64,000 nt of DNA from an uncultured Eubacteriales bacterium (GTDB lineage: Bacteria > Bacillota > Clostridia > Christensenellales > Aristaeellaceae), in assembly GCA_902799045.1 (NCBI GenBank), contig CADBZH010000012.1, forward strand, positions 1-64,000. Direction: 5' to 3'. Made by a program: the position numbers and the translations under genes. The notes under the pieces were generated by a model. That model made no database searches. It had not been told where the DNA came from and saw nothing but the letters and a program-made list of their open reading frames with translations. Shown one piece after another: positions 1-64,000 of the stretch (positions within the stretch are counted from its first letter, which is position 1; each line of letters opens with the position of its first letter).

Positions 1-80
1 ATTCGACGTTTACTCCCTGTTTTCCTTTTGGTTTTCTCTGCCTAACTGCATATTCCTTCAGCTTTCGCTTGGATTTATGC

Positions 81-98
81 TTTTGGAAACACACTCTA
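81..98. repeat. Terminal inverted-repeat end of a MITE-like element (copy 3)
   Basis: The sequence TTTTGGAAACACACTCTA matches, at 17 of 18 bases, the element end at 46193-46210 and, in reverse complement, the end at 39065-39082. Only this end is recognisable here. It stops 24 bases before the lipoprotein start codon, so the element abuts that gene's ribosome-binding site. Bases 1-80 show nothing else I can identify. Confidence 0.5.
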
Positions 99-121
99 AT
101 GCCGCAAGGAGGTATGGAAAC

Positions 122-724
122 ATGAACATTCGCAAGATCATTCCGGTTATCCTGATGCTGGCGGTCGTCGGCCTGGCGCTGGCGGCCTGCATGAACAACG
201 ACGCGGCGGTGCAGCCCGCCCCCACGGCGAGCTTTGAGCCCAGCGCCACCAACGGCGCCGCGCAGAACGGCGCCACGAACAACAACGGCTCCATGAGCAA
301 CAGCGGCGACAACGGCGTCACCGGCCCGACTACCGAGGGCGGCATGAACGGCAACACCACCGCCACCGCCGACGGCGCGCTGAACCCCTTTGACTGGGCT
401 AACGGCGCGGCGGACATCGAGAAGGCCATCAGCCGGATCAGCGAGCTCTCCGACGCCCGCGTGGTCGTGACCAACACTACCGCCCTGGTGGGCGTGAAGT
501 TTGACAGCGCCTACAAGGGCGAGCTGACCGAGCGCATCCGCGAGATGGTGGCCGCAGAAGTGCTGAAGGCCGATCCCGCCATCCAGACCGTGGCCGTCAC
601 CAGCGCGGACGAGGACGTGCGGAAGGTGTGGGATCTGTCCGAGAAGATCCGCGCCGGACGCACCGCCGACGAGCTGAGCGCCGAGATCAACTCGATCGTC
701 CGGAACGCGACGACCCTGAGGTAA
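122..724 (+). CDS. Sporulation lipoprotein, YhcN/YlaJ-like
   Basis: A 200-residue lipoprotein predicted to sit on the outer face of the membrane. The start at 122 has AAGGAGG at 106-112. An upstream in-frame ATG at 77 would begin inside the repeat end and has no ribosome site. A short basic N-terminus and hydrophobic segment end in a lipobox (LALAAC, Cys near residue 21). Residues about 22-95 are a low-complexity Ala/Asn/Gly/Thr linker. The C-terminal ~100 residues have the YhcN/YlaJ pattern: paired helices around a strand with VVVTNTTALVGV, followed by a second VAVTSADEDV strand. In Bacillus these proteins are forespore or inner-spore-membrane lipoproteins affecting germination. The exact role here is unknown. 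The gene stands alone upstream of dnaE. Confidence 0.75.
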   Translation: MNIRKIIPVILMLAVVGLALAACMNNDAAVQPAPTASFEPSATNGAAQNGATNNNGSMSNSGDNGVTGPTTEGGMNGNTTATADGALNPFDWANGAADIEKAISRISELSDARVVVTNTTALVGVKFDSAYKGELTERIREMVAAEVLKADPAIQTVAVTSADEDVRKVWDLSEKIRAGRTADELSAEINSIVRNATTLR

Positions 725-961
725 GGCAATAGGCAGTAGGGAATAGGCAATAGGGTAAGCTGCTGCCGCCCGTTCTCTTTTCAATTCTGCAATAGAAGTC
801 GCGGCAGCCGCTATTCCTATTGCCTTTTGCCTAGGTAGCCGCTGATTTATTCCCGCACCGATTCTGCGGCGCCTTTTCCGGCATCTGTCTCTTGCAAATT
901 TCTCGATTTACCTCCAGTAAACCTTCGAATAATCATCGTCTACCTATTCCCTATTGCCTGA
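725..961. repeat. Intergenic stretch bounded by GGCAATAGG-type inverted repeats
   Basis: The left end (725-753) carries tandem variants of GGCAATAGG and GGGAATAGG. The right end (942-961) is CTATTCCCTATTGCC, their reverse complement, and a third inverted variant lies near 811-832. The ~237-base interval therefore has terminal inverted repeats like a small non-coding insertion element. No gene is visible inside. dnaE follows 25 bases after the right end. Confidence 0.45.
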
Positions 962-985
962 CGGAAACGAAAGGATATACACATA

Positions 986-3900
986 ATGTTTGCACACCTG
1001 CACCTACATACCGAATACAGCCTGCTTGACGGGGCGTGCAAGATCAAGGAGCTGATGACCCGGCTCAAGGATATGGGCATGACCTCCTGTGCGGTGACCG
1101 ACCACGGCGTGATGTACGGCGTGGTGGATTTCTATCGCGCCGCGAAGGAGGCGGGCATCCATCCGGTGATCGGCTGCGAGGTGTACGTGTGCCCGGACAT
1201 GGACAACAAGACCAGTACCACCCGCGACTACAGCCACCTGATCCTGCTGTGCGAGAACGAGACCGGCTACCGGAACCTGTCCCGGCTGGTCAGCGAGGGC
1301 TTCATCCGCGGCTATTACTACCGTCCCCGCGTGGACTACAAGCTGCTTCAGGCGCACAGCGAGGGCCTGATCGCGCTGTCGGCCTGCCTGTCCGGCGATC
1401 TGCCAAAGCTGCTGCTGGACGGGCGGGAGAACGAGGCCCGGGCCATGGCCCAGCGCTACCTGGACATCTTTGGCCGGGACAACTTCTTCATCGAGCTGCA
1501 GGACCACGGCCTGCCGGACCAAAAGGCGGTGAATCCCCGGCTGGTGAAGCTGGCGCGGGCCATGGAGATCCCGCTGGTCGTCACCAACGACTGCCACTAC
1601 CTGACCCGGGAGGACGCCGAGGCCCAGGAGGTGCTGATGTGCATCCAGACCGGCAAGACGCTGTCCGACGAGCATCGCATGCGCATGGACACAGACCAGA
1701 TGTACGTCAAGTCCGAGGCGGAGATGCGCGCGCTGTTCCCGAATTTTGCCGACGCCATCGAGCGCACGGAGCAGATCGCCCGCCGCTGCCAGGTGGAGTT
1801 TGACTTCTCCACCACCCATCTGCCCGCCTTCCCGCTGCCCGAGGGCAAGACCGACAGGGGCTACCTGCGCGAGCTGTGCGAGGCGGGGCTCCTGCGCAAG
1901 TACGGCCCCGACCGGCCGGACGCCCGGGCGCGCATGGAGTATGAGCTGGGCGTGATCGAGAGCATGGGCTATGTGGATTATTTCCTGATCGTCTGGGATT
2001 TCATTCACTACGCCAAGACCCACGGCGTGGGCGTCGGCCCCGGCCGCGGCAGCGGCGCGGGCAGCATCGTGGCCTACGCGCTGGACATCACCGAGATCGA
2101 CCCGCTGAAATACGCGCTGGTGTTCGAGCGCTTTTTGAACCCGGAACGCGTGTCCATGCCGGATATCGACTGTGACTTTGACTACGAGCGCCGTGGCATG
2201 GTGATCGACTATGTGAGAGGGCGCTACGGCGCGGACCACGTGGCCCAGATCATCACCTTCGGCACCATGGCGGCGCGCGCCGTCATCCGCGACGTGGGCC
2301 GCGTGATGGACCTCAGCTATCAGGAGGTGGACGCCATCGCCAAGATGGTGCCCTTCGAGCTGAACATGACGCTGGAAAAGGCGCTGAAGATGAACGCGGA
2401 GCTGCGCGGCGCGTATGAGAGCGACCCGAACGTGCACCGGCTGATCGAGATGGCCCGCAAGCTGGAGGGCATGCCCCGCAACGCCTCCACCCACGCGGCG
2501 GGCGTGCTGATCACGGCCCGGCCCGTGGTGGACTACTGCCCGCTGCAGACCAACGACGACGTGATCACCACCCAGTTCCCGATGGGCACGGTGGAGGCGC
2601 TGGGCCTTTTGAAGATGGACTTCCTGGGCCTTCGGACGCTGAACGTCATCATGGACACCATCGAAATGGCCCGGGACCGCCTCGGCCCGGACTTCCAAAG
2701 CTCGGATATCCCGCTGGACGAGGCGGGCGTCTACGAAATGATCTCCTCCGGCGACACCACCGGCATCTTCCAGCTGGAATCCACGGGCATGACCCAGTTC
2801 CTGACGCAGATGAAGCCCTCGAACTTCGAGGACATCATCGCCGCGATCTCCCTCTACCGGCCCGGGCCGATGGAGTCGATCCCCCGCTATGTGGCGGGCA
2901 AGCAGAACCCGGACAGCGTGAGCTATCTGACCCCGCAATTGAAGCCGATCCTGGACGTCACCTACGGCTGCATGGTCTATCAGGAGCAGGTGATGCAGAT
3001 CGTGCGGGACCTGGCGGGCTATTCCATGGGCCGAAGCGACCTGGTGCGCCGCGCCATGGCGAAGAAGAAGCACGACGTGATGGCCAGGGAGAAGGAGGTA
3101 TTCATCCACGGCCAGGTGGACGCGGACGGCAACGTGGTGGTGCCCGGCTGTGTGCGCAACGGCGTCAGCGAGGACGCGGCCACGCGGCTGTTCGACGAGA
3201 TGACCGCCTTCGCCTCCTATGCCTTCAACAAGTCCCACGCCGCGGCCTACGCCCTCGTCGCCGTGCAGACGGCGTGGCTGAAGCTGAAGTTCCCCGCGGA
3301 GTTCATGGCGGCGATGATGAACTCGATGCTGGGCCACACCGAGAAGATCGCCTTTTACATCCAATACTGCCGCAAGCAGGGTATTCCGGTGCTGCCGCCG
3401 GACGTGAACCGGTCGCTGTCGAGGTTCTCCGTGGACGAGACCGGCGGGAAAAAAGGCATCCGCTTCGGCCTCGGCGCGGTGAAGAACCTGGGGCTCAGGG
3501 CCGTGGACGCGCTGGTCGGGGAGCGGACGGACAACGGCCCCTATCGCGATCTCTATGATTTCGTGGGCCGCGTCACCGGCGGCGACATGAACAAGAAGGG
3601 CGTGGAGAGCCTGATCCGCTGCGGGGCGATGGACGAGCTGCCCGGCAGCCGCAGCCAGAAGCTGCACGTGTACGAAAGGGCCATGGACGGCGTCAGCCGC
3701 CGCCAGAAGAGCATGGTCTCCGGCCAGATTTCCCTGTTCGGCATGACGGACAGCGCCGTCGAGGCCCCGCCGCCGCCGATGCCGGCCATGCCGCCCTTTG
3801 ACAAGAACCAGCTGCTGCAGATGGAGAAGGAGACCACCGGCGTCTACATCTCCGGCCACCCGCTGGACGCCTACGCCGACCAGCTTTCGAAGCTGCCGGT

Positions 3901-4486
3901 GAACGCCCGGTTTCTGGAGTCGCTGGCCGAGGAGACCCCGGACGGCGGCATGAGCTGGGACCAGAAGGTGGTGCGCATGGGCGGCATCATCGCCGAAAAG
4001 AAGCTGAAGGCCGCCCGCAGCGGCAACATGATGGCCTTCGTGCAGCTGGAGGACATGTACGGCGTGACCGAGGTGCTGGTGTTCCCGAAGGTCTACGAGC
4101 GGGTGAGCCACCTGCTGAACCAGGACGCGCCGGTGGTGATGACGGGCAAGCTGTCCATTCGGGAGGAGGAATCCCCGAAGCTGCTGCTGGACCGCGTCGC
4201 GCCGCTTTCCGAGCTGGACAGCCTGGACGACCGGCCCCCGCGCGAGCGCTTCGATCGCCGGCCGCCCCGCGCCGCGCGCAAGCTCTATCTGAAGCTCACC
4301 GCCGAAAAACGGGAGGCCGCGCTGAAGATCCTGGCGGAGACCCCCGGCGGCATCTGCGTGGTGCTGTACATGGCCGACGAGAACAAGGCCTACCAGGCTC
4401 CCCGGGAATACTGGGTGGACGAGGGCTATGACTTCGGCGCGCTGGCGAACCTGCTTGGCGCAGAGAACATCGTGTTGAAGGGGTAA
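986..4486 (+). CDS. dnaE: DNA polymerase III subunit alpha
   Basis: A 1,166-residue C-family replicative polymerase, normal for DnaE. An N-terminal PHP domain opens with HLHLHTEYSLLDG and runs to about residue 270. The palm carries PDIDCDFD with predicted metal-binding aspartates D393 and D395, and KMDFLGL supplies the third carboxylate at D545. GPGRGSGAGS precedes the palm. Helix-hairpin-helix and fingers regions follow, and an OB-fold-like segment lies at about residues 990-1070. In Clostridia DnaE works beside PolC, extending primers. The start has AAAGGA about 10 bases upstream. The gene is followed after 24 bases by a glycosyltransferase, which could be cotranscribed. Confidence 0.97.
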   Translation: MFAHLHLHTEYSLLDGACKIKELMTRLKDMGMTSCAVTDHGVMYGVVDFYRAAKEAGIHPVIGCEVYVCPDMDNKTSTTRDYSHLILLCENETGYRNLSRLVSEGFIRGYYYRPRVDYKLLQAHSEGLIALSACLSGDLPKLLLDGRENEARAMAQRYLDIFGRDNFFIELQDHGLPDQKAVNPRLVKLARAMEIPLVVTNDCHYLTREDAEAQEVLMCIQTGKTLSDEHRMRMDTDQMYVKSEAEMRALFPNFADAIERTEQIARRCQVEFDFSTTHLPAFPLPEGKTDRGYLRELCEAGLLRKYGPDRPDARARMEYELGVIESMGYVDYFLIVWDFIHYAKTHGVGVGPGRGSGAGSIVAYALDITEIDPLKYALVFERFLNPERVSMPDIDCDFDYERRGMVIDYVRGRYGADHVAQIITFGTMAARAVIRDVGRVMDLSYQEVDAIAKMVPFELNMTLEKALKMNAELRGAYESDPNVHRLIEMARKLEGMPRNASTHAAGVLITARPVVDYCPLQTNDDVITTQFPMGTVEALGLLKMDFLGLRTLNVIMDTIEMARDRLGPDFQSSDIPLDEAGVYEMISSGDTTGIFQLESTGMTQFLTQMKPSNFEDIIAAISLYRPGPMESIPRYVAGKQNPDSVSYLTPQLKPILDVTYGCMVYQEQVMQIVRDLAGYSMGRSDLVRRAMAKKKHDVMAREKEVFIHGQVDADGNVVVPGCVRNGVSEDAATRLFDEMTAFASYAFNKSHAAAYALVAVQTAWLKLKFPAEFMAAMMNSMLGHTEKIAFYIQYCRKQGIPVLPPDVNRSLSRFSVDETGGKKGIRFGLGAVKNLGLRAVDALVGERTDNGPYRDLYDFVGRVTGGDMNKKGVESLIRCGAMDELPGSRSQKLHVYERAMDGVSRRQKSMVSGQISLFGMTDSAVEAPPPPMPAMPPFDKNQLLQMEKETTGVYISGHPLDAYADQLSKLPVNARFLESLAEETPDGGMSWDQKVVRMGGIIAEKKLKAARSGNMMAFVQLEDMYGVTEVLVFPKVYERVSHLLNQDAPVVMTGKLSIREEESPKLLLDRVAPLSELDSLDDRPPRERFDRRPPRAARKLYLKLTAEKREAALKILAETPGGICVVLYMADENKAYQAPREYWVDEGYDFGALANLLGAENIVLKG

Positions 4487-4510
4487 ACCGGAACACCGCG
4501 AGGGAGACAT

Positions 4511-5458
4511 ATGAAAGCACCGAAACTATTCATCATCATCCCCTGCTACAACGAGCAGGAGGCGCTGCCGATCACGGCGAAGCGGCTGAAGGAACTGACG
4601 GACGACATGGCCTTTCGCGAGATCATCGACCCGGCCAGCCGCATCATGCTGGTGGACGACGGCAGCAAGGACGATACCTGGCGGGTGATCGAGGGCCTGC
4701 ATATGAGCGATTCGCGCTTTGAGGGCGTGAAGCTGGCCCACAACGCCGGGCACATGAACGCGCTCTGGGCGGGCATGACGCTGGCGGTGGACCGCTGCGA
4801 CTGCATCATCAGCATCGACGCGGACCTGCAGGACGACGTGAACGCCATGTACGGCTTCCTGGAGGAATACCGGAAGGGCGCGGACGTGGTGTCCGGCGTG
4901 CGCTCCAGCCGCAAGAAGGACACCTGGTTCAAGCGCACCACGGCCCAGGGCTTTTACCGGCTGATGGGCAGGCTGGGCGTGGAGATGGTGTACAACCACG
5001 CCGACTATCGCCTGCTCAGCCAGCGCGCGCTGAAGGCGCTGCTGTCCTTCGGCGAGGTGAACATGTTCCTGCGGGGCATGGTGCCGATGCTGGGCTTCAA
5101 GACCGCCGAGGTCTACTACGAGCGCGGCGAGCGCGTGGCGGGGGAGAGCAAGTATCCGCTGAAGAAGATGGTGGCCTTCGCCATGGAGGGCATCACGTCC
5201 CTCAGCAACAAGCCCATACGCTACGTGCTGGCGCTGGGGGCGCTGTGCGCGCTGCTGGGGCTGGCGATGGCCGTGTACGTGGTGATCGCCTTCATCAACC
5301 ATCACACCGTGGCCGGCTGGGCCTCGCTGATGATGTCCGTCTGGCTGCTCGGCGGCCTCCAGCTGATGGCCCTCGGCCTCATCGGCGAATACGTGGGCAA
5401 GATCTACATGGAGACCAAGAGGCGGCCCAAGTTCATCCTGGAGGAGCATTTGAAGTAG
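4511..5458 (+). CDS. Family 2 glycosyltransferase, GtrB/DPM1-like, membrane-anchored
   Basis: A 315-residue protein that probably transfers a sugar from a nucleotide sugar to undecaprenyl phosphate on the inner face of the membrane. The GT-A fold shows IIIPCYNEQEALP near the N-terminus, LVDDGSKDDTW and the metal/nucleotide motif DADLQDD. HADYRLLS and FLRGMVPMLGF are typical of the bactoprenol-glucosyltransferase branch. Two hydrophobic helices at about residues 235-260 and 270-296 anchor it, ending in GEYVGKIYMETKRRP, a signature of GtrB/CsbB-like enzymes. Such enzymes supply lipid-linked sugar for wall-polymer decoration. No flippase or acceptor-transferase partner is adjacent, so the sugar and the final acceptor are unknown. 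Confidence 0.9.
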   Translation: MKAPKLFIIIPCYNEQEALPITAKRLKELTDDMAFREIIDPASRIMLVDDGSKDDTWRVIEGLHMSDSRFEGVKLAHNAGHMNALWAGMTLAVDRCDCIISIDADLQDDVNAMYGFLEEYRKGADVVSGVRSSRKKDTWFKRTTAQGFYRLMGRLGVEMVYNHADYRLLSQRALKALLSFGEVNMFLRGMVPMLGFKTAEVYYERGERVAGESKYPLKKMVAFAMEGITSLSNKPIRYVLALGALCALLGLAMAVYVVIAFINHHTVAGWASLMMSVWLLGGLQLMALGLIGEYVGKIYMETKRRPKFILEEHLK

Positions 5459-5493
5459 CGGGCGGCTTGGCCTTCCCCAAGTGGGAAGGCAAG

Positions 5494-5602
5494 GACCCGG
5501 ATTGCCACGTCGCTTCGCTCCTCGCAATGACGTACAACACTGCCCTATGGCATCACGTCATTGCGAGGAGAACCCGGAGGGTTCGACGTGGCAATCCGGG
5601 TC
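5494..5602. repeat. Cruciform intergenic repeat (copy 1)
   Basis: Left arm 5494-5532 and right arm 5556-5602 are inverted copies built on GGATTGCCACGTCG...CTCGCAATGACG. The left arm has CTTCG between the conserved blocks. The right arm has a different internal palindrome, AACCCGGAGGGTT. Copies 2 and 3 are at 8323-8430 and 18731-18872. A short hairpin (CCTTCCCC AAGT GGGAAGG, 5471-5489) lies just before it, directly after the glycosyltransferase stop, and may help end that transcript although it has no U tract. Confidence 0.8.
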
Positions 5603-5693
5603 TCTTTCTATCCGGAAGACGTGCCATATCCCTGCGGGGACGCCGCCCCTTTGTGTCAATTCCGTGTTATAATTGGTTCTTTTTGAAATACAA

Positions 5694-5722
5694 TTGAAAC
5701 ATGTGAAATAGTGTGCTAAAAT
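5694..5722 (+). promoter_or_regulatory. Sigma-A-type promoter of the Big_2/lysozyme gene
   Basis: TTGAAA (5694-5699), a 17-base spacer and TAAAAT (5717-5722), with an extended -10 TG at 5714-5715. It lies about 75 bases before the start at 5797. A second extended -10 (TGTTATAAT, 5665-5673) lies just upstream and may be an alternative. Confidence 0.7.
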
Positions 5723-5796
5723 ATATTCGGATACCTGTCAACGCGCAGGCGTCCCACACAGGCAAAAACACCCGATTGGGTTTGGAGGAGCACACT

Positions 5797-8286
5797 ATGA
5801 AACCGAGGCTTTTCATGAGGGGACTGGCCCTTTTCGCGGCGCTGGCGCTCTGCCTGCCGGGGCTGGCATCCGGCGGCGCCCTGGCGGAGGAGCTGGGGGA
5901 GCTGGATCTCTTCGATCCCGCGATCTACATAGAGGACGGCGAGCCGACCCCCGTCCCGACGGAGGACCTGTTCGTCGAGGAGGAGCCGCCCGCCGAAGAG
6001 CCGACGCCGGAGCCTTCCGTCGAGCCGACGCTCGAATCCGCTGACGAAGAAACGCCGGAGCCTTCCGTCGAACCGACGCTCGAGCCTATTGATGAAGCGA
6101 CGCCGGAGCCGTCCGTCGAGCCGACGCTCGAATCCGCTGACGAAGAAACGCCGGAGCCGTCCGTCGAGCCGACGCCCGAGCCCGCTGACGAAGAAACGCC
6201 GGAGCCGTCCGTCGAGCCCACGCTGGAGCCGCTGGCGGCGGACGAGGACGCGGAGATCGCCGCGCCGGAGGCGGACCTGCGCCTCGGCCTGGGCGAGACG
6301 TTTGCGCTGGACGGGGCGGCGATCCTCGGCGGCGGGACCCCGACGCAGATCGCCTCCGACGCGCCGGCCGTCGTCTCCGTGAACCCGGTCGCCGGCACGA
6401 TCACCGGCGTGGCGCTGGGCACGGCCACGCTGACGCTCACCGTCGACGGGGCCAGCCGGGTGTACACCGTGGCGGTGCTGGAAGGGCCGAAGACGCTGGC
6501 GTTCCCGGCGGCGACCCTGGAGCTGGGCAAGGGCGAGGCGCGGGCTTTCGCGGCGACGGTCCCGACGGGCTTCGGCGCGGCGGGGATCACCTATGCCAGC
6601 AGCAAGCCCAGGGTGCTGCAGGTGGACGCCCTCGGCAACCTGGTCTCCAGGCGGACCGGCACCGTCCAGGTGACGGCCACGGCCTACAACGGCGCGAAGG
6701 CCACCTGCACCGTGCGGGTGCTGAAGGCGCCGTCGAAGGTGAAGCTGCCTGCAAAGACGGGCGTGCTGAGCCTGGGCGAGACGCGGGTGCTGACGGCGAC
6801 CCTGCCGAAAAAGAGCGCCTCCGCCATCACCTGGACCAGCGACAACCCCGGCGTGGTGTCGGTGGACGCCGCCGGCAGGCTCACCGGCGTGGGCGCGGGC
6901 AAGGCCACCGTCACGGCGCGCGCCTTCAACAACAAGAAGGCCAGCTGCGTGGTGACGGTGCTGAACGGCACGGTCCCGACGACGCTGGCGCTGAACGCGA
7001 CGAAGCTGTCCCTGGGCGCGAAGGAGACCTTCCAGCTCGTCCCGGCGCTGGGCGAGGGGGAGGCCGCGGCGTTCACCTATTCCAGCAGCAAGAAGAAGAT
7101 CGCGGCGGTGTCGGACAAGGGCCTCGTCACCGCGAAAAAGGCCGGCACGGCGGTGATCACCGTCAGGACCCAGAACGGGCTGACGGCGACGGTGGCGGTG
7201 ACGGTCAGCAAGGCCCCGAAGAAGCTGACGCTGTCCCACGCGGCCAGGACGCTGGCCGTGGGCGAGACCTTCCAGCTGAAGGCCGCGCTGCCCGCCGGCA
7301 CCGCCTCCGCCATCCGCTGGGAGAGCAGCGACGCCTCCGTGGCGGCGGTGGACGGCGACGGCCTGGTGACGGCGGTGAAGGCCGGCACGGCGATCATTCG
7401 CGCCACGACCTTCAACAGGAAGACCGCCCAGTGCAGGGTGGTGGTCTCCGCCGTGGCGGGGGAGAACATCGACCTGCCCGATCCCGACGCCAGCGCGCCG
7501 GACCCGACCGCCCAGCAGATGCTGGCGAACCTGAAGAAGAGCAGCGTCCTCGGCGGCAAGCGTGACGCCATACTGAACGTGATGGCGCTGCTGATGGCCA
7601 ACGGCTTCGAGCCCGCCTTTGCCGCGGGCGTCGCCGCGAACATTTACTCCGAGGGCACCTACGGCCTGTTCGAGAGCAGCAGGTACGTCAGCAACTACCA
7701 GAAGCGCCCGAAGTACTTCTGCTATCTGGACGGCGGCAACTACTACACCCAGGTGAACGGCAAGTACGAGGTCAGCGCCGTGTACCTCTCCCAGGAGGAG
7801 TACGACGCCTACACCGGCAAGGCCGAGAAGCGCCTGCGCTTCGGCGAGGAAAACTTTTACCTGGACAACTATTCCGGCAAGTATGCCCAGAACGTGGACC
7901 TGGATGCGCTGGAGGCCCTGATGACGACGCTGGCCGAGGGCAAGTGGCAGGGCAAGTTCGGCCTGGGCATCGTGCAGTGGACCGGCGCGCGCACCCGCGT
8001 CCTGGTGGGCTTCTATCGCAAGCACGCCGGTGAGGGCGGAAAAATCACCGCTTCGCAGGTGGTAGCCGCCGAAAACGAGATGATCCTCTACGACCTGAAG
8101 GGCAGCTACGCCAGCGTCTACACCGGCTGGAAGAGCGCCAACAAGGACCGCAACACCGCCGAGGCCGCCCGCACCGCCGGGGCTGCGGTGTGCCTGAAGT
8201 ACGAGATCCCTGCCAACAAGGAGAGCAAGGCCGTCACCCGCGGGAACAAGGCCGCCGAGATCTACAAGGCGATGGTGGGGAAGTAG
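5797..8286 (+). CDS. Secreted Big_2 repeat protein with C-terminal phage-tail-lysozyme-like domain
   Basis: An 829-residue exported protein. The start at 5797 has GGAGGAG at 5784-5790; an in-frame ATG at 5713 overlaps the promoter and is unlikely. A Sec signal peptide ends near residue 30 (GGALA|EE). Residues about 47-150 are a Thr/Pro/Glu stalk with repeated PEPSVEPT units. About five bacterial Ig-like (Big_2) domains follow to ~560, each with the SSDNPGVVSVDAAGRLT-type core and a G-x-ATVTA strand. The last ~240 residues resemble phage-tail lysozyme (NIYSEGTYG with a candidate catalytic Glu, then GLGIVQWTGAR). This suggests a wall-bound or released peptidoglycan hydrolase. There is no sorting signal, so attachment would rest on the Big_2 domains. 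It could act in cell separation or on competitors. Confidence 0.8.
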   Translation: MKPRLFMRGLALFAALALCLPGLASGGALAEELGELDLFDPAIYIEDGEPTPVPTEDLFVEEEPPAEEPTPEPSVEPTLESADEETPEPSVEPTLEPIDEATPEPSVEPTLESADEETPEPSVEPTPEPADEETPEPSVEPTLEPLAADEDAEIAAPEADLRLGLGETFALDGAAILGGGTPTQIASDAPAVVSVNPVAGTITGVALGTATLTLTVDGASRVYTVAVLEGPKTLAFPAATLELGKGEARAFAATVPTGFGAAGITYASSKPRVLQVDALGNLVSRRTGTVQVTATAYNGAKATCTVRVLKAPSKVKLPAKTGVLSLGETRVLTATLPKKSASAITWTSDNPGVVSVDAAGRLTGVGAGKATVTARAFNNKKASCVVTVLNGTVPTTLALNATKLSLGAKETFQLVPALGEGEAAAFTYSSSKKKIAAVSDKGLVTAKKAGTAVITVRTQNGLTATVAVTVSKAPKKLTLSHAARTLAVGETFQLKAALPAGTASAIRWESSDASVAAVDGDGLVTAVKAGTAIIRATTFNRKTAQCRVVVSAVAGENIDLPDPDASAPDPTAQQMLANLKKSSVLGGKRDAILNVMALLMANGFEPAFAAGVAANIYSEGTYGLFESSRYVSNYQKRPKYFCYLDGGNYYTQVNGKYEVSAVYLSQEEYDAYTGKAEKRLRFGEENFYLDNYSGKYAQNVDLDALEALMTTLAEGKWQGKFGLGIVQWTGARTRVLVGFYRKHAGEGGKITASQVVAAENEMILYDLKGSYASVYTGWKSANKDRNTAEAARTAGAAVCLKYEIPANKESKAVTRGNKAAEIYKAMVGK

Positions 8287-8322
8287 CGCATGGTGGCTCC
8301 TCGCCCCTGCGAAAACCGGAGG

Positions 8323-8430
8323 CCCCCGGATGGCCACGTCGCTTCGCTCCTCGCAATGACGTTGTGAAGATTCGAATCCGTTTTACGTCATTCCGGGGAG
8401 GAGCGCAGCGACGACATGAGAATCCGGCCC
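8323..8430. repeat. Cruciform intergenic repeat (copy 2, degenerate)
   Basis: Inverted arms at about 8323-8361 and 8385-8430 carry GGCCACGTCGCTTCGCTCC and GGAGGAGCGCAGCGACG blocks, homologous to the copy at 5494-5602 but with more mismatches (ATTCCGGGGAG in place of ATTGCGAGGAG). It sits between two convergent genes, just before the shared terminator. Confidence 0.7.
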
Positions 8431-8450
8431 CCCGGTTCCGTGAAGAGCAA

Positions 8451-8484
8451 AAAAACAGGGGGCGCTTCTGCGCCCCCTGTTTTT
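8451..8484. terminator. Bidirectional intrinsic terminator
   Basis: AAAAACAGGGGGCGC, loop TTCT, then the perfect complement GCGCCCCCTGTTTTT: a 15-base-pair stem with U tracts in both directions. It lies between the convergent lysozyme gene (ends 8286) and mgtE (ends 8511) and can stop both transcripts. Confidence 0.93.
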
Positions 8485-8510
8485 GCGTGATACGGTGTAT
8501 TCCCTTCCCG

Positions 8511-9887
8511 TCATCCCACGTGCAGGATCGCGGTGGCCAGCCCGAACAGGACCAGCAGGCTGAGCACGTCGACGATGGTGGTGATGAAGGGGCTGGCCAT
8601 CACGGCCGGGTCCAGCTTGGCTTTCTTGGCCAGCATCGGCAGCGTGCAGCCCACCAGCTTGGCGATCACCACGGTGCAGAACATCGCCAGGCAGATGGTG
8701 GCGGCGATGGGCACGGTCAGGTCGGGATTGATGAAGCGCCGGTCGATCAGCATCAGCTTTCCGAAGTTCACCAGGGAAAGGGCCGCGCCGCAGAGCACGG
8801 ACACGCGGAATTCCTTCCACATCACGCGGAAGATATCGGAAAACTCCAGCTCGTTCAGCGAGAGCCCGCGGATGATGGTGACCGACGCCTGGCTGCCGGA
8901 GTTACCGCCGGTGTCCATCATCATGGGGATGTAGGCGGTCAGCACCGTCACCATGGCCAGCGCGTTTTCAAAGCGGGAGATGACGATGCCGGTGAACGTG
9001 CCGGAGACCATCAAAAGCAGCAGCCACGGGATGCGGTTTTTCCAGATGTCCAGCACGCCGGTGCGCAGGTAGGGCTTGTCGGAAGGCGTGATAGCGGCCA
9101 TCTTCGCGATGTCCTCGCTGGCCTCTTCTTCCATGATGTCCAGGGCGTCGTCGACGGTGATGATGCCGACCATGCGGTTTTCGGCGTCCACCACGGGCAG
9201 CGACGTGAAGTTGTACTTCGACATCGTCTGCACGGCGGTCTCCTGGTCGTCCTGGGTGTTGACGGACACGGCGTTGCCGGTCATCAGGCTTTCGCAGGTT
9301 TCGTTCGGGCGGGCGAGGATCAGCGTGCGGATGGTGACCGTGCCCAGCAGGTGATACTTCTCATCCAGCACGTAGCAGGTGTTGATGGTCTCCTTGTCCA
9401 CGCCGGTCTTGCGGATCTCCTCGATGGCGTCCTCGGCGGTCATCCGCGGGGTCAGGGCGACGAACTCCGTCGTCATCACGCTGCCGGCGGAATCGTCCTT
9501 GTATTTCAGGATTTCGTTGATCTGCTTGCGGGTGTCGGCGTCGGCCTGGGCCAGGATGCGCCGCACCATGTTGGCGGGCATTTCCTCGATCAGGTCCACG
9601 GCGTCATCCATGTACATCTCGTCGATGACGGCCTTCAGCTCGGTGTCGGAAAAGCTCCGGATCAGTGCTTCCTTCACGTCGCTCTCCATTTCGACGAAGG
9701 TCTCGGCGGCCAGGTCTTTGGGCAGCAGCCGGAAGATGGCCGGCATCAGCTTTTCGGGCATGTCGCTGAGGATCGCCGCGATGTCTGCGGGATAGAGGGT
9801 CTGCATCAGATCCCGCAGCGAGGCATACTTCTTCTCTTCCGTCAGCTTGCGGAAGGTCTCCTCGAGAATTTCGGTTCTCTCCCTCAT
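8511..9887 (-). CDS. mgtE: Magnesium transporter MgtE
   Basis: A 458-residue Mg2+ channel/transporter of the plasma membrane, of normal length. Residues about 1-125 form the cytoplasmic N domain (helical repeats with LYPADIAAIL and LPKDLAAETF). Residues about 130-255 hold a CBS pair, including SAGSVMTTEFVAL and LPVVDAENRMVGIITVDDALD. Five membrane helices follow from about 280. PMMMDTGGNSGSQASV is the pore signature, and DPAVMASPFITTIVD lies in TM5. The N and CBS domains close the channel when cytoplasmic Mg2+ is high. The ATG at 9887 is preceded by GGAGGA. Upstream lie a ~240-base leader, an intrinsic terminator, an M-box and a promoter, so transcription should fall when Mg2+ is plentiful. 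Confidence 0.97.
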   Translation of the reverse strand: MRERTEILEETFRKLTEEKKYASLRDLMQTLYPADIAAILSDMPEKLMPAIFRLLPKDLAAETFVEMESDVKEALIRSFSDTELKAVIDEMYMDDAVDLIEEMPANMVRRILAQADADTRKQINEILKYKDDSAGSVMTTEFVALTPRMTAEDAIEEIRKTGVDKETINTCYVLDEKYHLLGTVTIRTLILARPNETCESLMTGNAVSVNTQDDQETAVQTMSKYNFTSLPVVDAENRMVGIITVDDALDIMEEEASEDIAKMAAITPSDKPYLRTGVLDIWKNRIPWLLLLMVSGTFTGIVISRFENALAMVTVLTAYIPMMMDTGGNSGSQASVTIIRGLSLNELEFSDIFRVMWKEFRVSVLCGAALSLVNFGKLMLIDRRFINPDLTVPIAATICLAMFCTVVIAKLVGCTLPMLAKKAKLDPAVMASPFITTIVDVLSLLVLFGLATAILHVG

Positions 9888-10129
9888 GGGTCACTCCTCC
9901 AATCAATGCGTTCGATGAAAGGCGCGGCGCGCCTTCCCTGACAGGAGCAGGACACGGTTGGGATCATATGGGACGGCGCCGCCGGGCGCCGCTGCTCAAA
10001 TGCCGGATACGGGGCAGGTGAAGGCAGCCGCCGGACGGGAGTGCCGTCGTATGTGATCCGCGTATGTGCCATAGCTACTACCGCCAGCGTCCATTCCATT
10101 ACCTCCCTTTAAATGTGATCCAAACGAAA

Positions 10130-10153
10130 ATCCGCACCCAAACGGATGCGGAT
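10130..10153 (-). terminator. Intrinsic terminator of the M-box expression platform
   Basis: On the minus strand AUCCGCAUCC, loop GUUU, then GGGUGCGGAU forms a 10-pair stem, followed by UUUUCGUUU. It lies between the M-box and mgtE, where a Mg2+-bound riboswitch would let it form and stop transcription. Confidence 0.88.
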
Positions 10154-10185
10154 CAATCGCCATGAAGGATGATTCACTGCACCGT

Positions 10186-10328
10186 TCGAGCTTCAGCTTC
10201 GCAGGGCAGTGTAATTGCGTTAGGTGATACCTTGTGCTTCGATATCCCCTGTTGACCCTCTAATGGTGTCTCCACCATTTCGCGGCAGCAATCCATATCC
10301 CTACGGTAGCCTTACTTACCGGATTTTA
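10186..10328 (-). promoter_or_regulatory. M-box (ykoK leader) magnesium riboswitch
   Basis: Read on the minus strand, the leader contains the conserved M-box string in order: GUAAGUAAGGCUACC, GCUGCCGCGAAAUG, a GGUG-GAGA-CACC hairpin, GAGGGUCAACAG and finally ACAAGGUAU. These match the known Mg2+-sensing M-box of Bacillus mgtE/ykoK leaders. The 3' end runs into the terminator at 10130-10153. The edges are approximate. Confidence 0.9.
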
Positions 10329-10335
10329 CCCTTCT

Positions 10336-10364
10336 ATTTTAGGCCACCGGGGACGGTTTGTCAA
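10336..10364 (-). promoter_or_regulatory. Promoter of the M-box-mgtE transcript
   Basis: On the minus strand TTGACA (10364-10359), a 17-base spacer and TAAAAT (10341-10336). This near-consensus sigma-A promoter lies about ten bases before the start of the M-box. Confidence 0.85.
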
Positions 10365-10438
10365 CCGGTTTGGGGGAGTTTTTTGGCGCTTCAAGGAAAG
10401 CGGGGAGGATAGGCAAAGCGCAGACGGCTGATAACAGG

Positions 10439-10469
10439 CACAGATCCTGAGCGGAGCGAAGGATCTGTG
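10439..10469. repeat. Intergenic palindrome
   Basis: CACAGATCCT and AGGATCTGTG form a 10-pair stem around GAGCGGAGCGA, downstream of the CotH gene (ends 10528). There is no U tract. It resembles a short REP-type palindrome more than an intrinsic terminator. Bases 10365-10438 show nothing else. Confidence 0.5.
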
Positions 10470-10527
10470 TCCATCGATGCCTGGCCGCAGGGGGTTCATG
10501 CCGAAAAGTCCCGCGCGGAACCGCCGC

Positions 10528-13383
10528 CTATTCCACTCCGTGGAAATACTCCTTGGCTTGGGCATCGGAGAGGCCGAAGGCAATCGTCAGGTATTCCACC
10601 ATCTTCTTCGGGCGGCTCTTGGCGAAGCTGACGAACTTCGCGCCGGCCTTCTGCCAGGTGGACAGGCTCCAGCCCCAGCGGGCGCAGTTGGCCTCCATCT
10701 CCGGCGCGATCAGGTTGTAGCGCGCCTCGATGCGGGCGACCACGTTTTCGGCGCTGAAGGTGGTGCGCAGCAGACCGCCCATGCGGCGCAGGAAGGCGTC
10801 GCGCGTTTCGGCGTTCTCCATCAGCTTCACGAACATCGTGTTGTCCTGCTGGGTGATGGTGCCGACGCCGCCGGGCGTCAGCCAGTCGCGCGGGGTGTTG
10901 CGGTCCACGCGATAGCTGAGGTCCAGGTCAAACAGGATCCACTTCCACTTCGCCCCGATGGACGGGCTGCAATAGCAGCGCACGTTGGACAGGTCCAGGT
11001 TGCTCAGGTACATCTCCAGCGCCACGTAGTCCAGGTAGTTCTCCACGTCCACATACTGGCGCAGCGTCGCCATGTCGCCGGGGTCGGAGAGGTTCGCGCC
11101 GGCCAGCCACTTCATCATCTTCACATAGGAATCGCTGCTGCCCTGCTCGGGGCTGGTGCGGCGCAGCAGGATGATGTCGTCCGGGTCGCTCCAGCCCTCG
11201 AACTCGGCCACGGCCACGGGGGTCACGCGCTCGCGCAGGTTGTAAAGCCCCCAATACTGGCCGTCGATGTAGACCACGGCCACCTCGCTCTCCAGGTACA
11301 TCACGCCGGTGTCCGCCGCCAGGGCCTGCAGCACGGAATCCTTCATGTGCGTCTCCTGGTTGTCCTGGCCGGAGGCGCGCAGCGTGAGCGATTTGAACAC
11401 CGTGTAATCGCGGTTTGAGAACAGCTTCGCGCGGAAGCGGCTGTCGCCGTACTCGGCCCGGGCCTTCAGCCGGAAGGCCTTCTGGGGATACTTTTCCCGG
11501 CTGGAATGGCCGCTGACCATGAAGTTGCAGGCCTGGCCGATCAGCCGGTTGCCGTCGGCGTCGTAGATTTCCACGTACACGTCGCAATCGTCCGCCTTGA
11601 GGCCGGTGTTCATGCAGCCGTTCGGGCCGATCAGCTTTTCATAGTCGCCGGAGACGCACACCGTGTACATGCCCGGATGGCTCTCGCCCAGCACGTAGGT
11701 GGCGGCCGTCGGCTCCGAGGGCAGCAGGCCGTCCCGGCTGGCGATGGCGCGCACCGTGGTGGTGGCCCCGAGGATCAGCGGGCCGGTGTAGCGCGGGGAG
11801 GCGGTCGTCGGCTCCGAGCCGTCGGTGGTGTAGAAGATCGCCGAGCCGTCGGGGGTGGACAGCTCCACGGTCAGGGTGGCCTCGGCGTGGAGGCCGCCGC
11901 GCTGGGAGAACGCCACCTTCTGCGCCTGGTTGGCGAAGGACTGGCTGGCGTTGGGCGCGCCGGGGGTCGGCTGGGCGAAGTAGCGGTAGCGGGCCTCGCC
12001 GCCGGCGCGGCCGTAGCTGACGTTCAGCGGCTGGGCGTACAGCTTCACCCGGTCGATCACCGCGCCGTCCGCCGTGGACAGGCACAGCGTCTCGCCGGTG
12101 GCCAGCTTGAACGAGGCGTTGCAGGCGGCCTGGGTCGCCGTGCCCTCGCCTGCCAGGGAGACGAGCAGCGTGCCGCCGGCGGGGAGGCGCGTGCCGTCGG
12201 GGAACTGCCACTTCCGGGGGCGGGCCGGGTTGTCCGAAAGGCCCATGCCGGCGAGGTCGATCTCCGCGGGCGAGGCGTTGACGATCTCCACCCAGTCGTC
12301 GCCGCCGTGCACGTTCATCAGCTCGTTGATGTACAGCCCCATGGCGTTCTGGCTCACGGCCGGCAGCTCCACCGGGATACCGTCCGGGCTGTTGGCGTAG
12401 CCGGGGGTGGGGGCGTAGAGGGTGGTGGTTTCGCCGCCATCGGTGACGCAGACGGACACGTCCGCCTCGGAGACGGCGCAGCCCAGCCGGGAGACCTCGC
12501 GCTCTTCGGCGTCGTACAGGCGCACCGCGCCGTCGTCTGCGGAGAGCTTGAAGTTGGCGTGCAGCTCGCCGTCCGCCTCGCGGCGGTTCTTCCCGGAGGC
12601 GAACACGATCCGGTATTCGCCGCTCTCGAGCGTCACGGCGGGGAAGCGCCAGCGCCCCGGCTTGCCCTCGGTGTCGGAGAGGGAGAAGCCCTCCAGGTTC
12701 ACGGCGGATTCGCCGGCGTTGTAGAGCTCGATCCAGTCGGAATAGTCGCCGTCCCCGTCGGGCAGCGTCTCATGGTTCATCGGCATGACCTCGTTGATCC
12801 GCAGGCCGCTCCTGTTCGCGGAGACGGCCTCGCCGCCGCCCTCCGGCGGCACGTAGGCCTCGGACCACGCGCCGTCCCCGCCCCGCGCGTACACCCAGTC
12901 GCTCTTCAGCGCGGGCACGTCCAGCGCCTCCGCCACGCGCTCGCGCGGGTCGGCCAGGATCACCAGCTCGCCGTCGCTGGACAGCTTGAAGCCGGTGAAC
13001 AGGGCGTCCTCCGGGGCGTCGGCGGGGCGGGGGGCGCAGTACACGACCAGCGTTTCCCCGGCGGGCAGGGTCACGTCCCCGAACACGTAGGCGCCGCGCA
13101 GGTCCACGTCGTCACACAGCCGCCAGCCCCGCAGGTCGATTTCGGCGTCGGTAGGGTTCTCCAGCTCGATCCAGTCGTAAAACTGGCCGTTCACCGGATA
13201 GCAGGCCGCCCGGTTGGAGGTCATCACCCGGCTCAGTCGCGGTGCGTTCGCCGCGGTGGCCGCGCGGCCGCCGCCCAGCCACTGGCTCAGGCCGCCCACC
13301 GCCAGCAGCGCCAGGCCCACCAGCGCCGTGACGATCAGGTCCCGCCGCTGCTGCCGCCGCCTCTTTATGCTCGCTTTAGACAT
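10528..13383 (-). CDS. Membrane-anchored lamin-tail / CotH-kinase surface protein
   Basis: A 951-residue protein, outside the membrane apart from one N-terminal anchor at about residues 15-37. Three lamin-tail-like domains lie at about 48-165, 190-320 and 345-450 (NEVMPMNHETLPDGDGD and DYSDWIELYNAGE mark the second). A chitobiase-C-like fold (IFYTTDGSEPTTASPRYTG) lies near 500-555. A CotH-kinase domain fills about 565-930, with YWGLYNLRERV and the metal-site candidate WILFDLDLSYRVD. CotH proteins are secreted or spore-coat pseudokinase-fold kinases that phosphorylate proteins or surface polymers. Lamin-tail domains are common on secreted nucleases and CotH proteins. GGGAG precedes the start. 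It is the sole gene behind its own promoter. The substrate is unknown. Confidence 0.85.
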   Translation of the reverse strand: MSKASIKRRRQQRRDLIVTALVGLALLAVGGLSQWLGGGRAATAANAPRLSRVMTSNRAACYPVNGQFYDWIELENPTDAEIDLRGWRLCDDVDLRGAYVFGDVTLPAGETLVVYCAPRPADAPEDALFTGFKLSSDGELVILADPRERVAEALDVPALKSDWVYARGGDGAWSEAYVPPEGGGEAVSANRSGLRINEVMPMNHETLPDGDGDYSDWIELYNAGESAVNLEGFSLSDTEGKPGRWRFPAVTLESGEYRIVFASGKNRREADGELHANFKLSADDGAVRLYDAEEREVSRLGCAVSEADVSVCVTDGGETTTLYAPTPGYANSPDGIPVELPAVSQNAMGLYINELMNVHGGDDWVEIVNASPAEIDLAGMGLSDNPARPRKWQFPDGTRLPAGGTLLVSLAGEGTATQAACNASFKLATGETLCLSTADGAVIDRVKLYAQPLNVSYGRAGGEARYRYFAQPTPGAPNASQSFANQAQKVAFSQRGGLHAEATLTVELSTPDGSAIFYTTDGSEPTTASPRYTGPLILGATTTVRAIASRDGLLPSEPTAATYVLGESHPGMYTVCVSGDYEKLIGPNGCMNTGLKADDCDVYVEIYDADGNRLIGQACNFMVSGHSSREKYPQKAFRLKARAEYGDSRFRAKLFSNRDYTVFKSLTLRASGQDNQETHMKDSVLQALAADTGVMYLESEVAVVYIDGQYWGLYNLRERVTPVAVAEFEGWSDPDDIILLRRTSPEQGSSDSYVKMMKWLAGANLSDPGDMATLRQYVDVENYLDYVALEMYLSNLDLSNVRCYCSPSIGAKWKWILFDLDLSYRVDRNTPRDWLTPGGVGTITQQDNTMFVKLMENAETRDAFLRRMGGLLRTTFSAENVVARIEARYNLIAPEMEANCARWGWSLSTWQKAGAKFVSFAKSRPKKMVEYLTIAFGLSDAQAKEYFHGVE

Positions 13384-13449
13384 ATCGTATTCTCCCGCGC
13401 GTCCCCGGACGCGCTGTCATGGATTGAATTACAAAATACACCACTTTGG

Positions 13450-13478
13450 ATTGTATCATCTATGGGCGAAGAGGTCAA
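13450..13478 (-). promoter_or_regulatory. Promoter of the CotH-family gene
   Basis: On the minus strand TTGACC (13478-13473), 17 bases and TACAAT (13455-13450), about 70 bases before the CotH start at 13383. Confidence 0.75.
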
Positions 13479-13535
13479 GGGAAATGGTTGTTACGCCCCG
13501 GAAGACCGGATGTCGATATTTTACAATTCCGGCCC

Positions 13536-13564
13536 TTGACAAATTCCCGCCCCGGGTGTATTAT
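13536..13564 (+). promoter_or_regulatory. Promoter of tRNA-Arg
   Basis: TTGACA (13536-13541), 17 bases and TATTAT (13559-13564), overlapping TATAAT at 13562-13567. It lies about 30 bases before the tRNA. The -10 could be either overlapping hexamer. Confidence 0.85.
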
Positions 13565-13593
13565 AATTAAGCGTTTTGCGAGAGCAAAGCCAT

Positions 13594-13670
13594 GGTCCCT
13601 TAGCTCAGCTGGATAGAGCGTCTGGCTACGGACCAGAAGGTCAGGGGTTCGAATCCCTTAGGGTCCGCCA
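13594..13670 (+). tRNA. tRNA-Arg (anticodon ACG)
   Basis: A 77-base cloverleaf. Acceptor GGTCCCT pairs with AGGGTCC (13660-13666), followed by discriminator G and an encoded CCA. The D arm has AGCTCAGCTGGATAGAGC. The anticodon stem TCTGG/CCAGA encloses CTACGGA, giving anticodon ACG, which reads CGN Arg codons after A34-to-inosine editing. The T arm has GGTTCGAATCC. It has its own promoter and terminator. Confidence 0.97.
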
Positions 13671-13673
13671 AGA

Positions 13674-13709
13674 AGCCCGCCGCCCTGTACAGGGGTTGGC
13701 GGGCTTTTT
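13674..13709 (+). terminator. Intrinsic terminator after tRNA-Arg
   Basis: AGCCCGCC (13674-13681) pairs with GGCGGGCT (13698-13705) and is followed by TTTTTCTGTTTT. It lies four bases after the tRNA CCA. Confidence 0.9.
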
Positions 13710-13808
13710 CTGTTTTCCGCTCGGGAATGACCGACGCTTCCGGCTCTGCTTTTTTACTTCAGACCACTTTTGTAATGGCCCCGGCCATGCAGAAAGGATG
13801 AATGCCCC

Positions 13809-15233
13809 ATGGAAAAACGCTTTCACCTGAAACAGAACCACACGACCGTTCGCACGGAGCTGATCGCCGGCCTGACCACCTTTGTGACGATGGCCTACAT
13901 CATCGCCCTGAACCCCAACCTGCTCACGAACTTCGGCGCGGAGGGAACGAAGCTGTGGAACGGCGTGTTCATGGCCACCTGCATCGCCTCCGCCATCGGC
14001 ACGTTCTGCATGGGCCTGCTGGCCAACAAGCCCTTCGCGATGGCGCCCGGCATGGGCCTGAACAACTTCTTCGCGGTGGTCGTGGGCAACCTGGCCGCCA
14101 TGAGCGGAATGACCTATCTGGAAGCCTACCAGTCGGCGCTGGTCGTCATGTTCGTGGAAGGCATCGTGTTCATCGTGCTGTCGCTGTTCAACGTCCGTGA
14201 AAAGATCGTCCACGCCATCCCGCTGGGCATCCGCCTGGGCATTGGGCCCTCCATCGGCCTGATGCTGATGAACATCGGCTTCGGCAGCAACGTGGGCATC
14301 TACTCCGAGAACGGCGGCCCCTTCTACGCCATGCGGGATTTCTTCGGCGCGCTGACGGCGTCCTCCGCGAAGGAGCAGATGGGCAGCGGCCACGCGATGA
14401 TGGTGCTGACCGTCGTGACCATGTTCCTCGGCCTGTTCGTGATCGTGGCCCTGGAGCACAGGAAGGTCAAGGGCTCCGTGCTCTACGGCATCCTGACAGC
14501 CTCCGCGATCTACTGGGCGGCCGAGGCGCTGCTTTTGCACATCAATCCCTTTGAGAGCCTGATGACCGCGTCCTTCATGCCGCCCATTGCCGACATGGTG
14601 GAGACCACGCTGTTCAAGCTGAACTTCGCGGGCGCCGCCCGGATCGGCTGGTTCACGATGATCACACTGATCGTCACCTATTGCCTCATCGACATGTTCG
14701 ATACCCTCGGCACCCTGGTGGGCGCCGCCTCCCGCGCCAACATGCTGGACGAGAAGGGCGATATGCCCCAGATGAAGGAGGCGCTGCTGTCCGACGCCCT
14801 GGGCACCGTGACCGGCGCGCTGACCGGCACGTCCACCGTCACCACCTTCGTGGAATCGGCCTCCGGCGTGGAGGTGGGCGGCCGCACCGGCCTGACCGCC
14901 ATCACGGCGGGCGTGCTGTTCCTGCTGAGCATGTTCATCGCGCCCGTGGTGGCCATCATCCCGGCGGCGGCCACGTCCTCGGCGCTGATCTACGTCGGCA
15001 TCCTGATGCTGTCCAACCTGAACCGCGTCGACTTCACCGACGTGTCCCAGCTGCTGCCGGTGGCGGTGATGCTGCTGGCCATGCCCATCTCCGGCTCCAT
15101 CGGCCACGGCATCGGCCTGGCGCTGATCTGCTACACGGTCATCAAGCTGTGCACCGGCAAGGCCCGGGAGGTCTCCGTGCTGACCTACATACTGTCCCTG
15201 ATCTTCGTCGTCAAGTTCTTCGCGGCGGTCTGA
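13809..15233 (+). CDS. Guanine/hypoxanthine permease, NCS2 AzgA-type
   Basis: A 474-residue polytopic transporter with about 12-14 membrane helices, importing purine bases with H+. The signature FAMAPGMGLNNFFA lies near residues 76-90. The second repeat carries GTLVGAASRANMLDEKG and TGTSTVTTFVESASGVEVGGRTG, the substrate-site motifs of AzgA/PbuG/PbuO proteins. AGAAAGGA lies about 10 bases before the ATG at 13809. The 100 bases between the tRNA terminator and the start show no purine riboswitch. Specificity between guanine, hypoxanthine and adenine cannot be read from sequence alone. Confidence 0.93.
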   Translation: MEKRFHLKQNHTTVRTELIAGLTTFVTMAYIIALNPNLLTNFGAEGTKLWNGVFMATCIASAIGTFCMGLLANKPFAMAPGMGLNNFFAVVVGNLAAMSGMTYLEAYQSALVVMFVEGIVFIVLSLFNVREKIVHAIPLGIRLGIGPSIGLMLMNIGFGSNVGIYSENGGPFYAMRDFFGALTASSAKEQMGSGHAMMVLTVVTMFLGLFVIVALEHRKVKGSVLYGILTASAIYWAAEALLLHINPFESLMTASFMPPIADMVETTLFKLNFAGAARIGWFTMITLIVTYCLIDMFDTLGTLVGAASRANMLDEKGDMPQMKEALLSDALGTVTGALTGTSTVTTFVESASGVEVGGRTGLTAITAGVLFLLSMFIAPVVAIIPAAATSSALIYVGILMLSNLNRVDFTDVSQLLPVAVMLLAMPISGSIGHGIGLALICYTVIKLCTGKAREVSVLTYILSLIFVVKFFAAV

Positions 15234-15245
15234 TCCTGGAGTGTG

Positions 15246-15286
15246 AACGGGGACGGCCCTCGTGCATGAGGGCCGTCCCCGTTTTA
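15246..15286. terminator. Bidirectional intrinsic terminator between convergent genes
   Basis: AACGGGGACGGCCCTC, loop GTGCAT, GAGGGCCGTCCCCGTT: a 16-pair stem followed by TTT. It separates the permease (ends 15233, plus) from the phosphodiesterase (ends 15291, minus). Confidence 0.9.
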
Positions 15287-15290
15287 TGCG

Positions 15291-15836
15291 TCACCACAGC
15301 GTCTCCCGGTGGTATTCGCCGCCGTCCAGGTCCTTCCAGCGCATCACGCCGTTCTCCAGCGTGCAGTAGCTGTGGGGCGTGCCGTTCTTCGGGATGGCGA
15401 CGGAGCCGGGGTTCAGGTAGGTGAAGGTCTCGTGGCGGCGCCAGGCGGGCACGTGGGTGTGGCCGCAGAGCAGGCAGTCGCCCGGCATCAGCGGCGGGGG
15501 ATTGTCCTTGCCGAAGCGGTGGCCGTGGGTGGCGTAGAGCACGTGGCCGTCGATCGCCAGGGCGCAGTATTCCGCCATCACGGGGAAATCCAGCACCATC
15601 TGGTCCACCTCCGCCTCGCAGTTGCCCCGCACGCACAGCAGAAGCGGCGCGACGCCGTTCAGCATTTCGATGACCTGCTTCGGCGCGTACTGCTCCGGCA
15701 GGTCGTTCCGCGGGCCGTGATAGAGCAGGTCGCCCAGCAGCAGCAGCCGCTCCGGCGCCTCCTCCCGGCAGCGATCGAGCATCCGCGCGCACCATTTCGC
15801 GGAGCCGTGGATGTCCGACGCGATCATCAGCTTCAT
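15291..15836 (-). CDS. yfcE: Metallophosphoesterase, YfcE/MJ0936-like
   Basis: A 181-residue cytoplasmic calcineurin-like phosphodiesterase. The start at 15836 has GGGAGG six bases upstream; a longer reading frame from 15902 lacks a ribosome site and overlaps the promoter. The metal-binding motifs appear in order: DIHGS near the N-terminus, LLGDLLYHG, GNCEAEVD (GNC in the GNHD position, usual for YfcE), THGH and GHTHVP. Family members hydrolyse phosphodiesters such as bis-pNPP; the natural substrate is unknown. It is a single gene with its own promoter. Confidence 0.92.
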   Translation of the reverse strand: MKLMIASDIHGSAKWCARMLDRCREEAPERLLLLGDLLYHGPRNDLPEQYAPKQVIEMLNGVAPLLLCVRGNCEAEVDQMVLDFPVMAEYCALAIDGHVLYATHGHRFGKDNPPPLMPGDCLLCGHTHVPAWRRHETFTYLNPGSVAIPKNGTPHSYCTLENGVMRWKDLDGGEYHRETLW

Positions 15837-15873
15837 GGCGGGCCTCCCAAGCATACAATTCTCGTTGCCTTTC

Positions 15874-15902
15874 ATCATACCATTTTCACGGCGGAAGCGC
15901 AA
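15874..15902 (-). promoter_or_regulatory. Promoter of the yfcE gene
   Basis: On the minus strand TTGCGC (15902-15897), 17 bases and TATGAT (15879-15874), with an extended -10 TGG. It ends about 38 bases before the start at 15836. The remaining bases up to 16102 are AT-rich (15920-16060). They presumably hold the promoter of the divergent operon, which I could not fix. Confidence 0.75.
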
Positions 15903-16102
15903 GCGTGATTTGCCTGATATGGTACAAATAACCGCGTAATATTGTACATATAACCATATTTACATTAAATAAACGTTAATTTCTGGGTCATTTTGTCCGT
16001 AATTGGCAAATTCGAAGGGTTTTGCGCTGGAGAAATTAGCATTGCCGTGATAGCATAAAGTGGATGTGGTTATACGGGAGAATCCGCGAGGGAGGAACGA
16101 CC

Positions 16103-16981
16103 ATGGACAAGCTGAAGAAGCGCAGGGGGGACCGCTTCGACGCGACGCTGGTGCGGGACATCGATCCGCTGCACTGGTTTGTGCCCTACCTGTATCCGAA
16201 TCGCGCCGACAACGAGGCGTTCGTCCGGGAGGAGTTCGACCTGACGAACCTGGAGGCGTTTCTGGCGAAGAAGAACGAGGGGCTGGATCACGCCCATCGC
16301 TACACCATCTTCCACGCCGTGTGCACCGCCGTCGTCAAGGCCATCACGCTGCGCCCCAAGATGAACCGCTTCATCCAGGGCCGCAGGCTGTATCAGCGCG
16401 ACGAGCTGAGCCTGGGCTTTGTGGTGAAGAAGCAGTTCAAGGACAACGGCCAGGAGGGCCTGGCCTTCATCAAGTTCCCGGAGGACACCACCATTGATTC
16501 GCTGCACGGGCGGATCATGAAGGAGATCTTCGAATGCCGCCGCGAGGACGTGATGGACAATTCCACCAAGGGCATGGAGTTTTTCACCCACCTTCCGCGC
16601 TGGCTGATGCGGATCGTGATGTGGGGCCTGCACCGGCTGGACTTTTACGGCCGCGTGCCCTACGACTTGATCAAGGCCGATCCGAACTACGCCTCGGTGT
16701 TCCTGACGAACCTGGGCAGCATCAAGCTGAACGCCGGGTATCACCACCTGAGCAACTGGGGCACCACCTCGGTGTTCGTCATCATCGGCGAAAAGACGCG
16801 CAAGCCCGTGTTCAAAGAGGACGGCTCCTTTGAACTGCACGACGTGCTGCCCATCGGCATCACGCTGGACGAGCGCATCGCCGACGGCTACTACTACGCC
16901 AAGACCGTCCGCCTGATCAAAAAGCTGATTGAGAATCCGGAGCTGCTGGATTTGCCCGCGAATGAGGAGGTTGACTACTGA
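16103..16981 (+). CDS. E2-fold (chloramphenicol-acetyltransferase-like) acyltransferase without lipoyl domain
   Basis: A 292-residue protein with the catalytic-domain fold of 2-oxo acid dehydrogenase E2 subunits. The start at 16103 follows GGGAGGA by six bases. It has no lipoyl or E3-binding domain, so it is not a normal complex subunit. Fold markers include YTIFHAVCTAVVKAI, the FLTNLGSIKLNAGYHHLSNWGTTS strand-turn (residues ~205-227) and a terminal LDERIADGYYYAKTV. In true E2 enzymes that last motif is DHRxxDG with a catalytic His; here Glu replaces it. The stop TGA shares its A with the ATG of the acyl-CoA ligase gene, so the two are translationally coupled. I infer that it acts on acyl-CoA or acyl-AMP made by the neighbour. 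The acceptor is unknown. Confidence 0.8.
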   Translation: MDKLKKRRGDRFDATLVRDIDPLHWFVPYLYPNRADNEAFVREEFDLTNLEAFLAKKNEGLDHAHRYTIFHAVCTAVVKAITLRPKMNRFIQGRRLYQRDELSLGFVVKKQFKDNGQEGLAFIKFPEDTTIDSLHGRIMKEIFECRREDVMDNSTKGMEFFTHLPRWLMRIVMWGLHRLDFYGRVPYDLIKADPNYASVFLTNLGSIKLNAGYHHLSNWGTTSVFVIIGEKTRKPVFKEDGSFELHDVLPIGITLDERIADGYYYAKTVRLIKKLIENPELLDLPANEEVDY

Positions 16982-18699
16982 TGAGCGAAATCAAGACCCC
17001 GTGGGAGCCGTGGATGGGCCAGGTTCCCATGCACCTGGACTATTTCCAGGGCACGATGGCCGAGGCCGTCGAGCTGATGGGCGTGAAGTACGCCGATTAT
17101 GACGCCTGTGAGTTCCAGGGCAGCCACATAAGCTACAAGAAGCTGGTGGAGCAGATCCACGAGTGCGCCAAGGCGCTTCGGGCCATCGGCATCAAGGAGG
17201 GCGACAAGGTCACCATCTGCATGCCCAACGCCCCGCAGACCGTCGTGATGTTCTACGCGGTGAACATGGTCGGCGCGATCGCCAACATGGTGCATCCGCT
17301 GTCCGCCGAAGGCGAGATCGAGTTCTACCTGAACGATTCCGAGTCCGTGGCGGCGCTGACGCTGGACCAGTTCTACGGCAAGTTCGCGAACATCCGCAGG
17401 AACACGCCCTGCCTGAAGCACCTGATCATCGCCAACGTGAAGGACGCGCTGAAGCCGCTGCTGAAGATCGGCTACGCGCTGACCCAGGGCCGCAAGATCC
17501 CGAAGGTGCCCAAGGACGCGGACGTGCTGCTGTGGAAGGACTTCATTGCCGGCGGCAAGCGCTTTGCCGGCGATCCCCGCGTGTCCCGCGAGCCGAACGC
17601 CCCGGCGGTCATCCTGTATTCCGGCGGCACCACCGGCATCACCAAGGGCATCCTGCTGAGCAACCTGAACTTCAACGCCCTGGCGAAGCAGATCATCGCC
17701 ACGAACCCCATCTACAACGAGGGCGACAAGATGCTGGCCATCATGCCCATGTTCCACGGCTTCGGCCTGGGCGTGAGCATCCACTCCATGCTGGCCAACG
17801 GCGGCTGCTGCATCCTGGTGCCGCGGTTCACCCCCGCCACCTACGCCCAGCTGCTGCGCAAGCACAAGCCCAACTTCATCGCCGGCGTGCCCACGCTGTA
17901 CGAGGCACTGCTGCGCATCCCAGGCCTGGACGACCTGGACCTGAGCTGCCTGAAGGGCGTGTTCTCCGGCGGCGACAGCCTGCCCGTGGAGCTGAAGAAG
18001 CGCTTTGACAAGTTCCTGAAGGACCACGGCGCGAAGATCGAGGTCCGCGAGGGCTACGGCACCACCGAGTGCGTCACCGCCTCCTGCCTGACCCCGCTGA
18101 CCAAGGCCAAGGAGGGCTCCATCGGCATTCCGTTCCCGGATACCTACTACAAGATCGTGAAGGTGGGCACCGAGGAGGAGGTTCCCTACGGTGAGGAGGG
18201 CGAGATCTGCCTGTCCGGCCCGACCGTCATGCTGGAGTATGTGAAGCATCCCCAGGAGACGGCGCAGACCCGCCGCCTGCACGCCGACGGCCGCATCTGG
18301 ATCCACACCGGCGACCTGGGCGTGATGGACGAGGAGGGCTTCATCTACTTCCGCCAGCGCATCAAGCGCATGATCGTCACCAGCGGCTACAACGTCTATC
18401 CCTCCCAGATCGAGAACATACTGGACGCCCACGAGGCCGTGCACCTCAGCTGCGTCATCGGCGTGCGCGATCCCTACAAGATGCAGAAGGTCAAGGCCTT
18501 CGTGGTGCTCAAGCCCGGCTTCGAGCCCAGCGACACCACCCGCGACATGCTGATGGACTACTGCCGCAAGCACATCGCCAAGTATGCCATGCCCTATGAC
18601 ATCGAGTTCCGCGACGACCTGCCCAAGACCCTCGTCGGCAAGGTGGCCTATCGCGTGCTCGAGGAGGAAATGGAAAAGGCCCAGCCGGCCACGGCCTGA
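16981..18699 (+). CDS. AMP-forming acyl-CoA synthetase (fatty-acid ligase-like)
   Basis: A 572-residue ANL-superfamily adenylating enzyme that should activate a carboxylic acid as acyl-AMP and then usually acyl-CoA. The ATP-binding loop YSGGTTGITKG is at residues 213-223. Later come GYGTTEC, a TGD motif in WIHTGDLGVMDEEG and the hinge RIKRMIVTSGYNVYPSQIE. The C-terminal lysine loop is PKTLVGKVAYR. These features fit medium- or long-chain acyl ligases. It starts on the last base of the E2-like gene's stop codon. The pair looks like a dedicated activate-and-transfer module, perhaps for lipid or polyketide-like acylation. No acyl carrier protein is nearby. Confidence 0.92.
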   Translation: MSEIKTPWEPWMGQVPMHLDYFQGTMAEAVELMGVKYADYDACEFQGSHISYKKLVEQIHECAKALRAIGIKEGDKVTICMPNAPQTVVMFYAVNMVGAIANMVHPLSAEGEIEFYLNDSESVAALTLDQFYGKFANIRRNTPCLKHLIIANVKDALKPLLKIGYALTQGRKIPKVPKDADVLLWKDFIAGGKRFAGDPRVSREPNAPAVILYSGGTTGITKGILLSNLNFNALAKQIIATNPIYNEGDKMLAIMPMFHGFGLGVSIHSMLANGGCCILVPRFTPATYAQLLRKHKPNFIAGVPTLYEALLRIPGLDDLDLSCLKGVFSGGDSLPVELKKRFDKFLKDHGAKIEVREGYGTTECVTASCLTPLTKAKEGSIGIPFPDTYYKIVKVGTEEEVPYGEEGEICLSGPTVMLEYVKHPQETAQTRRLHADGRIWIHTGDLGVMDEEGFIYFRQRIKRMIVTSGYNVYPSQIENILDAHEAVHLSCVIGVRDPYKMQKVKAFVVLKPGFEPSDTTRDMLMDYCRKHIAKYAMPYDIEFRDDLPKTLVGKVAYRVLEEEMEKAQPATA

Positions 18700-18730
18700 G
18701 CCTCGATCGCTGATCCCCATTGAAAAGGAG

Positions 18731-18872
18731 ACCGGATTGCCACGTCGGTCCCGCCGGGACCTCCTCGCAATGACGCCGCACAGTGCCGAATGGGAGCGCG
18801 TCGCAGAACCGCGGGACGAACCGGTAGCGAACCACGTCATTGCGAGGAGCGAAGCGACGCGGCAATCCGGAT
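18731..18872. repeat. Cruciform intergenic repeat (copy 3) with flanking direct repeats
   Basis: Inverted arms at 18731-18775 and 18834-18872 share ATTGCCACGTCG / CTCGCAATGACG with copies 1 and 2. The left arm has the internal palindrome GGTCCCGCCGGGACC where the right arm has CGAAGCG. The whole is flanked by direct repeats of CTCGATCGCTGATCCCCA at about 18702 and 18944. Downstream, 19034-19050 and 19078-19094 repeat GCGGCAGCGAACGGGG around a CCGGGG/CCCCGG hairpin. The 400-base gap 18700-19100 is made of these repeats and shows no gene. Confidence 0.75.
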
Positions 18873-19100
18873 CCCCATTTTTCCAGGGGCGGCATCTCGC
18901 GCACACCGCGCACGAGATGCCGCCCCTGCGATTCTCTATTGTCTCGATCGCTGATCCCCACTGGAAAAGGCGGTTTGCCCGTAAAACGCAACCCCGTGCG
19001 CTGGAATCAGCGGCGCACGGGGTTTGTTCATACCGCGGCAGCGAACGGGGTCCGGGGGTCCGGGGCGATGCCCCGGCGCGGCAGCGAACGGGGAAGGGGC

Positions 19101-20795
19101 TCAGCCCTTCTCCTGCTCGGCCTGCACGTCCGGGAAGGCCGAGTACATCGGCTTTTCCGTGGAGCCGTGGAAGGTGCGGTTGACGTAATTCTTCGTGATC
19201 TTCGCCACGACGCCGGACAGGGCAATGACGCCGATCAGGTTGGGTATCATCATCAGGCCGTTGAAGGTGTCGGCCAGGTCCCAGGCGAGGTTGTCGCCCA
19301 TCACCGCGCCGCCGAACACCAGCAGCACGAACAGGATGCGATAGGGCACGGTGCGCTTCTCGCCCAGCAGGTACTCGGCGGCCTTGGTGCCGTAGTGGCT
19401 CCAGCCGAGCACGGTGGAGAAGGCGAACAGCGCGATGGACACGGCGATGAAGGCCGAGCCGATCCAGCCGAAGCGGATGGAGAACACCGTGGAGACCAGG
19501 TTGGCCTTGTTCAGCACAACGGCTTGGCCGGCGCTGTTGACGTATTCGGCCACGGTCTCGCCGGTTTCAAGGTTCACCAGGCCGGAGCTGAGCACCGAGA
19601 AGGCGGTGAGGGTGCAGACCACGATGGTGTCCGCAAACACCTCGAAGATGCCCCACATGCCCTGCTTCACGGGCTCCTTGACGTTGGAGTTGCTGTGCAC
19701 CATGACGGAGGAGCCGAGGCCGGCCTCGTTGGAGAACACGCCGCGCTTCATGCCCTGTTCGATGGCCAGCTTGATGCCGTAGCCCACGATGCCGCCGCCG
19801 GCGGCCTTCGCGGCAAACGCGCCCTTGAAGATGGCCCCGAACACGCCGCCGATCTGGTGGATGTTGGCGACGAAGATCACGATGGAGCCCACCATGTACA
19901 GGATCACCATGAAGGGCACGATCTTCTCGGTGACGGCGGCGATGCGCTTCAGGCCGCCGACCACCACCAGGCCCACCAGCACCATCACGATCACGCCGGT
20001 CACCCAGCTGGGAATGCCGAAGGCGGTCTCCATGTTGCCGGAGATGGAGTTGACCTGCGTCATGTTGCCGATGCCGAAGGAGGCCAGCAGGCAGAACGCG
20101 GAGAACAGCGTTGCCAGCACCTTGCCGATGCCCTTGCAGCCCTTGAAGCTGCCCAGGCCGTCGCGCAGGTAGTACATCGCGCCGCCGGACCACTCGCCAT
20201 GGCTGTTCTTGCGGCGATAGAAGATGCCCAGCACGTTCTCGGAGTAGTTCGTCATCATGCCCAGGAAGGCCATGACCCACATCCAGAACACCGCGCCGGG
20301 GCCGCCGACCATGATCGCGCCGGCCACGCCTACGATGTTGCCGGTGCCGACGGTGGCCGCCAGCGCCGTGCAGAGGCTCTGGAACTGGCTGATGCTCTTG
20401 TCGGCGGTGTGGCCGGTGACGTGCTTGTCATGGAACACCGCGCCGATGGTCTTGGAGAACCAGTGCTTCAGGTGCGTCAGCTGGAACACCTTCGTCAGCA
20501 CCGTCATCAGCACGCCCACGAAGGCCAGCAGGATCAGCGCCGGCACGCCCCAGACCACGCCGTTCACGGCGTCATTCACCTTTGCCACGCCGTCCAGGAA
20601 CCCGCCGGAGGCCTCCTGCGCCTCCTCGATGGCGCTTTCGACGGTCTCGTTGATCTCCTCCGCGGCCTCCTCCACCGTGTCGACGACGGATTCCACCTCC
20701 GCGCCAGTGGCGGTCTCCGCCAGGGCGACGGTCCCAAACGCCGTCAGACCCAGCAGCAGCGTCAGCACCAGCATCAGGCCAATCAGTCTCTTCAT
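19101..20795 (-). CDS. Sodium:alanine/glycine symporter (AGCS) with an N-terminal signal sequence
   Basis: A 564-residue plasma-membrane amino-acid symporter. The ATG at 20795 has AAGGGGG about 8 bases upstream; the ATG at 20822 lacks a site. AGCS hallmarks: TALAATVGTGNIVGVAGAI near residue 140, GPGAVFWMWVMAFLGM, NEAGLGSSVMVHS and FSTVLGWSHYGTKA. Unusually, the first ~27 residues form a signal peptide (LTAFGTVALA|E), followed by ~45 acidic helix-prone residues before TM1. AGCS proteins have an outside N-terminus, so a cleavable signal would fit the topology, but most members lack one. It reads leftward, downstream of the MerR-like gene but separated from it by a terminator. Confidence 0.93.
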   Translation of the reverse strand: MKRLIGLMLVLTLLLGLTAFGTVALAETATGAEVESVVDTVEEAAEEINETVESAIEEAQEASGGFLDGVAKVNDAVNGVVWGVPALILLAFVGVLMTVLTKVFQLTHLKHWFSKTIGAVFHDKHVTGHTADKSISQFQSLCTALAATVGTGNIVGVAGAIMVGGPGAVFWMWVMAFLGMMTNYSENVLGIFYRRKNSHGEWSGGAMYYLRDGLGSFKGCKGIGKVLATLFSAFCLLASFGIGNMTQVNSISGNMETAFGIPSWVTGVIVMVLVGLVVVGGLKRIAAVTEKIVPFMVILYMVGSIVIFVANIHQIGGVFGAIFKGAFAAKAAGGGIVGYGIKLAIEQGMKRGVFSNEAGLGSSVMVHSNSNVKEPVKQGMWGIFEVFADTIVVCTLTAFSVLSSGLVNLETGETVAEYVNSAGQAVVLNKANLVSTVFSIRFGWIGSAFIAVSIALFAFSTVLGWSHYGTKAAEYLLGEKRTVPYRILFVLLVFGGAVMGDNLAWDLADTFNGLMMIPNLIGVIALSGVVAKITKNYVNRTFHGSTEKPMYSAFPDVQAEQEKG

Positions 20796-20924
20796 GCAAA
20801 ATCCCCCTTGTGATAGCTTCATCCCGGAGGGAACCGGGCGGATTCATTCTGATAGTATGATAAAGTCAAAATCAAAATGAATGTTGTGTATAATTATAAA
20901 TTCATATTTGACTCATGTCAATGA

Positions 20925-20949
20925 AAAATCGCGCAAAATGCGCGATTTT
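20925..20949. terminator. Bidirectional intrinsic terminator
   Basis: AAAATCGCGC, loop AAAAT, GCGCGATTTT: a 10-pair stem with U tracts either way. It ends the MerR-like gene (stop at 21024, minus) and insulates the symporter gene. The AT-rich bases 20830-20920 between it and the symporter probably hold the symporter promoter, which I could not fix. Confidence 0.85.
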
Positions 20950-21023
20950 AACTTGATGATAATGCAGTTTTGTATTTCGTTGGTCTTTTGAGTGGAGGAA
21001 CACGCCGACAATCAGAAGAGACG

Positions 21024-21761
21024 CTACGCCTCGGCCTGCGCCTCCGCTTCGACGGCCACCTCCACGCAGTAGCCGTGGTGGCCGCAGTCCGGGCAGGTCA
21101 GCTTGCGGGTGTTGGGGGTGTGGGACGCCCAGAACGCCTGCTTGAACGCGGGCTTGAACACCTTGTGGCACTTCGGGCAGATGTAGTTCACGTGGCCAAA
21201 GTAGTATTTCGACGCCCAGATGGCGTAGGGGATGGCCAGGACGGCCCACGCCGCCACCAGCCACCACCATCCCTTGACGATGCCCAGGGCGATGCCGCCC
21301 CACTGCAGCACGCCCAGCGGAAGGGCGATCAGCAGCAGCTTCATGTGGATCTTTTTCAATGCCTTCTTGTTGTTCATGGTATACGCTATGTCGCCGATGG
21401 ATTCGACGGAGAAGGCCTCCACGCCCTTGAGCTCCCGCTTCAGCGCCGTCAGCCTGTCCAGCTGCTCCTGCCGCTCGCCGATCTCCTCCCGCAGCGCCCG
21501 GGTCTGCTGATCGATCAGCAGGTCGATGACCGCCGCCGGGTCGTCGTCGGAGAGCAGCTTGCCGATGGCGTCGATGGAGAAGTCCAGGTTTCGCAAAAAG
21601 CAGATCACCCGCATGCGCTTCAGGTCGTCCTCCGAGTACAGCCTGCGGCCTCCCTCCGACAGCTCCGCCGGAACCAGGATGCCGCGGTTATCGTAGTACT
21701 GAACGGTGCGCACCGTCACGCCGCAGAGCTTTGCGACCTCTCCCGTCGTGTATTTCGACAT
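21024..21761 (-). CDS. MerR-family regulator with two membrane helices and a zinc ribbon
   Basis: A 245-residue protein with an unusual order of parts. The start at 21761 has AAGGAGG nine bases upstream. Residues 1-70 are a MerR winged helix (YTTGEVAKLCGVTVRTVQYYDNRG, then GRRLYSEDDLKRM). Residues ~85-130 form a dimerising coiled coil (QQTRALREEIGERQEQLDRLTALKRELK). Two hydrophobic helices span ~150-195, joined by a tight turn (KGWWW). The end is a Cys4 zinc ribbon (ICPKC...LTCPDC) with an acidic tail. The promoter has the 19-base spacer and central dyad typical of MerR control, so it is probably autoregulated. Standard MerR proteins are soluble; here the effector end is tied to the membrane. 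Target genes other than itself are not evident. Confidence 0.85.
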   Translation of the reverse strand: MSKYTTGEVAKLCGVTVRTVQYYDNRGILVPAELSEGGRRLYSEDDLKRMRVICFLRNLDFSIDAIGKLLSDDDPAAVIDLLIDQQTRALREEIGERQEQLDRLTALKRELKGVEAFSVESIGDIAYTMNNKKALKKIHMKLLLIALPLGVLQWGGIALGIVKGWWWLVAAWAVLAIPYAIWASKYYFGHVNYICPKCHKVFKPAFKQAFWASHTPNTRKLTCPDCGHHGYCVEVAVEAEAQAEA

Positions 21762-21784
21762 AGCATTTCGCCTCCTTGACCCTG

Positions 21785-21815
21785 ACAATAGCACATGACG
21801 CGGCGTCACGAGCAA
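21785..21815 (-). promoter_or_regulatory. MerR-type promoter/operator of the membrane-anchored regulator
   Basis: On the minus strand TTGCTC (21815-21810), a 19-base spacer and TATTGT (21790-21785). A perfect dyad, TGACG-N3-CGTCA (21796-21808), sits in the middle of the spacer. An over-long 19-base spacer with an internal dyad is the hallmark of MerR-activated promoters. Confidence 0.8.
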
Positions 21816-21869
21816 CCCCTGACGCAGGAGGATTTTTCAAAAAAAGTCTGTTATGGGAAGAAAAACTAC

Positions 21870-21945
21870 TTATGGTAGGGTTCTCCGGTGCGGAGTCAAG
21901 GGGACAGGTTCCTTGACTCATTTATGGTACGGCTCTCCGGTGCGA
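21870..21945. repeat. Duplicated rlmH 3' end split by a palindrome
   Basis: Bases 21870-21892 and 21923-21945 are near-identical direct repeats (TTATGGTA-GG-TCTCCGGTGCG). Between them lies the palindrome GAGTCAAGG...CCTTGACTC (21893-21919). Both copies encode RTGEPYHK followed by a stop on the minus strand. The pattern looks like insertion of a palindromic element with target duplication. The interval 21784-21869 otherwise shows only the MerR promoter. Confidence 0.75.
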
Positions 21946-22394
21946 ATGCGCTCGGCGCGGTAGAGCTGCTCCAGCAGGATCACCCGCATGAGGCCGTGGG
22001 GGAAGGTGAGGTTGGAGAAGGACAGCTTCAAATCCGAACGGGCCAGCACCGCCTCCGACAGGCCGTTGCTGCCGCCGATGACGAACACGTTTCGGCGGCC
22101 GTCGCCGGAGAGGGCGGCGAGCTGCCTGGACAGGGCGACGGAATCCGGCGCGGGGGCCTGGATGCACAGGGCGATTACACGATCCGTGGGCCGGATGTGG
22201 CGAAGGAGCGCCGCGCCCTCCTTGTTCCGGATCTGGGCGAGCTGGGCCTCGCTGGGCCGGTCCGGCTCGCGCTCGTCGTCCACGGCGAGGATCTCATATT
22301 TTCCGTAGCGGGACAGCCGCTTCAGGTATTCCGCGCAGCCCTCCTGCTGCCACTTCTCCTTCAGCCGGCCCACGCAGAGGATCGTGCCGTTCAT
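21918..22394 (-). CDS. rlmH: 23S rRNA (pseudouridine-1915-N3)-methyltransferase RlmH
   Basis: A 158-residue SPOUT methyltransferase that methylates pseudouridine 1915 in helix 69 of 23S rRNA. The start is the ATG at 22394; a longer frame to 22904 lies out of phase inside the protease gene. The knot motif NVFVIGGSNGLSEAV, LKLSFSNLTFPHGL and the invariant end LLEQLYRAERIRTGEPYHK are all present. Its ATG overlaps the stop of the upstream CPBP protease gene by four bases (ATGA). The last eight codons are duplicated immediately downstream. Confidence 0.97.
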   Translation of the reverse strand: MNGTILCVGRLKEKWQQEGCAEYLKRLSRYGKYEILAVDDEREPDRPSEAQLAQIRNKEGAALLRHIRPTDRVIALCIQAPAPDSVALSRQLAALSGDGRRNVFVIGGSNGLSEAVLARSDLKLSFSNLTFPHGLMRVILLEQLYRAERIRTGEPYHK

Positions 22395-23344
22395 GCCGCG
22401 CCACCCCCGGAAAGCACCAGCAGGATGGCCGTCGTGCCGATCATCGCCAGTACGGCGGCGGCCAGCCACAGCCGTTCGCCGGCCTCCAGCGGCGTCCGGG
22501 CGCGGGGCAGGGCCCCGATGTCCGGCTGGTTTCTGCCCCGCAGCCAGAGGGTGGCGAGCGCCACGCCCGTCAGGCCCAGCATCATCAGCGTCTGCAGCGC
22601 CAGCGAGATCACCCGCGCCGCGTCGAGGAACAGCTCCGCGCCGTCGCCCTGGCCCTGGCCCATCAGATAGGGGATGACCAGGCAGGCGGCGTTGTAGACG
22701 GTGTGATAGACCATGCCGGCGTAGACGGAGCCGGTGGCGAAGGTCACGAAGCCCGCGATGCCGCCCACCAGCAGGTACACCGGCAGGCCGTAGAGGTTGC
22801 CGTGGAGCAGCGCGAACAGCGCCGAGGAAACGCCGATGGCGAAATACGTGCCCCGCGTCTCCCACGCGGCAAGCACGAACCCGCGGAACAGCAGCTCCTC
22901 GCACACCGCCGGCAGCGCCGCCATCGTCAGGATGGACAGCGCCAGCGCGCGCTCGTCGCCGGGCACGGCCACGCCGGCGGGGCTGTGCAGTCCGATCCCA
23001 TCCAGCAGAGCGCCCCAGACCGCGGCCATCGCGCTGGCGATGTACACGCTCAAAAGCCCCAGCAGCCCCAGCGTCAACACCGACATCACCGGCAGCGGGT
23101 TCAGCCGCATGGCGCCGGAGAGGCCGCGATGCCGGCGGGCGTAGAGGGCCATCGGCAGGGCGACGAAGGGCAGGTAGTACAGCGCGTTTTCAATGGCCCA
23201 CATGGCCTCCGGGCCGGCGGAAAACAGCCCCGCAGCCAGGGACGACAGCCACAGGCCCGCCGTCGCCAGCAGCACAAAGGCGCTCGCCGCACAGAGCGAC
23301 GGGCGGGACAGGAGGCCGGTTTGGCTGTTGCTAGATTCGTTCAT
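22391..23344 (-). CDS. CPBP-family intramembrane metalloprotease (CAAX/Abi-like)
   Basis: A 317-residue membrane protein with about eight hydrophobic helices. The ATG at 23344 is preferred because AAGG lies six bases upstream; another ATG at 23350 has no spacing. The CPBP catalytic motifs are visible: EELLFRGF (paired glutamates, residues ~155), FALLHGN (His) and a third helix with YHTVYN. The family includes Rce1 CAAX proteases and bacteriocin-immunity proteins; substrates in bacteria are mostly unknown. It overlaps rlmH by four bases and follows ychF in the same direction. Confidence 0.88.
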   Translation of the reverse strand: MNESSNSQTGLLSRPSLCAASAFVLLATAGLWLSSLAAGLFSAGPEAMWAIENALYYLPFVALPMALYARRHRGLSGAMRLNPLPVMSVLTLGLLGLLSVYIASAMAAVWGALLDGIGLHSPAGVAVPGDERALALSILTMAALPAVCEELLFRGFVLAAWETRGTYFAIGVSSALFALLHGNLYGLPVYLLVGGIAGFVTFATGSVYAGMVYHTVYNAACLVIPYLMGQGQGDGAELFLDAARVISLALQTLMMLGLTGVALATLWLRGRNQPDIGALPRARTPLEAGERLWLAAAVLAMIGTTAILLVLSGGGAA

Positions 23345-23418
23345 ATACATCCTTGGGGGAAACGGGATTCAGCGAAGAGCGAGGAGCTGAGCGCCTGGCT
23401 CCTCACCGGTTCTGGTTG

Positions 23419-24516
23419 TCAGACGTTGAAGCGGAATACCGTCACGTCGCCGTCCTTCATCACGTATTCCTTGCCCTCGCTGCGCAGCAGCCCCTTCTCC
23501 TTGCAGGCGTTGACGCTGCCCTCGCGGACCAGGTCCTCGTAGGGGACGATCTCGGCGCGGATGAAGCCGCGTTCGAAGTCGGTGTGGATCTTGCCGGCGG
23601 CCTGGGGGGCCTTGGTGCCGTTCACGATCGTCCAGGCGCGCACCTCCTTGGGCCCGGCGGTCAGGAAGCTGATCAGCCCCAGCAGGCGGTAGCCCAGCAC
23701 CACCAGGCGGTCCAGGCCGCTGGTGCCGATGCCCATGTCCTCCAGGAACATGGCCTTTTCCTCCGGCTCCATCTGGCTGATCTCCTCCTCGGCGCTGGCG
23801 CAGATCACCAGCACCTCCGCGCCCTCGCTGTCGGCGATCTCGCGCACGGGCTTCACCAGCTCCAGCGCGCTCTCGTCCTTGCCGAGGTCCTCCTCGCCGA
23901 TGTTCGCGGCGTAGATCACCTTCTTGCCGGTCAACAGGAACCAGTCGCGCACCACGGCCTGCTGATCCTCGTCCAGCGGGCAGGTGCGGGCGGGCTTGCC
24001 CTCGTTCAGGTGGTTCAGCAGCAGCGCCCCGGCCTCGGCCTCCACGGCGTATTTCTTCTCGCCCTTCTTCAGCATGGCGGCGGCCTTCTCGGCCCGCTTC
24101 GTCACGGTTTCGATGTCCGCCAGGATCAGCTCGGTGTTGATCACGTCGATGTCCCGCGCCGGGTCCACCGAGCCGTCCACGTGGATCACGTTGTCGTCTT
24201 CAAAGCATCGCACCACGTGCACGATGGCGTCCACCTCGCGGATGTGGCTCAAGAACTTGTTGCCCAGGCCCTCGCCGCGGCTCGCGCCCTTCACCAGGCC
24301 CGCGATGTCCACGAATTCCAGCGTGGCCGGGGTGTACTTCTCCGGGTGATACATCTCCGCCAGCACGTCCAGCCGGTGGTCCGGCACGGCCACGATGCCG
24401 GTGTTCGGCTCGATGGTGCAGAAGGGATAGTTCGCCGCCTGCGCTCCCGCGCAGGTGATGGCGTTGAACAACGTGCTCTTGCCCACGTTCGGCAGGCCTA
24501 CGACGCCCAATTTCAT
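23419..24516 (-). CDS. ychF: Redox-regulated ATPase/GTPase YchF (OBG-like)
   Basis: A 365-residue soluble P-loop protein of the OBG family, binding ATP in preference to GTP and associating with ribosomes. G1 is GLPNVGKST (residues 7-15), G3 is [20 protein letters not shown], and a helical hairpin follows (residues ~130-200). The C-terminal TGS domain occupies ~280-365 and ends VTVFRFNV. Length and sequence are normal. It is the first gene of the leftward group ychF - CPBP protease - rlmH, with 74 bases before the protease start. Confidence 0.97.
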
Positions 24517-24630
24517 ATGTCCTCACATCTCCTTATTTTCAGGGGTTTTCAAGTGTTTGCTCGGTGGATTTACACCAATTCTACACCAATTCTCATCAAT
24601 CCGTTCTCCTTCCGTTTGAAGCAAAGGCTA

Positions 24631-25256
24631 TCAGGCGTTTGCTTCAAAGAGCTGTACTCCGCTCAGCAGGGAATCATCCGTCACGTGTACGTATCGATCC
24701 ATTGTGGTCTTGATGCTCGCATGCCCCAGCAGCTTTTGCAGCACCTTGGGCGGCATGCCGCGTTCGATGGCTCGCGTCGCATAGGTGTGGCGCAGCGCAT
24801 GCATGCAGAATCGCTTGATGCCTGCTCCGTCACAGAGCTTGTACAGGTGCGTGTCATACGAACTGTTCTTCGCGGGCTCACCCGTCCGCCAGTTGATGAA
24901 CACCAAATCCCGCATACGAAGCGTCGCCGACTGCCCGGTCTTTCGATCCATGTACTCCAGTTCCAAAGCCAGTGTGTCCGATTCCTTGCGGGTGTCGCGT
25001 TCCGCGTACAACTCCTTCAGAATCTCAACAGCTTTGGTGGTCAGCGGAATCGTGCGATAACTTCAGTAGAAAGCGCAACCTCGCCATGTCGTTCAGCGTA
25101 CTTGGCATCTTCCAGCCAGTTCCGTGCCTCCGGCAGAGTCTTGAAGTACTTTTCCTGACGTTTTCCGGTACTGTCTAAAAACCTTGCGGAGTATAATCCG
25201 TCCTTTCTCTGGCAAATCTCCTTGCCAATTTCCTTTCCTTTGAGATTCTTTCCCAT
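24631..25256 (-). pseudogene. Tyrosine integrase with a large internal deletion
   Basis: Two pieces of one Tn916-type integrase lie head to tail. Bases 25256-25041 encode an Arm DNA-binding domain (ICQRKDGLYSARFLDSTGKR). Bases from about 25060 to 24631 encode the catalytic end, starting mid-domain at [19 protein letters not shown] and containing [29 protein letters not shown] with the nucleophile Tyr and a short tail. The core-binding domain and the first catalytic Arg region are missing, and the join is out of frame. Intact relatives have about 400 residues; about 200 are lost. It is a relic of an integrative element whose cargo may include the small genes to 26.8 kb. Confidence 0.85.
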
Positions 25257-25367
25257 ATCGAACTCCTTTCCCGCAAGAGAAAAAGAGCACTTTGCAACAA
25301 TTCTATTGTAACATGAAAGTCTCTTTTTCTCAATAGCGGGGATGTAATCATAATACTAATTTCTCTC

Positions 25368-25477
25368 TGATATAATCTTGGGAGAAGGGGATGACCTCTG
25401 TGCCGATGGTGGCATATCAGCTTTCCGATCAGAGCACCCACAAGAAGCTTCGTGAGCATTTCGGCTATAGAAACTAA
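25368..25477 (+). CDS. Possible 28-residue ORF behind an extended -10 promoter
   Basis: TGATATAAT (25368-25376) is an extended -10 with no good -35. GGAGAAGGGG directly precedes an ATG at 25391 that opens a 28-codon frame ending at 25477 (start MTSVPMVAYQLSDQ, end REHFGYRN). I do not recognise it. It may be the 3' remnant of a larger gene of the integrated element. The interval 25260-25508 contains nothing else I can support. Confidence 0.3.
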
Positions 25478-25508
25478 AGAATGATCCTTTGATGTGAGAA
25501 GAGGATTA

Positions 25509-25694
25509 TTACAGCAAACAAAATCCCATGCCGTAGTCATCATAACGGTCATGGGATTTTCTTTTGCGGTTGTAAAGCTTTTTGCTTTCGACCTTTTTCG
25601 TCACCGGCGAGAACGCCCAGGTGGTGCGTTGCTCGCTGTCGAGCTGCTTGCGGGCCTTCTTGCCCAGCTTTTCCCGTGGGACAAACCTCTTCAT
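25509..25694 (-). CDS. Small basic orphan protein of Clostridia mobile regions
   Basis: A 61-residue, Lys/Arg-rich protein starting MKRFVPREKLGKKARKQLD and ending KSHDRYDDYGMGFCLL. It includes FSPVTKKVESKKLYNRK. From memory, near-identical short proteins recur as hypotheticals in Clostridia, often beside integrated elements. The ATG at 25694 has GGAGG seven bases upstream; another at 25700 overlaps the previous stop (ATGA) but is too close to the site. Function is unknown; the charge suggests nucleic-acid binding. An intrinsic terminator overlaps its last codons. Confidence 0.7.
   Translation of the reverse strand: MKRFVPREKLGKKARKQLDSEQRTTWAFSPVTKKVESKKLYNRKRKSHDRYDDYGMGFCLL
25520..25562 (-). 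terminator. Intrinsic terminator overlapping the 3' end of the 61-residue ORF
   Basis: On the minus strand AAAATCCCATG ... CATGGGATTTT form an 11-pair stem around ~20 bases, then TTTGCTGT. The stem codes for the last residues of the small protein (HDRYDDYGMGF). Confidence 0.65.
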
Positions 25695-25696
25695 GT

Positions 25697-26002
25697 TCAT
25701 TCCTCCTCGTCTTCCCATTTCTTGTAATAGAGCCATGAGTTGTAGCGGGCCTGCGCCTCCTGGCTCTCCTTTTTCTGCCGCCAGGTCTCGATCTCGGCGC
25801 AGATGGCCAGCATCTCGTCCACCAGCATTTCCTCCGTGCGCGGTTGTGCCTGGCGGATGTAGGAGACCATGCGGTCGATGGCTTTGGGGCTTCCCAGCTG
25901 TTTAGCCATCAGCTCGGCCAGCTCGGCAGAGAAGCCGATGCCAGTGACGGCGGCGACCAGTCGGTCTCGCGCCTGCGCCCAAAGATACTGGTTCGGTGTC
26001 AT
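25697..26002 (-). CDS. Conserved hypothetical protein of mobile regions
   Basis: A 101-residue acidic helical protein with the start at 26002 behind ACGGAGGT. The core SPKAIDRMVSYIRQAQPRTEEMLVDEMLAICAEIETWRQKKES is a pattern I recall from many Clostridia integrative elements. No enzymatic motif is visible. It is adjacent to, and just overlapped by, the 61-residue gene, forming a two-gene unit. Bases 26003-26173 show nothing else. Confidence 0.7.
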   Translation of the reverse strand: MTPNQYLWAQARDRLVAAVTGIGFSAELAELMAKQLGSPKAIDRMVSYIRQAQPRTEEMLVDEMLAICAEIETWRQKKESQEAQARYNSWLYYKKWEDEEE

Positions 26003-26173
26003 GGATGCGACCTCCGTTTGAGATGCTGGGTCATTATATCATAGACAGGATGGGTAATCAAGAGCGAAGACATGGGTCGGAAAAAACTCAACTTGACCTC
26101 GCTGTTCGACTTAATCGTGTGAATATGAATAACGGCCTATATTGTTGGTAGTGCGAATCACAGGTATAACTGT

Positions 26174-26196
26174 CCAGGCAGGGGAACCCTGCCTGG
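26174..26196. repeat. Hairpin downstream of the small membrane protein gene
   Basis: CCAGGCAGGG and CCCTGCCTGG form a 10-pair stem with a GAA loop. It follows the leftward gene ending at 26210 and may end its transcript, though it lacks a U tract. Confidence 0.5.
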
Positions 26197-26209
26197 TATG
26201 TCATAGGCG

Positions 26210-26404
26210 CTATTTCTTGGCGCGGAGCGAATCTTCTATGAGCATCAAATGCACTTCCAGGTCGCTTGCATCGGTGATATCATGATAGCGGCGGGGCGGT
26301 TCACCATTGCGCGCCCGGCGTTCCTTGTCCCTTTGCTCGCATACGAGAACGATGATCATGATGACCGCGAAGATTGGACCTACGAGAAAGATACCGATTC
26401 CCAT
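26210..26404 (-). CDS. Small single-pass membrane protein
   Basis: A 64-residue protein. The N-terminal hydrophobic helix (residues 3-22, IFLVGPIFAVIMIIVLVC) is followed by a basic stretch (EQRDKERRARNGEPPRRY) and an acidic/hydrophobic tail (DASDLEVHLMLIEDSLRAKK). GGGAGGA lies eight bases before the ATG. The order predicts a short outside N-terminus and a cytoplasmic tail. Function unknown. It lies 33 bases after the FFGG-repeat gene and is probably cotranscribed with it. Confidence 0.6.
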   Translation of the reverse strand: MGIGIFLVGPIFAVIMIIVLVCEQRDKERRARNGEPPRRYHDITDASDLEVHLMLIEDSLRAKK

Positions 26405-26437
26405 AATGCTTCCTCCCTGATGGGCTTGGCAGTAGAG

Positions 26438-26761
26438 TTATTTTCTGCCCTTCAGCCAGGTCGTCGATCCACCGAAGAAACCCGGCTCCGAATGGCCGAC
26501 CTTCCGACCCTTTTCGTCGTAATGATTGGTGCCACCGAAGAAACCCCAATCGGAGTGCCCGACCAACTGGCCGCTGTTGTTGTAATGATTCATCCCGCTG
26601 AACAAGCCGGGATCGGAGTGGCCGACCTTTCGTCCGCTGGCATCGTAATGATTGACGCCGCCAAAGAAGCCGGGCTCCGAGTGGCCGATCATCTTTCCGT
26701 GCTCGTCATAGTAATTCGTGCCTCCAAAGAAGCCTTCGACGGCTCTGATCTTCTTCGCCAT
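26438..26761 (-). CDS. FFGG tandem-repeat protein
   Basis: A 107-residue protein built almost entirely of 21-residue repeats: four full units and a partial fifth of the form GFFGG-x-NHYD-xxG-xx-VGHS-x-P. The ATG at 26761 has GGAGG about eight bases upstream. The repeat resembles MORN/YD-like beta-hairpin repeats: aromatic-Gly turn, NHYD, Gly turn, VGHS. No signal peptide is present. Similar short FFGG repeat proteins recur in Firmicutes without known function. The 63-base DNA repeats keep high identity, so copy number may vary between strains. Confidence 0.7.
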   Translation of the reverse strand: MAKKIRAVEGFFGGTNYYDEHGKMIGHSEPGFFGGVNHYDASGRKVGHSDPGLFSGMNHYNNSGQLVGHSDWGFFGGTNHYDEKGRKVGHSEPGFFGGSTTWLKGRK

Positions 26762-26837
26762 GATAACGCCTCCGATCTGGCCTGCATCAGACGCTTATGT
26801 TTCTTCGAGAAAAACCTCAATAAAGAAGCTGGGGAAT

Positions 26838-26863
26838 GGTGCAGGTGGGGGACCGCCTGCACC
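26838..26863. repeat. Hairpin downstream of the flotillin gene
   Basis: GGTGCAGG and CCTGCACC form an 8-pair stem around TGGGGGACCG, 12 bases after the leftward flotillin gene ends. It has no U tract. It is similar in style to the hairpin at 26174-26196. Confidence 0.45.
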
Positions 26864-26874
26864 GTTTGAGCGGG

Positions 26875-28374
26875 TCATTCTTCTTCTTCCGGTTCGGTCA
26901 CTTCATCGGCCTCCGCGGTAAGCTCGTCAGATACATCGGCCTCGACGGCCTCCTCCGTGGGAGCCTCCGGGGCGGGAGCTTCGGCGGCCTCCAGGGCCGC
27001 CTTGCCCACCAGCCCGCCGGTGGAGACGTCCTTCAGCATCTTCGGGATGTCCAGCCCCACGGCCTGCTTGATGGCCTCGAAGCTCTGCAGCATCGTGCCG
27101 GCGGTGTCGCGGGCCATGGAGGTCGCGCCGCCCTCGCCGAAGAGGATGATCTTCTCGGTCTTGCTCAGGGGCTCGGATACGGCCTGGGCGATCTCGGGCA
27201 GCTTGTTGACGACCATCTCCAGCATGGCCGCCTGCCCGTAGCGCTGCATGGCCTCGGCCTTGCGCAGGATGGCTTCGGCTTCCGCCTCGCCGCGCATGCG
27301 GATGGCGTCTGCTTCCTTTTCGGCTTCGTACAGCTGGGCGTCGGCCTGGGCCTGGCGCTCGAACTTTTCGGCCTCGGCGGTGTACATGCGGGCGTCTTTC
27401 TCGGCGGCGGCCTTCTCGCGGATCTCCACGTTCAGGCGCTCGCGCTCGATCTCGACCTCCTGCCGCTTCAGCTCGGTGGCCTTCTCCAGGCGGGTCATTT
27501 CGGCGGCGGCGCGCTCGGCCTCGTAGGTCTTGCGCACGCGCTCCTGCTCGATCTTGTAGGCCTCGTCGGCCTTCGCCTTCTCCTGGTCGGACTCGATCTT
27601 GTAGCCGGCCTGCAAAAGCGCCAGCTGCTTGTTCTGCTCGGCGATGGCGGCCTGGGCCTCCACCTCGGCCTTGTGGCCTTCCTGCTGGGCCCTGGCGCGG
27701 GCGATGGCCGCGTCGCGCTCCTTCTGCACGACGTTCTGGATGGCCATGGTCTCGATGACCTTGCCGTCCTTGTCGGAGAAGTTCTGGATGGTCAGGTTGA
27801 TGATCTCAAGGCCCATGTTGCTCATGTCGCTCATGGCGGCCTTGATGGATTCCTGGGCGAACTTGTCGCGGTTCTGCACCAGCTCGGCGATGGTCATCTG
27901 GCCGATGATCTCGCGCATGTTGCCCTCCAGCACGTCTTTGGCCAGGGCCTTGATCTGCTCCGCGTCGTAGTGGAGCAGCTGTTCGGCGGCGGTGGCGATG
28001 GACAGGTCGTCGGAGCCGATCTTGATGTTGGCCACGGCGTCCACGAGAACTGAGATGTACTCCTTGGTGGGCACGGGCTGGGCCGTGCGGATGTCCACCT
28101 GCATCAGGCACATGTCCAGCTGGTCGATGCGCTCGATGGCGGGGATCCAGAAGGTGGCGCCGCCGCGGACGATGCGATAGCCGAATTTCTTGGTGGCTAC
28201 GCTGCCGTCCGGCGTGCGGACCTTGTAGCTGCGGCGCATCAGGCCGGAGATGATCAGCGCGGTGTCCGGCGGCGCGATCTTGTAGCGGGGGACCAGCTTG
28301 ATCAGGGCGATGATCGCCGCGATGGCGACCAGTATCAGCCACCACTTGGTGGCGAGAAACTGCAGAATGTCCAT
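26875..28374 (-). CDS. Flotillin/SPFH-family membrane scaffold protein
   Basis: A 499-residue flotillin. The ATG at 28374 follows AAAGGAGG closely; a longer frame to 28467 has no site. A hydrophobic N-terminal helix (WWLILVAIAAIIALI, residues ~10-25) anchors it. An SPFH/band-7 domain covers ~35-190, then a long Ala/Glu/Lys coiled coil runs to ~400 with EAEAEAILRKAEAMQRYGQAA typical of flotillins. The tail is Glu-rich. Bacterial flotillins organise ordered membrane microdomains that host signalling and secretion complexes. The usual partner NfeD/YuaF is not adjacent. Length and motif order are normal. Confidence 0.92.
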   Translation of the reverse strand: MDILQFLATKWWLILVAIAAIIALIKLVPRYKIAPPDTALIISGLMRRSYKVRTPDGSVATKKFGYRIVRGGATFWIPAIERIDQLDMCLMQVDIRTAQPVPTKEYISVLVDAVANIKIGSDDLSIATAAEQLLHYDAEQIKALAKDVLEGNMREIIGQMTIAELVQNRDKFAQESIKAAMSDMSNMGLEIINLTIQNFSDKDGKVIETMAIQNVVQKERDAAIARARAQQEGHKAEVEAQAAIAEQNKQLALLQAGYKIESDQEKAKADEAYKIEQERVRKTYEAERAAAEMTRLEKATELKRQEVEIERERLNVEIREKAAAEKDARMYTAEAEKFERQAQADAQLYEAEKEADAIRMRGEAEAEAILRKAEAMQRYGQAAMLEMVVNKLPEIAQAVSEPLSKTEKIILFGEGGATSMARDTAGTMLQSFEAIKQAVGLDIPKMLKDVSTGGLVGKAALEAAEAPAPEAPTEEAVEADVSDELTAEADEVTEPEEEE

Positions 28375-28546
28375 GGCGTCCTCCTTTCGGTCGGTTGGGG
28401 TGCAGGCGGCTCGGTTTGCCTGCCGTGAGAAAAGCGTAGCAAACGGCGGCCCGCCGCGCAATCTCAAACCGCCAAGTTGTCGGCGGGGGAATCCAAATTG
28501 TCGGGCGGGAGCGATGAAGGCAGGACCGGGGCGCGCAGGACAGCGG

Positions 28547-28900
28547 TTAAAACGAAAGGCTGTTGTCGTCCGCCTTCTCCAGCGGCGGGGTCCAGATCAG
28601 ATCCTTCTGCCGCACAGCACAGATGACGCCCTTGGGCGTGGGCAGCTTCACCTTCGCGACGGCCTTGTCGCCGATGCGGTCGTAGAGGCGGCCGGCGCTG
28701 AAGCACTCGCCAAGCACGGTATATATGCTGTTGGCGACGTAGCCGATCTTGCCCAGGCCCTCCATCTCCACCCGGATGGCCTCGTGGTCGTACTTATTGT
28801 CTGGATCCTTGACCAGCAGTACCTTTGTGCCCTTCTTCAGGAATTCGTCTCCTAGATAGTGGTTCGTGCCGGTGATGGTGACGTAGACCTTCTTGCTCAT
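28547..28900 (-). CDS. HIRAN-domain protein
   Basis: A 117-residue protein almost entirely occupied by a HIRAN-like fold: VYVTITGTNHYLGDEFLKKGTKVLLVKDP, then PDNKYDHEAIRVE and GKIGYVANS. The D-N-x-Y-D-x-x-A-I pattern is the HIRAN signature. HIRAN domains bind DNA 3' ends or damaged DNA in helicases such as HLTF and also occur alone in bacteria. AAAGGGGG precedes the start. It stands 172 bases upstream of the flotillin gene in the same direction. The bases 28901-29044 show no gene. Confidence 0.75.
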   Translation of the reverse strand: MSKKVYVTITGTNHYLGDEFLKKGTKVLLVKDPDNKYDHEAIRVEMEGLGKIGYVANSIYTVLGECFSAGRLYDRIGDKAVAKVKLPTPKGVICAVRQKDLIWTPPLEKADDNSLSF

Positions 28901-29044
28901 GTAAAAACCCCCTTTGGTCGACTGCCGAAAAGGTCAAATCCTTCTCTCTGAAAACAGTCTACCAAAGGAGGTGTCCAAAAATCTCCACTTGTAAGCAGAA
29001 GGCGAAAAGCGGCCGCTGCGAGTCCAAAAATTTACCCTTAAACT

Positions 29045-30031
29045 CTATGGCTGCCGGTATTGTTCACCCAGGCGCTGGATTTCCGTCCGCATGCGCTCCA
29101 CCACCGCGTCGGGCCCGACGATGCGGATGGCGCTTCCGAGAGCGATGACCCATCCGATGAACTGCTGGCTGACGGTGACGTTGACGGTGGTCTGGAAGCG
29201 GCGGTCGTCCACGATGTTGACGGGGATGTCCTTGCCGAAGCGGTCGATCAGCACGCCGATCATGTGGTTTTCCGCCTCCAGCGTCACCGCGGTTTCCTCG
29301 CCGGTGAACATGCCAAAGACGCTCTTTGAGTATTTCGCCATGTCGAAGGCCTTGAAGGTCTCCCTGCCGAGGCGGGGCACATCCAGGGAACTGATGCGCA
29401 GCATCTTGTCCACGCGGTAGTGCTTGATCATGTCGGCCTCCGCGTCGTAGGCTACCAAATAGTAATTCTCGTCGTCCCAGGTGAGCGCCCAGGGACTGAC
29501 CTGGTACCACGCGCCGTCGCGCCGGAGCTCGATCTCCTTATTCAGGTTCCACTGGCCGTACTGGAAGCGGATCTGCACGCCGGCATTGATGGCCTCGTGC
29601 AGTTTATCGATGTTGTAGTAGATCGATTCATTCATCGACTTGACCCTGCCCGCGATGAACACCTGCCGGTGGAGCTGTTCGGCCTGGTAGCGGCTCACGA
29701 AGCTCTCCAGCTTCTTGATCAGCTCGCGGGACTTGCGCGTGGTGATGAACTTGGCCGCCTGCACAGAGTCCACCAGCAGCTTCAGCTCCGGCAGCTCAAA
29801 GTCCCGCGCGCCAAGGTGATAGTAGGTGGTGTGATTGCGCTGCTCGGCGATGATGTCAAAGCCGAATTGCCGCAGCTCCTCAAAGTCCGCGTAGAGGGTC
29901 TTGCGGTCAGCCCGGATGTTCACGGCGTCCAGCTTCGCGGCGATCTCCTGCAGCGTCAACGCGTGCTCGTCGTCGGTCTCCTGGGTGAATATGCGGATGA
30001 TATAGAGCATCTTGAGCTTGCCCTTTGCCAT
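29045..30031 (-). CDS. WYL-domain transcriptional regulator
   Basis: A 328-residue regulator. The start at 30031 has GGGAGGG six bases upstream; the ATG at 30088 lies in the promoter. An N-terminal winged helix (LTLQEIAAKLDAVNIRADRKTLYADFEEL) covers residues ~1-70. A WYL domain follows at about 135-215 (VQIRFQYGQWN..., YQVSPWALTWDDENYYLVAYD), then a C-terminal WCX-like extension. WYL proteins sense nucleic acids or nucleotides and often control DNA-damage or defence genes. It is divergent from the nuclease/SbcCD operon at 30286, which suggests that operon as its target. Confidence 0.9.
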   Translation of the reverse strand: MAKGKLKMLYIIRIFTQETDDEHALTLQEIAAKLDAVNIRADRKTLYADFEELRQFGFDIIAEQRNHTTYYHLGARDFELPELKLLVDSVQAAKFITTRKSRELIKKLESFVSRYQAEQLHRQVFIAGRVKSMNESIYYNIDKLHEAINAGVQIRFQYGQWNLNKEIELRRDGAWYQVSPWALTWDDENYYLVAYDAEADMIKHYRVDKMLRISSLDVPRLGRETFKAFDMAKYSKSVFGMFTGEETAVTLEAENHMIGVLIDRFGKDIPVNIVDDRRFQTTVNVTVSQQFIGWVIALGSAIRIVGPDAVVERMRTEIQRLGEQYRQP

Positions 30032-30065
30032 GCTGAACCCTCCCAACCTTCGCAGATGTGGACTC

Positions 30066-30074
30066 AGTATAGCA
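30066..30074 (-). promoter_or_regulatory. Extended -10 promoter of the WYL regulator
   Basis: On the minus strand TGCTATACT (30074-30066), about 35 bases before the start at 30031. No convincing -35 is visible. Confidence 0.45.
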
Positions 30075-30173
30075 TATGGGTTTCCCAAAAGCCATAGTGC
30101 CGATTCGACAAGGGAGGATTATTGGACTTGCAAGCGAGAGGGACTGATAATTGTGGACTTTGAATGAGGTTTG

Positions 30174-30182
30174 TGGTACAAT
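30174..30182 (+). promoter_or_regulatory. Extended -10 promoter of the nuclease/SbcCD operon
   Basis: TGGTACAAT at 30174-30182, with only weak -35 candidates (TGGACT at 30154). It lies about 100 bases before the first gene of the operon. The 254-base divergent region is where a WYL operator would be expected, but I could not single out a dyad. Confidence 0.45.
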
Positions 30183-30285
30183 TTACATTACGTTCAAACG
30201 GATTTAATACTCTGCAGCGCGGCGAATGGGAGACCTTGAGGCTCCTGTAACAGGGCGCTATGGTTGAACCAAAGGAGGAAAGCAG

Positions 30286-30684
30286 ATGAAGGGATCGATA
30301 CAGATACGTCTGAGACTCGCGGCATTGTTGGAGGAAAAACGGGTGACGGCGGAGGAACTGTCGCAGGCATCGGGCATGCCGCTTCAGAGGATACTGGAGT
30401 ATTGTGACAGGGAAGCGGACGCGGTTTCCCTGAAGGAGCTGAGCGCCATCCTCTCCACGCTGGAGTGCGGCCAGATCTCAGACATCCTGGAGGAGGTTGT
30501 CGGGGAGGGAATCTCCGACGACATCGAGGCCATGGCACCCTTGTCGGAGGGGGAATGGTACACCCCGTGTCCTGCCTCCCCGGACGGCAGGCACCGGTGG
30601 TACAAGGATTTGAAGGTCTCCGACACGGTCTACCAGGAGTTCTGCTGCCAGGCCTGCAGCAAGCGGCTGTCCGTGATACTGTAA
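30286..30684 (+). CDS. HTH protein with C-terminal Cys motif, first gene of the nuclease operon
   Basis: A 132-residue protein. Residues ~8-60 look like a Cro/XRE-type helix-turn-helix (LAALLEEKRVTAEELSQASG, then ISLKEL-like helix). The C-terminal part has CPASPDGRHRW and EFCCQACSKRL, a possible zinc site. AAGGAGG precedes the ATG. It ends 12 bases before the DUF2779-type nuclease gene, so the two are cotranscribed. It may be a regulator or a DNA-binding adaptor of the system. I do not recognise a named family. Confidence 0.65.
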   Translation: MKGSIQIRLRLAALLEEKRVTAEELSQASGMPLQRILEYCDREADAVSLKELSAILSTLECGQISDILEEVVGEGISDDIEAMAPLSEGEWYTPCPASPDGRHRWYKDLKVSDTVYQEFCCQACSKRLSVIL

Positions 30685-30696
30685 GGAGGTGCCGAC

Positions 30697-32184
30697 ATGC
30701 TTCACCTGTCAAAATCCAGATACTGCCAGGCGGTTCAGTGCCCGAAGATGCTGTGGCTGCACCGGAACCTGCCGGAGGAATTCGATGATTCCGCCGTCAA
30801 CCAGGCGGTTTTGGATCGGGGCAACGCCGTGGGCGACTTGGCGATGGGCCTGCTGGGGGATTATGTCGAGGTGCCCTTCGGCGACCTGTCGGAGATGATC
30901 CGGAGGACGCGGGAACTGATCGACGCTGGTACGCCTGTGATCGCCGAGGCCTCCTTCGCCTTTGAAGGGCTGTTCTGCGCCGTGGACATCCTGAAGGTGC
31001 TGGGGAAGGGGCGCGTGGAGTTCGTGGAGGTGAAGAGTTCCACCCACGTGACGGACATCTACATCCACGACGTGGCCTATCAGTACTATGTGCTGACGAA
31101 GCTGGGCTACGCCGTCGAGCGGGTGCGGATCGCCCATATCGACTCCGGCTACGTCCGCCACGGCGAACTGGAGCTGGACCAGCTGTTCGCCATGGAGGAG
31201 CTGACGGAGCAGGCCCGGGCGCTGCAGCCGGAGGTGGAGAAGCGCGTGGCAGAGCTGGCGGCGTACATGGAGCAGGTGGACGAGCCGGCATGTGCCGTCG
31301 GCGGCCAGTGCTTCTATCCCTACGCCTGCGGCTTCTTCAAGTACTGCGGGCGGGACCTGCCGAAGCCGAACATCTTCGACGTGGGCGGCATCCAACTGCG
31401 CACGAAGCTGGCCAACCTGGCCAAGGGCATCGTCTCCTTCCAGGACATCGAATTGAAGCAGGCGCTGAAGTCGGACAAGCTGATGCAGATCCAGCACGAG
31501 CTGCACGACCTGCCCCCGGCCATCGACCGGGAGAAGATCGCGCAGTTCCTGAACGGGCTGTCCTGGCCGTTGTACTTCCTGGACTTCGAGTCCTTCCAGC
31601 CAGCAGTGCCGCTGTACGACAATTCCTCGCCCTACGAGCAGATCGTGTTCCAGTATTCGCTGCACTGCATCGAGGAACCGGGCGGGGCGCTGAAGCACAG
31701 GGAGTACCTCGCCCAGCCCGGCGCGGACCCGCGGCGGGGCGTGGCGGAGCAGCTGTGCAAGGACATTCCGCGGGACGTCTGCACGCTGGCCTACAACATG
31801 TCCTTTGAAAAGACGCGGATTCGCGGCCTGGCGGCACTGTATCCCGACCTTGCCGACCACCTGATGAACATCCACGACAACATCGTCGACCTGATGGTGC
31901 CCTTTCAGAAGCGCTGGTATTACACGAAGGCCATGCAGGGCTCCTACTCCATCAAGTTCGTGCTGCCGGCGCTGTTCCCAGACGACCCGGAGCTGGACTA
32001 TCACAACCTGGAGGACGTGCACAACGGCACGGAAGCCTCCGCGGCGTTTGAACAAATGGCGAACATGGAGCCGGAGGAGCGGGAGCGCTACCGCGCCAAC
32101 CTGTTGAAATACTGCGGGCTGGATACGCTGGCCATGGTGAAGGTGTGGGAAAAGCTGCGGGAATCGGTGGCGCAGGAAGTGTAA
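30697..32184 (+). CDS. Cas4-like PD-(D/E)XK plus DEDD-like nuclease (DUF2779-type)
   Basis: A 495-residue two-nuclease protein. The N-terminal half looks Cas4/RecB-like: Cys10 and Cys15, E84, D97 and EVK (E111-K113) as PD-(D/E)XK residues, then C205, C211 and C217, which together could ligate an iron-sulfur cluster. The C-terminal half resembles a DEDD exonuclease of the DUF2779 kind: FLDFES (D296, E298), YNMSFEKTRI and a late YCGLDTLAMV. AAGGAGGTG precedes the start. sbcD begins 25 bases downstream. Stand-alone homologues are uncharacterised. Coupling to SbcCD suggests trimming of ends or hairpins in DNA, or RNA/DNA processing. The inference rests on motifs only. Confidence 0.8.
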   Translation: MLHLSKSRYCQAVQCPKMLWLHRNLPEEFDDSAVNQAVLDRGNAVGDLAMGLLGDYVEVPFGDLSEMIRRTRELIDAGTPVIAEASFAFEGLFCAVDILKVLGKGRVEFVEVKSSTHVTDIYIHDVAYQYYVLTKLGYAVERVRIAHIDSGYVRHGELELDQLFAMEELTEQARALQPEVEKRVAELAAYMEQVDEPACAVGGQCFYPYACGFFKYCGRDLPKPNIFDVGGIQLRTKLANLAKGIVSFQDIELKQALKSDKLMQIQHELHDLPPAIDREKIAQFLNGLSWPLYFLDFESFQPAVPLYDNSSPYEQIVFQYSLHCIEEPGGALKHREYLAQPGADPRRGVAEQLCKDIPRDVCTLAYNMSFEKTRIRGLAALYPDLADHLMNIHDNIVDLMVPFQKRWYYTKAMQGSYSIKFVLPALFPDDPELDYHNLEDVHNGTEASAAFEQMANMEPEERERYRANLLKYCGLDTLAMVKVWEKLRESVAQEV

Positions 32185-32209
32185 ATTCAAGAAGAAGGAG
32201 TCGCTATAC

Positions 32210-33352
32210 ATGAAATGCCTGCATTTGTCGGACTTGCATCTGGGCAAGCGGTTGATTGAGGTCTCCCTGCTGGAGGACCAGGCGTACATCCTCGATAAGA
32301 TCGTGGCCATTGCCGAAGCAGAGAGGCCCCGGACGGTGCTCATCGCCGGGGACGTGTACGATCGCAGCAACCCGCCCGCGGAGGCCATGACGCTTTTTGG
32401 ACAGTTCGTCCGCAGGCTGACGGCGTTGGGCTGCAGCGTGCTGGTCATCAGCGGCAACCACGATTCCCCGGAGCGCGTGGCCTATTTCGGCGAGTTGGTG
32501 CGGGAAACCGGTGTGTACCTGTCCCCGGTGTACGACGGACACATCGAGCCCGTGGCGCTCAAGGACGAGTTCGGCGAGGTGCGCTTTTATCTGATGCCCT
32601 ACGTCCATCCGGAGGTGGTGCGGGGGCTGTTCCCGGAGGAGACGGTGGCCGACGCCAACGATGCCGCGCGGCTGGTGCTGGGCGCGCTGCAGCCGGACGC
32701 GTCCTGCCGGAATGTCATACTGTCCCACCAGCTGATCCTGGGCAGCGCCTTTGACGAGCGGGAGCAGAAGGCCGTGGGAACGCTGGACAACGTGGATCCC
32801 CGGCTGTACGACGCCTTCGACTACGTGGCGCTGGGCCACATCCATAAAGCCCAGTCCGTGGGCCGGGAGGACGGCACCATGCGCTATTGCGGCACGCCGC
32901 TGAAGTACTCCAGAAAAGAGGCGCTGACGGAGAAGACCGTCTCGCTGGTGGAGCTGGGGACAAAGGGCGACGTGACCTGCCGGGAGATCCCGCTGCGGCC
33001 CATGCGGGAGATGCGGCTGGAGCGAGGCAACTTCGACGCGCTGATGGCCAAGGGTCCGGACGCGGGCTGCGAAGACGACTACTTCTTCATTACGCTGACA
33101 GACGAGGAGGACATCCCAAACGCCGCCGCCCGCCTGAGAGGCCGCTTCGGGAAAGTGCTGGCGGTTGACTTTGACAACGCCCGGACCCGCGCCGGAGAGA
33201 CCGTCGAGCTGGGCGCGGTGGACGCGGAGGAGAAGTCGCCCATGCAGCTGCTGGAGGAGCTGTACCGAAAGATGCGCAACCGGGACATGAGCGACGAGGC
33301 AAAGGCCTTTGCCATGCGGGCGATGCGGGAAACGGAGGGCTTTGAGGAATGA
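32210..33352 (+). CDS. sbcD: Exonuclease subunit SbcD
   Basis: A 380-residue Mre11-family Mn2+ nuclease. The phosphoesterase motifs are intact: LSDLHLGKR, IAGDVYDR, ISGNHDSPERV, SHQLILG and LGHIHKAQSVG. The cap region (to ~residue 380) is normal. AAGGAG lies about 10 bases before the ATG. Its stop overlaps the sbcC start by four bases (ATGA). With SbcC it cleaves hairpins and protein-blocked DNA ends. Confidence 0.96.
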   Translation: MKCLHLSDLHLGKRLIEVSLLEDQAYILDKIVAIAEAERPRTVLIAGDVYDRSNPPAEAMTLFGQFVRRLTALGCSVLVISGNHDSPERVAYFGELVRETGVYLSPVYDGHIEPVALKDEFGEVRFYLMPYVHPEVVRGLFPEETVADANDAARLVLGALQPDASCRNVILSHQLILGSAFDEREQKAVGTLDNVDPRLYDAFDYVALGHIHKAQSVGREDGTMRYCGTPLKYSRKEALTEKTVSLVELGTKGDVTCREIPLRPMREMRLERGNFDALMAKGPDAGCEDDYFFITLTDEEDIPNAAARLRGRFGKVLAVDFDNARTRAGETVELGAVDAEEKSPMQLLEELYRKMRNRDMSDEAKAFAMRAMRETEGFEE

Positions 33353-36300
33353 GACCGATTCGATTGGTGATGCAGGCCTTCGGGCCCTACGCGGAGTATC
33401 AGGAGCTGCGCCTGGACGACCTGGGCGAGACGGGCCTCTACGCCATCACCGGGGAGACCGGCGCGGGCAAGACCACTATCTTCGATGCCATCGTCTACGC
33501 CCTCTACGGAAGCGGCAGCGGCGAGGACCGCAGTACCGGCCGGGATTTCCGCTCCGTGGCGGCGGACCCGAGCGTGGAGACCTACGTGGAACTGGAGTTC
33601 GTCAGCGGGGGGAAGACCTATCGCATCCGGCGCAGCCCGGACCAGTCTCTCACCGGCAAGCGCAAGACCGACCTGGTTCCCAGGCCCGCCGCGCAGACGC
33701 TGACGATGCCGGACGGGACAAAGCATACCCGTGTGAAGGAGATCAGCGAACGCATCGAGCGGGACATCCTCGGCGTGACGAAGGACCAGTTCTGTCAGAT
33801 CGTGATGATCGCCCAGGGCGAGTTCCGAAAGCTGCTCCGTGCCGACACCCAGGAGCGGACGAAGATCCTGCGCAGGATCTTCAAGACGGAGCGCTTCGAC
33901 GCGCTGGCCCGCCAGATGGACAAGCTGTGCAAGGACAAATACCAGGAGTTGGCAAACGCCCGGGGGCAGATCGCCTTTGCCCTCAAGACAATGGATGTGG
34001 AGTGGGAGAGCGATCTGCGCGCTGAGCTGGAGGAGATGCGCCAGGTCGAAGTCAGGGCGCTCAATGCGGAGGACGCCTTGGCCCTCGCCGAGCGGATCGA
34101 GGCGGACGACCGGGCGGATTACGATGCCGCGAAGGCCGCGTTGGACCGGGCGACGGTGGAGCGGGAAAATGCCAGGTCCGCGCTGGAGAAGGGCGGCGAC
34201 CAGCTGAAAAAGCAGGCGGACAGGGATCGACTTCACGAGGCGCAGGCGCAGCAGGAGGCGCAGCTGGCTGAAGCCGGCGAAGCCCTGGAGCGGGCGAAGG
34301 GCCGGCAAGTCGAGATTGACCGGCTGGATAAGGAGATCATCCTGGAGAGGAGCGCCCTGCCCAAGTACGACGCCCTTGAGGCCCTGCAGCGGGAGCGCGA
34401 CGAGCGGCAGGCGACGCTGAAGGACCAGGAGGACGCGGGGAACAAGGCGAGGGACGCTGTCGCTCAACTGAATCAGAGGAATGACGCGCTGGACCGGGAG
34501 GGCGAGGGGCTCCGGGACGCCGGGGACCGGCTGCTGGAGGCCAGCAGAGCGCTGAGCGAAGCCCAGGCTGTGGGCAAGCGGCTGGGCGAGCTGAATGTCA
34601 GGACGGAAGCCCTTGACAGGGCCCGGATGCGCCTGAAGGACAGCGACGAAGCCCTGGCGAAGGCCCGCGACGGCGAAAGGGAAGCCGGGGAGAAGCTTCA
34701 AAAGCTGACCGAGGAGCTCAATGCGCTGGGCAACACCGAACTGGCCCTTTCCCGGCTGAACGAGGAGCAGGGCAGGCTGGACGCCGAGGCGAAGGAGCTG
34801 GGAGGGCTCGCAGAATCCCTGAAGAACTACCGGACCACCCTTTCGCAGCTTGACTTGGCCAAGGATGCCTGCGAGGCCAGGAAGCGGGAGGCGAAGGAGC
34901 GCCGGGACGAGGCCGGAAGGCTGCGCAGCGGCTACAACGACAGCATCGCCGGAATCTGGGCCGCCGAGCTGGAGGAGGGGCGACCCTGCCCGGTGTGCGG
35001 CAGCGTCCATCACCCCCATAAGGCCCAGCGGGCCGAGGTTGTGACGGAGCAGGCAGCAAAGGACGCCGAGGCTGCCGCCGCGGATGCGGAGCAGTTATAC
35101 AACGAACAGGCCCAGGTCTGCGCCGCAAAGCGGGAGAACTGCGACGGCCTGAGGCGGCAGATCGCGAGTCTGCTTCCAGGGATCCCGGAATCGGATTGGG
35201 AAGGGGAGACCGCGAGGCGGCAAGCGGAGAACGCGCAGGATCGGGCTGCGAAGCAGAGCGACTTCCAGAGGGCGAAACGGGCGGACGAGCGGCACAGGCA
35301 GCTGGAGGAAACCGAGCTCCAGCGGGCTCGGGAGACGGCGGAACGGGCGCGGCAGATCCGGCAGGACGCAGAGACTGCGCGGGCGACGGCCGGAACGGAG
35401 CTGGACGCCGCCGGGCGCGAGGTCGCCGCGGTGGCCGATGGGCTTATGCCCCAGGGCTGGACGGCCCTTGACCTCAGCGACGCGATCTCCGGGAACGGTG
35501 AAGCCCAAAGGAAGCACAGGGAGGACGAGGCACAGGCCCAGGCGGACCAGGGCCGCCTTAAGCAGATCGCCGATGAGAAGAAGGACGTCGCCGACCAGAT
35601 GAAGTGGGCGGAGGAGGCGGGCCACGAGGCCGAAAAGCAGGTGGAGCGCCTGTCTGCCGAGCTGAAGGTGGGCGAGGAGCGTTTGGTTGCCCTCAGGGCC
35701 GACCTGCCCCATCCCAACCGAGAGGTCTGCGAGGCATCCATCCGGAAGAAGGCCGAGGAGAAGGATGCGCTGGAGCAGGCGATCTCCGAGGCCGCGAAGG
35801 CGGTGAACGAGCTGGAGATGGCTGTGGCGCAGACGAAGGGACAGGTCCAGTCGCTGGAGGAGGCGCTGAAGGGCCTGCCGCCCGTGGATCTTGCGGCGCT
35901 TCAGGCGGCATATGGCGAGAAGAACGCCGCCCACGCCGCCGCCGGCGAACGGGAAAAGGCCGTTCACGCCCGCAGGAAGAACAACGCCGGCCAGATCAAA
36001 AGCATCCGGGAGCAGGCGGAGGCGTCGAAGACGCTGGAGATGGAATACCGGATGATGAAGGACGTCTCCGACACCGCCCGAGGCGAGGTGACGGGTCGGG
36101 AGAGCGTCACGCTGGAGACCTACGTGCAAACCTCCTACTTTGACCGGATCATCGGCTATGCCAACCGCCGCCTGATCCACATGTCCCGCAACCAGTACGA
36201 CCTGGCCCGCCAGGACGCGGCTCGCGGCGACAAGCGCTCCCAGTCCGGCCTTGGGCTGGATGTGGTGGACCATGCCAACGGCACCCGCCGCGCCGTGACC

Positions 36301-36600
36301 ACCCTCTCCGGCGGCGAGGGCTTCCTGGCGGCCTTGTCGCTGGCGCTGGGCATGTCCGACGCCATCCAGGCCAGCGCCACCTCCGCGGTGCAGCTGGACA
36401 CCATGTTCGTGGACGAGGGCTTCGGTTCCCTGAGCGAGCGGTTCCTGGCGCTGGTCATGGACGAGCTGAACGACACCGCCAATTCCGGCCATCGGCTGAT
36501 CGGCGTCATCTCCCACGTGGACGACGTCAAGGAGGGCATCGAGCGCCGCATCGAGGTGACCAAGGACGAAAACGGCGTCAGCCAGGCGGACATCCTCTGA
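33349..36600 (+). CDS. sbcC: Exonuclease/ATPase subunit SbcC
   Basis: A 1,083-residue Rad50-like ATPase. Walker A is GETGAGKTT (residues 35-43). Long coiled coils flank a zinc hook, CPVC (C547 and C550), followed by GSVHHPHK. The ABC signature LSGGEGF begins at residue 986 and Walker B ends in VDEGFGSL (D1022, E1023). QASATSAVQLDTM precedes Walker B. All parts needed for ATP-driven clamp closure on SbcD are present. The gene is overlapped by sbcD upstream and followed by the coiled-coil protein after 44 bases. Confidence 0.96.
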   Translation: MRPIRLVMQAFGPYAEYQELRLDDLGETGLYAITGETGAGKTTIFDAIVYALYGSGSGEDRSTGRDFRSVAADPSVETYVELEFVSGGKTYRIRRSPDQSLTGKRKTDLVPRPAAQTLTMPDGTKHTRVKEISERIERDILGVTKDQFCQIVMIAQGEFRKLLRADTQERTKILRRIFKTERFDALARQMDKLCKDKYQELANARGQIAFALKTMDVEWESDLRAELEEMRQVEVRALNAEDALALAERIEADDRADYDAAKAALDRATVERENARSALEKGGDQLKKQADRDRLHEAQAQQEAQLAEAGEALERAKGRQVEIDRLDKEIILERSALPKYDALEALQRERDERQATLKDQEDAGNKARDAVAQLNQRNDALDREGEGLRDAGDRLLEASRALSEAQAVGKRLGELNVRTEALDRARMRLKDSDEALAKARDGEREAGEKLQKLTEELNALGNTELALSRLNEEQGRLDAEAKELGGLAESLKNYRTTLSQLDLAKDACEARKREAKERRDEAGRLRSGYNDSIAGIWAAELEEGRPCPVCGSVHHPHKAQRAEVVTEQAAKDAEAAAADAEQLYNEQAQVCAAKRENCDGLRRQIASLLPGIPESDWEGETARRQAENAQDRAAKQSDFQRAKRADERHRQLEETELQRARETAERARQIRQDAETARATAGTELDAAGREVAAVADGLMPQGWTALDLSDAISGNGEAQRKHREDEAQAQADQGRLKQIADEKKDVADQMKWAEEAGHEAEKQVERLSAELKVGEERLVALRADLPHPNREVCEASIRKKAEEKDALEQAISEAAKAVNELEMAVAQTKGQVQSLEEALKGLPPVDLAALQAAYGEKNAAHAAAGEREKAVHARRKNNAGQIKSIREQAEASKTLEMEYRMMKDVSDTARGEVTGRESVTLETYVQTSYFDRIIGYANRRLIHMSRNQYDLARQDAARGDKRSQSGLGLDVVDHANGTRRAVTTLSGGEGFLAALSLALGMSDAIQASATSAVQLDTMFVDEGFGSLSERFLALVMDELNDTANSGHRLIGVISHVDDVKEGIERRIEVTKDENGVSQADIL

Positions 36601-36644
36601 CCGGTGAGCGGGCTGAAAGACAAAGGCTGCGAAGGAGAAGCACC

Positions 36645-38498
36645 ATGGAAAACAGATATACGCCGAGACCCCTGTCCACGTCCAGGGAATACCCCGGCTA
36701 TCAGTTCTTCGCGCGGCTGCGATTCGACGGGCACTCCGCGGACGAGTGCCTTCGCTATGCCGCGCTGACGGTGCAGAACTGGCTGTGCGAGCGCATCCGG
36801 AAGGCGGGCGGGGCGCTGCCGGAGGCCGTACGCTGTGTGCCTGCGGCCGAATTTGAAAGCATTGCGTCGGATGCGCTTCATAGCTGCAGGCTGCCCTTTT
36901 CCGAGATCATCTCCCTTCCGGGGGAGGGGATCTGGACCCTGATGGTGCGCGAGCCGCACCCTGAGATCGCCGCCCGATCCTTCGTCACCCATGTGGGTCT
37001 TCGGATGATGGACGAAGAGGAGGTGGAATTCGGCGTCTGCATCGACATCGTCGACCGGGACGCCGGGCTGCCGGAGCAGGACAGGGCGTATCGGCCCCAG
37101 TTTGTCCGGCTGCTGTTTGAAACCGAGGAAATGACCCTGTGCCAGGCGCAGCCCCTGGCGTTCCGGCGGTATGCTGAAATCAGGAACAAGCGGGATGTCG
37201 CAGGGCTGAAGGCGCTGGCGGACGATGGGGAGAACCAGTTGCCGCTGGTCGTGTTTACCCACGCGCGGCGGGAAATCGACCGGCGTGCCGAAATGGAGCG
37301 CGTCATGGCGGAGATCCGGGACCTGCCGCCCCTGCGATTCGCCGGCCCGCAGTTTTCCCAGTCTCCTGTCGTGGAGAGCAACCCGGCACCAGAGTTCGAC
37401 CTGCCCTATGACACGGTGGAATTCGCCCGGCACATCTATGGCTATGCCCAGGCCTGCGTCGTCTCCCCGGAGGCCTTCGGCGAGCTGCGGGCGAAGTACA
37501 GCCGCAGTCAGTTGAGCGAAGGGGATATTCTCATCATCGAGCCGAAGCGGTTTGGCGGCGGTACGAAGGCGATTCCCTATCGCCAGGGTCTGAAACCGGA
37601 ATGGTACCGGGACGTCACGGACAACATCCAGGCGTCCCTTCAGTGCTACTCCAAGCACAAGCCCTTCCGGTTCGGGAACGTGATGTTCCTGGAGGACGCC
37701 CGCCAGCGGGAGCGGGAGCTGGAGCTACAGGCACTGCGTGCCTCCATCCGCCTGGAGAGGGGAGGGGAGCAGCAGGCGCTGCTGGAGCAGTTGGAGAAGG
37801 AGCGCCAGCTCAGCGAGGCGCTGAGCCGGCAGAACAGGGAGCTGCGCGGCCAGATGCGGGAGGAGTACCTGCGCGGCGCGGAACACGAGCAGCAGCGCAC
37901 CAACAGCCTGGAGGATTCGGTGAACAAGCTGCGGGCGGACGTGGCGGCGCTGAGCTCGAAGAACGAGACCATGCAGCGGGGCTTTGCGGAGCTGCGCGAC
38001 ATGCGCCGGATCGTCGGGCGGGTGCAGGGGATCCCGGACATGCCCCAGACCAATGCCGACGTGGTGGCATACTACCGGCTGATCTTTGCCGACCGGCTGG
38101 CCTTCACCCCGCGGGGCGCGAGAACCGCGGAGAAATGCGACATCAATCCCCCTGTGCTGTGGTCCTGCCTGTACCGGGTGGCCACCGTGTTGGTAGACCT
38201 GTATCGCTCCGGGGCCCTGGACACCGAAAGACGGTTCAAGGAGGCCACGGGCTGGGATCTGGCGGTCTCGGAGGGTGCGGAGACCCGGAAAAACCCGGAG
38301 CTCATGAACCTGCGCAAGGACATTTATGAGGGCCGGGAAATCTCCATAGAGCCCCATGTCAAGTTTCCCAGGTCGTCGCGCAGGACGGGCGCTCAGTACC
38401 AGAGGCTTCACTATGCCTACGATCCGTTGACGAGAAAGATCGTCGTGGGCTATGTGGGGGACCATCTTGAGAACTACCTTTCGCTGAGCGCGCACTGA
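36645..38498 (+). CDS. Unrecognised coiled-coil protein, last gene of the nuclease/SbcCD operon
   Basis: A 617-residue soluble protein I do not recognise. The start has AAGGAGA nearby. Residues ~1-230 are a mixed alpha/beta region rich in aromatic residues (YPGYQFFARLRFDGHSADE). Residues ~230-345 contain YGYAQACVVSPEAF and ILIIEPKRFGGG. A coiled coil spans ~350-455 (RQRERELELQALR, SEALSRQNRELRGQ). The C-terminal ~150 residues include a helical part and a conserved-looking end, VKFPRSSRRTGAQYQRLHYAYDP then IVVGYVGDHLENY, which could be a small beta-rich nucleic-acid-binding or toxin-like domain. It has no signal peptide. Operon position suggests it is the effector or adaptor of the SbcCD/DUF2779 module. 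Confidence 0.6.
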   Translation: MENRYTPRPLSTSREYPGYQFFARLRFDGHSADECLRYAALTVQNWLCERIRKAGGALPEAVRCVPAAEFESIASDALHSCRLPFSEIISLPGEGIWTLMVREPHPEIAARSFVTHVGLRMMDEEEVEFGVCIDIVDRDAGLPEQDRAYRPQFVRLLFETEEMTLCQAQPLAFRRYAEIRNKRDVAGLKALADDGENQLPLVVFTHARREIDRRAEMERVMAEIRDLPPLRFAGPQFSQSPVVESNPAPEFDLPYDTVEFARHIYGYAQACVVSPEAFGELRAKYSRSQLSEGDILIIEPKRFGGGTKAIPYRQGLKPEWYRDVTDNIQASLQCYSKHKPFRFGNVMFLEDARQRERELELQALRASIRLERGGEQQALLEQLEKERQLSEALSRQNRELRGQMREEYLRGAEHEQQRTNSLEDSVNKLRADVAALSSKNETMQRGFAELRDMRRIVGRVQGIPDMPQTNADVVAYYRLIFADRLAFTPRGARTAEKCDINPPVLWSCLYRVATVLVDLYRSGALDTERRFKEATGWDLAVSEGAETRKNPELMNLRKDIYEGREISIEPHVKFPRSSRRTGAQYQRLHYAYDPLTRKIVVGYVGDHLENYLSLSAH

Positions 38499-38510
38499 CC
38501 GGCGCTCGAT

Positions 38511-39080
38511 TTGTCGTCTGACGGGCGACCAAACCTCGTGATTTCGTGCTACAATGGCATCAACAGGAACGCAAGGAGGGATTGGAATGTATCTGCTTTT
38601 CAAGTTGATTCGACTTTCAAGAAAGCGGAGAATTACAGTAATACCCTGATGTACGGTGTGGCGACCGGCAGGAGTCGCATTTCGGAGCTGTCTGATCTGT
38701 CCGGCTTTCCGAACAACAAAGTGGACACGTATCTCAAGGCACTCGAAGCGCATGGCTTGATTGTCCGTGAAAAAGAAGCGGGCAGTTTTGCACGATACAA
38801 ACCAGCGACCAACTACTTGCTGCTCTGGTTCCGTTTTCTGTTTACCGCCAAAGCAACCAATGATGGCAGCTTTTCGGAGCGCGCTCTTTCGGCCTTTATG
38901 GATTACTGTGACAATGTGCTGCTCCCGGTGACATTCAGACAGACGGCGCTGAAATGGCTGGATCATCATCAGTTTCATTATCTGCGTACGCAGATCGATG
39001 TACAGAAGCCCATTAAGCAGGATGTTGTCGTCAACGGAATACGGTTTGACTATGTTTTCAAGACTAGAGTGTGTTTCTAA
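38511..39080 (+). pseudogene. Fragment of a DUF234-type ATPase
   Basis: The frame lacks any N-terminal P-loop but carries the C-terminal helix-turn-helix region of AAA/DUF234 ATPases: YSNTLMYGVATGRSRISEL, NNKVDTYLKALEAHGLIVRE and LLLWFRFLF. The 5' half of a normal ~460-residue gene is absent and the 3' end runs into a MITE-like end at 39065. Base composition is less GC-rich than the neighbouring operon. This is a dead remnant of an acquired gene, truncated by the repeat element. Confidence 0.75.
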
Positions 39081-39186
39081 ATCCCGGGAGATGCAGTTTC
39101 GAGCGTAGTTGGCTGCATCTCAAGGCGGTTTTCCGCAGGTTTACTGGCGGTAAATCAAGGAAAAGCAACGCAGAAATGCAGCCAAC
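39065..39186. repeat. MITE-like element, left part (copy 1)
   Basis: The left terminal repeat starts TAGAGTGTGTTTCTAAA at 39065. An internal block, AGGAAAAGCAACGCAGAAAT, lies at 39158-39177 and recurs (one mismatch) at 46140-46159. The matching right terminal repeat is missing; the sequence goes straight into a gene fragment. Copy 2 at 46138-46210 has the block plus the right end, so an intact element was probably about 160-170 bases. Confidence 0.65.
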
Positions 39187-39189
39187 AGA

Positions 39190-39402
39190 TACATCGTTAT
39201 AAAGCTGTTTGACAGGCCAAACGAACGCTGCGGCAAAGAGGAATGGCGTGCGATAGAAGACGCCGCGCCCTCCGTCGTGCCGTACTATTTCACCACGTTG
39301 ATCCTGGCATCGGTTTCCCGCTTCAGCGATTACTGCTGGGAGGCGACCAGCGGGGAGAAAAACGTGAAGCTGGTGCAAATCCAGACGCTGAATCAAGTGT
39401 AA
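39190..39402 (+). pseudogene. 3' fragment of an unknown gene after the MITE
   Basis: A 70-codon open frame without a start runs from the element edge to a stop at 39402. It reads IKLFDRPNERCGKEEWRAIED and later SDYCWEATSGEKNVKLVQI. I do not recognise it. The coding look (GC-rich third positions) and the missing 5' end make it the tail of a gene whose head was replaced by the element. Confidence 0.4.
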
Positions 39403-39461
39403 AACATGAATTCTCAACGGAAATCACTTTGTCCCATAGGTATGGTTGCTGTAAAATAGAC

Positions 39462-40319
39462 TTACGATTGAAACCTTCTCTCCAGCCCTTGGAACCATGC
39501 GAGAAACCGTTTCTCATCAACCCTTCGGCAGTAGCAAAAAAAGTACTCCACGGCGGCATTGCCTGAGATGGGCACATAGGCGCGCTGGGGATTGCGCCCG
39601 TACAGGCGAAGCGTCAGGTCCGTGGCGAAGTGCGGCAGGGACGAGGCGCGGACGAGTTCATGCAGTGCTTCCAGTCCGTTTTGCAGCAGGAAATGGGAGT
39701 TGGGCATCTGCTGACGGACAATGTGATCCCAATAGCCCACCTCGCTGGCCATCAGGAAGCTCTCGCCGTCCATGTCCTTAAAGCTGCATTCCTTCATGCC
39801 CGCGATGCGATGCTCCGGGGGGACAGCGAAGAGCAGCCGCTCCGAACCGCACGGATGACAGGACAGGCCGTCGTCATCCAACTTGTGATTGAGGATGATC
39901 ATCTGATAGATGCCTTGATTGAGCCCCTCAAGCAGTTCCTCCTCCGTGCGCAGCTCGGTGGCGATGGTCATGTCCGGGTAGAGGGACGCGAGCAGCGGAT
40001 TCAGCTCCAGCATCGGCCCCGGCGAGATCATCCCCACCGCCAGCATCCGGGAAGAGCGATCCAATGCCCGCACGCGGTTGACCATGTCCTGCTCCTGTAT
40101 CAAAATCTGCCGAGCACACTCCGCTGCCAGGCGTCCATTCTCATTGAGATGGACGCGATTTTTTGTGCGCTCAAACAGCTTGACCCCGATGATGTCCTCC
40201 AGCTTCTGCATGGAGCGCGTCAGGGTCGGCTGGGTCAGGTGCAGCTTTTCAGAGGCAGCGGAAAGCGTGCCGCACTCGTAGACGGCGGTCAGCTGCTCCA
40301 GCAGATAGGTGTCGATCAT
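39462..40319 (-). CDS. LysR-family transcriptional regulator
   Basis: A 285-residue LysR regulator. The start at 40319 has GGGGGA upstream; the ATG at 40334 overlaps the operator and has no site. A winged helix (LEQLTAVYECGTLSAASEKLHLTQPTLTRSMQKLE) is followed by a linker and a two-lobe effector domain beginning near residue 90. It is divergent from the flavodoxin/esterase operon and shares the intergenic dyad at 40336. The same dyad stands before a second operon at 44121, so both are likely targets. The effector is unknown; the redox-enzyme neighbours suggest a quinone, aldehyde or aromatic signal. Confidence 0.92.
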   Translation of the reverse strand: MIDTYLLEQLTAVYECGTLSAASEKLHLTQPTLTRSMQKLEDIIGVKLFERTKNRVHLNENGRLAAECARQILIQEQDMVNRVRALDRSSRMLAVGMISPGPMLELNPLLASLYPDMTIATELRTEEELLEGLNQGIYQMIILNHKLDDDGLSCHPCGSERLLFAVPPEHRIAGMKECSFKDMDGESFLMASEVGYWDHIVRQQMPNSHFLLQNGLEALHELVRASSLPHFATDLTLRLYGRNPQRAYVPISGNAAVEYFFCYCRRVDEKRFLAWFQGLERRFQS

Positions 40320-40335
40320 GCGCTCATCCCCCATG

Positions 40336-40352
40336 TATACGTCATACGTATA
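40336..40352. promoter_or_regulatory. Likely LysR operator (dyad 1)
   Basis: TATACG-TCATA-CGTATA, a 17-base perfect dyad with a 5-base centre, 17 bases upstream of the LysR start and about 20 bases before the -35 of the flavodoxin promoter. An identical-architecture dyad is at 44008-44024. Confidence 0.7.
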
Positions 40353-40371
40353 TTAGAATACGACATTTGCA

Positions 40372-40401
40372 TTGTACTTTCCTTCAAGACCCTGTTAAAA
40401 T
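40372..40401 (+). promoter_or_regulatory. Promoter of the flavodoxin/esterase operon
   Basis: TTGTAC (40372-40377), 18 bases and TAAAAT (40396-40401), with an extended -10 TG at 40393-40394. It lies 43 bases before the ATG at 40444. Confidence 0.75.
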
Positions 40402-40443
40402 ATATACAAGCCAAGCATGGAAATTCTGAGGGAGGGCAACCGA

Positions 40444-41049
40444 ATGAAGACCCTGATCGCCTGGTTCTCCTGGAGCGGAAATACCCGGGAAATTGCGGAG
40501 CGTATCGCCCGGAAGACCCGTGGCGAGTTGTTCCGGATCGAAAGAGAGGTCCCTTACAGCACGGATTACAGCATCTGCGCGTACAGGGAGGCCAGGGAGG
40601 AAGCGGACAGGCAGCTGAGGCCTGCCATCCGGGGGCCTCTGCCGGATATCGCGGATTACGACGCGGTGATCGTCGCCTTTCCGATCTGGTGGTACACCAT
40701 GCCCGCGCCGGTCAAGACCTTTCTGGAGCGCTGGCCGGACTGGCAGGGCAGGCGGCTGTATGTGTTCGCCAATTCCTACACCGACGACAGGAGCCAGTTT
40801 TTGAACGCTATGGTCGCGGCAATGGAATGCGCGAATGGCGCGGATGTGCGTCCTGGTCTATACAATAAAGACATCGACAAGCTCTGTAGTTGGGTAAAAG
40901 AGAATGGATTCACAAGGAGGCGGCAATATGATAAAGCTGATAACAATGATCCTCGCGGCGCTGGCACTGACGGAAGGCGCGCTTGCGGAAGGAGCCGCAC
41001 AGACGGGCATGACAAAGCCGGTTCCAGCGGGATATACCGCGCCGTCTGA
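40444..41049 (+). CDS. Flavodoxin-like protein with a 3' extension overlapping the next gene
   Basis: Residues 1-~157 form a normal flavodoxin (FMN loop FSWSGNTREIAE, then YDAVIVAFPIWWYTMPAPVKTFLE). The domain should end near SWVKENGF at about 40909, but the frame continues for ~45 more residues of Arg/Gly/Asp-rich sequence out of phase with the esterase gene that starts at 40928. The overlap of 122 bases suggests a lost stop codon or an untested frameshift. The short Shine-Dalgarno (GGAGGG) lies about 12 bases upstream. The protein probably carries electrons or reduces quinones with FMN. Confidence 0.85.
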   Translation: MKTLIAWFSWSGNTREIAERIARKTRGELFRIEREVPYSTDYSICAYREAREEADRQLRPAIRGPLPDIADYDAVIVAFPIWWYTMPAPVKTFLERWPDWQGRRLYVFANSYTDDRSQFLNAMVAAMECANGADVRPGLYNKDIDKLCSWVKENGFTRRRQYDKADNNDPRGAGTDGRRACGRSRTDGHDKAGSSGIYRAV

Positions 41050-41875
41050 GCATCCCGGTACCGTCGTGCAGGTGGAGTACGATTCCCAGGACTATCTTCG
41101 GGGCGACGAGCCGGTGAGCAAGACCGCCTGGGTATACCTACCCTATGGCTACGATGAAAACGATGCCGAGACCCGCTACGACATCCTCTACCTGATGCAC
41201 GGCTGGGGCGGCGCTGCCGGGGAGTACTTCTACATGGGCAACGGCATGATCAAAAACATGCTGGACCACATGATCGAGAATGGCGAGATCAGGCCCGTCA
41301 TCGCCGTGTCCGCCACCTTCTACAACGCGAACAGTGACAGGGATTTCGGCGCTTCCGAGGACGCACTGAGGGAGTTCCACAGGGATTTCACCGATCACCT
41401 GATGCCTGCTATCGAGGGAACGTTCCACACCTACGCCGCCTCGACCTCTCCGGAGGATCTGGCGGCGTCTCGGGATCACCGGGCGTTCGGGGGTTTCTCG
41501 CTGGGCAGTGTGACCACCTGGATGGAATTCTGCCATGATACGGACTATATCCGGTACTTCCTGCCCATGAGCGGCTCCAGCTGGTACTACGGCACCTATG
41601 GCGATTTCCAGACCGTGCGCAACGTGGACTACGTCCAGCAGATCGTCGAGGAGAACGACCTGAACAATCGCGGATACTTCATCTACCACGCGGTGGGCAC
41701 AGAGGATGTGGTCAAGAGCCAGACCCTGATGATGGCGGAGGAGATGCTGTCCAGGGACGGTGTGTTCCCGCCGGAGCACTACGTGTTCTATCAGAAGGCG
41801 GGCGGCCACCACGACTTCGACGCCGTACAGGAATTCATGTTCAACGCCCTGCCGCTGTTCTTCGGGCAGGACTGA
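40928..41875 (+). CDS. Secreted esterase D/feruloyl-esterase-like alpha/beta hydrolase
   Basis: A 315-residue protein. The ATG at 40928 follows AAGGAGG by seven bases. A signal peptide (MIKLITMILAALALTEGALA) ends near residue 20. The PF00756-type esterase core shows ILYLMHGWGG (oxyanion strand), the nucleophile elbow FGGFSLGS and a terminal GGHHDFD with the catalytic His. The family includes feruloyl and acetyl-xylan esterases. Signal peptide and family suggest it acts on ester-linked plant polymers or other exported esters. Confidence 0.88.
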   Translation: MIKLITMILAALALTEGALAEGAAQTGMTKPVPAGYTAPSEHPGTVVQVEYDSQDYLRGDEPVSKTAWVYLPYGYDENDAETRYDILYLMHGWGGAAGEYFYMGNGMIKNMLDHMIENGEIRPVIAVSATFYNANSDRDFGASEDALREFHRDFTDHLMPAIEGTFHTYAASTSPEDLAASRDHRAFGGFSLGSVTTWMEFCHDTDYIRYFLPMSGSSWYYGTYGDFQTVRNVDYVQQIVEENDLNNRGYFIYHAVGTEDVVKSQTLMMAEEMLSRDGVFPPEHYVFYQKAGGHHDFDAVQEFMFNALPLFFGQD

Positions 41876-41895
41876 GAAGAGATGAGGGCAAATCG

Positions 41896-42906
41896 ATGAA
41901 ACGGACGACAGCGGTGATTCTGGCGCTGCTCATGGTGGCGCTTCTACCGGCGGAGGCAGAACCGATGAACTGGAACGAGAATACAAGTATCGATGCGGTG
42001 ATGGCCTACCCTGGCTTCGGGGATTGGGGACGGCTGATCTTCCCGGCGGACGAGGGCTACTACAGCGGCAGCACGCTCAAGGACCTGCGCCTGACCTGGT
42101 ACAGCAACATCCAGCCCGCAAAGACGGTGGAGATCGTCAATTATCTCAGGGCAAAGGCAGACGCTGGCGAGACAGTCTTTTACGACATCTACACCGACGC
42201 GGAGAAAGCTGCTGATCCATGGAAGGCGGACACGGGACTGTTCTTCTTCAAGGCCGATTGTCGGCGTGATAATGATCCCGCCGACCCGCGCGACGGCGGC
42301 GATGCCGCCCGTCCGCTAATCGCCCAATCCCTGGCGAAGTTCGCCATCTGCAACGCAGGCGGCGGGTTCGCCTACGTCGGGGCCATGCACGACAGCTTTC
42401 CCCACGCGCTGGAACTGAGCAAGAAAGGATATAACGCCTTTGCGCTGATCTACCGTCCCGGCGCACAGACTGCCTGCGAGGATCTGGCGCGGGCCATCGC
42501 CTTCATTCACGAGCACGCGGAGGAGCTGGAAGTGGATATGAATGACTACTCCCTCTGGGGCGGCAGCGCAGGCGCGAGGATGGCGGCGTGGCTGGGCAGC
42601 TACGGCACAGCGGCCTTTGGTGAGAAGGAATATCCCCGCCCCGGCGCAGTGATCATGCAGTACACAGGTCTCAGCGAGATCTACGGCAACGAGCCGCCCA
42701 CTTACAACTGTGTGGGCACGAATGACGGCATTGCCAGCTACCGCACCATGGAAAGGCGTATCGCGGCGATTCGGTCAAACGGCACCGACGCCATGATTGA
42801 GGTGTTCCCCGGCCTTTCCCACGGCTTCGGGCTGGGCACGGGTACGGTCGCCGAGGGCTGGATCGACAACGCGGTGGCATTCTGGGAAAGGAATATGAAC
42901 CGATAA
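41896..42906 (+). CDS. Secreted alpha/beta hydrolase (BD-FAE/acetyl-xylan-esterase-like)
   Basis: A 336-residue protein with a signal peptide (MKRTTAVILALLMVALLPAEA). The core motifs are FAICNAGGGFAYVGAMHDSFP (oxyanion region), WGGSAGARMAAWLGS (nucleophile Ser) and GLSHGFGLGTGT (catalytic His). Between FFFKAD and KFAIC there is an extra stretch of ~25 residues (RRDNDPADPRDGGDAARP) where, as I recall it, relatives have only a few residues (such as GNPGA). It is encoded at about 42253-42335 and looks like an in-frame insertion. Start and Shine-Dalgarno are ordinary. It is the third gene of the operon. Confidence 0.85.
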   Translation: MKRTTAVILALLMVALLPAEAEPMNWNENTSIDAVMAYPGFGDWGRLIFPADEGYYSGSTLKDLRLTWYSNIQPAKTVEIVNYLRAKADAGETVFYDIYTDAEKAADPWKADTGLFFFKADCRRDNDPADPRDGGDAARPLIAQSLAKFAICNAGGGFAYVGAMHDSFPHALELSKKGYNAFALIYRPGAQTACEDLARAIAFIHEHAEELEVDMNDYSLWGGSAGARMAAWLGSYGTAAFGEKEYPRPGAVIMQYTGLSEIYGNEPPTYNCVGTNDGIASYRTMERRIAAIRSNGTDAMIEVFPGLSHGFGLGTGTVAEGWIDNAVAFWERNMNR

Positions 42907-42922
42907 AGGGGAGAAAAACATC

Positions 42923-43285
42923 ATGAAGGAACAGGTATTGAAGCAGTCTCAGGTATTCTGGAAGGGCCTTGAAAAGGCCGACACAGCAGTCATGCGCTCA
43001 GTGTGTGACGATAAGTGCTTCTTTGTCCATATCGGCGGGAACTGCGATCTGGACAAGGAGATGGAAGCCTTCGACAAAAAGATCTTCCAGCCCACAGAGA
43101 TCACCCTGCACGGCCAGGAAGCCCGCCTGTTCGGTGACGCAGCCATCGTCATCAGCGACGTGGATTACGGCCTGCTGCTGGGCGGCCAGCCCACGACCCA
43201 CCATTTCACCACCACGGAGGTTTTCCAGAAACAGGGCGACGCGTGGAAGCTGATCCAGTTCACTTTCACGGCCTTGGTGCATTGA
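42923..43285 (+). CDS. NTF2/SnoaL-like protein (DUF4440-type)
   Basis: A 120-residue single-domain NTF2-like fold: helix QVFWKGLEKADTAVMRSVC, strand CFFVHIGGN, then VISDVDYGLLL and the final strand AWKLIQFTFTALVH. Such proteins are small ligand-binding or isomerase-type enzymes. Its start follows GGGGAGAAAA. It ends nine bases before the reductase gene. Function cannot be read from sequence. Confidence 0.75.
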   Translation: MKEQVLKQSQVFWKGLEKADTAVMRSVCDDKCFFVHIGGNCDLDKEMEAFDKKIFQPTEITLHGQEARLFGDAAIVISDVDYGLLLGGQPTTHHFTTTEVFQKQGDAWKLIQFTFTALVH

Positions 43286-43293
43286 GGCGCGGT

Positions 43294-43998
43294 ATGGACA
43301 GGCCGAAGATCATCTGCCACATCCTGCAAAGTGTGGACGGCAACATTGACGGCGACTTTTTTACCGTTCCGGAGATTGGCTCCGCGTACCGGGAGTTTTC
43401 CCGCATCCGGGAAGAATTCGCCTGTGACGCCGTCATCAGCGGGGCGACGACCGCCGCGGAGATCTATCGCGGCGGGTTCATCGGAATCCTGCCGCAAGCC
43501 TCCGAACGCTGGCCCCGCACGAACTGGAAGGCCGCAAGCGCGGAGAAGTACGCGGTCGTCATCGACGGCACAGGCTCCGTGCGCTGGGAAAGCGGCAACG
43601 TCGAGCGCAGGGGCGAGAAGCTGCACGTCATCGCCGTCTTGCAGGAGAATGCCAGCGACGCCTACATAAGCCACCTCTGCAAGGCGGGAATATCCTATAT
43701 CTTTGCCGGGAAGGACGGCCTGGACCTGCCGCTGGCGGCGCGAAAGCTGAAGGAGCTGTTCGGCATAGAATCCATGCTGCTTTCCGGCGGCGGGGTCGTG
43801 GACTGGTCCTTCCTGCAAGCTGGTCTGATCGACGAGATCAGCCTGGTCGTTCCGCCGGTGATCGACGGCGGGGTCAGGCTGCCCTCCGCCTTCGACGATT
43901 CACCGTTAGCTGTCGGCCACGCGCCGGTCGCGCTTAAGCTGGCGGACGTACAGCGCCTGGAGGGAGACGCTCTGTGGCTTCGTTATGTGTCCACATAG
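43294..43998 (+). CDS. RibD-C/dihydrofolate-reductase-fold NADPH reductase
   Basis: A 234-residue reductase with the RibD C-terminal fold: ICHILQSVDGNIDGDF, DAVISGATTAAEIYRG and LLSGGGVVDWSFLQAGLIDEI, the typical NADP-site Gly run and DE pair. The ATG at 43294 is taken because the GAGG site lies upstream; an in-frame ATG at 43243 overlaps the previous gene. Stand-alone proteins of this fold reduce unknown small ketones or pyrimidines, not necessarily riboflavin intermediates. Last gene of its operon. Confidence 0.85.
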   Translation: MDRPKIICHILQSVDGNIDGDFFTVPEIGSAYREFSRIREEFACDAVISGATTAAEIYRGGFIGILPQASERWPRTNWKAASAEKYAVVIDGTGSVRWESGNVERRGEKLHVIAVLQENASDAYISHLCKAGISYIFAGKDGLDLPLAARKLKELFGIESMLLSGGGVVDWSFLQAGLIDEISLVVPPVIDGGVRLPSAFDDSPLAVGHAPVALKLADVQRLEGDALWLRYVST

Positions 43999-44007
43999 TA
44001 CCATCTA

Positions 44008-44024
44008 TATACGTGAAGCGTATA
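44008..44024. promoter_or_regulatory. Likely LysR operator (dyad 2)
   Basis: TATACG-TGAAG-CGTATA, the same 6-5-6 dyad as at 40336-40352. It lies about 40 bases upstream of an extended -10 (TGATATAGT, 44065-44073) and about 100 bases before the carboxymuconolactone-decarboxylase-like gene. Confidence 0.7.
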
Positions 44025-44064
44025 CCGGTATTGATAATAAGTAATGTACATTCGCGGAAAACTC

Positions 44065-44073
44065 TGATATAGT
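44065..44073 (+). promoter_or_regulatory. Extended -10 promoter of the CMD/AKR/flavodoxin operon
   Basis: TGATATAGT at 44065-44073 with no strong -35; a weak -35 is compatible with activation from the dyad upstream. Confidence 0.5.
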
Positions 44074-44120
44074 ATTCACAGAAACAATAGGCGACGTGAA
44101 TACAAAAGGAGGAAGCACCC

Positions 44121-44447
44121 ATGGCACAGAAACAGACCGCAGGCCGGGATCGTCTCGGCAAGCTCGCGCCTCAGTTCGCGGCGCTCAATGACGATGTGCT
44201 CTTTGGTGAGGTTTGGGCGCGGGAGGAGCAGCTTTCCGAGAGGGACCGCAGTATGATTACCATAGCGGCTCTTTTCTCGGCGGGGCTGTACCCTCAACTG
44301 AAATCCCACCTGATCCTGGGCAAGGCCCACGGCATCACAAAGCAGGAAGCCGTCGAGATCGTGACCCAGCTGGCATTCTACTGTGGCTGGCCCAAAGCGT
44401 GGAGCACCTTCCCGATGATCGACGAAGTCTGGCCCAACGAGGAATAA
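44121..44447 (+). CDS. Carboxymuconolactone-decarboxylase-family protein
   Basis: A 108-residue CMD/AhpD-like helical protein. It contains RDRSMITIAALFSAGLYPQLKSHL and the family helix KQEAVEIVTQLAFYCGWPKAWS. It has one Cys (YCGW), not the CxxC of AhpD peroxidase adaptors, so it is closer to the decarboxylase-type branch. GGAGGAAGC precedes the ATG. It is followed after 11 bases by the aldo/keto reductase. Confidence 0.88.
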   Translation: MAQKQTAGRDRLGKLAPQFAALNDDVLFGEVWAREEQLSERDRSMITIAALFSAGLYPQLKSHLILGKAHGITKQEAVEIVTQLAFYCGWPKAWSTFPMIDEVWPNEE

Positions 44448-44458
44448 GGAGGTACAAC

Positions 44459-45298
44459 ATGGAATACTTTACCCTGAATAATGGCATCAAGATGCCGATG
44501 GCGGGCATCGGTGTGTTTATGATGAGCCCCGCGGAGGCGGAGGCCGCCGTAGAGAGCGCCCTCAAAAGCGGCGTGCGGCTGATCGACTCGGCCAACGGCT
44601 ATATGAACGAGAGCGGCACTGGCCGGGGCATCAGGAACAGCGGCGTCGCGCGGGAGGACATCTTCCTGGTGACGAAGCTGTGGCCCACGGTATATGAGAA
44701 GGAGACCGCCATCGACGAGACGCTGGCGCGTCTGGGCACGGACTATATTGACCTGCTGTTCCTGCACCAGCCCACCGACAACTGGCGCGAGGGCTACAGG
44801 GCCATCGAGAAGGCCTGCAAGGCGGGCAAGGTGAAGGCCATCGGCCTGTCCAACTTCCCGGATGAGCTGCTTATGGAGGCCATCGACACCATGGAGATCA
44901 AGCCTCAGGTGGTACAGGTGGAGGCCCATCCCTACTTCCCGCAAACTGAACTCAAGCAGCTTCTCGCCAAGACCGGCATGGCGCTGATGGCCTGGTATCC
45001 GCTGGGCCACGGCGACAAGACGCTGATCCAGCAGCCGGTGTTCACCGAGCTGGCGGCGAAGTACGGCAAGTCCAACGCCCAGATCATCCTGCGCTGGCAC
45101 GTGCAGAGCGGCAACATCGTCATCCCCGGCTCCAAGAACCCCGCCCACATCCGGGACAACTTCGATATCTTCGACTTCGCCCTGACCGAAGAGGATATGG
45201 CCGCCATCGCGAAGGTGAACAGCGGCGTGCGCTACTATACCGCCACGCCGGAAACCATCGCCGCCTACGCGAAGATGGAGCTGCAGCCCGACCTGTGA
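44459..45298 (+). CDS. Aldo/keto reductase
   Basis: A 279-residue NADPH-dependent reductase. The start is the ATG at 44459 behind AGGAGG; a longer frame from 44213 overlaps the previous gene. Catalytic-tetrad context is visible: LIDSANGY (Asp and Tyr), FLVTKLW (Lys) and LLFLHQPT (His). The cofactor region has IPGSKNPAHIRDNFD. The family reduces aldehydes and ketones. The stop overlaps the ribosome site of the next gene. Confidence 0.95.
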   Translation: MEYFTLNNGIKMPMAGIGVFMMSPAEAEAAVESALKSGVRLIDSANGYMNESGTGRGIRNSGVAREDIFLVTKLWPTVYEKETAIDETLARLGTDYIDLLFLHQPTDNWREGYRAIEKACKAGKVKAIGLSNFPDELLMEAIDTMEIKPQVVQVEAHPYFPQTELKQLLAKTGMALMAWYPLGHGDKTLIQQPVFTELAAKYGKSNAQIILRWHVQSGNIVIPGSKNPAHIRDNFDIFDFALTEEDMAAIAKVNSGVRYYTATPETIAAYAKMELQPDL

Positions 45299-45306
45299 GG
45301 TGTAAA

Positions 45307-45795
45307 ATGAGCGACAAGCTGGTACTCTATTTCTCTGTCTATGGTACCGCAAGGGCTGTAGCGGAGGAGATCGTCCGGCAGACTGGCGCAGACATCGCTG
45401 AGATTAAGCCCGCCGTGCCGTATGACAATGATCGCTCTCACTACAACGCTTTGGCAAAGCTGGCCAAAAAGGAACACGACGAGGATATGCGTCCGGCCAT
45501 TGCCTGGACGCTCCCTGTCGCGGAACATGAAACGATCTACATTGGTTATCCGATGTGGTGGTACACCTTCCCGATGATCATCTACACACTGTTCGATCAA
45601 TACGACTTCAGCGGCAAGACGATTATTCCTTTCAACACCCACATGGGCAGCGGCGATGGCGGCACCTATGCCACGATCAGGAAGCTTGCTCCGAACGCCA
45701 CCGTGCTGGACGGCCTGCCGGTGGAGATGAAGCAAGCCGAACGGGGCGACGCACAGCGCATCGTACAATGGTTGAAATCAATAGGACAGATTTGA
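45307..45795 (+). CDS. Flavodoxin-like protein
   Basis: A 162-residue FMN-binding flavodoxin. The ATG at 45307 has GAGG at 45297-45300. FMN loops: YFSVYGTARAVAEEI, IYIGYPMWWYTFPMIIYTL and FNTHMGSGDGGTYATI. It is the second flavodoxin of the regulon and similar in length and order to the first, without its 3' extension. Probable FMN quinone reductase or electron carrier for the neighbouring enzymes. Confidence 0.92.
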   Translation: MSDKLVLYFSVYGTARAVAEEIVRQTGADIAEIKPAVPYDNDRSHYNALAKLAKKEHDEDMRPAIAWTLPVAEHETIYIGYPMWWYTFPMIIYTLFDQYDFSGKTIIPFNTHMGSGDGGTYATIRKLAPNATVLDGLPVEMKQAERGDAQRIVQWLKSIGQI

Positions 45796-45803
45796 TCCCT
45801 CTG

Positions 45804-45842
45804 CAGGAAGGCGCGCAGTACCAATGCCGCCTTCCTGTTTTC
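45804..45842 (+). terminator. Intrinsic terminator after the CMD/AKR/flavodoxin operon
   Basis: CAGGAAGGC pairs with GCCTTCCTG around ~18 bases and is followed by TTTTC. It lies ten bases after the flavodoxin stop. Confidence 0.8.
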
Positions 45843-45872
45843 GCTAAGGCAGCTGCATCAGTAACCAGGTGG

Positions 45873-46049
45873 TTATAGTGCCCAAGGACTGGATAGGTAG
45901 GGTGTTATGAGGTTGACCGACGCAAAGACCTCATCCGAAAACATATTGCCGACCACGATCTCATCGACCAGCGTTGCGATGATCTCCAACAGCACGCCCG
46001 CGGTCGCCCCGAGGAAAACGGGGAAAAACCGCACGTCCTTCCTGTCCAT
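45873..46049 (-). pseudogene. N-terminal fragment of a MATE-family efflux transporter
   Basis: A 58-codon leftward frame from an ATG at 46049 reads FFPVFLGATAGVLLEIIATL, then DEIVVGNMFSDEVFASVNLI. This is the first helix and loop of MATE efflux proteins (normally ~450 residues). It ends in unrelated codons and a stop at 45873. Everything after the first ~50 residues is lost. Its 5' side lies next to MITE-like sequence (46138-46210). Confidence 0.75.
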
Positions 46050-46137
46050 CGCGTTTCATCTTTCCTTCTGCTGCAAGATTAAATGGATCTTTATTCAATG
46101 CCGATATACCAATGGGCACGAATTTGCTAATGCAAGT

Positions 46138-46210
46138 CGAGGAAAAGCAACACAGAAATGCAGTCAAAAACGCCGAAAATGCGCTTCAGGGATTTTAGAA
46201 ACACACTCTA
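46138..46210. repeat. MITE-like element, right part (copy 2)
   Basis: The internal block AGGAAAAGCAACACAGAAAT (46140-46159) and the right terminal repeat ending TTTAGAAACACACTCTA (46194-46210) are present; the left end is missing. With copy 1 it reconstructs an element of about 160-170 bases. Bases 46211-46413 after it hold a GC-rich hairpin (about 46286-46319, GCGGGC...GCCCGC) and no gene. Confidence 0.65.
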
Positions 46211-46413
46211 AAGTCATTTTATCAAATAAATCCGGAATGTTTAAGAGGGAATCCAACAATTGTGCGACAAACAGGGCCGCAGTCAGGCGGCGGGCCGGGC
46301 GCTTTTCGCGCCGCCCGCACGGGATTGGAGGGGAAATGCCCCGCCGAACCGGATATTCACAGAAAAGCCGCATAATATTGTAAAAAAATTCCCTGAAATT
46401 GTTACTTGAAATG

Positions 46414-46442
46414 TAGACAGATAGAGGGTTGGATGTTATAAT
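46414..46442 (+). promoter_or_regulatory. Promoter of the giant adhesin gene
   Basis: TAGACA (46414-46419), 17 bases and TATAAT (46437-46442), with extended -10 TGT at 46434-46436. It is one of the strongest promoters in the window. Confidence 0.8.
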
Positions 46443-46619
46443 AAGTATGGATTATAGTAGGGTGGTATCAGGTGGAAAAGACAGCCTGTCTGGCGGCCCG
46501 GCCGATGCCCCCGACCCACAAGAATGAAAGCCGCTTCGGGGAGCAGGCCCCGGGAGGAGCGGGACGAATAGAACGGCTGCGCGGAGCAAAGCGCCGCGTC
46601 GCGACTTGGGAGAGCGTCT
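46443..46619 (+). promoter_or_regulatory. Long GC-rich leader of the adhesin gene
   Basis: About 170 bases separate the promoter from the ATG at 46620. They hold several self-complementary runs (AGACAGCCTGTCT near 46480; GGCCCGGGAGGAGCGGG region). The ribosome-site candidate close to the ATG is only TGGGAGAGCG. I tested it by eye against c-di-GMP-I, SAM and T-box consensus and found no match. It may be a structured regulatory leader of unknown class. Confidence 0.4.
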
Positions 46620-49600
46620 ATGAATAACTTCGAGAAAAACAATCAATCCATCAATGCGCGGGACCTCGGCGTCGACGCGCAGCAGGGCGGCGCGCGCCTG
46701 AACCGGCGCTTCCTGAAGCGCCTGCTCAGCCTGCTGCTGGCCGTCTATCTGGTCATCAATTCCTGCGCCTTTGCGACGGATGACGGCGACCTGCTTCCCG
46801 GAACCGCGGCCGGCACCGTGACGAGCATCCTGGAGGAGCTGCCGGAGGAATTCCCGGAGGAGGTCACCGACCTGGCGCTGGGCGACGACGTGTCGGCCGC
46901 CGAGACGTTCGATCCGAATACCTTCATCTATATTCTCGGCGAGGACGAGACGGAGCTGTCCCTCAACGGTCTGATCGAGCTGCTCAAGATGCCCGTCAAG
47001 CCGGAGGATATCCAGAGCGTGAGCGTGCTGGGCAGCGAGGACGACCTGGTGGCCGACCTGTCCGAGCCGCTGACCGTGATGGCCGTGGAGGAGGACCATA
47101 TCATCTACGTCAACCGCTTCTTTGCCGAGGCGGGCCTGGCGATCTATACCCTGGACGACATGTATACCCTGAAGCTGCGCAACGTCCTGGCGGACGGCAG
47201 CGTGGACCTGCCCGTGGAGGAGCAGGGCGAGCTGGAGCTGGGCGACGAGGGCACCGGCCTGGAAACGACCATGGACACCCTCTACAGCTATTCCATGGAG
47301 GCGACCGACGGCCATGTGACCCTCGGCGAGCTCCTGAACGCGGTGCGGCTGCAGCTGCTGCTGCGCAGCGTGGAGTCCGTCGGCGTCGTCGAAAAGTATG
47401 GCGGCGAGGCGCAGCGCGTGTCCGTGGCCCGGGTGAACGACGATTTCTCCATCACGGTGCTGGCGGATTTCGACGAGCTGGAGCTGGCCGTCTGCACCGC
47501 GGACGACATCTATACCATCGCGCTGCTGAATGGCAGGGCGGCTGAGGCGACCGAGGCCCCCACTGAGGCGCCGACGGAACAGCCCACCGAAGAACCGACC
47601 GAAGAACCCACCGAAACGCCTGCCGAAGAGCCGACGCCCGAGCCGGTCGAGGAGATCGAGGCGGAGCTGACCGAAGCGCCGACCGAGGAACCCACCGAGG
47701 CGCCGACAGAGGAGCCGACCGAGGAACCCGCCGAGGCGCCGACGGAGGAGTCGACCGAGGAACCCACCCCGGAACCCACCGAGGAACCGACGCCGGAACC
47801 CACCCCGGAACCGGTTGAGGAGATCGAGGTGGAGCTGACCGAGGCCCCGACGGCCGAACCGACCGAAGCGCCTGAACCGACCGAAGCGCCCAAGCCGGAG
47901 CCGGTCGCTGAGATCCTCTATCCGGCGCAGACCTTCACGGGCCGCACGGCCCGCGTCCGCGTGACCGCCGAAGCGCCCGAGGGCGCGTTCCCGGAGGGCA
48001 CGCGCATGGTGGTGCGCCCGGTTTTGAGCCGGGTGACGCTGGACACCATCGCCGACACCGTCTCCGACGACTTCGTCGAGGTGGAGCAGGTCTACGCGGC
48101 GGACATCGCCTTCTACAACGCCGAGGGCGAGGAGATCGAGCCGCTGCTGCCCATCTCCGTGGTGATGACTGTGGACGAGATCGAGGACGAGCTGGACGCT
48201 GTCGTCGTGCACATGGACGACGAGGGCGCGACCGAGATCGTCGAGCAGAGCGACGCGCCGGAGGCCGACGGCGGCAAGCTGGCGCTGAACGTGGAGCTGC
48301 CCGCGGCTGAAGCGACCGAAGTCGGAAACGAACCGACCGAGGTCGGTGGAGAAACGGCGCTGACCATCGAGGCGGACGGCTTCTCCGTCTACGCCGTGGT
48401 GGTGACCCGCACCATCGAGACCCGCTACATCGACGCCGACGGCGCGACCTACGCCATCGAGGTCGGCTTCGGTGCGGAAGCGGGCATTCCCGCCGACGCC
48501 GAATTGCAGGTTGCCGAGCTGACCGGCGACGAGGGCGAGGACTACGTCGCCCGGGCCGCCGAGGCGCTGGACGTGAATGGCAGCCAGGTCGCCTACGCCA
48601 AGGCCCTGGATATTTCCATACTGGTGGACGGCGCGCCCGTCCAGCCCGACATCCCCGTGTCCGTGTCCATCAGGCTGATGGACGCCCCGGACCTGAGCGC
48701 GCTTGAAAATGTCAATGTGGTTCACCTGGGCCGCAAGGCTGAAGTCATCGACTGTGAAGTACGGCAGGAATCCGTCGGCTTTGAGGCGGATGGCTTCTCG
48801 GTGTACGTGGTTGTCGCAACCACCCTCGAACAGAAGCTCACAGCATCTGATGGAAATGAATATTTAGTTACCGTTACATACGATTCCGCCTCCGGTATCC
48901 CGGAGAACGCGGAACTCATTGTCTCTGAAATCAAAGAGGGGGACGATGGGTACGATCAGTATGTAGCCGAAAGTGCCGAAAAACTGGATATTTCAGCCGA
49001 AAATGTGTCGCTTGCGAGACCTTTTGACATTACTCTGAAGAATCCTGAGACAGGCGAGGAATATCAGCCGAATGAGGCTGTCAAGGTCAGTATTGAATTA
49101 TTATCCGAAGATCTGAATGAATATGCAAATATAGACGTCGTCCACTTTGGTGAAGAGACCGAGATCATGGACGCAAGCATAAACGGAGATGCCGTTGAGT
49201 TTGAGACGGATGGGTTCTCGGTGTATGTTTTGTGCGCCTATACGGTGGACTTCCACTGGGGCGATTATACCTATTCCATCGCGGGCGAGAGCGAAATCGC
49301 CCTGTCTGCCCTGCTTGAAAAGCTGGGCGTGACCGAGATCGCGCTTAATGATATCAAGGATGCCACCTTCTCCAACCCGGAGCTGGTCGGGGTGGAAAAG
49401 CTGGATGCCGATTGGCTGCTTCGCTCCCTCGCGCCCTTCCATACCGAAGAGGCGCTGGTTCTCGCGCTCAAAAATGGCGAGACGGTGGAGATCAAGGTCA
49501 CGGACGCGGTGACGCTGCCTGCCAACGGAACATGGGATAATGGCACTAAAGGAAGCGGAACCTGGGAAGTGGATGAAAACGGTGTGCTGACTCTCTCCGG

Positions 49601-52600
49601 ATCCGATGAAATGAAAGATTACACAAGAAATAATTATTGGGTTAAGGATACTCCTTGGTTTAATTATATAGTTAAAGATAGTACTCATCCTGACCCACCT
49701 GTCACCAAAATAGTGATAACAGGCGGGATTACGAGAATAGGAACCAATTCATTTACTAGGACCTACAACCTGAATGAAATTGATGCATCAAATTGTTCTT
49801 CACTTACTACAATAGGCGAGGCTGCTTTTAAACAACAAAGCAGCGGTTCCGCATCAAATAACCCGACGGTCACTAAAACTATCAATTTTTCCGGTTGTGT
49901 TAACTTAGGATTAATAGAGAAAGAAGCCTTTAGGGATTGCACCGGTATTGAAGAACTTGATATTTCAGAAACAAAGTTGCAAGCAAGCTATATTACGACA
50001 TTTGGAAATGGAAAAGCTGGCTTTGGCGATAGTAAGGGTACCCTTAAAATACTAAGGGCAAATGGATGCACAACGAATTTTACAACACTGGATCTTACTG
50101 GATGGAATAAGCTGGAGACTGTTGAGCTTTCCGGCTGCACCAATCTGACCAGTCTGACCCTTCCGAGCAACGTAACGACGCTGGATGTCTCCGGCTGCAC
50201 GGGTCTGACCAGCCTGACAGTTCCGAACAGCGTAACGACGCTGAACGTCTCCGGCTGCACCAACCTGACCAGCCTGACCCTTCCGAGCAATGTAACGACC
50301 CTGAACGTCTCCGGCTGCACGGGCCTGACTGCGCTGGATCTGAGCGGGACTTCTCTGACGGATATCGACGTATCCAATAATACTTCCCTTACCACGCTCA
50401 AGCTGCCCGCGACGGTCACCGAGCTGAATATCACCAACTGCCCGAATCTGGTGATCTATTTTGACGGGAAGGCCGAAGACCTCCCCGATGGGATACTGGA
50501 CGGTGCTTCTGTAGTCTGCTGGGGCGACTATACCTATGCCATTAAGAAAAACACTACCGCAGCGCTGGACGAGATTTTCACGGCCTGCGGCATCACTGCC
50601 ATTGACAGCACGGATGTTGAGAGCATTTCCGCTTCCGACCCGAGCGTTCTGGAAATCACCGACCTGACGGTGACGTGCCTGGATGCCTTTACCGATACGC
50701 AGACGCTGACGGTTACGCTCAAAAATGGCTTAACCGGCAATATCAGCGTTGAATGCCAGATGGTGGCGGAAAAGGATAATCTCAACCTGTTCCTGGATTC
50801 CGGCACCGTTTACAGCTATGAGGGCGAAACAGAAACACATGCGCTGTCGGTTCCCGCTATCCTCAAAGAAGGGGATACACTCAATCTGACCCTGTCCTTC
50901 TCCGAAATCCCAGAGGGGGAGGAGGGCGAGCGCCAGATGAAGCTGCTCTCACCGATGAAGTATACCTTCCCGGAGGGACTTACGGTTTCTGATGTTCCGG
51001 ATACCGTAACGTTCAGCGTTCAGAGCGGCGAGCAAACTCTCAGCTTCACGGTTTCTGCGTCTTTCAACGAGGAAACGCGCGAGCTTACGATAACAGGAAA
51101 CTATGGCGATCAGGAATCCGCGGTCAGCGCGTCCGACGCGGTCAGCTTCACCGTCCCCGTCTCCGTTCAGGTGAACACCGTACCGGGCGAATATGACCTT
51201 GGCAACGACATGACGTTATCAACGGTCAAGCCCCGCAACGTAAAGGTGTCCTCGATGAGCGCCGATGCGTTTGACAGCGAAAGCGGTACCGTTCAATATA
51301 CCGTGACCGTGGAAGCGGAGAGCAATCTTGACACTGACGAAAAGGAATACCCGGTTATCATCACGGACTCCGCTACCGACTTTGTGTCCGGCAGCTATAC
51401 CTATACGCAGGAGAACAGGCCCGAGGGTGCGCCCGCCACGCAGGTGAACGGGGCGGAAGTACAGCCGGGCACTGAGATCGTCTTCAACGGCTTGCCGTTG
51501 ACCGTCGCCCACATGTATGACGGCGACAAAATTACTCTGACCTACAGGGCAAAACCTCAGCATGGAAGCTATGACGCGGCAACGCAGATGGTCAGCCTTG
51601 AGAACACCGTCACGATCGACAACAACGGCAACCCCTCCAACGACCCGGAGGACGATACGTTCAGCGCCACCTGTGGGAGTATTTCCTATGCGCCGCTGAA
51701 AAGAGAATACGTATCGCTGGACGGCAGCTGGGCTTACTGGCGCGTTACGGTGAACCCCAATGGCTATGCGTTGAACGGCGGCAAGGCGGTCACCCTCGCT
51801 GACACCTTCCACGACGAGGTTACGGGGGATGCCAAACAATCCATCGACTATTCCAGCGTCGCCATAACGGGTTCGGGCAGCGTCACTTATGATTACAGCG
51901 GCAATACCGGCACCTTCGTCATACCGGACAGCACGCCCGTGACCATCACCTATCGCACGCGCATCACGGCCCAGCCGGGCGAGGCCAAGACCTTCCGCGG
52001 CACCGCCGTGCTGAAGACCGCCAAATATGGGGATGAAATTGCCAGATCCACGGCGGGCGTCACCGCGGAGCCGGTTGTGATCTATCCCAGCGCCTCCGAT
52101 GTGGCGGGCACCGGCAACTACATGGTGAAGCTCTTCGTCTATGCCGAAGGGATGATGCAGCAGGGCATCGAAGGGGCGACGTTTATCCTCCTCGACGCCA
52201 ACCAGCGCCCCCTGGAATATAAGCTGGGCGATAACAAGGGCCAGCCCGTCACCTTTACCACCGGCAGCAATGGCTATGTTAACATCGAACTCAATGAGGA
52301 GCCCGGTGATGTTTCCATTGAAAAGAATACCGGTTACTATCTCGAAATGATGCAGGCAGTGCCCGGATATCAGAAAGATAACACCCTCTACAGTTTCATG
52401 ATTACCGATGATCCGGATTATAACTCCGGCGGTTTCTATACTTATTACAACGGCGACACGATGAAGGTGCGCCTCTACGCGCCTACCCCCGGTTTGAGCG
52501 TCTCCATCCGCTTCTCCGGCAGCTATGCCCTGCGGCAGGATCAGCAGGACGAGGTAACGGCGGTTCTCCAGAAGCTGGACGAGCACAATCACTGGGTCGA

Positions 52601-55600
52601 AGTTGAGCGCCACCCCTATACGGATACGCAATGGGGCGCGATCGTATTCAACAAAACGCCGTTGTATGATCCGGCTTTGGGGCAGTATCAGAACCGATTC
52701 CGCGTCGTCGTAGCCAACGAGAGCCCGTGGGATCTGCCGGAGAACATTCATGTCGAAACCACTTATTACAGCATGGTGAATACAAATGGCTCCAATCCCG
52801 AAACGACGCCTCAGGAATTCGAGGTCGAGAACGCAAAAGACACCGTCAACGTCGTCATTGTCAACCGCTACGAGGATCCGCAGCTTACCATCATCAAGAT
52901 GGACAAGAGCAACGGCGAGGCGCTGCCCGGCGCAGTCTTCTCGGTATACAAGATCGTGAACGGCGCGGAAACCGGCGAGCCCGTAAGGACGTTTACGACG
53001 GATGATAATGGCGAGCTGGTGATTCGCGGCGGTGATGCCTTTGAATCTGAGACGCTGTACGGGATCAAAGAGACCGAGGCGCCGGACCTGGTTGATCCGG
53101 ACACCTCTACCAAGGTGCATTATCTGTTGCCGCAGCAGCCGGAATGGCACTATTTCTACTTCTGCAACGACGATTATCTGGAGCCGAGCATTCTGGCGAA
53201 CCTTCCCGAGGACGCGACGGCGGTCAACCTGACGAGCAACGGCGACAGAATCATCATCGGCAACCAGAAGGAATTGATCACCATCCCCGTCATGAAGCTC
53301 TGGCAGGGCAATGTCTGGCCCGAGGGCGCTGAGGTCGTGGTCGGGCTGTATCGGTCTGTGGAAGGCGTGGAGGGAGAAGAAGCTGTTAATTATATCGACG
53401 GCACTCCGCGAACCGTCACCCTGAACAGCGGTATGCCCTACAACAACACGGCTTTCAAGGACCTGCCTTCGCGGGACGATCAAAACCGCAACTACATTTA
53501 TTCCATCAGGGAGGTAAGCGTCAACGAAGAAGACCCGCTTGAAGCAGGGTACAACCAGGAATATGGCATTTCCAGCGCTGGCGTGTATATCGTGCGCAAC
53601 AAACCGGCCACCACGCTGACAGTCAGCAAGGAGTGGTATGATTTCCAGGGGAATAAGGTTGAGGATGAAAGCGTGCTTGCTGTGCAATCCGCTGTCACCT
53701 TCGATGTTTACCGCTCGACCACGAAATTTGAAGACAGCACCCCGGACGATGGCATCACCAACACGGATATGACGACCTTTGTCGGCGGTCTGGTGAAGGT
53801 GCGGGAAAAGCTGAGCTTTGGCGCAGCGAATAATTGGACCATATCCATCCCCGACCTGGACGAAAAGGATGACCTGGGCAACGACTATTACTACTATGTC
53901 CTGGAGGATATTCCCTCCTTCGGCAACGAGCTGTATGAGGTGAACGAGGATGCCGGAACCATCCTGATCAAAAACAGGATCGCACCGGAAACCGTGAACC
54001 TGACGGTGACCAAGGCCGCCCTGGTGAAAGACCCCCGCCCGGAGTCCCTGGACAGGGATTTCGAGTTCACCCTGAAGCTGCAGGCAGATGACACCCATCC
54101 TATCCGAAGCTGGCAGGTTTATACTGACGAGGAGCATCCGGAGAATAATCTGGTGACCGACTGGAACGGCGAAGCAGTGTTTACCCTCAAGCCGCAGCCG
54201 ACAGAAGGGTCCTCCATCACCCTTAGCCTGCCTGTGGGCGTGACCGCATCCGTCACCGAGACCTATAACGCCGAGTACACGGTGGAGACAAGTACGGACG
54301 GCGGCACTACCAAGACGAGCGGCAGGACCTTCACCTATGCGGTAGACGAAACTGCCGTCGACCTCACCTACATCAACACCCTCCATGTCGTCTGCAAGGT
54401 TGTGGATGATAATGGCGTTCAGACGCCCTTTGAATCCCTGAAGAGCGCGCTGAAGCATATTCACGATCATTCTGACGCCTTCACCGCGCCCTGGACCATC
54501 TACATGCTGGAGGATTACACCATTCTCCCGACGGATGGGATCACGCTTGTGGACGGGGAGAGCCTGACCCTCACCACGGCTTCGACCACAGACGTCCTGT
54601 TCCCCTTCAACCGTGGCGAAGAAACTGGCCGCGCCGTCATCACTCGCGGCGGGGCTGGCGACAGCATACTCAAAAACGCGGGCACGCTGACGCTTGAGAA
54701 CATCGTCCTCGACGGCGGAAAGGACAATTACTCCGCCACCGGCGACGGTGGCCTGGTGAACAGCACCGGCACGCTGAACCTGAACGACAAGACCACCCTG
54801 CGCAATTCCGCCGCCGAAGGCAAGGGCGGCGCGGTGTATGCCGAGGGCACGGTGAACATCGTCGATGGCGTCGAAATTACCGGCAACAGCGCCCCCAGCG
54901 CCTCCGCACTGTATCTGAGCGGCAGGCTCGACATGACCGGCGGCAGCATCACCGAAAACACCGGCGCTTCTGACGGCGCGGTGGTGGCCATATCCACCGG
55001 CGATCAAATCAATCTCTCAGGCACTCCGGTCATTTTTGGCAACACCAACAAACCGGGCAAGGATGGCAAAGCGGCCAACCTGTATATCGGCGCTGACAGC
55101 GACAACGTGGTCAATGTCGTCTATCCCGGCCTATCGGAAAATGCGAAGATCGGCGTCACCGCCATGGAGGGGCATATGGCGATTGGCGAACAGTTTGCTT
55201 CGGCGGGATTCGGGCAGACGGCGAACCTCAACTGCTTTGTCAACGATACATACGGCTATCGCGGCAAGCTGAAGGACGGCACCTCCACCAACATCGTCTG
55301 GAACGGCCTGACGCTCAAGATCAAAAAAGTCGTTGAAACGGTTGGGGCCAATCCCGACGACCGCTTCACGATCAACCTCTCTTCCATGTCCATCATGATG
55401 AGCACCTATATCATCGATGGCACGATTGATTACACGGTCACGGCGGCAAGGACGAACAGACCCGGCAGAATCCAGCTCAGAAACGTGAAGGCGGATGATG
55501 AAATCACCATCTCCCCCCTGCCCGTGGGCGACTATACCATCGCCGAGGCGGATTCCAACTATGCCCCGACCTATACCATCGTCGAAACCGGAAGCGGTGA

Positions 55601-58600
55601 AGACCCCACAGCCATTGAGAACGGCAACTTCCACGCCGAGAACAGCAGCAGTGTTACCGTCACCAATACCCGCAGGCTGGCGGATGTGAAGCTGACGAAG
55701 ACCCTGGACGACCGGCTGAAAGCGGCGGATGAGACGCAGACCTTCGAATTTACCTTCAAGCTGACCGATGAAGACGGAACGGCGGTTTCGGGCTTCACGC
55801 TTGCGGAGGGCGTTACCACGAATGCAGAGGGCGCGGCGAGCTTTACCATGTCGCCGTCGAATGCGGCGGAGGCGATCCGCGAATTCAAGGCTCCCGTCGG
55901 CGCGACCATGACCATCACAGAGACCATTGATCCGAATTACGAGATCACGGCCTCTGCCCTTACCATGCCCAAAACAGGGGAGGGCACGGCGATCACGGAT
56001 GCGGACGCGGACAATCCCAATATCTTTGAGTTCCAGGTGACCGATGACGGCGCTGACGTCACCTTTGACAACGTGCGCAAGATGGCGGAGATCGAGCTGC
56101 GCAAGAATCTTACGGGCAAGGTCTCGGCTCCGGAATCCTTCACCTATACCGTCACGCTTACCCGTGCCGACAGGACGCCCGCGGCGAACTTTACCATGTA
56201 CAGGGACGAGGCGCACCCGGAGAATAACATCACCACCGATGATGAAGGCATTGCGACGATCACCCTTGACCTCCAGGCCGACGAAACCACCAAGACCATC
56301 CTTCTGACCATCCCCGAAGGCACGAAGCTTGTCGTTGCGGAGACGGAGGTCAAGAAGCTTGTTAACGGTTCGGAACAGGCGATCTATACCACAAAATACA
56401 GCGTCAATGGCGCGGAAAAATCCGGCAGGACGGCGACGATCAACAAGGTTTCCGACAGCGATCACAGCATTGTCTTCAACAATACCCGCAAGACGAATAC
56501 CATCGTTGTAAAGAACACCGTCAACGGCTATTCCGGCAACGTGGTGCCCTTTACCTATACCGCCACGGTGACGGACTGGGTCGGCGAGAATCCCGAGGAC
56601 ACCAAGCCCGAAGGATACGACGATTATGACCTGAACGGCTTTGCCAACGGCACGATGACCTTTGAGCTCACAACCGGTCAGACCAGGACACTGACGGTGC
56701 CCTACGGCGCGACGCTGACGGTAACCGAGGGATTTATCGTCGGCTACGGAACCACCGTAAAACGCGGTGGAGCCACTGCTGTCGAGGCATTGAGCGATAC
56801 CTTTGTTGTGAATGCAAACATGGCGTCATCCTCACCGCTCCTGTTCACGAACAGTCAGTTGATTGGTTTGCGCCTGGTAAACAATACCTCATCAACGCTT
56901 GAAAATGTTACGGTTACAGCGGAAAAAAAGAACAAAATATATCGTGTAAATAGTGATCAGACCGGACAGGCATTGATTGGCAGCAATAAGACAGCTACGC
57001 TGAGTATTGCCGCTGGGGAGACTGCCATACTGGAAATCGAGCATGATACCGGTACGACTTACGAACAGCTTTACACAGTCACAGGTAGTACGCCTATAGA
57101 AGGCTATTACTACACCATCAACAACGAGCCGTCCTTCCATGAAACCGCTGATCCGGCGATTCTGCGAATTTACGATACAGGCAGTTTCACAGTCAAGGGC
57201 AAACTTCGTTACAGCGTGCAGGATTCGATTGTCACCTTTACCGAGCAGCCGCTGGTCAGCTTTGACGCCAACGGCGGTTCCTGGACGACGGAAATGGACG
57301 GCTACCATGACCAGGATGGCAACCGTAAGGTTTATCAGTTGGCTGTCGATAGCGGGGAGCAGGTTGCCAAACCGACGCCTGATCCGGTCTATCCCACGGC
57401 AGAGGGAATCACGTTCCTCGGCTGGACGGAGGACAAGGGATACGCTGACCAGGATCATTCTGCCGATACAGAGATTGATCCGCAGAAGGCGTATGACTTT
57501 AATACCCCCGTGACCGCCCCGATTACACTCTACGCGGTTTGGGCGAAGCCTGCCCGCGATGAGCGCGTTGTGACCGTCAGAAACGGACACACCGAAAGCC
57601 TGACCGTCACCGCGACGCTGACGCTAAGTGGCCCGGCAGTAGCTGAATATGTTGTCGCCGACGGTCTGACCACCGACGCAGACGGAAAAGTAAGCTTTAA
57701 CCTCCCGGCGGGTGAGAGCAAAAACCTGACGGTTCCCGACGGCGTGAAGCTTGTTTTCGGCCTGGACAAAGAATCTCTGGCGGTATCTTCGGAATACGCG
57801 CTCACGGCCTCCGCGGACAACAAGAGCCACACCATTGAATCTGTCGAACGCGACGGCACCGTGACCTTTATTCCCGGCATCTGCAAGATCACGGACGACG
57901 CCGGTAACGTGCTCTATGATAACAACGGCAAGCCCGCCGTGTACGGGAAGCTTTCTGATGCCTTCACGGCCTATGCCGGAACGCTCTATACCGATGCGTC
58001 CCACACGACCGCGGCGACCCAGGCGGCGGTGAAGATGTTGGTGGATGAGTATACCATCCAGCAGAGCGCCGCGCTGACCTTCCCGAACAAGACCATGACA
58101 CTGACCACCGCCGGGAAGAATGATACGGACTTCCCGTATATGGGCGGGCGAGACTGCAGCACCATTTATCGCGCTTCAAACGGAGTCGATAATTCCTGCT
58201 TTATATTAAACAGCGCTGCGAATACGCCCGGTACGGTTACCCTTACCAACATTATTCTGGATGGCGGCAGCGAACGCGGCATCAAAGTCAATGACGGCAA
58301 AAACGGCGCGCTCATAAATGTTACCGGCACCGGGGCCACGCTCAACATCACCACAGGCGCAACGCTGCGCAATGTGGAATACAAGGCGTATACCAGCAAC
58401 GCGAACGGCGGCGCGGTCTACCTGACCTACGGCACTCTGAACGTGAATGCAGCCCTGTTCTCCAACCTCCACGCCTATCAGGGCGGCGCGATCTGCGTAA
58501 CGGGCGGCACGCTGAACCTCACGGGAACGGCGGGAAGCACACAGTTTGAAGATTGCAGTTCGGAAAGACAGGACGGCGGCGCAATCTACTATAACAAAAA

Positions 58601-61600
58601 GCAAGACGTTGTCATTGACGGCGGCACAGAGAAAAATAACCCCGGCATCATCTTTACGAGATGTGTTGCCGCATACACCACTGGTACAGGGGATGGCGGC
58701 GACGGCGGCGCGATTTTTGCCCAGTCGGACTATCAGAACACCGTAACGGTCAAGGGTTGTTCGTTCATCGAGTGCAGCGCCAGAACCGGAAATGGGTCAT
58801 CAACTGCCGGCTACGGCGGCGGCGCTATCTGTGGCTTTAGGTTGAAGGGACTTACAGTTGAAGCGTGTAAGTTTGACACCTGCGATACCCTTTGCGGCGG
58901 CGGTGCTATTGTTGCTATGGTAAAATATACGGAGAACGTCGATAACGAAACCGTCACCATCAAAAACTGCGTTTTCAATCAATGCAACTGCAAGGGCCAG
59001 GCTGGCGCGCTAGGTGTATATCAGGATAATAACGGCGCAGCCAATAGCGCAACAAAACTGTCCGTTATTGGCAGCACCTTTGATAACTGTTCCAGCGGTA
59101 CGAACAATGGTTCCGGCGGCGCGGTTCAGTGCTATCTGCCCTGCATGGTCTTTTCCGGCAGCAGCTTTACTGACTGCTGGGCAGGCAAAGAGGGCGGCGC
59201 GGTCAACAACTTCTATGGCAGCAATTATACACAGGAATGGTCGAAATCCTATATGACGGTCACGAACTGCCGCTTCATCCGCTGCCGCGCGGAGGATCGT
59301 TATGATACCACCGCGCTGCAGCACTACGGCGGCGGCATCAACACCAAGGTCAAGACCGTGACGGTGACAGGCAGCTATTTTGAAGACTGCGTTTCCACCC
59401 TGAAGGAGGGCGGCGCGCTTCACATCGGTGGTCAGGGCGGCGGCAGCACGGCGTCGATCAAAGGCAGCACCTTCAAAAACTGTTCCGCGAAAAACGGCGG
59501 CGGCGCGGTGCTTTCCTCCCATGAGACGCTGACCATCGAGAACTGCTATTTCTACGGCTGCAGCACCTCCGCCAGCAACGGCGGCGCGGTATATCATTGC
59601 AAGAACAGTCGAGGCGATTCAACGCAGAAGAATCTGACAATCAAAAACAGCACCTTCGGCGTTGCTCCCAATGTTGAAAACGGCGAAGGCTGCAGCGCAG
59701 CCAGTAACGGCGGCGCGATCTGGGCGAGGGCAACCACAAGCATCACCCTGGAAGGACTGACGATCAATAAATGCTCGGCGAAAAACGGCGGCGGTATTTA
59801 TCTGACTGACACGGCTGCGGCAGCAAAAATCACCGGCGGCGCGATTACCGAAAGCACGGCAGAAAACGGCAGCGCGGTCTATGTCGGCAATACAGCCACC
59901 TTCTCCGGCAACCTCAACGTCTCCGGCAACACGGTTTCCACCCTCAACAGCGGCGCGATCCAGACCGTTGACGCGGGCACGCTCAACTTTGAGGGCAACG
60001 TGAAGGTGGAAAACAACACCTGCTCCGTCGATTCTGTCAACAAGCACGATGTGCTCATGCAGATCGACGGCAACACGATCATCAACACCACGAGCAATGG
60101 CCTTGGTCGTGAGGCGCATATCGGCGTGTATGTGCCGGGCGTAGATGGCGACGATTACTACGGCAAGCACGGCAAGTATAACCAGCCCTTCGGCACCTAT
60201 AATAACAGCGATGCGGGCAGCCGCTTCCTCGACGCCTTCTTCAACGATCGCGACAGCGAGCTTTACGGCTATCAGGGCACGGATGATGTTTTCATCCATT
60301 GGGGCTTCTATGTCTGCAAGATCACGGACGCGGAGGGCAACACCCTCAAGCGCCTCAACGGCAGAGACGCCGTCTACCAGAGACTGTCCCAGGCGTTTGA
60401 TGAGTTCACGATCGTGAAGGACGACAACGGGGAAACCGGCAAAGCGGTCTATATCAAGATGCTGGTGGAGGACTATGCCATCCGCCAGGAAGAGGCAATC
60501 TCCAACTTCCCCGCCGCGGACATCACCCTGACCACGGCCTCCAAGGATGACGCCGAGCACCCCTACCGTGGTACGGAGGGTACCGTCAGCACCATCTATC
60601 GCACTAACAGTGGAGACCCGCTGTTCAACCTGAGCATGGCAGGCGCGACCTTCCAATTGAAGGACATCACCCTGGACGGCCGCAAGGATAAGACAGCAAC
60701 GGAGGGCGACTACAAGCTCATCACGGCCAACACCGGGGAAATCATTGTCAACAGCGGCACCACGCTGCAATACGCGAAGGGCGACACCGGCGCGGCCATC
60801 GATGGCGTGACCGTGACGATCAACGGCATCTATGACGCGGAAAATAAGCAGCCGACCGTCAAAATCGCCAACTGCACCGCCACGGGCAACGGCGGCGCGA
60901 TCAGTGCGCAGAACCTGACTATAACCAATACCAGCACAACGCAGGGAGAATATGGCACGGCGTTCAGCAACTGTGCCTCCGCCAACGGCGGCGTGATCTA
61001 TGCCACCGGTACGGCGGTCAGCATGGCCGGGGCCTCCTTCACCGATTGCCAAAGCACGGGCGAGGGCGGCGTCCTGTTCCACAACTATACCGGAACGGAG
61101 TCGGCAACGACTGCGATCACGAACTGCGCATTCAACGACAGCGAAGCGACAGGCGGCGCGGGCGGCGCGGTCAGCTCCAAGGCCGGGACGCTGACGGTTG
61201 AAGGCAGCAGCTTCGATACCGTCAAGGCTTCCGGCAACGGCGGCGCGATCAGCCACACGGGAAGCACCGCCGCGACCATCACCGGCACCACCTTCAATGC
61301 CTGCCAGACCACGGGCAACGGCTTCGGCGGTTCGGTTTACACCCAGGCTGAGACGGTTGACATCGTCGGCAGCAGCTTCAAAGACAGCACGGCCGCGAAC
61401 CACGGCGGCGCGCTGTACTGCGCAAGCAGTGGCGAAAACTCCGCCGCCACCATCTCCGGCACAAGCTTTGCAAACTGCGCCAGCACCCTCGAAAACGGTA
61501 ATAATCACCTCGAAAAAGGCTGCGGCGGCGCGATCTACAGCAGGACCATGGCCCTGACCCTGCAAAGCCATACCCCGGAGGGCGGCAAGACCGTGAATAC

Positions 61601-64000
61601 CACCATCAACGGCTGCTCGGCCCCCGGCTCAAGCGGCGCGGTACACATGGAGACAAGCGGCAGCGCCCTCACCGTTAAGGACGGCACCGTGATCAGCGGC
61701 TGCTATGCCGACATGGGCGGCGCGATCTACCTCAAGCCCGGCGTGACCATGAACATCCAGGACAGCCCGGAGTTCAGCCAGAACGGCTATACGACCATAA
61801 ATGGCAGAGTTTTCGACGCTACAGAGGGCGCGTGCATCTATCTGGCCGAGGGCGGCAGGATCAACTTCAAAGACAGCCCGAAGTTCAGCCGCAACATTTT
61901 GCCGAACAAACCCAGAGTGACCAACCGCGGAATCACGGATTTTGCGCGTCAGGATGTATTTCTTGCCGGTTACTATTCCGGTAATGTCCTTGATACCAAT
62001 GCGGCGTCGATCTACGTCGTCGGCGAATTGACGGGCGATTACATTTGGGTCTGGCCGGAGCAGAGCCCCCACAGACAGCCCAATGAACAGTTTGCGAAGA
62101 TTGCCAACGGCGTAACGGTCAGCTCCGACAGCCTGAGCAAATTACTCAACGCACTGGGCGACGAAGAAACGCATTGCACGAACGGCGAATATCTTGCCGG
62201 TGTGCAGGTAGGTACGGATGCCGAGAATATCTACTGGGACAAGATGTATATCATCGACTTCAAAAAGAAGGATAATAAGGGCGTCGCGGTGCCCGACGCA
62301 GGGTTTACGCTCTACAGGGACCTTTCCTGTACGGAACCGGTGGCGACGGCGGTATCCGCGGATGGCGAGTTCGATGTCGACGCCCAGGGCAAGTACCTGC
62401 AAAGAGGCACGGTGGAGTTCAGCTCCATCCGCATCGGCGCGTATTACATGAAGGAGACCAAGTCGCCTCTCAGCTTCAAGGAGAACAACGCGACTTACCT
62501 GGTGCTGGTCGGCACGCCGTATCTGAGCCCCAATGACGGTAACAGATACCTTTGGGAGGGCGACGGGCCGCTCAACGTGGCGGACGCCGCGACGCTGGTT
62601 GCCCGGTATACGACCGACGCCGGAAAGTTTTACGGCATCTTCCCGCTGGATGAGAACCACAAGGCGGTGCTGCGCGCCAACCTTGCCAGCAACAATGTGG
62701 GTATCGAAAACATCCGCAACGACTATCAGGTCGCCTTTATGAAGGCAGACAGCAGCGGCGCGGCGCTGCCCGGCGCGGCGTTTACGATCTATACGCAAAT
62801 GCTGGACAGCGAGGGACAGCCTGCGACCTTTGAGGACGGTTATCCGCAGCTCATGCGCTGGAGCCGCGACGGCGAGAACTATCCTGATCCCATCGTATCC
62901 GCCGACGGCAGCGCGGCATACAAGGATAAGGGCGGCAATACGCTTCCCAAGGGCATGGTCTACTTCCGCGAGCTGCCGCTGGGCACCTATTACCTGTTGG
63001 AAACCGGATACCCCGAACGAAACGGCGATGGCCGCCGTACCTATTACCTGGAGAGCGATCGTGTGTTCAAGCTGGAGGTCACGGAATACCCGGAAAATCC
63101 GGGCGTGGCTGTTCCCACGCTCAGCGAGTGGAAGCCCGCCACTGATGACAGTGAAGCAGGATACAAAGAGCTTCCCACGAACAAAGCAGGCTATTACGTC
63201 ATTTCCAACCAGGAGGTTGTCTGCAAGCTGACGGATGCCGAAGACGTGCTGCTCTATACGCAGGGACATCAGATCTGGGAAAATAAAGATGAAGAAAGCT
63301 TCAGGCTTTTCCCGGCGATCTATCCCACACTGAAGGAGGGCTTTGACGCCGCGCGGAAGGGGACCTTCGTCTACGCTAACGGCGGTGAAGCCAACGTAGA
63401 TGCCACCGATCCCGACAATGCCATCAAGCTCAAGGTGCTCAAGGATTTCAACCTTGCTGAGCCGATAATCTACAACAACAGCGAGCGCGCAATCACCTTT
63501 ACCACGGCGGAAGCCAAAGCCAGTGAGTCAAAGGACAGGTATATTTTCAGCACCACCCGCACTTCGGATACCTCCAGGGCACTGATCAACCGGAATTACG
63601 ACGACGCGGATATTTCCAATAACGCCAATAACGGCGCGCTGATCACCCTTGATTCCGGCGCTGCAATGACCCTGGAAAACATCAGGCTCAATGGACAGAA
63701 GACCAAGTACAACGGCAGGGCGATCCGCGTAAAGGACGGCAGTACCCTGAACATCAATCGCAGCACGAAGATCGAAAACTTCAGGCAGGAGGCGAAAGCA
63801 GACAGCGCGGGCAACAGCGATCTCAAGGGCGGCGCGATCCTGTTGGATAACGGAACCTCCCTCTTCATCGACGGCGGCTACAACAGGACGGCTGAATTCT
63901 CCGGCAATACCGTTGTGAACGCGCGCAAGGAAGACAAGACCGGCGCGGACGGCGGCGCGATTGCGGTCGGCGCAAACTGTACCTTCAGCATCACCAATGC
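46620..64000 (+). CDS. Giant secreted adhesin with LRR, Cna-B/SpaA-like and Pmp-type beta-helix domains (3' end outside window)
   Basis: An uninterrupted frame of 5,793 codons to the window edge, with no in-frame stop. Signal peptide: basic N-terminus and [18 protein letters not shown], cleavage near residue 52. Order of parts: acidic region; Thr/Glu/Pro stalk (~304-428); three related domains each ending EADGFSVY (~430-880); a WGDYTY module repeated at ~880 and ~1300 around a BspA/LRR block (~970-1285); isopeptide-type and Cna-B-like domains (~1500-2580). Then four units follow, each a VCK-x-TD cap plus beta-helix (starting at residues 2589, 3753, 4564 and 5533), separated by SpaA-like spacers and one InlB-B-type repeat (57250-57550, FDANGG...ITLYAVWA). 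No sorting signal is visible because the C-terminus lies outside. It is probably wall-displayed and used for host or microbe adhesion. Confidence 0.9.
47521..47910 (+). repeat. Thr/Glu/Pro stalk repeats in the adhesin
   Basis: Repeated [12 protein letters not shown]-type codons for ~125 residues, interrupted twice by VEEIE-x-ELTEAPT. It would form an extended, rigid spacer lifting the head domains off the wall. Similar PEPSVEPT repeats occur in the secreted lysozyme at about 5990-6230. Confidence 0.9.
50127..50366 (+). repeat. 20-residue leucine-rich tandem repeats in the adhesin
   Basis: Four 60-base units encoding [20 protein letters not shown] and close variants. The preceding ~400 bases (49,700-50,100) are BspA-type LRR sequence and visibly more AT-rich than the rest of the gene. 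Confidence 0.88.
54384..55135 (+). repeat. Beta-helix unit 1 of the adhesin
   Basis: The cap begins [11 protein letters not shown] and ends in a SLTLTTAS strand. LENIVLDGG introduces a short right-handed beta-helix with KGGAVYAEG and TGGSITEN turns. This is the shortest of the four units. Confidence 0.8.
57876..60140 (+). repeat. Beta-helix unit 2 of the adhesin (Pmp-type, Cys-rich)
   Basis: The cap begins [11 protein letters not shown] and ends [11 protein letters not shown]. It is followed by about 25 beta-helix coils with NGGAIY/GGGAV turns. At least eleven coils carry an F-x-x-C motif (e.g. CSFIEC, CKFDTC, TFKNC, CYFYGC), the place where chlamydial Pmp proteins have FxxN. Confidence 0.85.
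60309..62080 (+). repeat. Beta-helix unit 3 of the adhesin
   Basis: The cap begins [11 protein letters not shown] and ends [10 protein letters not shown]. The helix has GNGGAIS, GEGGVLF and GCGGAIY turns and FxxC motifs (AFSNC, SFTDC, TFNAC, SFANC), some decayed to FxxS. Confidence 0.85.
63216..64000 (+). repeat. Beta-helix unit 4 of the adhesin (cut by window edge)
   Basis: The cap begins [11 protein letters not shown] and ends [20 protein letters not shown] introduces the next beta-helix, which runs out of the window at [16 protein letters not shown]. Confidence 0.8.

What the first reader, a model, noticed from the sequence alone, without database searches (positions are those of the whole stretch)
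46620..64000. Giant adhesin made of four repeated cap-plus-beta-helix units
Seen: one open frame of at least 5,793 codons in which a ~170-residue cap (VCK-x-TD start, LTTAS-type strand, then a LENI-x-LDG line) recurs four times, each time leading into a Pmp-like beta-helix and separated by SpaA/Cna-B-like spacers. Known: Pmp-type GGAI/FxxN repeats are best described in Chlamydia outer-membrane adhesins. Inference: a Gram-positive surface machine with repeated binding rods.
Basis: partly seen in the sequence, partly recalled or inferred. Interest (0 to 1): 0.8.

Follow-up and report, generated by a model that had tools for sequence, protein, structure and literature searches.

The report
Giant adhesin tied to type-IV pili
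An uncultured bacterium carries a gene for an enormous surface protein built of repeated rods, and in most sister species that have such a gene it sits at the head of the operon for retractable pili, which suggests an unusually large pilus-mounted grappling protein.

Summary
The frame is real: open from 46620 through the window to the contig end at 65037 (6,139 codons, no stop). The four caps are homologous. Two details fail: units 2 and 3 have no spacer between them, and helix 1 has no Pmp-type motif enrichment. It is not a mis-join: residues 1435-6138 are collinear with a separate MAG at 60% identity.
The likely 3' end is on contig C36. It has no sorting signal and ends in a SpaA-like terminal domain found in 18 of 18 giant tails tested.
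The new result is context. In 13 of 17 giant-bearing genomes of the genus the giant lies 5' of the pilin genes of a type IV pilus operon, in nine of them 26-76 nt away. All 16 cap-positive genomes carry that operon's first pilin, against 4 of 12 others. The window's own giant is one of four exceptions; its pilus operon is on another contig.
Best reading: a giant non-pilin adhesin docked to type IV pili by its C-terminal domain, working like PilY1 without belonging to that family. Probability about 0.5.

The parts
46620..64000 (+). Giant ORF, open to contig end (65037); 6,139 codons without stop
46620..46775 (+). Hydrophobic N-terminal signal segment after a basic N-region; end estimated by eye
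   Evidence: sequence; hydropathy 2.07; no signal-peptide program was run
47553..47909 (+). Pro/Thr/Glu-rich linker (PT repeat; best Pfam stretch 47670-47771)
   Evidence: PF04886, 42.4 bits
50130..50429 (+). BspA-type leucine-rich repeats (LRR_5, best stretch)
   Evidence: 52.8 bits
52881..53024 (+). SpaA (best stretch of two)
   Evidence: 53.7 bits
53799..54317 (+). Cna_B (29.1 bits) and DUF7601 (37.8 bits) before cap 1
54324..54935 (+). Cap 1 (residues 2569-2772)
54936..55319 (+). Helix 1, short, motifs not enriched; ends in an FVND..W-type segment
55323..57536 (+). Spacer: DUF5979, DUF7601 repeats, Flg_new
57813..58541 (+). Cap 2 (residues 3732-3974)
58542..60245 (+). Helix 2; FxxN/C 13 and GG[AG]-hydrophobic 15 in residues 3890-4545 (shuffle maxima 9 and 4)
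60246..60944 (+). Cap 3 (residues 4543-4775), directly after helix 2
60945..62234 (+). Helix 3
62253..63150 (+). SpaA domains between units 3 and 4 (best stretch 62253-62510; the place of the second was not printed)
   Evidence: 63.7 bits, two stretches
63153..63938 (+). Cap 4 (residues 5512-5773)
63939..64000 (+). Helix 4, continuing past the window to contig end 65037

Best explanation
The gene encodes a secreted fibrillar adhesin of about 7,300 residues (estimate) made of four or five cap-plus-beta-helix rods with SpaA/DUF7601-type spacers. It is not anchored by sortase. Its conserved C-terminal SpaA-like domain most likely docks it onto the tip minor pilins of the cell's type IV pilus, so that the pilus can extend, bind with the rods and retract. 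It would then do the job PilY1/PilC does in diderms. Shown: frame, caps, terminal domain, lack of a sorting tail in the giants read, linkage of the giant to the pilus operon in 13 of 17 giant-bearing genomes of the genus. Inferred: the C12-C36 join, docking to the pilus, tip position, adhesion and its ligand. In this genome the giant is not beside the pilus operon and would have to act in trans.
For: Giant 5' of the pilin genes, same strand, in G016 (3' end only), G086, G108, G128, G146, G255, G257, G259, G263, G264, G266, G267, G271. The stop-to-pilin gap is 26-76 nt in nine of these 13 (G128, G257, G259, G263, G264, G266, G267, G271, and G255, where the giant precedes the large prepilin by 62 nt); longer in G146 (about 199 nt, my arithmetic), G108 (265), G016 (507) and G086 (933, with a 308-residue ORF between). 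The operon encodes two T2SSE ATPases (PilB- and PilT-like), T2SSF (PilC-like) and N-methyl prepilins, and by inspection a prepilin peptidase and PilM/N/O-like proteins; the own PilB's best NCBIfam match is TIGR02538 at 577.8 bits, below that model's cut-off of 675.65. All 16 cap-positive genomes of 28 in the genus carry the first pilin, against 4 of 12 cap-negative (Fisher p 1.6e-4, not corrected for phylogeny). The terminal domain lies 0-33 residues from the C-terminus in 18 of 18 tails, leave-one-out 63.6-139.6 bits against at most 39.3 for any other domain; the own tail on C36 scores 128.8. Those 18 tails have no hydrophobic segment (maximum 1.18), whereas four cap-matching proteins with a hydrophobic, basic-ended tail score 2.1-2.3 and lack the terminal domain: G146 C4, G108 C11, G111 and G056, of another genus, which has two full caps. 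A conserved C-terminus with variable N-terminal parts, encoded with minor pilins, is what is described for PilY1 (PMC13190605, passages).
Against: The window's own giant is not next to its pilus operon (operon on C5), nor are those of G060, G256 and G268 next to the first pilin. RUG14439 has the closest giant (60%) and a pilus ATPase operon, but no match to the first pilin, no giant at that operon, and a C-terminal extension after the terminal domain. G253, G261 and G269 have the pilin but no cap match. Full caps also occur on a protein of another genus with a sortase-type tail (G056), so caps as such are not pilus-specific. C36 as the 3' end rests on synteny and homology, and its BLASTP match in RUG14439 is internal, not at that protein's end. 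No structure could be predicted. Linked genomes are relatives, so the adjacencies are not independent events.
Confidence: 0.5

Rival explanations
1. A fibrillar adhesin held by an unrecognised non-covalent anchor or simply secreted; it merely tends to sit beside the pilus operon, and the terminal domain is that anchor.
For: The giant sits at several loci (own: apparently the oxaloacetate decarboxylase locus; G060 and G268 elsewhere). RUG14439 has a giant without a match to the first pilin. Nearly half of fibrillar adhesin-like proteins lack a known anchor (PMC8286594, passages).
Against: 13 of 17 linked, mostly short gaps, and co-occurrence 16/16 versus 4/12.
Confidence: 0.3
2. An ordinary sortase-anchored adhesin whose real tail is missing from the assembly; C36 is the end of another gene.
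For: C12 ends inside the frame. At the syntenic locus G146 and G108 carry proteins of 2,727 and 2,908 residues with a sortase-type tail. The own genome has an LPSTG protein on C8, a contig with sortase genes.
Against: C36 holds the only other convincing cap match in this genome. C12 and C36 flank the same interval of G146 C4 in the same order and orientation. C12's end and C36 both align, in order, within the single G146 giant. Of the 18 finished giant tails none has a hydrophobic segment; bare motif-like strings (such as VPETG or LPGTA) occur in four of them, G128, G259 C399, G263 and G266, without one.
Confidence: 0.1
3. A chimeric assembly joining several surface genes.
For: It is an assembly of 54 contigs with repeats; other giants in the genus show broken frames (G128, G086, G268).
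Against: Collinear with RUG14439 over 4,828 and with G146 over 4,618 aligned positions, separate assemblies.
Confidence: 0.03

Closest known systems
PilY1/PilC tip adhesins of diderm type IVa pili
   Same: Large non-pilin with conserved C-terminus and variable N-terminal parts, encoded with minor pilins (PMC13190605 passages)
   Different: No PilY1 family among the Pfam matches to the giant or to C36; SpaA-like instead of beta-propeller C-terminus; 5,457-9,143 residues in the giants read from start to stop; the Discussion of PMC9934059 (passage) calls PilC/PilY1 absent in monoderms
Modular tip pilins PilB/PilC of Streptococcus sanguinis
   Same: Adhesion modules proposed at a type IV pilus tip in a monoderm (PMC9934059 passages)
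   Different: Those are pilins with a class III signal peptide; the giant has none found. The operon's own 763-2110-residue prepilins are the nearer analogue
Giant1-5 of Apilactobacillus kunkeei
   Same: 3,000-8,000-residue extracellular proteins with beta-solenoids and exchange between genera (PMC12863079 abstract)
   Different: Sortase, LPXTG, pilus and pilin do not occur in that main text; there the solenoid is N-terminal, here several rods repeat along the chain
Fibrillar adhesin-like proteins with SpaA stalks
   Same: SpaA stalk domains, long monomeric rod (PMC8286594 passages)
   Different: Repeated cap-plus-helix units; no sortase anchor seen; pilus operon linkage in relatives
Chlamydia Pmp proteins
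   Same: FxxN and GGAI-type helix motifs in helices 2-4
   Different: POMP repeat model above cut-off in only 1 of 4 units; SpaA/DUF7601 architecture

Membership tests
PilY1/PilC | C-terminal PilY1 beta-propeller domain (Pfam family Neisseria_PilC, name recalled) | tested here: not met
   No such match among those listed for the giant or C36
PilY1/PilC | Encoded with the minor pilins of a type IVa pilus | tested here: inconclusive
   Met in 13 of 17 giant-bearing genomes of the genus, not in the window's own
PilY1/PilC | Located at the pilus tip | not testable with these tools
   Needs pilus preparations or imaging
Sortase-anchored adhesin | C-terminal LPXTG-type motif plus hydrophobic segment plus basic tail | tested here: not met
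   C36 tail: maximum hydropathy 0.78, no motif; rests on the C12-C36 join
Type IV modular pilin | Class III prepilin signal (GFxxxE) | tested here: not met
   No N_methyl match in the first 960 residues, whereas the 3 large operon prepilins tested match it above cut-off
Pmp / polymorphic outer membrane protein | POMP repeats and autotransporter barrel | tested here: inconclusive
   One unit above the cut-off, one just below, two without match; no barrel among the Pfam matches
Fibrillar adhesin-like | Stalk domains of known type | tested here: met
   SpaA above cut-off at several places
Fibrillar adhesin-like | Adhesive domain with a ligand | not testable with these tools
   No known adhesive domain recognised among the Pfam matches; ligand unknown

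The most novel reading that the evidence does not exclude
Some monoderm bacteria have their own giant, non-pilin type IV pilus tip adhesins, outside the PilY1 family: rods of 5,500 to over 9,000 residues that dock by a dedicated C-terminal SpaA-like domain onto the minor pilins, with the rods exchanged between genera like interchangeable tool heads.
Probability: 0.42. Interest if true: 0.87.

Novelty: new variant of a known kind. Interest (0 to 1): 0.72.

Why it matters
The Discussion of PMC9934059 (passage seen) states that the non-pilin tip adhesin PilC/PilY1 is absent in monoderms. If these giants dock on pili, some monoderms have an independent solution of extraordinary size. It would also supply an anchoring mechanism for part of the many fibrillar adhesins that lack a known anchor (PMC8286594, passages). 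The prediction is specific (one terminal domain, one first pilin) and can be tested by folding and by pilus preparations.

Tried and rejected
Mis-join within C12: rejected for residues 1435-6138 by collinearity with two separate assemblies. A purely sortase-anchored reading: disfavoured by tails. A scan of viral contigs with unit 2 gave no relative. A profile search of solved structures gave nothing for whole units and five weak hits for the cap (best E 0.003; two repeat-protein chains, a ribosomal protein, a peptidase, a putative membrane protein), judged chance. Is the cap confined to this genus? No: full-length matches also occur in RUG14439 and in G056, another genus of the family. Wider out, of 391 genomes of the class only 10 besides the own match at E 1e-6 or better, and those only from profile position 95 onward, the generic start of a beta-helix. 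Paper searches for a monoderm non-pilin pilus adhesin or a giant pilus-linked surface protein: searches returned none; one unrelated review; some searches returned 71, 914, 45 and 21 papers, of which 15, 12, 8 and 10 were listed, and none of the listed titles or abstract starts describes this arrangement. I saw the outline, abstract and passages of PMC12863079, passages of PMC8286594, PMC9934059 and PMC13190605, and only listings of the rest; no paper was read whole.

Full report
What is in the window. The frame begins at ATG 46620 and stays open to the window end. The window is contig C12 of a 2.91-Mb, 54-contig genome (93% complete, 1.8% contamination). The contig ends at 65037 with the frame still open: 6,139 codons, no stop. 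The order is: signal segment, PT linker, BspA-type LRRs, SpaA/Cna-B/DUF7601, then four cap units. DUF5979/DUF7601/Flg_new domains lie between units 1 and 2, nothing between 2 and 3, SpaA domains between 3 and 4.

The caps. All six cap pairs score above every one of 300 shuffles; cap 4 is the most diverged. The shared features are the VCK-x-TD start, the TLTTA strand and the LENI-x-LDG line. Helices 2-4 carry the FxxN and GG[AG]-hydrophobic motifs above the best of 500 shuffles; helix 1 does not. Several units end in an F[VIF]ND...W segment, a possible C-cap (seen by inspection, not tested statistically).

Not a mis-join. Residues 1435-6138 align collinearly at 60% with a 6,980-residue protein of the MAG RUG14439 (record title: uncultured Lachnospiraceae bacterium). 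Residues 1693-6138 align at 46% with the giant of same-genus genome G146.

The 3' end. Contig C36 starts inside a cap and runs 519 codons through helix and two SpaA domains to a stop, with no sorting motif or hydrophobic tail. It is probably the missing end, for three reasons. It is the only other convincing cap match in this genome. Window 16064-25158 and C36 1614-14694 match the two sides of one interval of G146 contig C4, in order, with a cap-bearing gene of the same orientation between them. And in the single G146 giant, C12's end aligns to 5131 and C36 residues 225-463 to 6009-6242, leaving about 650 residues unassembled (and my arithmetic). Against: C36's BLASTP match in RUG14439 is internal (4415-4807), though the terminal-domain profile does find that domain near RUG14439's end. 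The join itself was not observed.

Pilus linkage. In G108, G146, G128 and G086 the giant is followed on the same strand by prepilin-like genes and then PilB-, PilT- and PilC-like genes and, where the fetched stretch reaches that far, a prepilin peptidase. I aligned the first pilin of seven genomes. It has a G|ASITFAL-type start without Glu5, which suggests the GspK/PilX position; that name is my inference, and no library named it (Pfam on the G108 copy, one match below cut-off; NCBIfam on the own copy, no match). It was sought in 308 genomes of the family: 21 match, namely 20 of the 28 in the genus and one other. In the upstream DNA a beta-helix/SpaA giant or its 3' end lies before this pilin in 12 genomes, in G086 with a 308-residue ORF between. 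In a 13th, G255, it lies before the large prepilin that precedes the pilin. The frames run to 9,143 residues (G267). Seven of the 20 lack a giant there: G000, G060, G256 and G268 have one elsewhere; G253, G261 and G269 have no cap match. So 13 of 17 giant-bearing genomes are linked, counting G016, which shows only a 268-residue 3' end at a contig edge and no cap. Other linked loci are also only partly seen (G259 C399, G263, G266), and G257's two contigs look like one locus assembled twice.

Co-occurrence. Caps at E 1e-6 or better were found in 16 of 28 genus genomes; all 16 carry the first pilin, against 4 of the 12 others. Fisher p is 1.6e-4, without correction for shared descent or missing contigs.

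Terminal domain. A profile of the last 170 residues, rebuilt without each held-out protein (and without near copies for six of them), finds the same domain 0-33 residues from the end of 18 of 18 tails, at 63.6-139.6 bits, while no other domain in those proteins exceeds 39.3 bits. I left out C12 (unfinished), G256, RUG14439 and four proteins of another kind (G146 C4, G108 C11, G111, G026). The full profile still finds the domain in G256 and RUG14439 at 105 and 106 bits; in RUG14439 an extension with Ig-like domains follows it. Four cap-matching proteins with a hydrophobic, basic-ended tail lack it: G146 C4, G108 C11, G111 and G056, of another genus, with two full caps. G026, which matches only the second half of the cap, has neither. 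So cap units occur on both kinds of protein, and the terminal domain replaces the anchor tail in the giants. The own genome has sortases and an LPSTG protein, so the absence in the giant is not for want of the machinery.

Exchange. PilB of this genome is 97% identical to G086 and 93% to G146 but 54% to RUG14439. The giant core is 60% identical to RUG14439 (DNA 74% over 6.5 kb), 47% to G146 over 4,527 aligned positions, and 28% to G086 over only 543. Yet residues 432-871, outside the core, are 64% identical to the pilus-linked giant of G086. The protein thus looks like a mosaic: an N-terminal part as in its nearest relative and rods shared with another lineage, which points to horizontal exchange of the rods. 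It is also the strongest point against a fixed pilus partner, since RUG14439 has a pilus operon, with a different pilin-like gene after PilC, but no match to the first pilin.

Mechanism. I think it most likely that the giant is exported by Sec, that its terminal domain binds the tip minor pilins, and that the rods act as the binding end of a retractile pilus. PilY1 proteins show the same logic: conserved C-terminus, variable N-terminal part, genes beside minor pilins (PMC13190605, passages). The Discussion of PMC9934059, a research paper on Streptococcus sanguinis pili, calls PilC/PilY1 absent in monoderms (passage). In this proposal the giant works like PilY1 but is not a member of that family. 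The ligand is unknown. No structure was available, and no experiment bears on it.

Noticed in passing
L086:14403-16943 (own C5), L041:12231-14729, L043:2814-9143: The pilus operons carry very large prepilins (763-2110 residues). Of three tested, all have an N-methyl signal above cut-off and two a GLUG motif above cut-off; they look like modular adhesive pilins.
   Followed up: partly
G146 C4 (L093/L054/L092) and G108 C11 (L055): At the oxaloacetate decarboxylase locus, where this genome seems to have the giant, relatives carry a cap-matching protein of 2,727 or 2,908 residues with an LGTG..hydrophobic..RKRR sortase-type tail, so two anchoring types seem to alternate at one locus.
   Followed up: partly
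L049 (G056 C54), 1-3438: A protein of another genus, open at the contig edge, with two full caps and a sortase-type tail: the cap-plus-helix unit is also used outside the giants.
   Followed up: partly
window:25158-46620: About 21 kb between the syntenic block and the giant, with an SbcC-like gene, esterases and reductases, has no match at the corresponding place in G146.
   Followed up: no
L043/L044 (G128), L046 (G086), L171 (G268): Giant frames look interrupted, in G086 within TP repeats, possibly assembly errors or phase variation; left as pieces.
   Followed up: no
G000 C11:212341, C3:31148, C8:40534, C2:179375: Weak matches to the C36 end domain in other large open frames (1518-3399 aa) of the same genome; the one on C8 ends in LPSTG plus a hydrophobic tail.
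   Followed up: partly
L174 (G255 C299:10579-13274): Operon order differs: giant, large prepilin, then the first pilin.
   Followed up: yes
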